DNA of 64,000 bases, taken from positions 20,455,385-20,519,384 of the forward strand of contig NC_089319.1 of the NCBI RefSeq assembly GCF_036669915.1, read 5' to 3'. A program made the position numbers and the translations under genes. The notes beneath the pieces are model-generated. The model had not been told where the DNA came from, ran no database searches, and saw nothing but the letters and a program-made list of their open reading frames with translations. The DNA comes from Pocillopora verrucosa (taxonomy: Eukaryota > Cnidaria > Anthozoa > Scleractinia > Pocilloporidae). Below are positions 1 to 64,000 of this stretch, one piece after another; position 1 is the first letter of the stretch, and each line of letters opens with the position of its first letter.

Positions 1-2825
1 CATTATTTAACACGTCGTTTCTTTACAACGAAAATTCTGTCTTTGTCCATGGCGGGTTTGGCCTTAATTTGACTCACGTCACGGTCACTTCCACTTATGG
101 GTATGCTATCATGGCCAGTGCTCCCCCTAAAACATTGATTAAAGCGCCAGGTGTAAAGGTCTTCCTTGAAAGGTGTGTCTTGGTGAACAACCGGATTGGT
201 ATAAGGATGTCAACGACTTTTTGCTTAACTAATACGGACGACTTTTGTTCAACGGGTGACCAAACGCTTGTTGTAAAAAACAGTCTTATACTGGGAGGTA
301 ATGAAACATTAGGCACTGGTGATGCAGTCAGATTTGGAATGAGTTTCCCCAAAAAAAACAATAGCCGTGCAGTCTTGAAGCCAAGCAAAGAAGAGGTGTA
401 TTTGTCGCCAGATTTTGAAGCAAAACTACTTCTTGAAAACGTTACTTTTCAGGGGTTACATGATTGTGCTCTTTCAGTCAGTGTAGAAAGGAATGTTAGT
501 GGACTGATTTTGGTGAAAAACTGCAAGTTTCTTAACAACACTCAGTTTGTGAATCGACTAGATGAACGAGCAATTGTCCAAATTGAGTTTACGAATGTCG
601 ATCCACCCCAATGTCCGCATAAAAGAAAAGGAAACAAGAGTGAGGAACTAATGTGGAATAAGACATTTGAGTTACCGGTAATATTTGAAGATACTCGATT
701 CGAAAACAACGCTGGTATCGCTGGAACTTTGAACTTGTTAAATGGCAATGCCACGTTGAACAATTGCACCTTTAAAAACAACGAAGGAGTAGCCATGGGA
801 GGTCAAGTGTATCTGAGGACAGGTTTTGGAATTCTAAACATCGTTAACAGTAGTTTCCACCAAACAAGTTCGGCGGAACATTACCGTGGATCGAGAACTG
901 GTTGCTTTCTTCAATCTGAGAGCGCTGGTCAGCTGAAAATTGAACAATCGTCCTTTACAGCTGATGACAATAGGCAATACGATCCAATCTTTGCAGCAAC
1001 GAAAAGCAGTTCCATACTGATCGACGACTCATCCTCCTTTCGATGTCCAAGCGGAAGGCAAATCACTATCGAGAAAATCACCGAAGAAGACGGATTTGAA
1101 CTTGTGAAGGGGAGTGAAACCTGCTGGATAAGAGTGCAATATGTCAAATTACTCTGTGAAGAATGTCCAGATGGTCTCTACAGCTTAGAGAGAGGATGGG
1201 CCAGTGGCTTCCATGTTCACGAGGAAACCAAGTGCATCAAGTGTCCCTTCGGAGCAAAATGTGAGCGTGGAAACGTTTTAGCTCAAGAAAACTTTTGGGG
1301 TTCTAAAGTTAATAGAACCTCATCTACTCTGCAATTCATTCCATGTCCATTGGAGTACTGCAAAACTCCAGCTGATACAACTACACACGCGTACAATGGT
1401 TGCTATGGTAACAGGACAGGTGTGTTATGTGGCGAATGTGCAGAGGGATACAGTGAAGCCTTGTATTCCACGTCATGTCAAAAAAAGGAAAAGTGCCATG
1501 ATCATTGGTTTTGGTTGGTGAGCCTGATTTACATACTAGCATTTGCACTGTACCTTGTTTTTAAGCCTCCTGTCTTCACGTGGCTGTATCGTCAAGGTGT
1601 TTGGTTTAGGAGTACATCCAATTCTAACAGCAGACAGGAAGCACCAAACGGAGATAGCAGAGATAAACACGATGCTGGGTACCTGAAGATCACTTTCTAC
1701 TTTTATCAAGTTGCCGAGATACTGATGATCACGTCCACAGAGACAACTGCTCACGTCATCCCTTTTGTTACACCAATCGTTGCATTATTTAATTTCCAGG
1801 TGAGGAATTTTAAGGGCAGCATTGGATGCCCATTTCCTGGCTTCACTGTTGTCACCAAAGAGCTGTTTTTCTCCTTGAAGTTCCTGGCAATCTTGCTCTC
1901 CATTCCCCTAATTTACGGCATCCACCGAGCTATAAGCAGGTTCCGCCCCATTCCAAAGCCTTCGCTGAGACTATACTGGGCTGTTGTTCTGGAGACCCTG
2001 TTACTTGGATACAAAACTCTTGCGGATACATCCCTTACTCTTATGCACTGCGTTCCCGTGGAGCTGGAGTGGCGTTTGTTCATAGATGGAAACATTCAGT
2101 GCTGGCAGTGGTGGCAATACTTGCAAATTGTCTTCATCTTGGCATTCATCATCCCCCTTGTTCTCGTCCTTTTCTGGGGATTGCTGATGCTTTCTAAAGA
2201 CAAAGTGTCCGCCAAAGAGTTCCTGACATCATGCGCATTTCCTCTGCCCTTTCTTTTCATCTGGTTGTTTCGTTGTTGCAAGAGGAAAAGATATACAAGC
2301 CAGTACGAATACCTCCCGGGCAGCTCCAAGGATACCGATGACATAAAAAGAGTTCTTTACGACCCATTCCGTTCAGCTTCTGATGGTGACCACGGTACTT
2401 TGTACTGGGAAAGCGTTCTGGTTGGTCGAAGGTTCCTTCTGCTAACTATTAGTACCTTTATCACCGATCTTTTGACAAGATTTGTCTGTTTAGGAATTGC
2501 ATGTGTTCTGATTTTGGCGCATCATCTCCTTATGAGGCCATTCCGCGACCGAAAGGCCAACATCTGTGAAAGTCTGTCTCTTGTGAGTCTGACTGCTATC
2601 TGCACGTTCAACTTGGCTAAAGTTACCATTATCGCCCAGGGGCTCGAGCCTGCTGGACCGAAGCAAATCCTTTTCCATGCTCTGAAGTGGATCGAGGTTG
2701 CCCTGCTTGGCTTCCTCCCAGCCATGGCCTTCATCCTTGTGGTTCTTGTGGCTTTCTCTCAAGTCGTTCGCCTGCTGTACCATTGCATGAAGCTTTTGCA
2801 CCGATCAAACACGAACATTGTGTAG
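1..2825 (+). CDS. Beta-helix / Cys-rich / polytopic membrane protein, 5'-partial
   Basis: The reading frame is already open at base 3 and runs to the stop at 2823-2825, so the gene enters from the left; the first codons after base 69 are not its start. The N-terminal half has repeated 'N-C-x-F-x-N-N' units (about 480-860) typical of right-handed parallel beta-helix or Pmp-like repeats, with many N-glycosylation sequons. A cysteine-rich stretch follows (about 1153-1500, CEECPDG, CIKCPFGAKC, CGECAEGY) resembling EGF/ephrin-receptor-like modules. The C-terminal half has about eight or nine hydrophobic segments (about 1500-1563, 1710-1800, 1867-1930, 1966-2050, 2115-2190, 2220-2275, 2430-2535, 2575-2640, 2685-2790). 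It is probably a surface protein with the beta-helix outside. At least 2.8 kb of coding sequence lacks introns. I do not know its function; similar architectures occur as uncharacterised families in cnidarians. Confidence 0.85.
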   Translation, partial: LFNTSFLYNENSVFVHGGFGLNLTHVTVTSTYGYAIMASAPPKTLIKAPGVKVFLERCVLVNNRIGIRMSTTFCLTNTDDFCSTGDQTLVVKNSLILGGNETLGTGDAVRFGMSFPKKNNSRAVLKPSKEEVYLSPDFEAKLLLENVTFQGLHDCALSVSVERNVSGLILVKNCKFLNNTQFVNRLDERAIVQIEFTNVDPPQCPHKRKGNKSEELMWNKTFELPVIFEDTRFENNAGIAGTLNLLNGNATLNNCTFKNNEGVAMGGQVYLRTGFGILNIVNSSFHQTSSAEHYRGSRTGCFLQSESAGQLKIEQSSFTADDNRQYDPIFAATKSSSILIDDSSSFRCPSGRQITIEKITEEDGFELVKGSETCWIRVQYVKLLCEECPDGLYSLERGWASGFHVHEETKCIKCPFGAKCERGNVLAQENFWGSKVNRTSSTLQFIPCPLEYCKTPADTTTHAYNGCYGNRTGVLCGECAEGYSEALYSTSCQKKEKCHDHWFWLVSLIYILAFALYLVFKPPVFTWLYRQGVWFRSTSNSNSRQEAPNGDSRDKHDAGYLKITFYFYQVAEILMITSTETTAHVIPFVTPIVALFNFQVRNFKGSIGCPFPGFTVVTKELFFSLKFLAILLSIPLIYGIHRAISRFRPIPKPSLRLYWAVVLETLLLGYKTLADTSLTLMHCVPVELEWRLFIDGNIQCWQWWQYLQIVFILAFIIPLVLVLFWGLLMLSKDKVSAKEFLTSCAFPLPFLFIWLFRCCKRKRYTSQYEYLPGSSKDTDDIKRVLYDPFRSASDGDHGTLYWESVLVGRRFLLLTISTFITDLLTRFVCLGIACVLILAHHLLMRPFRDRKANICESLSLVSLTAICTFNLAKVTIIAQGLEPAGPKQILFHALKWIEVALLGFLPAMAFILVVLVAFSQVVRLLYHCMKLLHRSNTNIV

Positions 2826-5800
2826 CTGAAGATATTGATGACGGATTAAAAGACGCTTCAATGTCGTAATGGTACTTTTGCTGTTGTTTTTTCTGTTATG
2901 TCAGCGTTGTCAGTTTGAGGACATTAAGCTTCATGTAGAGTTTGACTAATTTGATACATCATTATTAATAAGAGTGTTTAACTAATAACTTGAGTAGAAG
3001 GATTACATCGGAACTTTTTACAGTAAATTTAAAGTGGCTATTCAAAACACTCCCTTTGACAGTATCTTGGTAAAGGTTCATTAAAAGGTTTAGGAGCCTG
3101 TACATATATGCTTTTAAAAGTAGAGAACGAGTTTTTCATTTAAGCTTGGCTGTCATATCAGCGGTGTAAAAGTACTAGGTTTTTTTCCATCTTAGTAGAG
3201 ACAGTTAGATGAGTTTACAAGACAGTTTTCCCAAGAACCACCTCAAATTCGGTGCAAGAATACTGAGTGGGGAAAACTTGATGACAACCTATTTGGACGA
3301 GCACTTGTATAATACTGACCGGGATCAGTTTCCTCTTCTGGAAGCAATTTTAGAGCAGTTTGTTTATAAATTTTGTTTTCTCATACTTGAACTATTGTTA
3401 GTCGATTATTTTTTAAGGTTTTAGTTTCTCAAAGGTGTTAGTTTTCGAGATATTAATCAAGGAATGTGAATGCCATGCTCTTGCATCGCGCATTGAAGTC
3501 TTAGGCCGTTATTATTACCTGATTATATATTTAGAACCTCGTTTTTTTTTTATTTGTTAATCAAATTGTATGCGCCATTATTACGCGCTCGCATGCATAG
3601 GGAAACCTTAATCCAGGGGACAGCCCTTACGGAAATTGTGAAAGACAAGTTTACTATGTAAGTTACCTATGTAACAATTCTATCGTTATATGGTTATTTC
3701 CTTCTACGGCTTATTCTGGATTTTTCTGGATTATAGTTTGTGACCAATGATTTCACATTTCCTCCGGATAGAGGTGTCTCAAATGAGGGGTTCCATCCTA
3801 TTGAAGTCGATTTCAAGTTAAAAGCACCACTCTGCAACGAAATATTTAGTGTCCCTGTCAATAAAACATAGATAAGCTTGGTCCATTTTGACACACTTAT
3901 TTTTTTGTAGTTTATCGTGGAATGGGTTTGAGAGAAATCCAAATTTTTGACATTATTTTTGCTGTAGGTGTGATCAATCAGTCGATAAGCTGTAGAGAAT
4001 TGTACCTCTAAGAAACAGTCAAAAGGTTCCTTTATGCTGTCAATTAAAGTGTACTGTTTTCTGCTACGTCACCTCCTTTATTTTAGGTATTCAAATCCCA
4101 TGCGTACCCGGGTCGGTTTCACCCCGTTTAGCGTTGGTCTAATGTAAAAGTTAGCACTCGGACTTCCTTTTATCTTTGTGATCATCGTACAGAGCGCGAG
4201 TGATAGGGAGTCTTCTGCTTGACGTGCGCGGCTCATGGTGATTGATGCGCACCAATGACTTTTATTCAAACAATTGTTCAGTTGTCCCCAAAACTGATGA
4301 TTTTCTACTTAGCTTCCCATCGTTTTCTCAGTCTGCAGAACAATCATGATTTTTCTGCCAGCGATTTTTCCCCTCCTCCCTTGCACCCCACCTAATTAGC
4401 CTACCTCCATTCGCGGGAAAAAAATGAAAGGAAAAAAAATTACTGAGCCTGTTCTTAAGTTAAGAAACTTTTTGCAACGTTTCAAGAGACGGTTTTCATC
4501 GTCGAGCGGGGAAGGGGGGAGGGGGGGTTGTTGTGTCATGATAAAACTTACCTGATCCCCTAGTAAGACTCTGTCTCTCATGACCTCCCCCCTTAACTCC
4601 CCCCCGCCCCTCTTTCATTGGCAGTTAATTTGCAGTCAATTTTTTACATTCCCCCTTTTAAACTACGTTGCCGACAACTGATCCCCCCAAGTAATGGGCT
4701 CCCGTCCCCCCTTAATTATCCCTGAAGTCATGTGATCTCCCCCAATTTCTCCCCCCTTTCCAACCACGTGGTAAATAATGACCTTTCCCTTATGCTAAAC
4801 GCACTGTCAAAATATTCGACGATATCCTTTACACACGCAACACAATTCAGTGAGTCTTCGACGTTTCGTTTTTTTCTGCACCTGCTTCAAGTTTTTGCGA
4901 TATTTATCAGATAGTTTCACGCGCTTTTCATCGGCAACGACACCTTCATATCTGTTTTACGTGCTATTAAATTGTCTTTGTTTTTCCATTATCACTATTA
5001 TTAATAATTTTACGGAGTTGATAACAATCTTTGCATTTAATTGCAATTGTCCATTTATCTCGATAGATTTTTCCGCGATAGTGACCCAAGAGCAATATAA
5101 AGCCATCATTCAGGAAAAGGTTACTCAGCAAACTGCGGACGTTATTCTCATAACATGGGTTTGTTTCGAAAAACAAAATCCGGCAGAGAGTGTTAAAATC
5201 GACAGCTGCAAAAGAGAAAATGCTTTTCTGATATTTCCGGGGCTTTTTGACAAATTAGCAGATATTAAACTGACCTACCGTGTCAAAATAACCTGACTCG
5301 AATTATTTATTATTGTCTAATTCCTTTCGCTTCATTTCTTCTCGAGCGATATAAGGCACGTTGATCGTTTGTTTCTCGAAATCACTTATTTTAAGCCAAA
5401 CACGTTGCTTGCACATTCTTTTGTCGGAACAGGAAAACTGCGGCTTTCGTTTGGCCTATTTATAACCTGTGCTAGATCAAATTTCTTCCTAGGGGGACTC
5501 GTGTTGGTTAAGTGACGTGTAAATAGCGACGTACTATTTTGCAATTTAAATTGCTTCCTGTCTTAAATTTTTTGACAGGCAACGTGAAAGCGATCATTCA
5601 TTGCGACAGAGGAGTGTTGTAATTTACCTTGGTTTGTGATGAAACACGGGAAGTTCGATCCCAATTTTCACTTTCCTATCGAAACGCCAAGACTTGTTAA
5701 ATCTTTGGTTACGCTATTGTGACATTGCGACCGAAACATCAGCCTTAGGCCCTCCTTGTTGACTAAAAGTTTAAACTCTGAACGTTTGAACTTGAATCAA

Positions 5801-5940
5801 GCCGAGAACAGAACGGAAATTGCCATAAAGGAACGACCGTTGATTGATTGTTCTTCTCTAATCAGGAAAATCTGTTCAAGGAATAATATGCTCTGGCGAA
5901 GACATAATTCGCAGTGATCTGCTGTCATCTAAAGTTCAGC
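2826..5940. other. Intergenic stretch, no supported gene
   Basis: AT-rich intergenic DNA after the left-edge membrane protein gene. Part of it (about 4370-4760) is low-complexity, with C-runs and G-runs of six to eight bases. Reading frames up to 148 codons occur (4850-5296) but lack family motifs and good splice context, so I call none of them. Confidence 0.6.
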
Positions 5941-8933
5941 ATGAATCACCCATCTGATGAACCCGACGACAACCAAAATTTCCACGATGAAATCTCCTCG
6001 ACTCTGAAAGGTACGTGGCTGACACAGATACTACTAAATGGTTTAATATTGGCAGCCGTGTTAGATCAGAATAATAATTTTCACCTATAAGAGTGACTGA
6101 TTTGTAGATTTTAACGTCGTGCAAGCGAACAGAGAATTATTAGAAATTTGCGTGCGCGGAATATGGTAAACAAACGCGTTGTTCACGTCAAATAAAAGTA
6201 TTTCTTTTGGGATTAAAATGTTTTTTCTTTGCTTTGGTTGAGCCGATGAAAGAGACATCATCTTGAGCCTTTCGCAATAAATTTTCCGTACAAATCCACT
6301 TTAGTTTTCCCTAGAACTGATATAAGGTAAGAATATTTCTTTTCATTTTAAGCGAAAACCTGAAGACAACGACAAATGAGCGGTTGAAGAAACCATGCAA
6401 AATATGTACAACAATTCTCTGTGTATATTTATTCCTTTTTGATCGTTGACAGAGGTTTCAAAAAGGAATGTTCGCCAGCTATTTTTGTTTCTATGATAAA
6501 ATGGCAAAGCTTCCGAAAAAAAAACTAATTTCTCATCGTTGTTCCACATTTATTTAAAATCACACGGCAAAACAATAGAATGGCGGACGACGGAAAATTA
6601 GTTAATGGTTATATTGATTTGCTTTGGATGTTCAATCTATATACAATGGCGTGCGGCAGGATACCTCTAAAATGTAAACGAAGAAGAACGGAAATCTCAC
6701 GGCTACTTCTTTGAACAGGATTTCAGACGAGTTGGACGGGTACACGAAATTCTGCAAACGCCGCACTTTTTTCAAACTAAAATACATCAAGTGTTTCGAT
6801 AATAACAACAGGATAATATGCCACAGTAATAGAAGTATATTACCATAACAATGAAGGAATTAAACAAGATATTTTTATATCGAGCGAACTTTCGTCCGAG
6901 GTCTGAACAAAGCAAATTTCCGTCGATTCCCCGAATTTGTCAAAGGCGCAGAACGGAAGGAAAAACATAATATAAAAGTTCAGACTGCTGTTATTTTTAT
7001 TTTATTCATGTATTAGATGTTTTACCATTCATATGCAAATTAAATTTGGAGTAATCGTTTTAAAGAATAATCTAAAATGGTTTTTCAGTGGGAAACCAAT
7101 GAATATGTCCTTTTTTATTTCGAATTGTGTGACTGTGTTTTCGTTCTCAGATTACACGAGAAACCGAGAATGGCGCGCGTGAAAATCAACACTGTGGTGA
7201 ACAAATTTTAAATTTATTATTTCATTTCAAAGAGTTGTTAAGAGGATTCAAAGACGTTCATTCGGATAAAGGACTTTCTTTTTTAAGACTAATTTTTATT
7301 TATACCAAATATAATTTGGCGATTACTTAATCCACATGTGGTTTGTTCATTTTCATTTCTGTTAATTGGTTCTCGAAACATCTTGGTATTATTGTCAAAA
7401 TTCTTCTAAAATGCGGAATCAAAATATGTTATCGCGGTGAATTCAGGGCGTGCAACAAAGACATTCAAATTCCAGTTCAAAGTATGAAGAAGAAGTGTTT
7501 TACAGCGAGCAAAGTGAAATTACATGACGAGTTCGATTTTCTCAGCGAAATCGGTCACGCACCTTCGGTGGGTGTAAATCTGTTAAGACTTTGCAAGTAC
7601 TTATGCTTGATTTTTCAAAGCCATCAATATCATAATTACCATGCAAGGCATCTGGAAGGAAATTTCAAATTGGGTGTATACATTAAATAAAGTAATGAGT
7701 TGCGATGTAATTTTTAAATATAACTAATGAGCATTACGTAGTCATTCCTTCGAAAACTATTGCGTAATCTACTTTCGAAAGCGAGTACTCTTCTTATCCA
7801 TAAAGTATAATCTCTTGAAGTTAGTTAGTGCTCTTTGTGCTTGGGATTAAAAACACCATAATAGAATTGTTCCTTGATATTTTGCAATGGCATCGTTTCC
7901 GGTAATAAGAGAGGGGGCGGAGGAAGAAGAACGAGTGGGGTGCAGCCGCAGGGACGGTTGTCGCCATGTGTTAGAGACACCATTTCACCTCTTTTCAATT
8001 AACTTGTCAAAGAAACGTCAATATTTGTACTTAAATAAATTAGGGTGGGATTACTGGTGAGAAAAAATATGTATTGTAATCAGTTGATATTTGGTGCAAA
8101 GTTCATAGGGCCGTTAGATTCGTTGAACCGCCGTCGTTGATTTTGACAACGAGTTTGTGATTGTATGGAGCCCGAGCCGGGGAGGTGACCTAACGTAACA
8201 GTACTTCGTTTAGCCTTCCCTTTTGACTAGATTCTGGGGAGGGTGTAGTAACCGAGAGCCCGGGGAAAATGGTTCCTCGTGATAACTACTTGGTTACAGA
8301 AGTATACTTCGCACTGCATAAGTTTGAATTTGTAAAATGATACTTGTTCTTATTCCCCTTCTACGGGTGTTTGCACATTGTGTGCTGAGGCTCGTGTTCA
8401 ACGCCCTATATTAGGTCCATAGTATTTAGAAATCTAGACAGACATTTACTTTGCACTCCCAATTCAATTCATTCATTATGTCGTTTTTTCACACAGACGT
8501 GGAGATATTTCTCAGTGACCTCGCGGAGGAATCACTTCAGTTACATCTCGAAAAACAAAGAGATGAGCTCCTTGAGAAGGTAATTCAACTGAAAAAGAAG
8601 GTCACAGAGTACAAAAACTCTCAGATGGTTACAAATGGAATCAAATCCCCGAGACCCAAAAGAAAAAGCTACCCGTTTGCGGCTGTAAAGGACAGTATGC
8701 ATACATACGCTGCGCATTTACAAAAAATAAACGTGGATGTGAAACCTAAGCACCCAGGCTCACCCGAGATAAGGCGGTCAGTGGATAAGCCTAAAATGCG
8801 CCCGCGCTCCGTGTCGTGTCCCGAAATTCGCTTCACTTTAAGTCATGCGTGGAGGACGTCCCTTCCTAAGGTTCCAGAAAACGAGGAGCTCAAAGTAGAT
8901 GGAGACAAAGGATCCTTATCAGAGGAAGACTAA
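5941..8933 (+). CDS. Small two-exon gene, coiled-coil/basic protein, unrecognised
   Basis: Coding exon 1 is 5941-6010 (MNHPSDEPDDNQNF..., donor AAAG|GTACGT). Exon 2 is 8497-8933 (acceptor TTTTTTCACACAG). Exon 1 ends one base into a codon and exon 2 supplies the other two, giving Asp and an open frame to the stop: about 168 aa. The N-terminus is acidic and polar. Next comes a heptad-like amphipathic helix (EKQRDELLEKVIQLKKKV) likely to form a coiled coil, then a basic Ser/Pro-rich tail. The tail contains RSVSCP, which fits the mode-1 14-3-3 consensus RSxSxP, and ends acidic (LSEED). I do not recognise the family. An additional exon in the 2.5-kb intron cannot be excluded. The matching splice phase and the long exon-2 frame are the main support. 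Confidence 0.55.
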
Positions 8934-9037
8934 ATGCTAGTTGCGTCAACAGGTTTAAATACAAATTTCTTCTTCTCGAAATCCAGTCCTCTATGCATGT
9001 TGACTCAAAAAGAATGGAAATAGAATTAGCTGCGCTG

Positions 9038-9043
9038 AATAAA
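9038..9043 (+). terminator. Candidate poly(A) signal AATAAA
   Basis: AATAAA lies about 105 bases after the stop of the two-exon coiled-coil gene, a usual distance for a short 3' UTR. Single hexamers are common in AT-rich DNA, so this is weak by itself. Confidence 0.35.
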
Positions 9044-10207
9044 GAGAAAGGACCATTAAATCTTCCAAGAGTAAACAGTTGAAGGCAGAGCATAAGATGT
9101 TGTGTTCATTACCTGTGCCCCAGTCTTCCTCGCTGTTCGTGGAACGAACCACAACCGTACGCGAAGTGTCCTGAGATGGTCATAAATGAGTACTAATTGG
9201 ATAAATTAAACCTGGGAGAGTTTGAAGCCATGGATCCACACTTATTTAAGGTCTTAGTTTCGTTACGGAAGAATAACATTTGCGCTCGAGAGCGACCAGT
9301 GAGGTCACGCAGACTGGGTCACGCGAAAAAATAACATTGATATACTGCTGACAAGTGCGAAAGTCACATAAATTAATAAAGTAATAGTGGTTGTTATAAA
9401 ACGGAAGTTATCTTAACTTATTTGACTTCGACTTGGAGCCGATCTAATATGGAATGTGTATCTGCTTTTCTACATTTTTATTTATTTGAGAATTCTATTT
9501 GCTTGTGCACGTTGGGTAATAAACTCGCTTTCACGCCGAGTGTGCTTACATGTCACTGGATTCTTTGAAATCTTTAATGGTTAAACGTTTCTGACCATAT
9601 GGATCGACAAAACAAGAAAATCGAACTGAAAGCTTACGCATACCCCTTTCTACCCTCCTCGCGTTTTATTCGGATTGAAAGCAGTACATCATTTGTGCGG
9701 TGTTAGGAGCCCCTGGTTTATATAATTATAATAATTTATTTCTGCCGGTTCTCATTTTCAAAATTGAAAAAAACAACAACAACTAGAATTCCGTTCTATA
9801 AGGTATCCGCGTGGAGAAATTTAAGGGGGGGGGAGGATTTCAATTTTAAGCTTTGGGATGCGTCGATTCCATCATATAAATATTAATTACTAATTCAGAT
9901 GGATAATCTCTTATACGGAAGATTCTTTTCATACGCAACCGCCTAAAAGCTATTAAACTCGATCCAATTAAAAAAAGGAAAAAAAAAAAAAGAAGCAGAT
10001 TCATGGTGGACAGCGAGGAGCTATCGAAAATACGACCTCGAAGAAGAGAGGAATTATTTGAGGTGAAAATTTAGTGTGCGGACGTCAGGGAAACAGACTT
10101 CCGCATCCGTCTACTCCTAAACCGGGAACTTGGGTACTAAATGAGCCCGTGAGTATTCCGCTGAAATCGAACATGGCGGACGGACGTGATGTTTTCGCGA
10201 CGTTGGC
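9044..10207. other. Intergenic stretch, nothing recognised
   Basis: No exon-like reading frame or repeat family recognised. A G-run at about 9825-9835 and an A-run at about 9966-9992 are low-complexity. The last part must hold the ECD promoter and leader, but no clear TATA box or initiator was identified. Confidence 0.5.
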
Positions 10208-19954
<9,747 letters not shown>

Positions 19955-20783
19955 CTTCACGTAACAGAAGTGAATCATTGTGTTCAAAGGAACATTCTGG
20001 TCGATTTACAGCCAGAATCGGCGCAGAAGAAAGGAGCGAAGAGAGCAAATTTTTGTCTCCTAAACTAACGTCTTCTTCCAAGAAAAACATTTGTATCTCT
20101 TGACCAAAGTTGAATACACGTCCAGGTGCTCTGGAACTGCGACTTAGTTAGGGGAACAAAGTTAACGAGCCGACAACAATTCACTTTGCGTCAGATTTGA
20201 CAGATTCAAGAAACCAAAGTGGTTCTGGAGGTAGTATGGTTGTAAAGTGCATCACATAAGTTTAAAGTTGCGCGTGGTTTTTTCAAAACAAAAAGAAAAG
20301 AAAGCGAAGTATAACTCTACTGAAGTGAAAACTGTCAAGAGAATATGTTTTTGCACCGTTGGGTACAAAATTAAACGAGACGAAGTAAAACACATGGTCG
20401 CTTTTGGTTATATTTCTTTCAAACAAATATGTCGAGTCGTTGCATTATACCGGTTGCATTCGTAACAATATCAAAGAAAACTCTCCCTGTTTAATATGGT
20501 GTTGAGACAATACTCCACTGCTTAAGTATCGTGACCAGAGGTTTTCGTTCGCAATCCGCGTCAGTTTTCTGTGTCCGCCGTTTCCACCCTCGTTTACTAT
20601 CATCCTTGGAAAGTTTTTTCTTTCCTTGTCTAAATGTGGTGACTTTCCTCCTTTAAAGTTTCGCAAGTAACTATTCCTCTGCATCGTACTTTTCTCCCCT
20701 TCGTGTAAGCGTTTGTTTCCTTCAACTGCCTCACGCACCTTACTAAGTAACGCTGAAAACCGTTAAGTGCTGCACTACACTCA

Positions 20784-20818
20784 AGAAGCATTCTCAGACG
20801 GGGTTAAAGAATGCTTCT
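20784..20818. repeat. 11-bp inverted repeat downstream of ECD
   Basis: AGAAGCATTCT at 20784-20794 and its reverse complement AGAATGCTTCT at 20808-20818 form a hairpin with a 13-base loop. It lies about 830 bases past the ECD stop. No known structure is recognised. Confidence 0.4.
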
Positions 20819-20876
20819 GCACTCATGAACGTCTTTCCAAAATGTTTATTATTCAGAGGAGCCAATGAAAAAAAAT

Positions 20877-20990
20877 ATAATTATTTTCTCCCTCGATTCG
20901 TCATTTGGCGCACGCTTTGCGTTTTTTTTTTTTTTTAATAATTATTTCCTCCCTCGATTCGTTATTTGGCGCTCACTTTGCTCTTTTTTT
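20877..20990. repeat. Two-copy tandem duplication with T-run
   Basis: A unit of about 60 bases (CTCCCTCGATTCGTCATTTG then GCGCACGCTTTGCG and a T-run) appears twice in a row. Copies begin near 20878 and 20938 and differ at a few sites. Confidence 0.65.
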
Positions 20991-21260
20991 CAACCAACTT
21001 CTTTATTCCTTTTCGAAGTCTGAGGCCATTGTATCACCTTTATCAAAAATAGTTCTTTTGCGGCACTCTTTCTTTGTTAATTGGAAATGTCCTCATCTTT
21101 GTTAATGACAGCTCCTCACGACCTGTTTAATTAGCAGTGTTGACTGTGCATACATCTGTGTTTACTTTCAAAGCGAAGCGGTTAAATATTAAGCAAAAAA
21201 CCGCAAACTTGTATCGTATTCCATATAGCTAGCTTCGAACGAAAGTGACCTTTATACCAA

Positions 21261-21860
21261 ATGTTCATCGCGTTCCGAAGCATGGAAAAATTTTCAAGAA
21301 TTTATTTAATCCTCGTGCTTTGTATCGTAACTACGGTGAGCGGCGAGGACTCGCCGGACAGTGCCGTGACTCAAAATTATTGTCCGTATTTCAAAAACCG
21401 AGCTCCTGTTCCTCAACCGGGCCTCAAAAATTGTACGTGGTACAAAAAAAATGCCTGCTGTCTTCAAAGCGAGCTGGACTTAATATTCCCGTCAGTTTCG
21501 CCCCCGCTTGGAGCGAGTGAGCGATGTTTGCGGTACACCAATTTCCTCATGTGCTACGTTTGCGCTCCCGATCAGAATTTATTTTACGACAACGAACGTT
21601 TGACCGTGTGCGGAGGTTTCTGTGACAAATGGTTCGCCGCCTGCGGTGATGCAAAATTCAAGGGAATGAAGATCAAAGAGCTGTTTAAATCAGGAAAAGA
21701 GTTTTGTCGAGCAAGGAAATTTTCGGTCGGTGAGGCTACCGGGAAAGATTGTTTTAGTTTTGAACAAAAAATCACGAGCTTTGCTACGCCAAGGCTTCCC
21801 TCAGAGCATGCTCTTTGGTTGGCCGCAACAGTGGTTGTCCTGTTTGTGGATAGAAGTTAA
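21261..21860 (+). CDS. Folate-receptor-like domain secreted/GPI-type protein, copy 1
   Basis: Intronless frame of 199 codons. The start at 21261 or the in-frame Met at 21282 precedes a signal peptide (hydrophobic run ending near VSGEDS); I favour 21282 slightly. The mature part has the folate-receptor-like pattern: YCPYFKN, NCTWYKKNACC, CYVCAPDQNLF, LTVCGGFCDKWFAACGDAKFKG, EFCRARKF. There are twelve cysteines, all conserved in the paralogue at 24526-25143, consistent with six disulphides. The last residues (ALWLAATVVVLFVDRS) are hydrophobic, suggesting a GPI-anchor signal or weak anchor. The family includes folate receptors and the N-terminal domain of HHIP-like proteins; folate binding is not established. 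An AATAAA (21859-21864) overlaps the stop codon, so the 3' UTR may be very short. Confidence 0.85.
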   Translation: MFIAFRSMEKFSRIYLILVLCIVTTVSGEDSPDSAVTQNYCPYFKNRAPVPQPGLKNCTWYKKNACCLQSELDLIFPSVSPPLGASERCLRYTNFLMCYVCAPDQNLFYDNERLTVCGGFCDKWFAACGDAKFKGMKIKELFKSGKEFCRARKFSVGEATGKDCFSFEQKITSFATPRLPSEHALWLAATVVVLFVDRS

Positions 21861-22084
21861 TAAATGTAGAGGTAAACCAGCTCTTTCATTTTTAATGTTA
21901 TGTTTTTTTGGCAACCCTTTTCATTAATCCAGATCTGGGTTTGCTGGACAAAAGACGGGGTAGATTGTTATCAAGTATATATCCTTGTTCTGAGAGCATA
22001 TGCTCTCAACTGAATTTCATTGGGTTTTGGATCGGATTATAAAACCCTTGTATAGTTCTAGTGGCAAAGGAAATAGACAGAGAG

Positions 22085-22200
22085 AGGTCGGTCTGATTGG
22101 ATCAAGAGCCATACACAGATCATACCACATATCGGATCACGGATGGGACTACGGATCGGTTCACAGATCGGAACACGGATCAGATCACTGATTGGATCTC
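22085..22200. repeat. Degenerate GGATCA/CGGATC minisatellite
   Basis: Between about 22085 and 22200 the words GGATCA, CGGATC, ACGGATGGG and CAGATCGG recur about ten times at 8-12 base spacing, giving a locally tandem, imperfect array. Confidence 0.6.
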
Positions 22201-22505
22201 CGTTCATATCTTACTCCGCATTAAAAGATAGAGAGAAGAACCTAAGTTGATAGAAACATGGAAATAGGTCAATAGAGGGTTAAACAAACAGTAAATTGAA
22301 AAATTGAGTGACGATGTACGGGGCCTTAGTACTGCTGAAAAGGACTCTCAAACTAATTAGCAAGGTTGCTTTGCTTTAGTAAATTTTCTCCATCGCTGAG
22401 CAGAGGGTGTTTTCTCACTTCACGTTAGGTCTTCCTTACAAATGCAATGGTACCACAGTAAGTCTGCTGTTTGTATGTAACTGGTGGGTCTTTTAGTTAT
22501 TGACT

Positions 22506-22632
22506 AGGCTGCAGTTGTTTTGAGGAGTAGATAGCATTATCCATTCGATAAATCTCTTTATGGTGGATAGCACAGTATGTTTTACTATCTCTTATCTGCT
22601 GGATAGCTATTTATCTCTGGACTAGATGGGCC
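22506..22632. repeat. GGATAG-type palindromic MITE, second degenerate copy
   Basis: Shares with 13682-13832 the order: GATAGCATTATCCATTCGAT, AAATCTCTTTATGG, GGATAGCACAGTATGTTTTA, CTGGATAGC. Diverged, so probably old. Confidence 0.6.
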
Positions 22633-22639
22633 CAGAGTG

Positions 22640-24525
22640 CCTATTTTTGCTTTCCTTTGACTATACTGCTTGATGAAAGTAGGTTCTACATAATTGTACA
22701 GCTACAGGGTTAAACTAAGTTATCTGCAACTGATTGTATTCTAGGTATGCAGCTGCTTTTAAGATGGTGATGGACAAGAAGCTAAATTCTTCTTTTTTTT
22801 CATCGTAAACCCCTTGGTGAGATGCAGTAAAGTAAATTTCATTGTCAAACTGTCAAGTGAAAAGTTTGCCATTTTTTGAAGACAAAAGTCAGTATACTAA
22901 AATGATGACTATGTATGAATGAAGCAATTACCTGAAGAACTCTTGTGGTGTCTTTCTCTCTTGTGTGGAAGAGCATTTGTATGAGATGGGCTGCGTAGAA
23001 ACTCGGCAAAATAAAACAAGAAAAACCTGCCTTGTTCCCAACACTGCTCACCCTAGGCACATTCCAAACAACAAGAGCTCAGAATGCCAGCAATATTTAG
23101 ATTTTTGTTAATATCAATATTATGACTACAGGATTTAGGATTCAGTGATATTGCAGGAATGATTGGTACATACCACAGTACAGCATGACCTTAAACTTTT
23201 CATGCCAAAAAAATTGAATTTAATTCATTACATTTTGAGTAATTACATAGGCAATCACAATAGCGATTCACCTGGTACAAAAATTGACATATCTTACTCA
23301 TTGTGCCCTGCATATCTTAATGTATAGATTAAATAACATTGGTGGTACAACTTCTTATACGGGAGGTGCAATAAATATCATTGGCCATATGTCATGGCTC
23401 AACAACATTCCTATCTCAAAATAAATCCTTACTTGTTTTTAATTTCTTCTCTCAAATGATATTTTGATCCATTTGATAAGTCTTCCATTCTGTGTAATAC
23501 ATTCTCAAAGTTTTAAAAGTCGCTTGTAAACACGAATGACAGAAAAAATCCGTTGGAAAATTAATCATTTCAGTCAAATAATTTCTTTAGTAAAAAATGA
23601 TCCTAAATGTGTTTAAGAAATGTCATCACCTTTTGAGGAAAACTGATTCCTTTAAAAGGTATTGTTTTTAAGTTTCTGGCGAGACATGTATTAAATTAAC
23701 CCATATGTAGTCATTGCTATGACAGCAACTTTGAAAATTTGCGCCAGCAAATGATTATTTTGGTTATAAAACTGTCACACAGACCTGTGTGAAATTAAAG
23801 TTTGTTTACATACACACTTAGTTGCTGATAATAAAGGGAAGCTTAAATGTTTTGCCATATTTTATGTGGCGTAAAGATATATTTGGCATCTGACCACAAC
23901 AGTATTGATGATATGATTATAATTTCCTAACTTTGAACTTATTAACCGGATAATCCTAAGGAAAAACAGGACATTTCCTTCGAACGAAATAGTGTAATGT
24001 CTTGCGTAATATGTTCCCGGTTTTGTTTGAGTAATTACTTAGTTTTTTGATAGACCATTTTAATTTAATAAAATATTCGCGTGCAAAAAGTGCTTACTAC
24101 ATCTTGCTTTCAGCCGCAGGCGTAGAGTCTATGTTTCAAGGTCAATGATTACTGTTGTCTGCAACAATAAATGCTCTTTCAAGTAAAATGAATTAACTCT
24201 GTATATTAGCATAATTTCGACTCTTTTGTTTTTTATTCCTCTAATGAGAAGGCTTAAAAAACGTGCTTTCCTGAGGAAACGTTTCATATTTTTTCTGCAA
24301 CTTTTGACATTTACCTTTCCGAAAAGAAGTGGCTGTGAAATTGATAAAGCTACCACGAACTTTTACGCGAATGGTGATATCCAGGCTTACCTTAATACAG
24401 CTGTTCACAGTCGTATTTATATCGGCTCGTGGATTACATTAGGTTTTCAACTGTGTGATTTGAAAGACGCGAATAAAAATCCATAATTTGTCATAAAGCC
24501 TAACCAAATCGCGTGACGTGTCTCC
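22640..24525. other. Stretch between the two folate-receptor-like genes, no gene seen
   Basis: About 1.9 kb of AT-rich sequence without a supported exon. It separates the 3' ends of the tail-to-tail folate-receptor-like paralogues. Nothing else is recognised. Confidence 0.5.
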
Positions 24526-25143
24526 TCATAACAAAACACAGTGCTTCGCCATAAGAGACAACATTCCTAACACAGCTACAAACTTACTATTCACGCTTAA
24601 TTGTTGGGACGCACTCTTTGTGTTTGGTTTTCCTTTATAAGTGAAGCACTTTCCGTGGGCTTCTTTATCCGTTTTGAATCGTCGGGCCTTGCAGAACTCT
24701 TGGCCACTTTTATAAACGTGCTTGAGTTTACGCCCTTTCAAGATTGCGTTTTGGCACGCGTTATAGATGTGATCGCAGAATTCTTCACATACGGTCAGAG
24801 TAAAATCCTTGAAAAACGTATTTTGATTCGGTGCACATATGTAGCAGTACAAGTAGTTCATATATTGTGCACACTGGCCGTTTGCACCTTCAAGTGGTGA
24901 TAACTGACGGAAAGCAAACTCAATTTCTTCGTCATGACAGCATGAATTCTCTTTATACCAACTGCAATTTCTCAAATTTTCCTGCCGAGACGGACCTCGA
25001 TTTTTAAAGTAAGGACAATACTGCACATCGCCGTTCCTTCTTTCAATGCCATCAGCTCCGACAACAAGAAGCAAACTCATCAAACCACAGCATGTCCAGA
25101 GTAATGACAAAACAATAAACTGATCTTCCAAACTTGTCTTCAT
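24526..25143 (-). CDS. Folate-receptor-like domain secreted/GPI-type protein, copy 2
   Basis: Intronless frame of 205 codons on the minus strand, from the ATG at 25143 to the TGA at 24526-24528. Residues 1 to about 31 form a long hydrophobic signal sequence (FIVLSLLWTCCGLMSLLLVV). The domain follows: YCPYFKNRGPS, NCSWYKENSCC, CYICAPNQNTFF, LTVCEEFCDHIYNACQNA, EFCKARRF, KCF. All twelve domain cysteines align with copy 1, and I judge the two about half identical by eye. The C-terminus (VAVLGMLSLMAKHCVLL) is hydrophobic, again suggesting a GPI signal. The two copies point towards each other, 2.7 kb apart. Ligand unknown; folate, another vitamin, or a signalling partner are all possible. Confidence 0.85.
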   Translation of the reverse strand: MKTSLEDQFIVLSLLWTCCGLMSLLLVVGADGIERRNGDVQYCPYFKNRGPSRQENLRNCSWYKENSCCHDEEIEFAFRQLSPLEGANGQCAQYMNYLYCYICAPNQNTFFKDFTLTVCEEFCDHIYNACQNAILKGRKLKHVYKSGQEFCKARRFKTDKEAHGKCFTYKGKPNTKSASQQLSVNSKFVAVLGMLSLMAKHCVLL

Positions 25144-26626
25144 GGCACGATTCTCTTCAAAACGCTCTGCAATATCGATGTCGCTGTTTGTTTACAGTGA
25201 AAGTGCGTGATCTTGGACCAATACCGCCACATGTAATGATGACTGATTCGATCACTCGTAGGGTTCAGAGGCGATTACACCTTCCAATTTCAGCGTTCGG
25301 TTCGCGCGAACCAAAACATTTTAGCTAACCCTCTATTAGTTGTGGGCAGTCGTTCGTCGTAAGCCACTGCCGGAAATGTAGTAGACCGTAAACATAAATC
25401 GTTGAGACTGTAAATTTACCTCGTAACTTGTGTTAATTAACAGGGATGATAATTGACATTCTGTCAGCACTACCCTCAGGGAATCACGAACAGGCGGTAA
25501 TGGGGCGTGACGGGGGTAAGTTATCTCATCAAAGTTATGATTTAACTTTCGTCCAGAGTATTTGATGGTTACAGAAATTTTGTTGATCAAAACTATTTTG
25601 TCAAAACTTCAACGAAACATTTACTATCAGAGCTCGGTTCCAAACGCTATTTTATCTCCGTCAAAAATGCAGGGGGGGGGAAGAGGGGAAGTAAGGGGTA
25701 AGGGCAAGTAATCTTTGGTCTTTTGTATTTCAGGGTAGTGTGCTTTCCTAGTTTTAATTCACGTCCTTTTCATGTTGCTCGCGAGCAATTTATATTTGAA
25801 TGTTGATGTTCATTTAGTGTACCTAGGAAGGGGTCCATTAGATGAGAAGTGATTTTCAGGCCAAGTTAGATGCTGGAAAGTGTCTACTGCATCTTGGGAG
25901 TATTGTTTATTCACATTTTTAATGATATCAAAGCAGAGATACAGTCCTGCAAAGACTGCATGATTTTCCAGCCTATAAGATTACCAATGTACCAAGCTAA
26001 GAACAAGAGCTTGTGTCCATAGTGATCTTCTGTTTTGCATGGGCTTAAACAATGTGGATTTGTTTGGAAGAAAATGGTTGCCAAGAGATTTAATAAAGTA
26101 ACACTCCTAATAAATGGACTTTGATTTGTTGAATGGATATATCAGTCAACGCCAATTTTTCTTCTCCTATTTTTCTCATGACATACCTGCCTAGCCCAAA
26201 TATCAGCTCTTTTGACAATTTTATTCCCAAGATCTAGGGAGAAATTCACCCTTCAAGTTTCTATACATTTTATTAAACATTAGTAATGGGAACTTGATAT
26301 TATAAATAATCAAGATTAAATGGTCCAGTGGATAAATTTGTCTATTACATCTATTTTGGAATCATTGCTGTTCCTTGTAATCTGATTGGCCCTCACTGGT
26401 GCAATTTGTTCACGAATTGCACCATTTTTACTTTAAATTGCTTCTTTTTCCGAGCCAATGAGAAAGCTTTACTAAAGTACAACAACCAATTGCTTGTTTA
26501 AGGAAACCAATCAAGTTTCTACAAACCAGCTCATTACTGGATCAACAAAACATTTGTACAGACTACAAAAATCCTGTACCTGAGCAACTGAAGTCTGCGA
26601 TTTCAAAATTGATGTAATAAAGTGGT
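25144..26626. other. Upstream region of folate-receptor-like copy 2, no gene seen
   Basis: No supported exon. Contains a G-run (25671-25680) in a purine-rich tract, and a 10-bp inverted repeat TGGTGCAATT / AATTGCACCA near 26396-26426 that may be the edge of another short foldback repeat. Confidence 0.5.
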
Positions 26627-26764
26627 GATTGAACTTCCTGTTGTGCAATTTTGGTCTGAAATCATACTTATGATTTCAAATCAAACTTGTGCTGTGCACT
26701 CATTTCATTTTGAAATCACTAATATGATTTCAAACCAAATTGCAGTCCACTCAGTTCAATTACC
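26627..26764. repeat. Foldback MITE with TGATTTCA motifs
   Basis: TGATTGAACTTCCTG then TGTGCAATTTTGGTCTGAAA on the left is mirrored on the right by TTTCAAACCAAATTGCAG then CAGTTCAATTA. Arms are about 40 bases with small differences, and the centre has more TGATTTCA/TGAAATCA words. Confidence 0.7.
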
Positions 26765-26851
26765 ATTACTTATCCTGATCATCTGTTCCCGAACCTTTAC
26801 CCTATCCCTTCCCACCAGTGAGACCTGGTAATGGTTGGCCTCACTGCAGAG

Positions 26852-26924
26852 TTTTCTGTCGCTCAGTGGTGGAGCATCTGAGCACAGAATCACAAAGTCT
26901 GAGGTTTGATTCCTTATAGGGACC
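26852..26924 (+). repeat. tRNA-like SINE head
   Basis: TCGCTCAGTGGTGGAGCATC matches a tRNA A box and D arm, and GAGGTTTGATTCC 45 bases later matches a B box and T arm. The acceptor and anticodon stems do not pair, so it is a tRNA-derived SINE remnant, not a tRNA gene. A second one is at 57163-57236 on the other strand. Confidence 0.65.
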
Positions 26925-26933
26925 AAAGATATG

Positions 26934-27130
26934 TTAATCCTTTAACTCCCAAAATCTGATTGTTAATTCTCCCTTTCAGCTACAACACATTGCCTTGTAA
27001 ATTATTTACAAGAATTTGGTGTTAGCCACCTAATAAGTTTGAGTATTCTTGATACCTGTTTGCTAAATAACATATGGATATTATAAGGTGAAGTTACATG
27101 TTAATCACTTCTGAGGGTCTAAGGAATAAG
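26934..27130. repeat. CCCTTTAACTCCC family MITE
   Basis: Starts GTTAATCCTTTAACTCCCAA; ends GTTAATCACTTCTGAGGGTC. Internal words (AAGAATTTGGTGTTAG, TAATAAGTTTGAGTATTC, CTGTTTGCTAAATAAC) match the copies at 14344 and 15667. Confidence 0.72.
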
Positions 27131-27288
27131 GAAGAGTCTATTTGACCACACAGATTAAAATACTTCCCTTCAAGTCTCCCCTAAGGAGAAAAACAGACCT
27201 AACTTACCAGGCATTCCATGATTGTACTTAACTGACAACTTATACCGTAACACTAGGAATATTGATTAACAATCTTGAGGGCTTTTTT

Positions 27289-29444
27289 TTAAGTTTCAGG
27301 GTTTTGTAATGTTCCATTATCTTTCACTGCAGACTTGCTTTTAATTTTTCTGGCCTTGCGAAGAAGAAGCTGGCTTTTCTTCTTGGTAGTGGCTGCTTCT
27401 TTTCTCAAGGTGTTGTTTGGTTTTCCCTGTAACTGAGCTGTTGAGTCCTCCACACTCTACATTAAGAAAAAAAAAGCAAGGTCGAAAACATATGACAATA
27501 ATTACATGTGAAGCAAGAATTATTTTTTTATGCTACACATGTCCTTGTTATGTCAAGAATACCAGCACAGATGTACATATTTAACACAAAAAACAACAAC
27601 AACAAAATTATTCAAGCAGCAATCAAAGCATGAGTGGACTTTTTTATATATAAAGCCTAAACTAAAGCAAGTACTTTAATGCAAAAGGAAAAAACCTCTT
27701 TAAAGCATTTTGAATCAAGATGCACTACATACCTCAATGTCCACTTCTGAATCTTCTGATATTTTTTCCACTATCTGGGGGAGAAGACTTGCTACAAAAA
27801 AAAAAAAAAAAGCAGAAAACAATCTTTAACTAAAATACTCCTGAAGGACCTTAGAGGAGGACTCAAGTCCAGCACAACATGTAAATGATATAGTAACAAT
27901 TGTTCTTTTTGATTCTTCTTTCCCTCATCCCATCCTCAACAAAGCCTCTTACCTAGCTCAACAGCTATTGGACTGGTCGTTGATGTAACCCTGTTATTAG
28001 GGGAACTTTCTTCAAATTTATTCCTAGTGCTGGTATGAATCTTTTTCCTTTTTGAAGTTTTCTTGACAGCTTTCAGTCTCTTTTTTGGACTTTTTTGCTG
28101 AGCAGTCTCATCATGTTTCCTTGTGTTACCAAGGACTTTGAATTTACATTCCAATGAATTTGTTTCAGTGGAAGAAGTGTGGCTATAAAAGTAAAGAAAT
28201 GGAAAATTAATACCCTAGCTACCCTACATTGATATACTTCTAACTTCTTGTCATGATTTTGACACCTTGTTTTACAAACAGATGATGAGAACTAGCAGGC
28301 TTAACAGTTAGAGGGTGTTATCTGGATGTAACAATCATTCTCCAATGAGATTTTTAAAGAAATGCAAGGCAGTCCAGGGCAGGGTTACCAATAACTTCTC
28401 AGTACTTTATGTGTTGAGAGGAAAGAGGTTGTTGTGTGTGGTTCATTTTTACGAGGAATGTGAGTTTCCAACCTTAATGATGCAATGAGATTTACTTCTT
28501 CCTCAAGAATAAACACAAGTCCTGCATCAACAAGTGTCTCATCCACTTTGTAAATCAGAGGCATATCAAAATGAAACTCATTTTGTAAGCCAGAGATTTT
28601 TAGCTTTGGCTCATTGGGGTATAATTTGTGAAAAACATCTTCTGTGTGTCTTCTGAAAGCAGCTAGAGTCCATTCCTTCTCAGCCAGGACCTGTTGTGAA
28701 AAAAAAAATAGGATAAACCAGGCAAAAGTTTAGCAATGGATTTAGAAAACATGCAAACTTAACCCCTTATACCTAACATCAGTATGGATATTCTCCTTAC
28801 TGTTCACTATACATTTCCTATGGTACCCTCAGGGAGATTTTGTTGTACACAGAGAGGAACTTCTTTAGTTGGTGACCTTAACATTTGATTCAGGGATGAT
28901 ATTGAGTTAGTAAGGAGAAATTAGATGCTACATGTAGTCTCTCTTAAGGCTTTAAGGGTTAAGACATGTTTTGACTTAATTTAACCTGAAAAAAGTAAGC
29001 ACCCAGGGGATAGTAAGAGTTTTCACAGCATAAGTAATCGAAATAGATATTCATGCATGAACCAGAGGATAAGTAAATCTGTTGCATTTTGTTGTTGTTG
29101 AAATACCTGTTAAATAATATAATTTATAATAGTTATAATAATTTAGTTGTCTCTTTGAAAATTCGGCAACAAGTGCCACAAAAGGAGTTTAATAATGTTG
29201 ATCTCATCCTCAGTTTAAAACATGAGGTAACGATTACAACAAGTATTTCAATAAACTTCTTATTTTTGATAAACACTGTAAACAGGGTAATCAGAACAGA
29301 GCTAGCGTATTTTAGTCATCTTAACCAACAAAGTAAAGTCATAGAGGGGATAGAAAACGTTAGGCTCTTGTTAAAAGTTTCTCTTACCAGAAATCGCTTG
29401 TCTCTGGATGAACAAACCACATTGATGCGCAATTTCTCTGCCAT
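27289..29444 (-). CDS. Five-exon gene for a 243-aa Lys-rich protein, unrecognised
   Basis: Minus-strand coding exons in reading order: 29444-29388 (MAEKLRINVV...), 28690-28473, 28182-27953, 27791-27733 and 27456-27289. Phases 0, 2, 1, 0 match at every junction with good GT/AG sites, giving 243 aa. Residues 1 to about 92 look folded (alternating hydrophobic strands, FHKLYPNEPKL, FHFDMPLIYKVDETLVDAGL, then VFILEEE) and might be a ubiquitin-like or coilin-N-terminal-like beta-grasp; this is a guess. The rest is Lys/Ser-rich and disordered (KSPKKRLKAVKKTSKRKK), with an acidic patch and a second basic helix near the C-terminus (LLLRKARKIKSKS). These look like nuclear or nucleolar localisation signals. 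I cannot name the family. Confidence 0.75.
28760..28966. repeat. MITE related to the CCCTTTAACTCCC family (inside the Lys-rich gene)
   Basis: Starts AACCCCTTATACCTAACATC and ends in CTTAAGGCTTTAAGGGTTAA. Shares GATATTCTCCTTACTGTTC and TTTAGTTGGTGACC with the copies at 30676 and 54990, so it belongs to a subfamily. It lies in intron 1. Confidence 0.65.
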
Positions 29445-29447
29445 ATT

Positions 29448-29483
29448 TTACCCTATTCCGATTTTGACAAGTTCGTCCGCCAT
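29448..29483 (-). promoter_or_regulatory. Upstream open reading frame, 11 codons
   Basis: ATGGCGGACGAACTTGTC begins at 29483 on the minus strand and reads 11 codons to a TAA at 29450-29448. Just three bases separate this stop from the ATG of the 243-aa protein, in the same frame. If the transcript starts upstream, this uORF would force reinitiation or leaky scanning. If it starts downstream, it is irrelevant. Confidence 0.5.
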
Positions 29484-31708
29484 CGTGTATAATAGACTAC
29501 TACCGCTGACAAATATATGCGCACTAATGTTTTACTCTAGCTGCAAGATGCGCTGACCCAGCAGGCTCAATGTTTTGCTTTGAGGGAACTAAAGACACAG
29601 CAGGGATCGATCCTTCCCAGAGTAATTTGTCATCCACAGACTGTCTGCGGTACGAAAATCAATCTTCAGCTAGGGACAAGGTATGGAAATACTTCTTTCG
29701 CTTCGAAGATTTTAAGCAATAAATTGCAGATTGACTTTGAAATAACGCACAAGCCACCGTAACCGCAAGTCGTGTAACCATTTCCAAATGTTTCATAATT
29801 CATGGCTTTGACTGGATTAGCAGGTACTCAGTTCGCGAAAAAGTAATAATTTCGAAATAGAAATGTGCACTTTGTGTCTACTTTCCGAATTTTTTCATGG
29901 TTTGTCAGGTTAAGCAATGGCTTAGCGTCGCATACAACTCGGAGAGCTTTGTAGGTATAATCCCAATTTCCGTGATTCATTCTTTCATCTTGCACGATCG
30001 AGATGTAATCTCGTTTCGGTAGAACGATCAATATTGGCTTATGAGATATTTTGTTTGTGAATACCGTTTTATTGGGTGCGTCATGAATAATTTGATGCAG
30101 TGAAGACGAATTTATCTTCATACTTATATTTAGCAGTATGAAAGCCTAGATTTGTACGTGATTTGAAATCGAAACACTCGAACTTATTGGCAAGTTTTAA
30201 AACGCTACGAGCGCCTGCTAGAAGAAATGCTAATACGTTGAAGTTAAAAAATTGTGTATTTTAACCCGCATTTAATTTCGTAAAGAACTAAAAGTGGAGT
30301 TTTTATTGTTTTAAATAATCATTTTTAACTGGAAGTACAATTTTTTGCGTAAGCATTTTTGTGGCATTTCGAACATTAAAGCTGGCTTAGGAATTTCTCT
30401 TCAAGATTCTATAGTAATTCTCAAGTTATATTTATTTTGGTTTCCATTAAGTGATAATTTTAGCAACAGAATCCAAATATTGGTTTCATTCATTGACTTG
30501 ACTTGAGTGCTGATATAGTTTCCCTTAAATGGTAAAACGTATCCTTCATGGTTTGACTGCATTGTATAAAGGTTATGAAATCACTTGTTTATCATCCTCT
30601 GGTCAAAGTATAATTTATTTAATATTATTCAGGGACATGACTCATTTTTGGGCCTACACCTAAAGACATCTTTGCTTTAACCTTTCACTCCCGAGATCTC
30701 ATTAGTGATTCTCCTTACTTTCAGCCATACAATTCTCATGATGTTGGTGTAGAGAATGTACTATTGGAAATACTAATCATCTCCTAATTGATATCTTTCC
30801 TTATTCTAGTCACTTGTTTGCATATTATGTCTTGGTCTTTCCAGGGTTAACCCTAAACTGTCCATTGGGAGAAATTCATCTCAGTCACTGAGATGTAAAA
30901 AATGGGATCCATCTTTAGTTGGTGATCATTTCCTTTATTCTCATGACCTGAATGTGTGATTTGAGGGTGATATTGAAAGAAGAATTTAGATGCTTATCAC
31001 TCTTAAGGGTCAAAGGTTTAAAGAAAATTGACAGTCAATCTAGGAAGGAGAATTTTTACATGATATAAAAAAAATTACTCTGCAGCAGCTAGGAAAATTT
31101 GTGGAGCAAACTATCATAATGTAACTCTATTCACCGTGATAAATTCTCTTGATTTTATAAACACTAAGACTAGATTGTCTTCTGAAACTAGTTCATCAAG
31201 ATAAGACCATTTCATTGAATCACTTTTCTTTGCTCTAGAGGAAAGTTGTATTGGTGTTGCATAGTGCAGCAAATTCCATCTTTCTGAGGAGTTTGTTTTA
31301 CTGTGCTATTCCAAAATGACCATAGTCATTGCAATTTGTAACAGTTCGTTAACAACAGCATTTATAATGCATTTAGTTTTTAAAAAATTAAACAATTGTA
31401 TAGCAATGTGGGCATGTGTGTGGTGCATTTTGATGGACCTCTAAAACTAACTTCAGCCTTTTATCTTCTAAGTTACATTTTTGGAAAGTTATGTTGTAGG
31501 ATTTTGAGTGAAAAATAACAACAACTTTATGCATCTATCAGTTCCAAGCTTCAACATCCCCTCCCCTCTTCCTCCCCCTCATCTTGCCCTGCGTAACCCC
31601 CAGGCATTTGAACTTTTAAAGATTGGCTCCTTTACCACCCTCTGTACAATAACCGTGCTCTGTGTTTTTGTTATACATAGTATGTTTGACACCCAGCTAT
31701 GAAATAAA
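29484..31708. other. Head-to-head intergenic region, no gene seen
   Basis: 2.2 kb between the start codons of the Lys-rich protein gene (minus) and CRLF3 (plus). It must contain both promoters. No TATA box is obvious. It includes an inverted-repeat copy (30676-31022) and is otherwise AT-rich, with no supported exon. Confidence 0.5.
30676..31022. repeat. Long or composite CCCTTTAACTCCC family MITE
   Basis: Starts TTTAACCTTTCACTCCCGAG and ends CACTCTTAAGGGTCAAAGGT. At about 345 bases it is longer than the rest and has a second TTAACCCTAAACTG edge near 30845, suggesting one copy inserted into or fused with another. Confidence 0.6.
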
Positions 31709-34700
31709 ATGGAGGAAGAAGATGTAATGAATACAAGACTTGCAATCAAGGAATCATTGAAGAAACTTGATGAATATACAACTTACCTGAGGTACATTGA
31801 GAAACATAATTACGTCTTAACCCTTTAACTTCCAGATGTGATTAACTTACTACTTCTACCTATAAAATCTGTACATTATCCAGCCACCAGGTGATGAGCA
31901 TACTCAAACTTTTCAGGAAGAAGTTTTTATCTTGATCTAACATCAAATTCTCATAACTTATTTACAGGAATTGTGTGCCAGTTATAAGGGAGAATTAACA
32001 GTCACATCTTGGGAGTTAAAGGGTTCATTAATTTATATCATCAATAGTTATGGAAGAAACATACTAAGCATACACAAACATACTAAGTATACAGGTATGC
32101 AGTGTACTCTTTTTCAGATGGTAACTGCCATTATTCTTTTTTGAATAAACCTTTGTCTCTTTAACTATAGATGACACCCTCTAAGCACTCCCTCTTCTAG
32201 AATTAATTATAGCCCTGATGTACAGGCCTGAAAAATTTTTAGATCAAATAGTTCTTTTTAAATTTGCATTCTGATTTTTAATGTTTTTTTCTTCTCAAAA
32301 TTTATTTAATGTAGATCAAGGCTGACAGATATCAAGTCCACCCGTGAAGGCGTGAATGATAGTATTAGCAAAGCACGTACAGTGGTTAATGAGAGATTTG
32401 AAGAAATCAAGAAGGAAATAGCCCATGTGTTGGAAGCTCGCCAAAGAGGAATTTTAAGTACTATTGCTGAGATTGAAAGGAAGGATCTTGACCCTCTGAC
32501 CACTTTGGAAGACAGAATCAATGGAGATTTAGATAAAACTTTACAGTGTATTGAAAAAGGTAGGAAATTTGCTCATAATTGTGAAGGGCAACAAAGTCAT
32601 GCAGAGATTTCCCCTTTTTTGCTTAAGCTGGGAGATACCATGTCCCTTTAAAAGTTTGTTTTGTTTTGCAGACTGTCAATTTTTTGTTATCCAAGATGAC
32701 TACTTAAATAATAATTTTTCAATGAGCTGTTCAAACAGAAAACTTATTTTTGAATTTGTCATTTCAGCAGGAGGGCATTGACAGCTGCAACTTTAAATAA
32801 ATTATTTGACTGTTCAAATTATTAAACTTTTCCAGTGATAGAGGAGAAATACATCTTTGATGAGTGGAAGATATTTTTCATTCTACCAAAGGTGGCAAAT
32901 TTTTTACCTTTTTTTAATTAATTTTTTTTTTGGGGGGGGGGGGGTTGGGAGGAGGGGGGTAAAATTGTTTGATTGATGGATTCAAGACCATCCCCAGAAT
33001 CCAACAAAAATGAAACCTGTTAAATTTACTTGCTCTGTTGAAAGCAACTATTTGTACATCTATTTGGGTTTTTTCTTTTTTAAATTCTGTATGGTTCTGC
33101 TGTGAACAAGTAAAATGCTCATCTAGAACTTTGCTATATATTCCAGTGGTGAATATTTTCTTCAATCATCATTGTTGTATATGATTTGCTAAGCTTTCAT
33201 TTTTAACACAGGTAATTCTGCTCTTGATGAGGATGATGCCACTCTCCTAAGTGAAGGAAAGAACTTGAATAATGAGCTGCAAATTTCATCTATAAGGTTA
33301 GACTACACATGGTGTTTTCCAATGAATTTGACCAACACTTCTGTGTTCTGCATTAGATGAAGATGATTCAAAGTTGAACTTCCCATAACCAAACACCTAA
33401 TATTTTAAGCCTTCATGGTCAATTGCAAGATATATCGAGAGTTTCTCAGCTTAGTTATCACAGTCTTGTACAAAATTTTGGTAACTCTAGCTGCCTAAAT
33501 AAGGTGGTCACTTGCTACTTGTATGCTAGAAGTTCTGAATTCATTCCTGTGTGTAGAATGGTTCAAAGCTTAGTGGGGTATTTATGGAGGCCTTTTGATA
33601 CTATCAAGGTGAAATGTTGGTAGGGATTAATTGCACTGATTGAGAATCCTCTCCTGGAGTTGTGCTACATGTACATATGTGACAGTCACACTGGCAGGCC
33701 TCATATGCATGAGTTAAGCTTTTTTAACCTCAGTACACTTCTCAGAGTTTTCATTGATAGTTGCCATTTTACCAGAAGTATCCAGATTTTCCTAGTATTA
33801 TTTCCAGCAAAATTTTTCTCCTGACAACTAAAATTTTATCTCCGGTGACATCTTTACTATTTTAAGTTGCCAAATGGCTGCTGTGAAAAAAATTGAGCTT
33901 GAAGCCTTAACCATTTCATAAGAAATTAATTTGAAGGAAATTTATTTACTCATTTCACCCGCAGGTATCCTGACACACCATGTATATCACAAACTCTTTC
34001 TGTAATGTTCAGTGAGAGTCACACCCAGTCAGTTCTAGAGGCTGTCAATTCTCTGGGAGAAATGTCCATGACTGGCACACTTCAAGTAACTGATCTGTCC
34101 GAGCAGCCTGGAGCCATCCTTGTGCAGTGGTATGATGAGGTACAGTAAATATATGTTATCTACCAGGCGAGAGTATTGTATTTGAAATGATTTGGTGTCA
34201 TACCACTGTTCTTTATTTTCAGTTGTCCATCATTGTAAGGGTTGTTAACTGAGCAAGTATTTAACTGATTTTGTCTGTAATCCTGAGAATTTTTTTTCGT
34301 TAACAGACATTTTCAGACAGTGAATCAATCACAGATTACAGTGGAGTTCAAGAATACATGCTACAGTGTTGTCGCACTGACAACAAAGGAAACAGCAACT
34401 CAGTGTTCAGTACAGTATACTGTGGTGAAGAATCATCGCATTTAGTCACAGATCTTGAGCCACATGTGTCATACACTTTCCGTGTCTGTGGAAGGTTTGG
34501 AAATGAGGGGAAATGGGGATCATGGAGTATTCCTAGGAATGGAATAACAACTCTAGACCAACATGGTTAGTGTGAAGACATGAGTGCAGAGATGAATTGT
34601 ACACTAACCTTGCAGGGTCATATATTGATGGATAAGACTCTTTAGCTAAAGTTCCTGTTTCTATTCAGAAGGAAAAATGAGATCCAGTAAACTTTCAGAG

Positions 34701-35406
34701 AAACTTGACCAATGAAGGAGGAAGGGAAGGGGGGAGGGGTAACCTAGGATGGTCAGAGAAACTTGATTTATTAAGGAGGAGGAGGAGAGAGAGAGAGAGG
34801 TACAACCAATAATGTCTACTCTTCTTGTGTGCAGGAATTCTTCATTAGATTGTTGTGACCCTAATTATGACCTTGTTCTATTTTTCAAATCATTTTTTTT
34901 TAATAGAATGGTCTGCTGCAGATTGCCTCAATCAGAATAAACTTGCTGTCTATCAGCTGAGTAACAGACGGAAAACCGCAACTAAAGTGTTCCCTGACTG
35001 CTCCAAGGTTTTGCGATCAAAGACAATGAGTTACAGACTTGACACAGCATTGGTTCTCAAGATCGATGAGACTGGTGACTCCAGCAATGGTGATGGTATT
35101 GGTCTAACAACTGGGTCATTTGATTTTAGCAATGCTAGACAGGTTCTACAATGCCCTGGTTCTGTTAGCATCAATTCTAAAGGTATCGTATATGTCAATG
35201 GAGTACCCATGACAACAAGATTGCCGCCATTCAAGCGTGGCTCTGTAGTTGTATTTGAAGCAAGAAGAGTCTCCAAAGAAAAGCTTCGAGTGTCAATCAC
35301 TATGGATGACAAGCTAGTGACATTTGACTGGCAGGTGGATGACCCCTGTGATGGATTTTATTTTGCAATGGGTTTTCAACATTCTGGTTGGCAAATTTCA
35401 GTCTAA
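31709..35406 (+). CDS. CRLF3: Cytokine receptor-like factor 3 homologue, complete
   Basis: Six coding exons join in phase to 448 codons (human CRLF3 is 442): 31709-31791, 32315-32559, 33212-33296, 33965-34139, 34307-34565 and 34907-35406. Residues 1 to about 110 are a long charged helix (coiled coil). A linker follows to about 170, then a fibronectin type III domain (about 175-280) spanning exons 4-5. It carries YTFRVCGRFGNEGKWGSWS; WGSWS at about 266-270 is the cytokine-receptor WSxWS box with Gly for the first Ser (human CRLF3 has WSPWS). Exon 6 (283-448) is the SPRY-like C-terminal domain: EWSAAD, DGIGLTTGSFDF, VYVNGVPMT, VTFDWQVDDPCDGFYFA. There is no signal peptide or membrane segment, so it is intracellular. 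Orthologues act in cell-cycle, neuronal-survival or cytokine-type signalling. Confidence 0.96.
31817..32027. repeat. CCCTTTAACTCCC family MITE (CRLF3 intron 1)
   Basis: Starts CTTAACCCTTTAACTTCCAG and ends CTTGGGAGTTAAAGGGTTCA. One of the best preserved copies: the outer 15-18 bases are near-perfect inverted repeats. Confidence 0.8.
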
Positions 35407-36253
35407 TGTTAATTTTTTTTTCCTTCAGATAGCATTTAAAGACCTAAGTATAGACTAAAAATATTTTATTTTTAGATAGAAAAGTTTAAATTGAGTTTAC
35501 CTGTTAATTATAAGCATAAAAATTAGAGCAAAATTTAATGGTAAGGTAGCTTTTTGCCATGATAAATAATTAGTGACCTCAAGCTTTGTACTTTTAAGTA
35601 CATGGGGAACAATAAGCATCGTTTTGGAAGTTTTTCTCTAGTTGCCACTCACTGAATAGTAATTGAATAATCAAATGTTGTCACACAGTCAGAAGAATAA
35701 TTTGTAAAATGTCAGGTAAAGTCTGAATGGATAAGCTGAAAAGATATGACAAAGCTGTTATCAGTACTTGCCCTAATTTTTTCAGCATCAATTTTTTGTT
35801 ATTGTTGTTTTTTTTTTCAACTTGGCTATCTTAACCTTTTCAGTGAAATCTTGATTTTTGCAAAGGAATTTTTATAACGTGTGTTTGCATATTTGTCGTT
35901 AAGTTTGCCAGGTATAAACATCCCCCCCCCCCATTTTAAAAGCCAAATTATGTTGCAAGTTGTGGTATCCATTGTGGGCAATTATCCTGAAACTTATGAG
36001 AATCTTGATTAAACTTGGGGTACAAGGAAACCTGCACTTCCCTTTCACAGCTTATTTACTAAATTGTTTGGTCAATTGTTTCCTAAATTTAAAAGAAACT
36101 CCTGCAAAACTTTTACAATACTATAGAACACAAAATTTCTTTATAATATATTGATGCAATTTTTAAGAAAAATGATATTAATTAACTTTTAATCTGCTCT
36201 GTTGATGAACACTTTTCAAACAACTTCAACTTGTATTTGAAGTAATGCAACAA

Positions 36254-36534
36254 ATTGCTGGATCTTTATCTGTTATTAATTTCTTGAAAGATAAATTATG
36301 TGAATAAAGTATGGAAGATAAGCATTAACCTAGTTATGCAGCTTCTTACAACGCCTACATCCTTGGCGGACAATTGGGGTTTTTTTTTGTTGTTGTTTTT
36401 TTTTTAACGAGTTGCTGGATCTTCATCTGTTATTAATTCCTTGAAAGATAAATTATGTGAATAAAGTATGGAAGATAAGCATTAACCTAGTTACGCAGCT
36501 TCTTACAACGCCTACATCCTTGGCGGACAATTGT
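36254..36534. repeat. Duplicated block of about 124 bp with T-rich spacer
   Basis: ATTGCTGGATCTTTATCTGT ... CTTGGCGGACAATTG at about 36254-36376 recurs at about 36411-36534 with only a few base changes. The copies are separated by about 35 bases of T-rich DNA, and another long T-rich run follows copy 2. A recent tandem duplication, possibly by slippage between T-runs. Confidence 0.85.
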
Positions 36535-36679
36535 TTTTTTTTTTTGTTTTTTTTTGTTTTTTTGTTTTTGTTTTTTTTGCGGACAATTGTGGTAAATAGA
36601 CGTGTTTCTGTAGTTTTTTTTCTCGGCTCAATATTTTTTCCGTGTCGAACTATGCATTTAGGTATTTAAACTATATTTT

Positions 36680-36820
36680 GTGAATATGAAAGCGATTTTC
36701 GTAGTAATGAACACTACTTAAGCAGTAGTGAATCCCGCACAGGCCTGAATTTTTTGCAGGCCTTCTTTTCACTACTGATTAAGTAGTGTTCATTACTGCG
36801 AAGATCGCTTTCATATTCAC
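36680..36820. mobile_element. 141-bp foldback MITE
   Basis: GTGAATATGAAAGCGAT... at 36680 is mirrored by ATCGCTTTCATATTCAC ending at 36820. The arms are about 52 bases and nearly complementary (GTAGTAATGAACACTACTTA with its mirror TAAGTAGTGTTCATTACTG). The loop holds its own small palindrome, AGGCCTGAATTTTTTGCAGG followed by CCT. No reading frame. Confidence 0.88.
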
Positions 36821-37489
36821 GTCTTTATCCGCAGTTCAAATATATGACTTTCATATTTTCACAGCCGTTTAAACTACACTTTGCAAGAAAATGTTTTTTT
36901 AAGAAAAAATTGAAACACGCGGCTTATTTACAGAAATGTGAACTTTATAAAACTTCATATTCTCTATTTCACAAAAGGTTTTCCATTTTGCAGCGTGTCG
37001 GTTGAGCTTTAGATTACGATTGGCTAAAATGCGGTGAACTGGTATCTAAAATGGCAAAATCTCCCTTGATTGCCCATCGCATTTCTAAAAAAAACAAGGA
37101 AAAATTTAAGAGTTAACTAGAATTTTTTTTTATTGTCTTTGCTAATTACTAAGTATACTTTGTGTGGGGCACGAGAGAAACTTACTCGTAAGCGGTACTG
37201 TGTGACTCGGAGGCGATGATGGGGCGATGAAGCTGAGCTAGTCAGGGGATATATTTCCGAAAAAAGCCTAGATTCGCCTTCATATCAAGTTATGCTTCAA
37301 ACATGGAACAAACCTTTCGCTTCTGGCATGGAATACTAAAAAATCAAACTAAAAAAGGCATCGAATGATGATGGTCCACAGTTGTTCAGACACAAAAGGG
37401 CTCTAGACGAGCTAAATGTTGCTACATCGGTAAGTGTGAAATTAAAAACTAAAATTTACTAAATCTGCAAACTGGTGCACTGACCCTTT

Positions 37490-37975
37490 TTATGGAAGGT
37501 TCTCTTCGTGTTCTTGAGGTCTCCTGTTCTGTCTCTCGTCATTTTCCTCAGCTATCTTCTGCTCGTCATTGTTTCCTTCAATCTGCTCAGGTCCAGGGTT
37601 TCTGATGCCTTCACGCGAGACAAAATAGTTGAAAACCAATACTCCAATAATCCCACTTATAGCACCGCACACCAAACACGATAAAAGTTTTCTGAGGGAC
37701 ATTTCTCCGTCTGGGAAAAGATCTGTTCGACTACACGCCTGGAACACTTTGAGCGGCTCTAAGCGGATCTGCTTTAATATTCGGGAAAAGAGTGGAAATT
37801 GGAACCCCCACTGCGATTTTAGAAATTTCCACTTTTTTGCGTGGGAGAAACTATAGAAACTTATTGTTTTCTGGGTTAAAATCTTGAATGACCGACTCGC
37901 GTCGCTGATTGTGGGGCACGTGCTACTTCCGGTTCTATTTTTGGGTTTGCAGAGGTTTGCACGTACACGTGCCAT
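37490..37975 (-). CDS. Candidate small single-pass membrane protein
   Basis: A minus-strand frame runs from the ATG at 37975 to the TAA at 37490 (161 codons). The first 91 codons read like translated leader. The second Met at 37702 gives a more credible 70-aa protein: MSLRKLLSCLVCGAISGIIG then VLVFNYFVS, a hydrophobic stretch fit for one membrane span, followed by a hydrophilic, strongly acidic and Gln/Asn-rich tail ending in EENLP. I favour 37702. The upstream sequence carries ETS-like and E-box motifs. The gene lies head-to-head with BUD31, from which it is separated by the 13.6-kb foldback element. Family not recognised; it may be a microprotein or not a gene at all. Confidence 0.45.
   Translation of the reverse strand: MARVRANLCKPKNRTGSSTCPTISDASRSFKILTQKTISFYSFSHAKKWKFLKSQWGFQFPLFSRILKQIRLEPLKVFQACSRTDLFPDGEMSLRKLLSCLVCGAISGIIGVLVFNYFVSREGIRNPGPEQIEGNNDEQKIAEENDERQNRRPQEHEENLP
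37917..37971. promoter_or_regulatory. Promoter-like cluster: two CACGTG E-boxes and an ETS-like site
   Basis: CACGTG at 37917-37922 and 37966-37971 flank ACTTCCGG (about 37925-37932). This combination is common in TATA-less housekeeping promoters. It lies 12 bases from the target duplication of the foldback element and 215-270 bases upstream of the 37702 start of the small membrane protein. Confidence 0.45.
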
Positions 37976-38426
37976 AAGATCACTCCACCCAACATGATCT
38001 CGAGACCGAAATTACGATTATCGTTATTTCTAAATTGGCACCAAATTTATGGATATAGTAATTTCGTGGCACTCTTTACCAATGCTCTTTACACGTGTTA
38101 AATAAAGAGAAGGACTCGGTTCCACTGTCTTACAACATTCAAGATGGCGGAGGAAAGGGGTAAATGTGCGTTCAGTTGTGATCAGCATGATCTCGACACC
38201 AAAATAACGATTACCGTTATTTCTAAATTGGCCCTGAAATAACGAATATTATAATTTCAGTGCATGTCTGAGACCTTCGGGCTCGAAGCTTGGGAACTAG
38301 TATTCAGGGAAAGATAAAATGGCAGCTTACGGCGGCGAAGGAAATCTCAGTATTTTAATATTTAGCGTGAAAAGGCTTGGGTGTTGTGATCTGGTTCTCA
38401 AGTAAAAAAAAAAATCACGGTCTGCA

Positions 38427-38510
38427 ATGGCCCTATCACCTTTTGAACAACAAGAAAACATTGAAACGGTGGTAAAAAGCAGCAAGTTTCGAAGTCTAAA
38501 CGAAAGATGG
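38427..38510 (+). CDS. Exon-like frame in left arm (28 codons, splice donor)
   Basis: ATG at 38427 reads MALSPFEQQENIETVVKSSK and eight more codons to AGATGG, then GTAAGC, a strong donor. The right arm has the same frame with one base change (Ser4 to Pro). A candidate second exon starts at 38736 after TTTGTTTTAG; read in phase 0 it adds about 19 codons and stops. It points inwards. It could be the first exon of an element gene or of a captured host gene. No family is recognised. Confidence 0.4.
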
Positions 38511-39467
38511 GTAAGCTGAGTTTCAGTCAAATATCATGACATTTGGGATGTAATTTCGATACCGAATAAATAGTTCTACATGGTTACACACGCATAGGAT
38601 TCTGTTGTGTTCACGTGAAGGCCATTTCAGCCATTCCTGCCACTTGTAAGTGGTAGGAAATAAAAGATATGTATAGTTGTTTCGTATTGAAGCCCTGTGA
38701 AATCACAAATTTGATTTATTTCTTCTTTGTTTTAGGTGGTCATTATCCATTACTTTTGGAAGTCGATGCTGATGAGAAAGAAAAAATGTTTATGATTATT
38801 TCTTCTCTCGAACATTTTACTATTTAGGTACCAAATAATCTTGATACTGAAGATCATTGCATCCATTATGAAAAAATTACCCTTGATTGCTTTGTCAACT
38901 GGAATGTATAATGTAATATACCTTGTGATTTGTGGGATTTTCACAAGTAAACTAGAAATACTTGAAGAGGGTAATGATGTACTTAATGCAGAGCATTTGG
39001 TACAAAGTCTGCTTTGCTGTAATCTACCTGAAGGTGCTTTTTATATGCTAGTAAGACTTGCACAGCCCAGTCAAAATGTTTTTGAGTAGTAGAAAAGCTG
39101 GCCAAACCTCTTCCTGAAAAGCAGTCTGAAAAATGTGAAGTTAGCGGAAGGTACTTCATTGTAGGCGGCCAAATTGTAAGCTGCCAACCCATTTTGAGTG
39201 AGCAGTAAAACTCAAGATTGGCTATTTTAGCTAATTTTATTGAGAACCAAATTCCCAGCAACGGGCACAATTTTACTGGGCTATTTGTTATTTAACTACT
39301 TAGTAATATTCTTATTAAAATTTACTGCATTTTTTTCTTATAATTTTCTGTTGATTGTATGCTGTATATAGCTTATGATTTGTGTGATTTTCACAAGTAA
39401 ATTAGAAATACCTGAAGATGGTAATGATGTACTAGATAATGTACTTGATGCAAAGCTATTTTGGTGC

Positions 39468-39737
39468 AAAGTGTGTGCCTTGTCTGTAGGTGATTTTGCA
39501 TGCTAATAAGACTTGTAATTCAAATAATACACATCAGCTGGAGTGGGAATATTAAAAGAAAAATAATAATATTTAGCTATACCAAGTTCTGGTTTTATGT
39601 CCAAAGTGTGTGCCTTGTCCATAGGTGATTTTGCATGCTAATAAGACTTGTAATTCAAATAATACACATCAGCTGGAGTGGGAATATTAAAAGAAAAATA
39701 ATAATATTTAGCTATACCAAGTTCTAGTTTTATGTCC
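39468..39737. repeat. 135-bp tandem duplication, left arm only
   Basis: The block beginning AAAGTGTGTGCCTTGTCTGT occurs twice with period 135 (next copy AAAGTGTGTGCCTTGTCCAT). The right arm (about 49740-49930) has it once, so the duplication arose after the arms separated. Confidence 0.85.
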
Positions 39738-40559
39738 AAATTAAGCACTTAGTTGAAGATCACTGCACTGCTCAGGTCCAGAAGGCTGAAAGAGTACTGT
39801 CTGCTGTTAGTTTGATTTTTGTCATTTCTATTGATTTATTTTATTTATCAATGTTTCTTTGAATTGTAATTCATTGATCTCTTTCAATAGTGCAGGTTCG
39901 CTCATGTAACCTAATCTCCCACTTATGTATGTATGTATGGATGAGCTCAGTCAAAATGTTTTTGAGTGGAAGGCAAGCTGGTGATAGTAATAGGCAGCAG
40001 AGGCTGAACCTTGTCTTGAATGGAAGTGTGAAAAGTGTGAAGTTAGCAGCAGCTATATTGTGGCAGGCAGCCAAATTGTCAGCTGTGGCACATTTTGACT
40101 GGGCTGATTGTGTGTAGTATATATGTGCACTTCTTTTAGGGTGTTAAACAGGTTAAAGTACCAAGAAATCCTCTGTGATAACTTGATAATTCAAGATGTA
40201 AAAATTTTAAATAATAAGGTAAAGCTTGATCATTCTTAAGAGTTTCCATTTGTTCTGGAAATTTGGGGGAGGGTCAGGGGAGCATTATTTATACATAAAT
40301 AATGTACATAAAAAGTAAAAAAAAAGGACCAAGGTAAAATCCCAATTTGTTTTAAGAGTTAATTTTATTAAGAGAAAACCCTGGATATAGCTTGGGATTT
40401 GTGTGATTTTCAAAAATTGTTAAGAACCTTGTTAATTTTCAGCTTCAAGAACACAAGTACATAATCTTTCGTGCAGCCCTCTTTTCTCCCCGCCATTATT
40501 CTAATTTTTTTATCAAGTGTCCTTTTTCTTGTGTTCAATTAATTTATTGTCTTTACAGG

Positions 40560-41100
40560 TGAAATTTTAATATCTGCTAGCACAATTATCTCTGCTAAGA
40601 GTGTCTAACATCACTCTTGCCGGTCTCAAGCCCAAAACGCTGCAAACTAGCTGAAACTACATGTATTTCGTAAAATTGCAATGAAATCTATCTAAAAACA
40701 CCAAAATCCGGCAGAACGCACGAGTTTTTGCCAAATTTTACGCAAAAGTTGACAAAAGCGCTCAATTCGACCCGAAAAACACTTTTTTTTTTTTTTTTGC
40801 AAAAATCAGCCTATTTTACATTCAAAAGCACGATGTCTTTAACAAAATAGGGATACAATCCATGTGAAAACACTTATTCCAGCTAAAACGCAGTGTTCTC
40901 AGTAAAATTTGGGGAAAAAACGCGTAAAAACCGTCAGAAACACGACAAATTGGGCTGATTTTACCCACTTTTTGTGTAAATAGCTGCCAAAACCCTCTAA
41001 ACTAGCTGGAACTACATGTTTTTCACAAGATCGCCATAAAATCTTGAAACGTTGCTTTAGGGACCTTTATGCCTCCAAAACGAGTTTTTACTTTAAAAAA
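40560..41100. repeat. Diverged two-copy repeat inside the foldback element
   Basis: AAACTAGCTGAAACTACATG near 40645 recurs as AAACTAGCTGGAACTACATG near 41000, with similar flanks, period about 355. A third fragment (GCCAAAACACGGCAAACCAG) lies near 46215 across the nested insertion. Non-coding. Confidence 0.6.
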
Positions 41101-41376
41101 AAATGGAATGAACAAAGATGTTAAAGGGGAAAAAGCTGTGAGAAAGGAGAAGTTTAGTGTTGCTGTTTGATATGCCGCCCAGATATATCAATTTATTAAT
41201 TTAACGCCTTTAGCCGTGGGCAGAAGTTTTTCTCTATACTAAGCACAGGACGAAATTGCAAGAATCCGTAAACGGAAACGTGGCGGAAAAATGCAACTCC
41301 ATGTTTCCGTTATGTTTACGTAAAAGTGGTCCGGTTCCGTTGTATACGCAGCAACGGAAACGCGAGAAAACGTCAC

Positions 41377-41520
41377 TGTCATGTATTACTTAAGAACTAC
41401 ACACCCCAAACAACATGGCGGTTCGGTAAGTAAAAGACTGTTTAATGAAGCCTCATGCGTGCGCATGAGCAAACCATATATGGTAACACACAACATACAA
41501 CACACTGGAAAACCATAACA
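41377..41520 (-). repeat. 3' LTR of the Gypsy-type element
   Basis: 144 bp, identical base for base to 45871-46014. Ends are TG...CA. Contains CCATATATGG (41474-41483), which fits a CArG box and is also TATA-like, and the palindrome CATGCGTGCGCATG. A purine-rich tract (minus-strand TGTGGAGGAA, 41521-41530) lies directly inside it and fits the polypurine tract. Confidence 0.95.
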
Positions 41521-41677
41521 TTCCTCCACACATTAAACGATCTGTCCCTAGTTTTCAAAACAAGCCCTAAAATACAATTTCAAGGAAAACATAAAATAAA
41601 CCAACAGTGTCCGGTAACCACAGTTCGAAAGGTAAGAACGACCTTTAAACAAGGAAACGAACAGAATAAAACAAAGT

Positions 41678-44600
41678 TCAGAGATCAAGCCTCTGTGGTG
41701 CCCTGCGAACTCTCTGAGGGTGTTGTCGCATTTTGACCATCGGACTAACTGTAGCTGGTTTAGCATCAGGAGGGTCAGGTACCGTAGGTGTGGAAACAGG
41801 AACCATCTTTGGTTGATCTTTTTTGGAACCTCCTGGAGCTGTGCCGCCCTCAGTGGTTGGAGTACTTGATGTAATTGGGGTCAGTGGTGTGTTGGCCACT
41901 TCAGGTTGGCTGACTTCAACACTACAGTCGGCGTCAGTGCTTTCAACTGTGTGTCCAACTGCCGTTGGTCTCAACTGATCAATATGTCGGCGCCAGATCA
42001 GTCCCGGTGCCACCTGTACCTCATACATCAGCGGACCTGTTTTGTTAACAATCAGCCCTGGACGCCACTTCAGATCCCCTCGATAATCCCGTGACATAAC
42101 TGAGTCACCAATCTCTAACTGGCGATACTGTTTACCCTTGTCAATCGCTGCCTTAATGCTCTGCTGGTGTTGTTGGTTAACCATCTTACGGTTTAAGTTA
42201 GGTTTCACCAAATCTAGGAGAGTACGCAATGGTCTTCCCAGGAGTAACTGTGCTGGGCTCTCACCGGTGGTGGAGTGTGGAGTGTTCCTGTAAGCTATGA
42301 GAAACTTCGCCAACTTCTCCCTCACTGGCTTGGGGCTTTGACGCATGGAACGCAAAGCCTGTTTGAAGGTTTGTACTGTCCTTTCCGCAAGACCATTCGT
42401 CGCTGGATGGTACGGTGCTGAAGTTATATGGCGGATGCCATTGGACTTGACAAATGTCTGGAATTCCTCAGAAACAAACTGTGTACCATTGTCACTGACT
42501 ATCTGTTCTGGAATTCCAAATCTGGCGAACAAATCGCGTAGAATTTCGATAGTCGAACTTGAAGAAGTTGACTTGACTGGAACCACTTCTGGCCACTTGG
42601 TGTGTGCGTCGACAACCACTAAGAACATCGAGTTCTGAAATGGCCCTGCGTAGTCGATGTGTATACGCTGCCATGGTGTAGTGGCCCACTCCCACGGATG
42701 TAGTGGTGTTTTAGCAGGCATCTTCTGGTTTTGCTGACACCCGCTGCAGCCTTTCGCTAGCTCTTCCAGATGACCATTGATATTAGGCCACCATACGTAG
42801 CTCCTCGCGAGTGCTTTCATTTTGACCATGCCCAGATGCCCATCATGAAGTTCCTCTAACACTCTGCTTTGTAACTTATTGGGAACTACCACTCTCATTC
42901 CCCATAGGATGCAGCCTTGGTGAACTGTCAGTTCATTGCGTCGCTCGTAATAAGGCTTGTCTCCCTCCACACGAGTAGACCATCCTTTCACGATAGAATC
43001 ATGTATCCTCGCTAGGACAACGTCACGACGTGTTTCTCTTGCCACTGCTTCACTGGTTATAGGTAATGGCACAAACTGAGAGGCGTGGAACACCTCTGTT
43101 GAATCCACCTCCAAGTCTTCTCGCTCTTTCTGCTGGAGAGGGAGCCGCGACAGTCCATCGGCATTGCAGTGTTTGGTTGTACTCTTATACTCAATGATAT
43201 AGTCGAACCCAGACAAGAACAATGCATATCGCTGAAGCCTTGCAGCAGTCATGGCTGGAACTCCCTTTTCTGGGTGGAAGATGGCAGTGAGGGGCTTGTG
43301 GTCTGTAATGAGCGTAAATCGTCTCCCATAGAGGTAAACATGAAATCGTTTCACCCCCCACACAATGGACAATGCCTCCTTGTCTATCTGTGCATACCGT
43401 CGTTCAGTCTTGGTCAACGATCGGGACGCAAAAGCTACCGGCCTTTCGCTACCATCGGACATGACGTGTGAAAGAACCGCGCCGATGCCAGTTGGTGAAG
43501 CATCACATGCCAGCCTAACCGGTAATGCTGGGTCATAGTGCGTTAGCACCTGCTCAGATGTAATCATACGCTTAGCCTCAGTGAACGCTCGCTCGCACCG
43601 TTCAGTCCACTGCCATTGGTTGTTTTGCTCTAACAACTGGTGAAGTGGGTGGAGAACTGTAGACGCATTGGGCAAGAAACGGTTGTAATAGTTTACGAGC
43701 CCTAAAAATGAGCGAAGCTGTGACACATTCTCAGGTCTTGGTGCACTGACCACTGCTTCAATCTTCTCTTGTGTCTTGTGTAGACCTTCCTTATCGATCT
43801 CATGCCCACAAAACTGAACTCTATCTTTGAAGAACTCGCACTTCTCCTTGTTAGCCTTCAGACCCGCATCTTGTAATCGCTTGAGTACACTCTCCAGGTT
43901 CTCCAAATGTTCTTCATCGGTTTTGCCTGTGACAATCATGTCATCAAGGATGCACTGGGTCCCAGGTATTCCCTGTAATACCTGGTCTATAGCACGCTGC
44001 CAAATGGCTGGAGACGAAGAGATGCCAAAGACTAAGCGATTGTATCGAAAAAGGCCCTTGTGTGTATTAATCGTAAGGAGTTCCTTGGATCTTTCGGTTA
44101 CTTCCATCTGGTGATAAGCTTGGCGAAGGTCAAGCTTGCTGAAATGTCTACCGCCAGCCAAATTTGCAAAAATATCCTCTATACGTGGCAGAGGGTACTG
44201 TTCTGCAAGAAGTACTGGGTTCACTGAGACCTTAAAATCGCCACAAACTCGTACCGATCCGTTTCGCTTGACTACCGGGACAATTGGGGTCGCCCATTCA
44301 CTGTATTCTACTTTAGAGAGAATACCTTCCTTCTCTAAGCGTGTCAATTCTGCTTCTACTTTGGGGCGGAGTGCGTATGGCACTTGGCGTGGTTTATGAA
44401 AGCTGGACTGGCAGCCTTCCTCGACCTTCAAATCCGCCTTGTAGCCTTTAAGTGTGCCCAGATTTTCGGAGAATACAGACTCGTACTTCTGTAGTAGCTG
44501 ATCCACTTTGCGTGCCATACCCCCTTCTGAAGTCTTGCTAAGCTTAAAGGTTTTGATTTCACCCCAGTTCAGTTGAATGTTGGACAGCCAGTCACGCCCA

Positions 44601-45781
44601 AACAGTGCTGGTCCCTGCGTCTCAACAACTTGTAGGTTTAACTCTTTTTCCTGGCCCTTGAACTTAACATTACATCTCATCTCTCCCTTAGGTGTGATTT
44701 TCTGCCCAGTGTATGTCTTAAGTGTCACAAGGCTCTTTGAAAGTTTGACATGATTAAAATGTTCCTTATATTGTTTGTATGGAAGTACAGACACCGCTGA
44801 CCCTGTGTCTAGTTCCATCTTGACCACCTTTCCCTGTATTTCGGGGTTGACCCATATTACGTGATCCTTGTCACCCACATTATTAACCTCAAGGGATGCC
44901 AAATAATCATCGCTGTCCCCGTCATCGCTGTCTACATAATTTACTGGGGGTTGGGAAACTTGTGTCTCTTTTTTCTTTGATTTACAAGCCCTCACAATGT
45001 GACCAGTCTTGTTACAGTGGTGGCATTTTTCTTTCTTGAATGGACAACTTTTGTGATCATGAATTCCCAAACAGCGGTAGCAACTTTGATCACCCGTTCT
45101 CTTGGGGGAAAAAGAACCCTTTTTCTCTGAAAGCTTGGCTTCTCTCTTGAATTTAAGCTTCTTGCCTGGCTTTGATTTGGCTAATAGACCGATTGATTCT
45201 GACGCTTTATTCCCCTGGAGAGCTTCAACATCCTTGTAAGATTGCTCAATAGCTAAGCACTTTGCAACAGCAATGTCAAATGTTAGTTCCTCAAGCTTAA
45301 GTTTCAAAAGCTCTGACATCATTCTCTTATCTCGAATACCCGAAACCAGTCTATCTCTAAGCCTTTCCAAACGCATGGCGTCGTTAAATTTGCAATCCAT
45401 AGCTAGATGTTTCAAAACAGCAACATATTGACTCACCGTTTCTCCTGCGTTACGTGCTCGGTTGTCAAACTCATACCTGGCTACTAAAGCAGACTTCTGT
45501 GGCTTCAATTGTTCGCGGAGACGCTCTACGATTGCGTTGTACGTGAGAGAATCTTCTCCTAACAAGGTCGGAGCCATCAAATCTTTCGCCAGTTGGTACG
45601 TTTCAGTGGGAAGATTGGTTAACAGGATGGCTTTCTTCTGTTTCGCGTCGGTCACTCCATTGGCCACGAAGAAGAATCCTAACTGTTCTGTATACGCCTC
45701 GAAGTCAGTTCCCACAGTGAACTTTTGAACTTTTCCGATGTTACGAACTGGATTTGGTGCCGTATTTGCATCGCTGGCCAT
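41678..45781 (-). CDS. Gag-Pol polyprotein of the Gypsy-type element
   Basis: One uninterrupted frame of 1367 codons from the ATG at 45781. Residues 1 to about 200 are Gag-like. Two Cys/His knuckles follow: C234/C237/H243/C246 (irregular spacing) and C253/C256/H261/C266 (CX2CX4HX4C). Protease has LDTGS with the catalytic Asp at 325. Reverse transcriptase (about 470-660) has KLDLRQAYHQ (Asp551) and LDDM (Asp613, Asp614). RNase H has ACDASP (Asp760). Integrase has an H/C zinc region (about 979-1015: H979, H982, C1012, C1015) and the DDE triad Asp1043, Asp1097, Glu1133 (IDYAGPF, SDNGTQF, NGLAERT). Gag and Pol are fused without a frameshift, and there is no envelope frame. All key residues I can check are present, so it may still be competent. 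Confidence 0.97.
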   Translation of the reverse strand: MASDANTAPNPVRNIGKVQKFTVGTDFEAYTEQLGFFFVANGVTDAKQKKAILLTNLPTETYQLAKDLMAPTLLGEDSLTYNAIVERLREQLKPQKSALVARYEFDNRARNAGETVSQYVAVLKHLAMDCKFNDAMRLERLRDRLVSGIRDKRMMSELLKLKLEELTFDIAVAKCLAIEQSYKDVEALQGNKASESIGLLAKSKPGKKLKFKREAKLSEKKGSFSPKRTGDQSCYRCLGIHDHKSCPFKKEKCHHCNKTGHIVRACKSKKKETQVSQPPVNYVDSDDGDSDDYLASLEVNNVGDKDHVIWVNPEIQGKVVKMELDTGSAVSVLPYKQYKEHFNHVKLSKSLVTLKTYTGQKITPKGEMRCNVKFKGQEKELNLQVVETQGPALFGRDWLSNIQLNWGEIKTFKLSKTSEGGMARKVDQLLQKYESVFSENLGTLKGYKADLKVEEGCQSSFHKPRQVPYALRPKVEAELTRLEKEGILSKVEYSEWATPIVPVVKRNGSVRVCGDFKVSVNPVLLAEQYPLPRIEDIFANLAGGRHFSKLDLRQAYHQMEVTERSKELLTINTHKGLFRYNRLVFGISSSPAIWQRAIDQVLQGIPGTQCILDDMIVTGKTDEEHLENLESVLKRLQDAGLKANKEKCEFFKDRVQFCGHEIDKEGLHKTQEKIEAVVSAPRPENVSQLRSFLGLVNYYNRFLPNASTVLHPLHQLLEQNNQWQWTERCERAFTEAKRMITSEQVLTHYDPALPVRLACDASPTGIGAVLSHVMSDGSERPVAFASRSLTKTERRYAQIDKEALSIVWGVKRFHVYLYGRRFTLITDHKPLTAIFHPEKGVPAMTAARLQRYALFLSGFDYIIEYKSTTKHCNADGLSRLPLQQKEREDLEVDSTEVFHASQFVPLPITSEAVARETRRDVVLARIHDSIVKGWSTRVEGDKPYYERRNELTVHQGCILWGMRVVVPNKLQSRVLEELHDGHLGMVKMKALARSYVWWPNINGHLEELAKGCSGCQQNQKMPAKTPLHPWEWATTPWQRIHIDYAGPFQNSMFLVVVDAHTKWPEVVPVKSTSSSSTIEILRDLFARFGIPEQIVSDNGTQFVSEEFQTFVKSNGIRHITSAPYHPATNGLAERTVQTFKQALRSMRQSPKPVREKLAKFLIAYRNTPHSTTGESPAQLLLGRPLRTLLDLVKPNLNRKMVNQQHQQSIKAAIDKGKQYRQLEIGDSVMSRDYRGDLKWRPGLIVNKTGPLMYEVQVAPGLIWRRHIDQLRPTAVGHTVESTDADCSVEVSQPEVANTPLTPITSSTPTTEGGTAPGGSKKDQPKMVPVSTPTVPDPPDAKPATVSPMVKMRQHPQRVRRAPQRLDL

Positions 45782-45852
45782 CGTGGACGTTATGTGGATT
45801 TAGTTTAGGGATGTCTTCACTTTTAGCAGCCAAAAAGGTCCCTTAATATCCC

Positions 45853-45870
45853 AATCCTCGTCGCCAAAAT
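45853..45870 (-). promoter_or_regulatory. Primer-binding-site-like sequence
   Basis: Directly inside the 5' LTR the minus strand reads TTTTGGCGACGAGGATTGGG. Position and TGGCGACGAGG text are as seen at primer-binding sites of metazoan Gypsy-type elements. I cannot say which tRNA primes. Confidence 0.6.
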
Positions 45871-46014
45871 TGTCATGTATTACTTAAGAACTACACACCC
45901 CAAACAACATGGCGGTTCGGTAAGTAAAAGACTGTTTAATGAAGCCTCATGCGTGCGCATGAGCAAACCATATATGGTAACACACAACATACAACACACT
46001 GGAAAACCATAACA
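45871..46014 (-). repeat. 5' LTR of the Gypsy-type element
   Basis: 144 bp, identical to the other LTR at 41377-41520. It is short for a Gypsy-type LTR. It should carry the promoter for the minus-strand element; the CCATATATGG box lies at 45968-45977. Confidence 0.95.
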
Positions 46015-46689
46015 GTCACGAAACCGGTAACGGAAACACAGGTTATCCGTCGTGTTTCCGGAACGGTTTAACACGTTTCTGCCACGTTTCCGTTTACGGA
46101 TTCTTTCAATTTCGTCCTGTGAAGAGGACCCTCCCTATGTTGACGAACCTCAATAACTCGTTGATTTTACTGTTTTTACACAGATTTGATTTTAACCATA
46201 TTCGCCAAAATAACTGCCAAAACACGGCAAACCAGTATCTCGGCCAAGAGCGATATTGGCCATTTCACACATCCTTATTAGATATGAATTTTATTAAAGA
46301 TTGTCATTCTAGCATATGTTGGCTAGTCACCACAGGTTTCTTGATTTTCATGGGAAAGTGGCATTGGTTGGTACCATGACCAATCTCCTCGACTTTCCCA
46401 TGATTTTCATAGGATGTTAGCGACCCATACTTCGAACCTCAGTTGTTTTTTTTTTTTTACATTGGCACGAGTTTCACAACTTTCTTGTGGTTTGGCATTG
46501 ACTCAGAGTTGGGCTTATTTTTATGGCTAATCCATCGGCGACTTTCTCATGATTTTCTTGGGTTCTCAACAGTGACACGCACTTTGGAACCATAATTTTA
46601 TAAATATGTCAACACTGGCAAATACTGCTAAAATCTACACTCTACTAAACTCCATGTACCACAATATCCACACAACTGCGTGTGCCTAC

Positions 46690-47850
46690 TTGAAAATCCT
46701 AACCCTAACCCTAAAACTATCCAGTTAGCCTAGTATTGTATTGCTGGTTTGAGTGACTAAACTGGCTCAAATGATCCAGCTGCTTAAAAATCTAAGCACA
46801 GAGTAAGTTTAAAAGATTCAATTTTGTAAGGTTTCGAAACAGTTCCAAAATTAACATGCACATAGCTCAGTGTAAAACATCGAAGCTTCTAGGACTTCTT
46901 ATGATTCCTACGAACGTACACACCTAATGCACGTCAATTTGCCTTTTTTGTCCTCGAACGATCACGTCTTCATGGTAACGTGGTGTAAGAACTGTACAGC
47001 ACTTTATAAATATATGTTTTACTTGACGGTAAAAGTTTGAATCCGTACAAGGAAACGTAACGGAAACAGGCGATGATAATATTCCGTTGACAGAAATGCA
47101 ACGGAAACGTGTCGTCATATTTCCGTTCAGGAATCATAACGGAAACATAACAGGTCCAAGGAAGAAGTGAATGATGTGGAAACATAGAGTTTCATTTTTC
47201 CGAATTACGGAATCATGCTATTTCGTCCTGTGCTCACTCTAACTCTGTGCTATCCTAAACCTAACCCAAACCCCAAACCAATCCTAAGCTATGGTAAAGG
47301 GTTTAAGTCAGGGTTGAGGATAGGGTTAGGGCAGGAGCCCATTACCTGGTTAGGGTTAGAGTTTGGGTTGCTTCGGTTCAGAGGGGTTTAGTGTTACAAT
47401 CAGGGTTAGGGCTAGGGTAAAATTATGCTTAGAGTTAGCGGGGTTTAGTGTTAGAATTAGGGTTAAGGCTAGGATGAGGCTATGCTTAGGGTTGGCGTTA
47501 ATATGTTTCTACAAGCATTCAATTGCAGGGTTTTTGGTATTGTGTTTGTAAATTTCAGTAACTACTTGAAAGTTTACTGAAAAACAAACTATAGGCCGAC
47601 TGGTACACTTACAGGATAGATAGAGAAGGTTGGGGTTAGGGTTAGGGTTAGGATTAGGTCTAGGTTAAGGGCTATAGGTTAGGGTTTAGGGTTTAGGGTT
47701 AGGGTTTAGGGTTATGTTGTGGGGCTAAGGTTAGGGTTAGGGTTTAGGCTTAGTGTTAGGGTTAGAGGGTCTGCGGTTGAGGTTAGGGCTAGGGTGAAGG
47801 TTTGGGGTTAGGGTTTGGGGGTAGGGTTAGTGTTTAGGGTAAGGGTGTAA
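46690..47850. repeat. Degenerate telomere-like (TTAGGG) arrays
   Basis: CCTAACCCTAACCCTAAAAC appears near 46698. Between about 47230 and 47850 runs of GGTTAGGGTTAGGG alternate with GGTTTAGGGTTTAGGG variants and unrelated DNA. The words are imperfect, as in interstitial telomeric or derived satellite sequence. The block lies near the middle of the foldback element. No reading frame is credible here. Confidence 0.85.
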
Positions 47851-47889
47851 GCCTCTTCAAAAATATTTTTAAGAAGATTTTGTCACCTT

Positions 47890-48335
47890 TTTCACTTAAA
47901 TAACCACCTCAAGAATTTTGACCAGTTAGATTATTTGAAGCGGTTGGATTAATTTTGATTGGGGTTTAATAACTTTTAGTAGTTGGATGATTATTTTTAC
48001 CAGTTGAACCACTGTAATATGCTGGATCTTTTTAACTAATGTTACCATCCTTACCTGAATTATTTGAACCAATTTCACTGGTTACACATGCATTATCCAG
48101 TTAGACCATTTCAACTGGTTGGATTATTTAAACCAGTTTGTCCATTTTAGATATTAGCATCATTTTATCAAGTTGGATCATGTTAACCAGTCGCACCATT
48201 TTACTAAGTGAGATCGTTTCTTCCGATTGGACCATGTCACGTATTTAAAATCTTTTCACCGTTTAAACCATTTTATCTTGTTTTGGCTGGTTGGACCATG
48301 TTAACCAGTTGCATCATTTTGACTGGAGTGAAAAG
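47890..48335. repeat. Degenerate minisatellite, ACCAGTTGGACCATTTTA-like
   Basis: Words such as CCAGTTAGATTATTT, CCAGTTGAACCACT, CAGTTGGATCATGTTAACC and GGTTGGACCATGTTAACC recur about 18-20 times with unit lengths near 17 or 34 bases. Copies are diverged, and the array lies between two telomere-like blocks. Confidence 0.75.
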
Positions 48336-48339
48336 TTCC

Positions 48340-48425
48340 GTTCTTAACCCGAGCCCTAACCCTAACCCGGGGTTAGGGTTAGGGTTAGGATAGCTCGCAG
48401 CTAGAGTTAGGGCTTGGGTAGGGTG
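48340..48425. repeat. Palindromic telomere-like junction (CCCTAA to TTAGGG)
   Basis: GAGCCCTAACCCTAACCC is followed at once by GGGGTTAGGGTTAGGGTTAG. On the plus strand the C-rich repeats come first and the G-rich second, so the two arrays diverge from a centre at about 48369. That is the reverse of a chromosome end-fusion signature. Confidence 0.85.
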
Positions 48426-49029
48426 AGATTATGATTTCTTTTTTTTTTTGTCCTTACTCATGAAGTTGATTTTGGCATTTCAAACAAAAACTCTGCTAGA
48501 GCATTAATTGAATGACATATCATGCACTTACTTTGAAGCAAGAACACTTTTTTTTTAATTCAGAAAAATACCTTTTTATTTTTTTTTTAAGGACTGCTGG
48601 ATATAACCTGTACAACCAAGATGAATTTACATTCATTATTTGTCATAACTTACACTAAATTAGAAATTCAAGTATGAAATGAGGGTACTAGCCCTTTAAT
48701 AGTGTTCAAAATTTCCATATGCAGGGGTACTTGTGGCTACTGGAGAAGAATCAGTCTTTAACCCTTCACCCCCCCCCCCCAAGGGAGATAATAAGTACAG
48801 ATATCCTCTTCCCTAGGGGCAACTAGCTCAAAAGTGAGTGATCTCAAGGGCCCTCCAAAAACGTTTTCTACAGCAATAACTAAGCTCTACAGAAGCACAC
48901 TATGCAGACAAAAGGTGTAGGAGAATCAATGAATTCTTTAATTCTTGGTCCCTCCCAGGCCAACCTATTGTACAAATCTCATGACATCTGTTCCAGTTTC
49001 ATCAGTCAATTTTTCAAGCTTCAAGCTTT

Positions 49030-51626
49030 TCCTGCAATTATGTACTTGTTCTTGAAGCTGAAAACTAACAAGGTTCCTGTAAATTAAGTTTACATAACAA
49101 CCTAACAATTTGTGAAAATCACACAAATCCCAAGCTATATCCAGAATTATGCTCTTAATAAAATAAACTTTTAAAGCAAATTGGGATTTTGCCCTAGTTC
49201 TTTTTATTTTTTTGTTACTTTTTAAATACATTTGTATAAATAATGCTCTCCTAACTCTCCCCAAAACTTTTAGAACAGATGCAAACTCTTAAGAATGATC
49301 AAGCTTTACCTTATTATTAAAAATTTTTACATCTTAGACTACCAAGTTATCACAGAGGTTTTTTTCGGTACTTTGACCTGTTTAACACCTAAAAAGAAGA
49401 ACACATACATAACACACACACAATCAGCCAGGTCAAAATGTGCTGCAGCCAACAATTTGGCCACCTACAATGAAATAGCTGCCAATTTCACACATGTCAG
49501 ACTTCTATTCAGGACAAGATTTGGCCTCTGCTACCTATTACTATTGCCAGCTTGCCTGCCACTCAAAATTTCAACTGAGATTGTACATACATACATGTGG
49601 GATTAGGTTACACGAGCGAACATGCACTATTGAAAGAGGTCAATGAATTATAACTCAAAGAAACATTGATAAATAAAATAAATCAATAGAAATGACAAAA
49701 ATTAAACTAACAGCAGACAGCTCTTTTTTGGCCTTCGGGGCCTGATCAGTGCAGTGATCTTCAACTAAGTGCTTAATTTGGACATAAAACCAAAACTTGT
49801 TATGGTTAAATATTATTATTTTTCTTTCAATATTCCCATTCCAGCTGATGTATATTATTTGAATAACAAATCTTATTAGCATGTTAAAATCACCTGAGGA
49901 CAAGGCATACACTTTGTGCCAAAATTGCTTTGCATCAAGTACGTTATCTAGTACATCATTACCATCTTCAGGTATTTCTAATTTACTCTTGAAAATCACA
50001 CAAATCATAAGCTATATACAGCATACAATTGGCAGCAAATTATTAAAAAGGAATGCAGTAATCTTTGATAATAAGAGTAGCTAAATAACAAATAGCCTAG
50101 TCAAAATGTGCCGGTAACCAGGGATTTGGCTTTCCACACAGAACATTTGTTAGGCGTCTAGTCTGGACAAGGTTTGGTCTCTACCTTCTGTTACTATAGC
50201 CAGCTTGCCTACTTCTAAAAAACGTTTTGACTAAGCTGAAAAAAATGTTTGAGAGAAAAATGGCCACAACAAGCCCACTTACTGCAAAATAAGAAACATA
50301 AAAGTAACACTTCAAATTAATACAGAATATAAGCCTTGCAGGATTTGGCTCTCAATAAAATTAGTTAAAATAGCCGATCTTGAGTTTAACTACTCACTCA
50401 AAATGGGCCGACAGCCTGCAATTTGGCCACCTACAATGAAGTATCTTCCACTGACTTTACACCTTTCAGACTGCTTTTCAGGATGAGGTTTGGCCTCTGC
50501 TGCCTATAATTACAACAGCCAGCTTGACTACTACTAAAGAACATTTTGACTGGGCTGTGCAAGTGTTACTAGCATATAAAAAGCACCTTCAGGTAGATTA
50601 CAGCAAAGCAGACTTTGTACCAAAACACTTTGCATTAAGTACATCATTACCCTCTACAGGTATTTCTAGTTTACATGTGAAAATCCCACAAATCTCAAGG
50701 TATATTACATCATACATGTTGACAAAGCAATCAGGGGTACATTTTTCATAATAGGATGCAATGGTCTTCAGTATCAAGATTATTTGGTACCTAAATAGTA
50801 AAATGTTCGAGAGAAGAAATAATCATAAACATTTTTTCTTTCTCATCAGCATCGACTTCCAAAAGTAATGGATAATGACCACCTAAAACAAAGAAGAAAT
50901 AAATCAAATTTTTGATTTCACAGGGCTTCGATACGAAACAACTATACATATCTTTTATTTCCTACCACTTACAAGTGGCAGGAATGGCTGAAATGGCCTT
51001 CACGTGAACACAACAGAATCCTATGCGTGTATAACCATGTAGAACTATTTATTCGGTATCGAAATTACATCCCAAATGTCATGATATTTGACTGAAACTC
51101 AGCTTACCCATCTTTCGTTTAGACTTCGAAACTTGCTGCTTTTTACCACCGTTTCAATGTTTTCTTGTTGTTCAAAAGGTGGTAGGGCCATTGCAGACCG
51201 TGATTTTTTTTTTACTTGAGAACCAGATCACAACACCCAAGCCTTTTCACGCTAAATATTAAACTACTGAGATTTCCTTCGCCGCCGTAAGCCGCCATTT
51301 TATCTTTCCCTGAATACTAGTTCCCAAGCTTCGAGCCCGAAGGTCTCAGACATGCACTGAAATTATGATATTCGTTATTTCAGGGCCAATTTAGAAATAA
51401 CGATAATCGTTATTTTGGTGTCGAGATCATGCGATCACAACTGAACGCACATTTACCCCTTTCCTCCGCCATCTTGAATGTTGTAAGACAGTGGAACCGA
51501 GTCCTTCTCTTTATTTAACACGTGTAAAGAGCATTGGTAAAGAGTGCCACGAAATTACTATATCCATAAATTTGGTGCCAATTTAGAAATAACGATAATC
51601 GTAATTTCGGTCTCGAGATCATGTTG
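49030..51626 (-). repeat. Right terminal inverted repeat of the foldback element
   Basis: Reverse complement of 37990-40465. The first shared inner sequence is near GTACTTGTTCTTGAAGCTGA (about 49040). It ends GATCATGTTG at 51626, next to the CTCCACC target duplication. Carries the mirrored exon-like frame at 51108-51191. Confidence 0.9.
51108..51191 (-). CDS. Exon-like frame in right arm (28 codons, splice donor)
   Basis: Minus-strand ATG at 51191 reads MALPPFEQQENIETVVKSSK and on to AGATGG|GTAAGC, ending at 51108. It differs from the left-arm copy at one base of 84. The following acceptor-like site and short second exon are also conserved. It points inwards, as in the left arm. Confidence 0.4.
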
Positions 51627-51809
51627 CTCCACCACAACGGGTGGTGTCCAGCTCACGCTCATGCAGCTTCTTAGATGGAGCCTGCAGTCATTGATGCACG
51701 GGAGAGGAGGTACTGAAATGTCATGCGCTGCCTTCTACTAAAGAAGAAGAAACACAAATTCTAAACTGTTGCTTACAACGTTTTCTAAGACCATTTGTGA
51801 TCGAAAGAG

Positions 51810-54800
51810 ATGCCTAAAGTACGTCGTAGTCGGAAACCCCCGCCTGAAGGATGGGAATTGATTGAACCAACGCTTGACGAACTGGATCAGAAAATGCGCG
51901 AAGGTAGGCAAACGAGATGAGTGATATGCCATGCTTCCTTACTACAACGTTTGTTGGCTTATGTTTGTTTCTTTGTAAGATGATGTTAATCGTCTGTTTT
52001 ACTCTTTTAAAAACTTCAGCTGAGACAGAACCTCATGAAGGAAAACGAAAAACGGAGTCCATGTGGCCAATATTTAGGTATTCATTAATCTCTAAGCGAA
52101 GTTTTAATTAGGTTGAAGTTTGGTCTATAATTTTCCAAAGGAAAATATAAATGGATTCCTACATCAGATCGTAACAGTTATGTGATAGATATGATACTCA
52201 GTTTTAAGTTAAACGATTACACATCTGTACATAGAGATGGAATTTGTTACGGAGAGGGAAAAAAAACGTAATTCTTTATACAAGAAACGTTCATATATTA
52301 TGTCATTCAAAGAGTAATGAATAGCCATATAAATTCAGGAAAGTGTGAGTTAAATGTTGATGATTTAGTTTGATGTTTCTTCCTTGCATAGCACGTGCTA
52401 TTAGAGCCATTACAAGTTTGCTAGTCGTAAAGGCTTACATCAAGGTGAAAACACACAAATCTCTCTTTTTGATGGTTTTCACATGCAGCTAGCGCAATCT
52501 TGAAACATATATGAGCACCTGTTAGGCCATCTAGATTGTACTTAAGATAATTGTGTTAACCTTTCTACCTTCAAGATTGCAATGTCAGTTGTCAATGTTT
52601 TGTTTCACTCTGTGAAACTGCAGAAATTTATGGCTAATCAAATCATATTTTTCAATTTATATATTTGTATTTCTTTTCATCACCACTCTACTTAAAAATG
52701 TGAAGATAACATGATTAGAAAATTATTTACCGTTCACCACTGGTTCAGGGACTTTTTCTGCATGTGCATGTATGCCTGTATTAACCTCTTAACTCCCATG
52801 AGTGACCAAGACAGAATTTCTCCTTACAATTTCAAGCAGACAAGGGTTTAGAATGAAGGTAATTATCAATTAGGAGATAGTTATTTGATTCAATACCAAA
52901 TTCTCTGAACTTCATAGGAATCGTATGGCAGACAGTAGGGAGAATTAATAATAAGATCTTGGGAGTAGAAGGGTGCATTTTTCTCTGAGACATTTCTTGA
53001 ACCATTTTTTACTGACCCTAGAATCCATCACCAGAAGTCACGTTATGTTTATGAACTGTTCTACAGAAGGAAAGCAATCAGTAGAGGTATTATACATATT
53101 TTTATTATTATTTCAATTACGTTTACATCTCAAAATACAAATGGTTGGTAGACAGGTTGTGAATGGAAGCCAATGATAACCTTAGCAAGATTGTTGCGTG
53201 AAAAATTTACAACTATCTTGACAATATTTCCTCTCACTACTTTCAAGAGGATTATGTATTATTTTTATATTTTCTTGTTGAAGTAATTTTTTTTGTATGA
53301 TTTTTGTAATCATAGAGTTATATGAATACTGTCTAAAAGAAGGATATGCTGATAAAAACCTGATTGCAAAGTGGAAGAAGCAAGGTTATGAAAACCTTTG
53401 CTGCCTTAGATGTATTCAATGTAGAGATACAAATTTTGGTACAAACTGTATCTGCCGTGTACCTAAAGCTAAACTGGAAGAGGTCAGTTCTTGTCTTTTG
53501 TTTCTTACTCTAAGTAGAAATATTGCTGAAAATGAAAGGGATCTTTGCAGTAATGTACACGACAGTTACATTACAGACATACGTTAACCTCAGAACGCAC
53601 ACAAAACACACCCAAAAATTGTATGCAAGTGCAATTTAAAACAAAATGTGCATTTCAAAACATTACAGCTTGATTTACCTGCCTCATTAGTAGTAAAAAT
53701 GAGGCCTGAAAAAAATTTAGGCCTGAGTAGAATTTGAACCCATAACCCTCTCAGTCAAGATATATTGCATTCACAAATATGACCATTTGTTAGCTTCTCC
53801 ATGTTTTGTGTTTTCAATTTGTAATTATTCTATCAGAGAGAGATGAATGTACACTTACTGTAATAATGATTTGGTATCCATATAGATAAAAATAAATTCA
53901 TATTTCCAAGAAAACACTGCAATTTTGCAGTGTTTGCACTGTTATTGTTAATTCAGTTTTTTCCCAGAAATCCTGCATGGTCCCAACCTAGTGGGAACAC
54001 TTTTATATGTTTGCATATGTTTTAAACACTTTTTCTGAAAGATCTCTCGGTTTGAAGTTTATCTGGGGGTGCGTTCCTTTGGGAGAATCTGCATCAGGAT
54101 TTCTGATCTGTGGCATGCCTTTCGAGCAAATCCATTTTCAGATCAGTGATTTATCAAATCCACTCTGGACAAGGATTTTTTGGATCACTGATCTGCACAA
54201 TCTGAAGATGAATCATTGGATCATTGATCCAATGCGTTCCTTTGGGCAAAGGATTTGAAATTAATCATTTTTCCCAGCAGTGCTCAATTTCAAACAAATA
54301 AGTACTTCTTATGTTGACTGGAAAGATTGCTGTCAATCGTTCCACAAATTCTGCACTAAACACAAAATACACTAGATTTTGTAATGTTAAATTGATCGCC
54401 CACTAAGCAAAGGCATTCAGGGTTCCCAAGTATCCATATTATAATCAATACTTGCTTCTGTAAGTCAATGGTAGGTCTTCCCCCATTCCTTAGTCCATGA
54501 GGTAGACCTGGGCAAGTAGCTAACAGGTATTCTAAACAGCTGACTGTAGTTCTTGAAATGTAAAAATGACTTCAAATATCTGAAACACTGTAGAGTGGTT
54601 TAATACGTTCAAAATAATTCTCAATGCAGACATGGCTCTGCTGCTCCCTTATCAAAAGAAACAATAGAAATTCTTCATCTTCACAACTTATCCCTTCTGT
54701 TAGTATTGAATCATTGGAAAGTTCCTTTACTAACAAAACAACAGCTGCTCTATGTGCAATGGCCATCTTTTTTTCATTTTTAAATTTAGCATGTGATTCT

Positions 54801-56036
54801 GCAGACACACTCTACAATTTTGCACCTACTGTCATGGTAATTGATCCAATGAACTAAATCTCCATTCCTTTGATGCACCGTGATCTGTGTGATCTTGGAT
54901 CACAAATCCTAATCCAGATCCTCCCAAAGGAAGGCACCCTGAGACAAGCCTGTTACTCTCTATAGAAACTGAGCACATCAAAACCATATTAACCCTTTAC
55001 ACCCTAACATCATAATGCATATTCTCCATACTGTTCTCTATACATTACCTAGGTTCTAACAAGGAGAATTTGTAAAGCCATCAAGAGCTTTGTTAGTTCC
55101 TGATCATTTCGTTTATTCTTATGACTAAAATGTTTGATTCAAGGGTGATATTGTAAGGGGAAACTAGAACCTTGTTACTCTTAGAGATTAAGGGTGAAGA
55201 TACATGTACAACATGAAGAAGCAAAATTTTTGCAGAAACATATCACTATACTTAAGTTTTAATGTGGTGCTTGTGTTAACCATTGGACCCCAAAGAGTGA
55301 TTAATATCCTGTTTCTCCTCACAATATCACCCCTGAATCATACATTGAGGTTATGAGAATAAAGGAAATGATCACCAACTAAAGAAGCTCTTGATTAACA
55401 AACAAATTATCCGCGTTGGCACCTTAGGAAATTTGTAGATAACAGTATGGAAAATATGCATGCCGATGATAAAGTATGAAGGGTTAAATGGAAGTATTTA
55501 TACAGCTATTTCAATTTACGTTGTCAGATCAAAGCTTCAAGGGTACGGGACAAGACCGAAAGGCGGTATGGGTAGATTAGAATTAATTTTAGGCTTTCGG
55601 GGTTGTCGGCGCGAGATGGACATGGAGGCTGAAAATAGAATTAGTATTGCCTTGCGCGTCTTAACAAAGAGCAGATTAAGATCCCATATTCCCCTTCGGT
55701 CTTGTCTTGTAGCCTTGAGGCTTTGATCCGACAACGTAAATTGAAATAGCTGTATATACATGATTGAAAGTACAGTAGAGTTGATGTGGTGGTGATAGAA
55801 CTTAAAATATTGTTAAAATGTTGTAAAGATTCTCTGGATGCTTTCCGTGGTGATTATGTTGCGCACTCTACAAACATTGTAGACTTTTTAATCTGTTTGC
55901 ACATGACTTTAAATAGCAAACCAAACCTTTGGTCAGTGTCGAGATCTATAATGTTATGAATTGTTCCAATAAACATTTCTTTCAGGGCAAGATTGTGGAG
56001 TGTGTTATATGTGGATGTCGTGGTTGTTCTGGTTGA
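51810..56036 (+). CDS. BUD31: BUD31 homologue (G10 protein), spliceosome component, complete
   Basis: Five coding exons: 51810-51903, 52020-52077, 53022-53086, 53316-53482 and 55986-56036. Phases 1, 2, 1, 0 match and give exactly 144 aa, the length of human BUD31. Recognisable blocks: [18 protein letters not shown] in exon 1, [11 protein letters not shown] in exon 2, [12 protein letters not shown] over exons 3-4, [20 protein letters not shown] in exon 4, then the Cys-rich zinc region ([20 protein letters not shown]) and the last exon [19 protein letters not shown]31 is a core component of the activated spliceosome, found in the nucleus. Its start codon lies 184 bases after the end of the foldback element, so that element must sit in or next to its promoter or leader. 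Introns 2 and 4 hold several short repeats; intron 4 (2.5 kb) is built largely of them. Confidence 0.98.
52783..52978. repeat. CCCTTTAACTCCC family MITE (BUD31 intron 2)
   Basis: Starts TTAACCTCTTAACTCCCATG and ends GATCTTGGGAGTAGAAGGGT, imperfect inverted repeats. Ends 43 bases before exon 3. Confidence 0.72.
53690..53765. repeat. tRNA-B-box-like and AGGCCT palindrome remnant
   Basis: GAGGCCTGAAAAAAATTTAG then GCCT forms a small palindrome, followed by GAATTTGAACCCATAACCC, the reverse complement of a Pol III B-box-like word. The palindrome is nearly the same as the core of the foldback at 36680-36820. A SINE or MITE fragment in BUD31 intron 4. Confidence 0.45.
54067..54939. mobile_element. 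About 870-bp element with TIRs GGGTGCGTTCCTTTGGGA
   Basis: GGGTGCGTTCCTTTGGGAGA then ATCTGCATCAGGATTT at 54067 is mirrored at 54939 (reverse complement GGGTGCCTTCCTTTGGGAGG then ATCTGGATTAGGATTT). TIRs extend about 40 bases and more weakly further in, with many GGATCA/TGATCC words. A minus-strand frame (54808-54572, about 78 codons, [29 protein letters not shown]) lies inside and could be a transposase N-terminal fragment, PIF/Harbinger-like at best. No target duplication is evident. Confidence 0.65.
54990..55195. repeat. MITE of the CCCTTTAACTCCC subfamily (BUD31 intron 4)
   Basis: Starts TTAACCCTTTACACCCTAAC and ends TTACTCTTAGAGATTAAGGG. Shares CATATTCTCCATACTGTTCT and TTGATTCAAGGGTGATATTG with the 28760 copy. 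Confidence 0.65.
55276..55488. repeat. MITE of the CCCTTTAACTCCC subfamily, reverse orientation
   Basis: Starts GTTAACCATTGGACCCCAAA and ends GATAAAGTATGAAGGGTTAA. The interior (CAATATCACCCCTGAATCAT, AATGATCACCAACTAAAGAA) is the reverse complement of text in the 54990 copy, so the two sit in opposite orientation 80 bases apart. Confidence 0.65.
55497..55760. mobile_element. 264-bp foldback MITE in BUD31 intron 4
   Basis: TATACAGCTATTTCAATTTA then CGTTGTC at the left is mirrored by GACAACGTAAATTGAAATAG then CTGTATA at the right. Arms extend about 65 bases further with modest divergence (CAAAGCTTCAAGGGTACGGG against the reversed right arm). No target duplication was resolved. No frame of note. 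Confidence 0.85.
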
Positions 56037-59000
56037 TGCCATGAGAGCAAGGCAGCAATTTGGATATTTACATTATGGGAAGATTTTGCATGGAGGCTAT
56101 CAAAACTATCAACACTTTCCTTTGGTTTATTCCTGGATCCCTGAACTGTATAGAATTACCTTCCGGAAGATTTTTTAATCTGTGCATGGGAGGTTAAGAA
56201 ACCAACGGAAATGAATGAAATCATGGGCCCAGCTGGTTTATTTGTTTATTTTATTGCTTATTAATTTTGGTTGAAAAAAAATCTCATCTAGCATACAAAG
56301 GATATTGGTGTACATAAACAAATCCTGTGCCAATCCCTTATAAAGGTTAGATTTGTTTGAGCAAAAGGGTCAGATTTTCTTGTCTGTATTCGTAATAAAA
56401 GTTTTTGGTAACAAGCTGGTTCTGTTTAAAAAATGGTATTTGTGTGATAAACATTCTGACTTCATAGCAATTGTATCCTGTCACTGGTCACTTGAGATTA
56501 TACATAGAGTAGCCACTGTTTTGGTTCGGCTACGGTGAGTCAATTTGTTTTATACTGGGCTCTATGAGCTGGCACGATTAGACAGATCCTGTCCTCTGAT
56601 TGGTTACCAAGAAGGATATTTGGGCCTATCTTGATCCTAGGTAGTATCCGGCAGTCAACAACATTGTTATGCACCCATTATGTGTTTTGTTTAAACAGTA
56701 CTCTCACTGTACATCCAGTGGTTTTGCCTGGGTCTGTTTCCCCCTAATACTAGTTACCCTCTTCCATAAATTCTTTTGCTCTAACAAAACCAATCTCCGT
56801 ATTGTCTGCTATCTTCTCTTTCGCTCAGAAAATCAAATTTAATCCATCTTTTCGCTGTCGTCTCGGAGACCAAACTTCCGTTGGTCTTACCATCTATAAA
56901 TAACTTCGGTGGAATTGTCCCAACGAAAGCCTAGACCAGAATCGTTCCTCTTTCTTTTCCTCATTTTCTCCTGTTGAAACCTGATAAAACTGGACAGCGG
57001 CAGCTACCTGAACTAAATAGCTCCCTGGTGGCAATCAGAAATTACAGGTCACTGCACCATGAGTGCCATTTGTGTGCATTTCGATTGAGTGTGGTGAAAG
57101 CGATACCAATGATGTCTTTTCCTGTCCTGTCTTGAGCAAATGAAAAAGGAAAAATTGTAAGTTTCCATGGGGAATCGAACCTCAAACATTTAAATTCCAC
57201 GCTCCGATGCTCTACCACTGAGCCACACAGACTCTACGTCGGCGCGGAACGCCATCATTAGAATCAAATGTGACATGTATCCCGCGTGCAGCTAGGATTG
57301 GCAATGTCGAAAGCCTCGTGTGATTCCATCAAATAAGAGAGATGGTAAATTTTAAGCTCGGGAGCAAAATAAAGATGGATGTGTGTTCGTCGTGTTTTCA
57401 TCATTTTTGTTTATCCTATTCTCTGCATTTAAGCGCGCACAAGTTTCGAAAGGGCGAGTTTATCTTTGAGGTGAAGTCTTAATAAAGTCATGTCAACAAA
57501 TTAACCACTTTTGACCGGAAGTTTTAGAAAAGACTGTCAGAGTGTTTTTAGAAAGGAAAGTAAACATGTCTAAAACTCGCTGTGATGAAAAACCGAACGA
57601 AAAAAAACTCAATTCTCGACCAGCTCGAGTAGTTTTGTCGGTGTGAGTCATTTCATACCCAGCGTCGCTTGCATGTCTAAGTATTCACCCTGCGGTGTTG
57701 TCAGCGAGAATACATAAGTAGTTCATCACCTTGTGATAATCAGTCTGAGCCTTTTTTTCGTGGTTTGCTTCGATCCCGGCTTCATAGAGCTCACGGACCG
57801 GTAGGTAACTCTATCATTTGTATCTTTGTTTTTTTTTAGCTAGTAAACATTATTTCTGTTCCTTTCTGCGACTTTTTCGGTGACACTTATTTGTTGAAGA
57901 ACACTTGCTGCTAAACAAAAGGCGAAGAATCTTTCCTGCAGGAAGAAAGATAAAGCTGATTCCAGTGAGTGCTCTTGAAGGAAATTTGAAATCTTCTGGT
58001 CGTGGCTCGTAATTAAAAATAATGTGAGCTTTTCGCGGCGATTTCAGCGTAGACGATCTAGTGTGTTTCACGCAATAACCGGACAGTGTTTGGAAATCTA
58101 CCTCCGCATATAAAAATTACTTGAAGAATGAAAGTGTTGCAAATGCAAAGATTTAATCATGGAGCTTAACGTAAATCTGTCAGCATGAAATGACTGCGTT
58201 CAGAGAAATTTCCTTTATGATAGACAGTACTTGCTAATTCAAAAGAATTCTGACTGATTTGTGAAGTTTTCGAAACACTGTTCTCCACCTACGTTGACTA
58301 AATAGAACGAAAGTAAGGTAGTCCCAGGAAAATGACAAGAGGCTAAATTATATAATTAATCATCTATTTACTTTTCTGAATTTTTGAAAATTTTCTATCG
58401 TCACACCCATAATCTTCCAAGAGAGACTTCTTATCCAATAACCAGTTTTCCTTGACGAGAAACAGCTTTAATTTTTTGTCGATGACAAACACGTTTCTAG
58501 TGTTTGATTGAAGGTCTTCCAAATACCGAAACCCCTTGAGGCAAGACAAATCAACATCAAATTAAATTAAAATAGCAAAATTAGAAAAAAACCTTAGAAA
58601 AAAAATTACAAAGTTGGCCGAGAGCCCAACGGAAATAGATTATAGCTTGTAACCGCTTAAGTTAATGGGTTTCAGCCGATACAATTTTTTTGTTATTATT
58701 ATTAACCTCGGCGGCAGCTGGTTGTTCGTTTAGTTTTTTTTTCGGGATTGTTAACCAGGCTGACAAAAACAAAATGGTAGCTGAGCCTTTGTCAAAACAA
58801 ACAGGCGAACGAGCGTATCACAATTGGAGAGAAAGGTGTATATAATTTTGTCAGCTCTGGGTGAGTCGGTGCTATGTTCTTGCTCACTTCTTCTATTTGA
58901 TTTTTTTTTGTATATTCTCCATTTACTTTTGTCCTCGCTTGCCAAGGCATTGGTGAAACAACAGGCTTACTTGAGATCAGCGTCACAGATGCTTTTTTTC

Positions 59001-62000
59001 CGGTTATATTTCCTACAAAGAGAGACCTTTGCCAAAGATTTGCAAAAATATCTTTGATTCTCTCCTTTTTTCTGCACCCATTCGGTTGTGGGTTGTGTTT
59101 CTTACTGATTAAAAAAATTTAAAAATTAAACTTACACTGAAACACAAAAATAAAGCCGATTGATAAATACAGATAGAGCCATGGAATAAAACGGATAAGT
59201 AACAATTCTAGATTCGACTGTTGGTCTGTTGCATACAATTCGCAAATAATTGGACGGGCACTCTGTGCAAAAATTTTCCATAGAAATACGTTATACAACA
59301 GCAAAAAAAAAGCTGGTCTAGGTTCAAAACCGGTTCTTTGGCGTTAATAATGTCTCACGGGGTATTCAGGAATTGAACAAAGTTCTTTACAATTAGCGGA
59401 ATTATTTCGAAGGTATCGTAATCTTTTATGATCCTCGTCTTTCCTCGCATTTGTGCAGCCCACATTATTTTTGACAGTTACTTAAAAAGTTTGGACATGT
59501 ATAAAAGTACAAGGATTGTTTTTCACTTCTTTCGCGCGCTCAATTGTAAACATTCGCAATGAGTTACGATCACCACACCTAGGATACTGATTCAAAGTTG
59601 GAGAGGTTTGACGCTTCTTGTTCGTAATTCGTTAACGATGGGTGTGATTTGTAATGTAATACTTTTATCAGGAGTCCATATTTGTGGAGATGAATCTCAT
59701 GGATCAATATTCGTCAAGAGAGGCAAATACAAAAATTTTACATGTATATAGCTTTAAGTGTGGGGAAAAATCGTAAGAACCTGCTGGTAAATGGGTAAGC
59801 TTGAAGCAAGAGTAATGAATTGCCTTACTCAGTTTTAGATATTCCTCGAAATGAAAATTTTTTTTGCTAAAATTTTTCAAAATGTTTTTAAAACTTTGTT
59901 TTTCCGCAGTCAATCCCAATTAAATTCTGTTTCATTTGAGATATGATTGGTAATTCTAAAACAAGTAAATAAAGCAGATATTTAAACAAAATATTTCATG
60001 GATTTATTCTCTATCCGGAGAGTATCCGGAAATAACAAAGTTTCTTTGCAATATTATGACTGGAGAAATAATTATTGCACTGTCGTTTAACATGCAACTT
60101 CTGGGTGTGTATTTAACCTGGAGAGAAACTTAATCACATAACCGTATTGGATGTGATGTGGTTGATCAAGCAAAACTAAATAGGTATGTTCTTAATTTAT
60201 CATTGCTTTTTGAAACAATCGTCGCTCTTCTCGGGTAGCACTGTATGTCTATATTAGATTAGTTTGTACTGTCTGCGATGTTTTTTCTAGCTAAGTATCA
60301 ACTTAAAAGTTTAGATGATTTTTTTTCCTGTGAGAAGAAATAACAGGCCACACATGGGAAGTATTAAAACCGTCTCTTCTCACTTGAGTAAAAACATGCC
60401 ACGCATACGCTTTACACTGTATTCATTGGTACGTGATATTATACCTTACGAAGTGCAAAAAGCTAAAACTTTTGGACTTGATCTCTGTCGTCAATGATAT
60501 TTCGCGTAAACCGGACCAAGAGCGAAGAGGAGGTAATGTTAGCCAGTCGAAAAGGGTAGACATTCCACCTCACAAGAATTTATCTCAACTCATATACTTT
60601 TTTTAGAAACATTTCAACCTTCCAGTGTTTACTGGAATAAATAATTTGTGGCGAGAGAAAGAACAACTATCGAGGAAGGTTTTAAAGGATGCTCGAATTT
60701 ATGTCCGCAAGGCAGACTGAATGCTGATTTAACTTCTACGTAATATGAATTATATTTTGATCAAGTTATTCGCCTTTAGACTTTGTCTGAATCACTATCT
60801 AAAGCCACGATCGGACAGAATACTAAGATTTTAGTCCTTACACCACTTAACTTGGGAATTGCCCCAAAGACATCGATCCATTTTGTGATATATCGTATAA
60901 AAAACAATGTGTCTGGTCGTCAAACTTTACAGCAGGGAAGTGGAAAATTTAACAAATGTAACAGGTCACAAAAAGATAAATTTCGAGTATTAAAGATCAA
61001 AAAAAGAAATTTTATCTACAGGATGCAAAAAATTTCAATGAATTGAACGAGTTCTCATGGACGAATCATGTAATGCCCGAAAAATATCAAATTTACATGG
61101 TTCATCCTTCACTAAATACGCAAGCAATTAGCTAAATCACTTATTGAAAGCTGCATCCATAAGTCAGCTGTTTTCGTCTGGGTTATACCATCACGTCAAT
61201 TACGTCAGCTGTATTAATTAAAAAATAACCCGAGGTTACATTAGAAAACGCTACAACTTTCGCGAGCAAAGTACAGTATTGTGGTGCGCCTGGCCACTTA
61301 TCTCTTCCGAATTTAATCTTATTTTCATTCCTGTGCCTTGAGTTTTATCTGCACATGACAACTTGGTCAATGTTCACATCAGCATGATAAAACTTTTTTT
61401 ATCTTTTCTTTTAATTTTACGCACGCCTCTCGAAAAACTCTTCACGTGTTTTGTTAAGGTCAATGGCTGAGACTTTACAGCAGGGAAGTTGGCTGAGACT
61501 TCTTAGATGAATGAAATCACCTGGCAGCACTACACTTAAAGTTTGGTGATGTTTTCGGAATGAAATGTCCTTCAAAATTCACTTATATGTGGCAAAGGGG
61601 AAAGCCGGCTCTTTACTAACTGTCCACACCGGAAAATGATCGATATGCCGGCTTGTAAATTGAGAGAAGTAACTATGTATCCTCGTCTGCAGTTGCTTAA
61701 ATCGCAGTACACCTGCAAGGATTGCTGCTTTACTCGTGCGGCTATGTATCTTAATTTGTAGCATCACACAGTTTTAAAAGTTGCAACGATAATTTGGCGT
61801 TGCCAACTGGTACAAGGATCAAAACCTATCACTATAGAAAGTCAAAGGCCATTAGAGTTATATAATGACAGTTCTTAGATTGTAATAGATTGTTGAGGTG
61901 TTTGGCAGCCGGAAATGTTTGGTCGTCGTTTTATTATTTCGTTTATCGATTCCTTAGCCGGCATCTTGCGTAGGAAATGATCAATAAGATGTAATTAATT

Positions 62001-62680
62001 TGCAAATTCCAAACGTCCGTGCTCATGAAGCAGGTACTTTCAAACAAGTCAATCAGTTGAAAAGCTTATGACTGCATATAACGATACTTTTGAAAATAAG
62101 CAGGGAAATTTTGGTACTCCTATGTAATAAAAGACTTCGACATCTACGATGTTCGGGGAAGTTCGTAGAAAGGATACTGTTCCTTGTAACGTCAAAGAGC
62201 CAGCATGAAAAAAAATGGAAAGTTATTACGACAAAAAAAGTCACGATTATCGTTCGCTTTTACCGCTTTTAAGTAGAGAGAAAATTTATTTTCGAAGTGA
62301 ACTTTTGAAATTAACAATCGAGATAATGATTATTAAGATGCGAAAAAAAAAATAAATAAAAAAAAGCAGATGATGAACATATTGCATTTTCCGCGGTTTG
62401 TTTCTCCCTTCCGGATTTTTCAAATATTATCTTGCCATAATTAGTTTTCCTAATTTAGTAATTACCTCATTCTTTAGTCCTACAAGAATATCATTCAAAA
62501 AACAGCAAAAAATAATTTCAAAAAGAGAATAGCTGTCAGGCGTATTGTAAAAATACAAAGCCTGATTTTGCCGAAAGGAAAAGACTCACTCCACCTTTTA
62601 TTCAACGTTCTCTTTGTCCAAAGTCACATCCGCAATAGTTATCAATAATCGTAATCAGCAGATATAAACAGACCGGTGAC
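56037..62680. other. 6.6-kb stretch without recognised genes
   Basis: BUD31's 3' UTR is probably in the first few hundred bases (an AATAAA-containing word lies near 56393). The rest shows only short frames without motifs, homopolymer runs and one tRNA-like SINE (57163-57236). Distal regulatory DNA for BUD31 or for the gene starting at 62681 may be present but cannot be seen. Confidence 0.5.
57163..57236 (-). repeat. tRNA-like SINE head (minus strand)
   Basis: The minus strand reads GTGTGGCTCAGTGGTAGAGC then ATCGGAG, and 25 bases on GAGGTTCGATTCCCC: good A and B boxes. The would-be acceptor stem and anticodon stem do not pair, so this is a SINE, related to 26852-26924 (both have GCTCAGTGGTRGAGCATC). 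Confidence 0.65.
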
Positions 62681-62819
62681 ATGGCAATTTTCACTTCTCA
62701 GAGCTTAAAGTCGGCGACGTCAGGCGGTTTAGCCGCTTTACGTTTTTTCCAATCTAATTCAGTGTCACAAGCATTCTTTAAGGCGGTGTGCTCTCAACTC
62801 TTAAGGAAACCGCAGAGAG
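62681..62819 (+). CDS. Probable first coding exon, mitochondrial-presequence-like, gene leaves window
   Basis: ATG at 62681 opens 46 codons plus one base, ending GAGAG|GTAAGT, a consensus donor. The peptide (MAIFTSQSLKSATSGG, then AALRFFQSNSVSQAFF, ending LLRKPQR) has no Asp or Glu and is rich in Ser, Ala, Phe and Arg/Lys, as in mitochondrial targeting sequences. The frame also stays open into the intron (to 62959), so splicing is inferred. No second exon was found before 64000. Family unknown. Confidence 0.5.
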
Positions 62820-64000
62820 GTAAGTTTTTTCCATGCATGAAAACACAACAAACTACTGAGCAGAATGTTCTACCTTTCCGGCTTTCTTTTCACAAGAAAA
62901 ATCAAACTATGGAAAAGGGCCTTTTCACTCGAAGAATTCGATGTTTTATTTTCGAATGAGATTTTTTTAAAGTGTTAATATCTCGTCGCCTGAAGTTACT
63001 CTTAAAATATTCGCCCTAACTAATTATCCATCATAAGCTGTGATAGTTGCGGCAGGAAAAATGTGACCCTTTGAAATGATTGGATGAGGTTGGCCACGTG
63101 ATAGGTCAGTACTCTTCGAATACCGAGCCACAATATCGAGGGAGTAGTAATTAGTGATCCGAAAAGAGTCTTATATCAAGCGGAAAATCGCGCTCTTAAC
63201 AGTGGACAAATATTTCTTTTTCTAAATGCCGGCTTGGCGCTTACGGAGTTAAAGCTTGTGACTTGGCAACAATAGTCACCAACTGATGATAAATAGACAC
63301 TCTTCCCAGAAAACTATGTATCAAGTAAGTATGAGATAAAATTTTGGCGAAGCTTGGCTGCTAAAACCCGCAATCCATCTTCAAGTTTAGTGTGCAGAAG
63401 CAAATATTGTAGTAGTTATGAATTTTCTAGCAGTTCTGTGACACTGAGATGTGAAACGTAATGATAAGAAATTCAACGATGACTCAGGGGCTTTGACGGA
63501 GATAAGATCTGTTATCATACACGTGTAAGGAAAAGTGAGTATCCCTAGGGAAGAGTGAAGCCCAAGTTTGCCTTATCGCTTCGAGTGATTAACTTTATTG
63601 GCGACTTAATCATGATGAGTGGTGTTTTCGTGGCGCAAACAAAGTTTTACAAACATTGTTAAGATATGTCATAATTGCATGGCGCGTAGTCGATTCACAC
63701 CTAGGGTATACGTAGTATGGTAGTACCCATAGTGAAGGAAAATGAACAATGAACTGGAAATATTGACTTTAAACGAATAGTTCTCGGCAACTTTCTACGA
63801 CGGAACCGTAACAAGTTCTGTTGGAGTTGAGGCTTTGAATAATAGGGTTATCATTAGGAAAAATTATAGACATAAAGGAAGAATGTTTACACTCCAGTCG
63901 AGAATCAAAAGCTCTACAAGTCGGTATTGAAAACCTTGTGCGCAAACGTTCAAAACCATCAACTGTACTGCATATGGCTTTGTAAACTGTAAGAAATATG
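62820..64000. other. Right-end stretch, probably intron
   Basis: AT-rich, no convincing exon or repeat. If the exon at 62681 is real this is its first intron and the gene continues outside the window. Confidence 0.4.

What the first reader, a model, noticed from the sequence alone, without database searches (positions are those of the whole stretch)
37983..51633. A 13.6-kb foldback transposon with about 2.5-kb terminal inverted repeats and a 7-bp target duplication
The arms start CAACATGATCTCGAG and mirror each other for about 2.5 kb. CTCCACC directly flanks both ends. Together this shows a single insertion event and not a chance palindrome. The termini, the 7-bp duplication and the very long arms do not fit a family I recognise, and no transposase other than the nested retrotransposon's integrase was seen. 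This could be a non-autonomous member of an undescribed giant element family.
Basis: partly seen in the sequence, partly recalled or inferred. Interest (0 to 1): 0.88.

Follow-up and report, generated by a model that had tools for sequence, protein, structure and literature searches.

The report
Nine-kilobase non-coding foldback jumping gene
This is a recently active jumping gene with two long mirror-image arms and no recognisable gene of its own; the genome also keeps scars where members of its family appear to have jumped out again, which hint at how it is cut and moved.

Summary
The element spans 37990-51626, is flanked by CTCCACC, and has arms that pair over about 2.4 kb. The 13.6 kb include a 4.64-kb nested LTR retrotransposon, so the element itself is 9.0 kb. 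It is not an artefact: at least 10 more full-length copies (pairwise 98.2-99.9%, 55 pairs) lie elsewhere in the genome, each with its own duplication, 8 bp in 8 of 10 and 7 bp in 2. No recognisable transposase was found in the frames scanned.

Three further results. (1) Relatives about 95% identical lack the outer 192-193 bp and end at the inner copy of a 50-bp terminal repeat. (2) The outer 800 bp of the two arms match at 97.5-100%, then identity drops to 93-95%: an arm-to-arm copying event before the burst. (3) Five loci keep only 24-59 bp, both termini fused between an 8-bp duplication (exact in 4, one mismatch in 1): excision scars; the shortest has the layout of a Drosophila P-element footprint.

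Best reading: a non-autonomous foldback moved in trans by a P-type transposase, analogous to Galileo. No transposase with these termini was found, so P membership is unproven. New member of a known kind.

The parts
37983..37989 (.). left target-site duplication CTCCACC
51627..51633 (.). right target-site duplication CTCCACC
37990..51626 (.). foldback element including the nested retrotransposon (13637 bp; 8994 bp without it and its duplicated 5 bp)
37990..40422 (+). left arm; 93.6% to the right arm over the first 1.26 kb, 85-87% further in
49103..51626 (-). right arm
37990..38039 (+). outer 50-bp terminal repeat, left (CAACATGATCTCGAGACC...)
38183..38232 (+). inner 50-bp terminal repeat, left (CAGCATGATCTCGACACC...); the position of the terminus in the short-form relatives
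51577..51626 (-). outer 50-bp terminal repeat, right
51385..51434 (-). inner 50-bp terminal repeat, right (two mismatches at its tip)
37990..38182 (+). outer cap (193 bp), absent from the short-form relatives L022 and L023
51435..51626 (-). outer cap, right side (192 bp)
40423..49102 (.). interior between the arms (contains the nested retrotransposon); no coding match outside it, TTAGGG-like stretches at about 47230-47850 and 48350-48395
41377..46014 (-). nested LTR retrotransposon, minus strand (144-bp identical LTRs; RT, RNase H and integrase domains); not part of the foldback element
41372..41376 (.). GTCAC, 5-bp duplication of the nested retrotransposon (second copy 46015-46019)

Best explanation
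The element is a non-autonomous cut-and-paste DNA transposon of foldback form. A transposase made elsewhere, most likely of P type (as for Drosophila Galileo and P), would recognise the terminal 50-bp repeats, cut so that about 17 nt of each end stay behind as 3' tails, and insert the element with an 8-bp (less often 7-bp) target duplication. SHOWN: the termini, the duplications, an empty target sequence, at least 11 near-identical full-length copies, five loci with both ends fused inside a target duplication, and a sharp edge of arm-to-arm homogenisation at about 800 bp. INFERRED: that the five loci are excision scars; the P-type transposase; that donor breaks are closed by microhomology end joining or aborted gap repair; and that one arm gained the 192-193-bp cap, which gap repair or hairpin copying spread to the other arm before the burst. 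My estimate is 0.93 for a trans-mobilised cut-and-paste foldback and 0.55 for the transposase being of P type.
For: Ends and duplication. The 24 matches that cover all 300 terminal bases (54 candidates, 40 scored) are 22 ends of 11 paired copies plus one end each of rearranged L019 and L020. Duplications in the 10 other paired copies: 8 bp in 8, 7 bp in 2. Mean pairwise identity 99.07% over 55 pairs. Longest frame in the 11 copies, retrotransposon left out, 174 aa; no Pfam match at E 1 for 26 of 28 frames of at least 60 aa of this copy (the other 2 not scanned) nor for a 174-aa and a 136-aa frame of two other copies. Scars: L049, L050, L056 and L057 have exact 8-bp duplications around fused ends, L053 has 7 of 8; 5 of 5 look-alike strings read as a control (L061-L065) had none. 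The L050 junction uses at most 16 nt of each end, inside the 17-nt tails documented for P-element excision (PMC2895639 Table 1). Arms: within-copy difference 0.76% over 1-790 but 6.23% over 830-1100, while the same arm differs between copies by 0.85-0.87% in both stretches. P transposase domains exist in this genome, and one P element there (L041) has CA termini and a 7-bp duplication. Galileo duplications in D. willistoni are 7 or 8 bp.
Against: No transposase gene was found with these termini. The nearest of 7 P-domain matches is 1.78 Mb from any of 56 terminus positions; in the seven P loci read, the best match to the first 30 bases of either end is 19 of 30. The two P elements whose ends could be read (L041, L042) start CATAGTTAG, not CAACATG. 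Four of five scars keep more than 17 nt of at least one end (L056 23, L053 29, L057 38, L049 41 and 29 nt), so simple joining of 17-nt tails does not explain them and fill-in or gap repair must be assumed. Mutator-assigned foldbacks such as Tetris also have 8-10-bp duplications and no transposase. In this family 8 bp prevails over 7 bp, the reverse of Galileo.
Confidence: 0.58

Rival explanations
1. A Mutator/Foldback-type (MULE) non-autonomous element, like Tetris: a MULE transposase moves it, 8-bp duplications are within the range given for Tetris, and the scars are extreme internal deletions from interrupted gap repair.
For: Most foldbacks seem to be Mutator according to the Tetris paper's discussion (PMC4079207, passages), and Tetris has 8-10-bp duplications and no transposase. 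The genome has 46 MULE-domain matches. Four of five scars look like internal deletions rather than joined 17-nt tails.
Against: The nearest MULE match is 26 kb from any of 56 terminus positions. Duplications are 7-8 bp, never 9 or more, in 13 of 13 measured insertions (11 long-form, 2 short-form). The 24-bp scar is best explained by short 3' tails.
Confidence: 0.2
2. Another 8-bp-duplication superfamily (hAT, Merlin, KDZ/Zisupton; duplication lengths recalled) supplies the transposase.
For: 8-bp duplications fit. hAT (78) and KDZ (17, of which 16 over the cut-off) matches exist. One KDZ match (C5:98879) lies 5.5 kb from a terminus-like string at C5:93356.
Against: The C5 string matches for about 18 bp only and lacks the rest of the 50-bp repeat (L058), so it is probably chance. 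The nearest listed hAT match is 90 kb away (150 of 153 candidates scored). The termini do not fit the hAT YARNG or Merlin GG ends, and 8-bp sites such as AACAGCGA lack the hAT nTnnnnAn pattern (family motifs recalled). Merlin-type genes were not searched for genome-wide.
Confidence: 0.18
3. An assembly artefact or chance palindrome.
For: None found; long palindromes are a known assembly hazard (recalled).
Against: 11 paired copies on 8 contigs, each with its own matching 7-8-bp duplication, and an empty version of one target sequence.
Confidence: 0.01
4. The short scars are not excision products but fossils of tiny insertions of another family sharing the ends.
For: L053 has the CGACACC form of the terminus, and two elements with unrelated sequence inside share only the first 83 or 60 bp (L044, L045).
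Against: A 24-bp insertion cannot hold two separate 50-bp terminal repeats. In 4 of 5, junctions show 1-11 nt shared by both ends.
Confidence: 0.08

Closest known systems
Galileo (P superfamily foldback, Drosophila)
   Same: Long internally repetitive arms (PMC3573991, abstract and passages); 7- or 8-bp duplications (PMC4168063, passages); many gene-less copies; arms vary by tandem repeats and exchange, with subfamilies.
   Different: Galileo arms in D. mojavensis reach about 1.26 kb against about 2.4 kb here; Galileo mostly 7 bp, here mostly 8 bp; transposase-coding Galileo segments are known, none here. Terminal sequences were not compared.
Drosophila P element / zebrafish Pdre2 (P superfamily)
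   Same: Ends start CA; 8-bp duplication; excision leaves the duplication plus up to 17 nt of each end, often joined at microhomology (PMC2895639 Table 1, passages), the layout of scar L050.
   Different: Short TIRs (13 bp in Pdre2) and a transposase gene; here 2.4-kb arms and none. Four of five scars here keep more than 17 nt of an end.
Tetris (foldback assigned to Mutator, Drosophila virilis)
   Same: Foldback form, no transposase found, modular arms, 8-9-bp duplications in complete copies (PMC4079207, passages).
   Different: Only three structurally complete copies there and duplications running to 9-10 bp; here 11 complete copies and never above 8 bp in 13 insertions.

Membership tests
Foldback (long-TIR) DNA transposon, structural class | long inverted repeats making up much of the element, flanked by a target duplication | tested here: met
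   arms about 2.4 kb each of a 9.0-kb element; 11 copies with duplications
P superfamily | P-type transposase (TNP RNase H) in the element or in an element with the same ends | tested here: not met
   no such domain in 26 of 28 frames of this copy scanned; 6 P loci in the genome, none within 1.7 Mb of the 56 terminus positions used; two with readable ends differ. P loci L041 and L042 hold masked stretches
P superfamily | 7-8-bp target duplication and CA termini | tested here: met
   13 of 13 measured insertions have 7 or 8 bp; ends begin CA in the 11 long-form copies; short-form L023 has one CG end
P superfamily | excision leaving up to 17 nt of each terminus | tested here: inconclusive
   1 of 5 scars fits directly (L050); the other 4 keep 23-41 nt on at least one side
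Galileo | Galileo transposase or similarity of the terminal 40 bp to Galileo | not tested
   no Galileo sequence was fetched or compared
Mutator / MULE | MULE transposase with the same ends; duplications of mostly 8-11 bp (range recalled) | tested here: not met
   46 MULE matches, nearest 26 kb from a terminus; duplications 7-8 bp only
hAT | hAT transposase with the same ends; YARNG termini; nTnnnnAn 8-bp target (motifs recalled) | tested here: not met
   78 hAT matches listed, nearest 90 kb from a terminus; CAACA termini do not fit
KDZ / Zisupton | KDZ transposase with the same ends | tested here: inconclusive
   one KDZ match 5.5 kb from an 18-bp terminus-like string; the far end could not be fetched

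The most novel reading that the evidence does not exclude
Old termini stay inside as second-line ends.
Probability: 0.3. Interest if true: 0.6.

Novelty: new member of a known kind. Interest (0 to 1): 0.45.

Why it matters
How transposons come by kilobase-long inverted arms, and how both arms stay matched at the tips, is an open question for foldback elements. Here one burst of near-identical copies seems to preserve the step: a sharp edge between homogenised tips and diverged inner arms, plus relatives without the outer cap. The in-genome scars let the cutting be read from sequence alone, a possible way to assign gene-less transposons to a superfamily.

Tried and rejected
Coding interior: in the 11 copies, retrotransposon left out, no frame exceeds 174 aa. 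Of 28 frames of at least 60 aa in this copy, 26 were scanned and none matched Pfam at E 1, nor did the 174-aa frame of L009 and a 136-aa frame of L020. A ninth frame scanned lies mostly in the left flank and gave only a sub-threshold match (E 0.14). The frames tested in L045 (169 and 108 aa) and L044 (104 aa) gave no match. Exon-like frames in L048, 6.5 kb or more from the L044 terminus, looked KDZ-like to me by eye, but Pfam and NCBIfam gave only sub-threshold matches to unrelated families and no KDZ match was listed there: dropped. The 12.3-kb short-form copy (L025, L031, L026) carries an insertion with a weak ISXO2-like match, E 0.0047, below the cut-off; the insertion has its own inverted ends, so I take it as a nested (Merlin-type) element, not the family's transposase. 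The target duplication of that copy was not established.

Empty site of the window copy: joined flanks match only the two flanks themselves, so no paralogous empty site was found. Strings such as CAACATGATTAATCATGTTG (three loci), one at C4:25152165 and one at C11:15132694 looked like scars but lack duplications; the other non-scar strings were not read. Literature: foldback with coral terms, foldback with cnidarian terms, P superfamily with Nematostella and Hydra, and Galileo with Hydra gave no title or abstract start describing such an element (listings only; none of those papers was opened); subscription papers and Repbase were not searchable.
Full report
WHAT IS THERE. A 13,637-bp segment at 37990-51626 is bounded by CTCCACC on both sides. 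Its two ends are inverted copies: 93.6% identical over the first 1.26 kb, 87% and 85% over the next stretches, to about 2.4 kb. Inside lies a 4.64-kb LTR retrotransposon (41377-46014) with identical 144-bp LTRs and a GTCAC duplication. Its one long frame on the minus strand has RT, RNase H and integrase domains. Without it the element is 8994 bp. Of 28 other frames of at least 60 aa, 26 were scanned and none matches Pfam at E 1.

IT IS A FAMILY. The first 300 bp have 24 matches over their full length in the own genome (54 candidates, 40 scored, so a lower bound). These are both ends of 11 copies (the window's and L009-L018) plus one end each of two rearranged copies, L019 and L020. The 11 copies are 98.2-99.9% identical (55 pairs, mean 99.07%). 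Variable columns occur in each 500-column bin of the alignment (2.4-7.0%), with no frame above 174 aa. Each of the 10 others has its own duplication: GTAAGCAT, AACAGCGA, AACCTGCA, ATGGAATC, AAAATTTA, GAGAAGTC, GAAAGTCG and TTTAAAGC (8 bp), AACGAAA and TAAAATC (7 bp). So the ends are real, the burst looks recent, and the window's 7-bp duplication is the minority form (3 of 11).

NESTED ENDS. A 50-bp repeat sits at each tip and again 192-193 bp further in. Two relatives about 95% identical, L022 and L023, start at the position of the inner repeat and have 8-bp duplications there (AATTTAAT, AAAAAGAT). The outer 192-193 bp are therefore an added cap, or were lost in those relatives. Two other loci (L044, L045) share only the first 83 or 60 bp, part of the cap, and no other substantial stretch (L045 also has short TTAGGG-like matches); their far ends were not reached. 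L019 has its terminal 61 bp doubled, so tips do duplicate.

ARM-TO-ARM COPYING. In the 11 copies the arms agree at 97.5-100% in each 200-base bin of the first 800 bp, then at 92.9-95.4%, then at 89.5-92.5% and mostly lower further in (some inner bins are misaligned by indels, e.g. in L012). Over 1-790 the two arms of one copy differ by 0.76%, about as much as the same arm in different copies (0.86-0.87%). Over 830-1100 the arms differ by 6.23%, while the same arm in different copies still differs by only 0.85-0.87%. The simplest account is one conversion of the outer 800 bp, cap included, in the ancestor of the burst. Three of 47 variable sites (columns 23, 94 and 107) are changed in both arms of only one or two copies, which suggests that copying went on later; recurrent mutation is not excluded.

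SCARS AND EMPTY SITES. A scan for the terminus (up to 2 mismatches) gave 98 hits, against 18 for the reversed control. Reading 12 unpaired loci showed five with only fused ends. L050 (24 bp, TATGAGTG both sides), L056 (36 bp, GGTGGATG), L057 (45 bp, AATGTTCT) and L049 (59 bp, TGGGATTT) have exact 8-bp duplications; L053 (36 bp, GTTATCTC/GTTATTTC) has one mismatch. A fused-end scan gave 7 rows, against 0 for its control; a looser one gave 40 rows, against 12 for its control. Five look-alike loci from the looser scan were read and none has a duplication; the remaining non-scar strings were not read. L013 (full element), L056 (scar) and the left flank of L019 contain the same sequence, and L019 shows it without either insertion and with the target once. 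That is an empty site. The window copy itself has no paralogous empty site.

HOW IT WORKS. Drosophila P transposase leaves 17-nt 3' tails, and repaired breaks often carry the 8-bp duplication plus parts of both tails joined at microhomology (PMC2895639, passages and Table 1; the staggered cut is also stated in PMC10983969, a preprint, passages). L050 is such a product in layout, at most 16 nt from each end with an overlap of 8. L056, L053, L057 and L049 keep up to 23, 29, 38 and 41 nt of one end. These need partial resynthesis, for instance aborted gap repair. Hence P-type cutting is the best reading but not proven.

THE MISSING ENZYME. P-type RNase H domains occur at 6 loci (7 rows) and the GTP-binding domain in 4 rows. 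Five of the 6 loci were read with about 5 kb on each side (L041 and L042 include masked stretches of 2503 and 2031 bases), the sixth with 1.5 kb. None shows these termini: the best match to the first 30 bases of either end is 19 of 30, and the two with readable inverted ends start CATAGTTAG. I compared coordinates of P (7), MULE (46), hAT (78) and KDZ (17) matches with 56 terminus positions, taken mainly and partly and leaving out most two-mismatch hits and inner repeats. The nearest distances are 1.78 Mb, 26 kb, 90 kb and 5.5 kb. The KDZ case rests on an 18-bp match only (L058). The autonomous partner is absent from this assembly, has diverged ends, or escaped the searches, which score only the best candidates.

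COMPARISON. Galileo is a foldback with a P transposase, 7- or 8-bp duplications (PMC4168063, passages), arms up to about 1.26 kb in D. mojavensis and frequent arm rearrangement (PMC3573991, abstract and passages). Tetris is a gene-less foldback placed with Mutator by its 8-10-bp duplications (PMC4079207, passages). The present family seems to work like Galileo. It is not filed as a member, because the transposase criterion was tested and not met and Galileo termini were not compared.

VERDICT. I found no description of the family in four listings. It is a new member of a known kind, with arms longer than those reported for Galileo, an added cap and a readable record of likely excision. The host organism was not identified here.

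Noticed in passing
window 47230-47850 and 48350-48395: Degenerate telomere-like GGTTAG/TTAGGG stretches inside the element; the 11 copies hold 15-26 TTAGGG on one strand and 4-5 on the other.
   Followed up: partly
window 54984-55491 and 36680-36820: Two further imperfect palindromes (72% over 518 columns; 84% over 146 columns) outside the element.
   Followed up: no
window 14344-14549, 15674-15873, 31817-32021: A dispersed repeat of about 200 bp, three copies 77-80% alike, the middle one inverted relative to the other two.
   Followed up: no
window 21249-21857 (+) and 24526-25188 (-): Two frames with folate-receptor family matches (E 6e-18 and 1.1e-19), facing each other.
   Followed up: no
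L031:6469-7896: Nested insertion with 33-bp inverted ends (97%) and a weak, sub-threshold ISXO2-like transposase match, perhaps a Merlin-type element.
   Followed up: partly
L041:2709-6089: P element of this genome with 33-bp inverted ends CATAGTTAGTAGAGGGG and a 7-bp duplication ATGAAAC, around a P-type RNase H domain with two stops.
   Followed up: partly
L020 and L024 (G000:C4:27690500-27708999): A copy whose left part runs into an inverted arm: reference 3791-2432 and 1575-939 reversed, then 524-9463 forward with a gap, a head-to-head rearrangement.
   Followed up: partly
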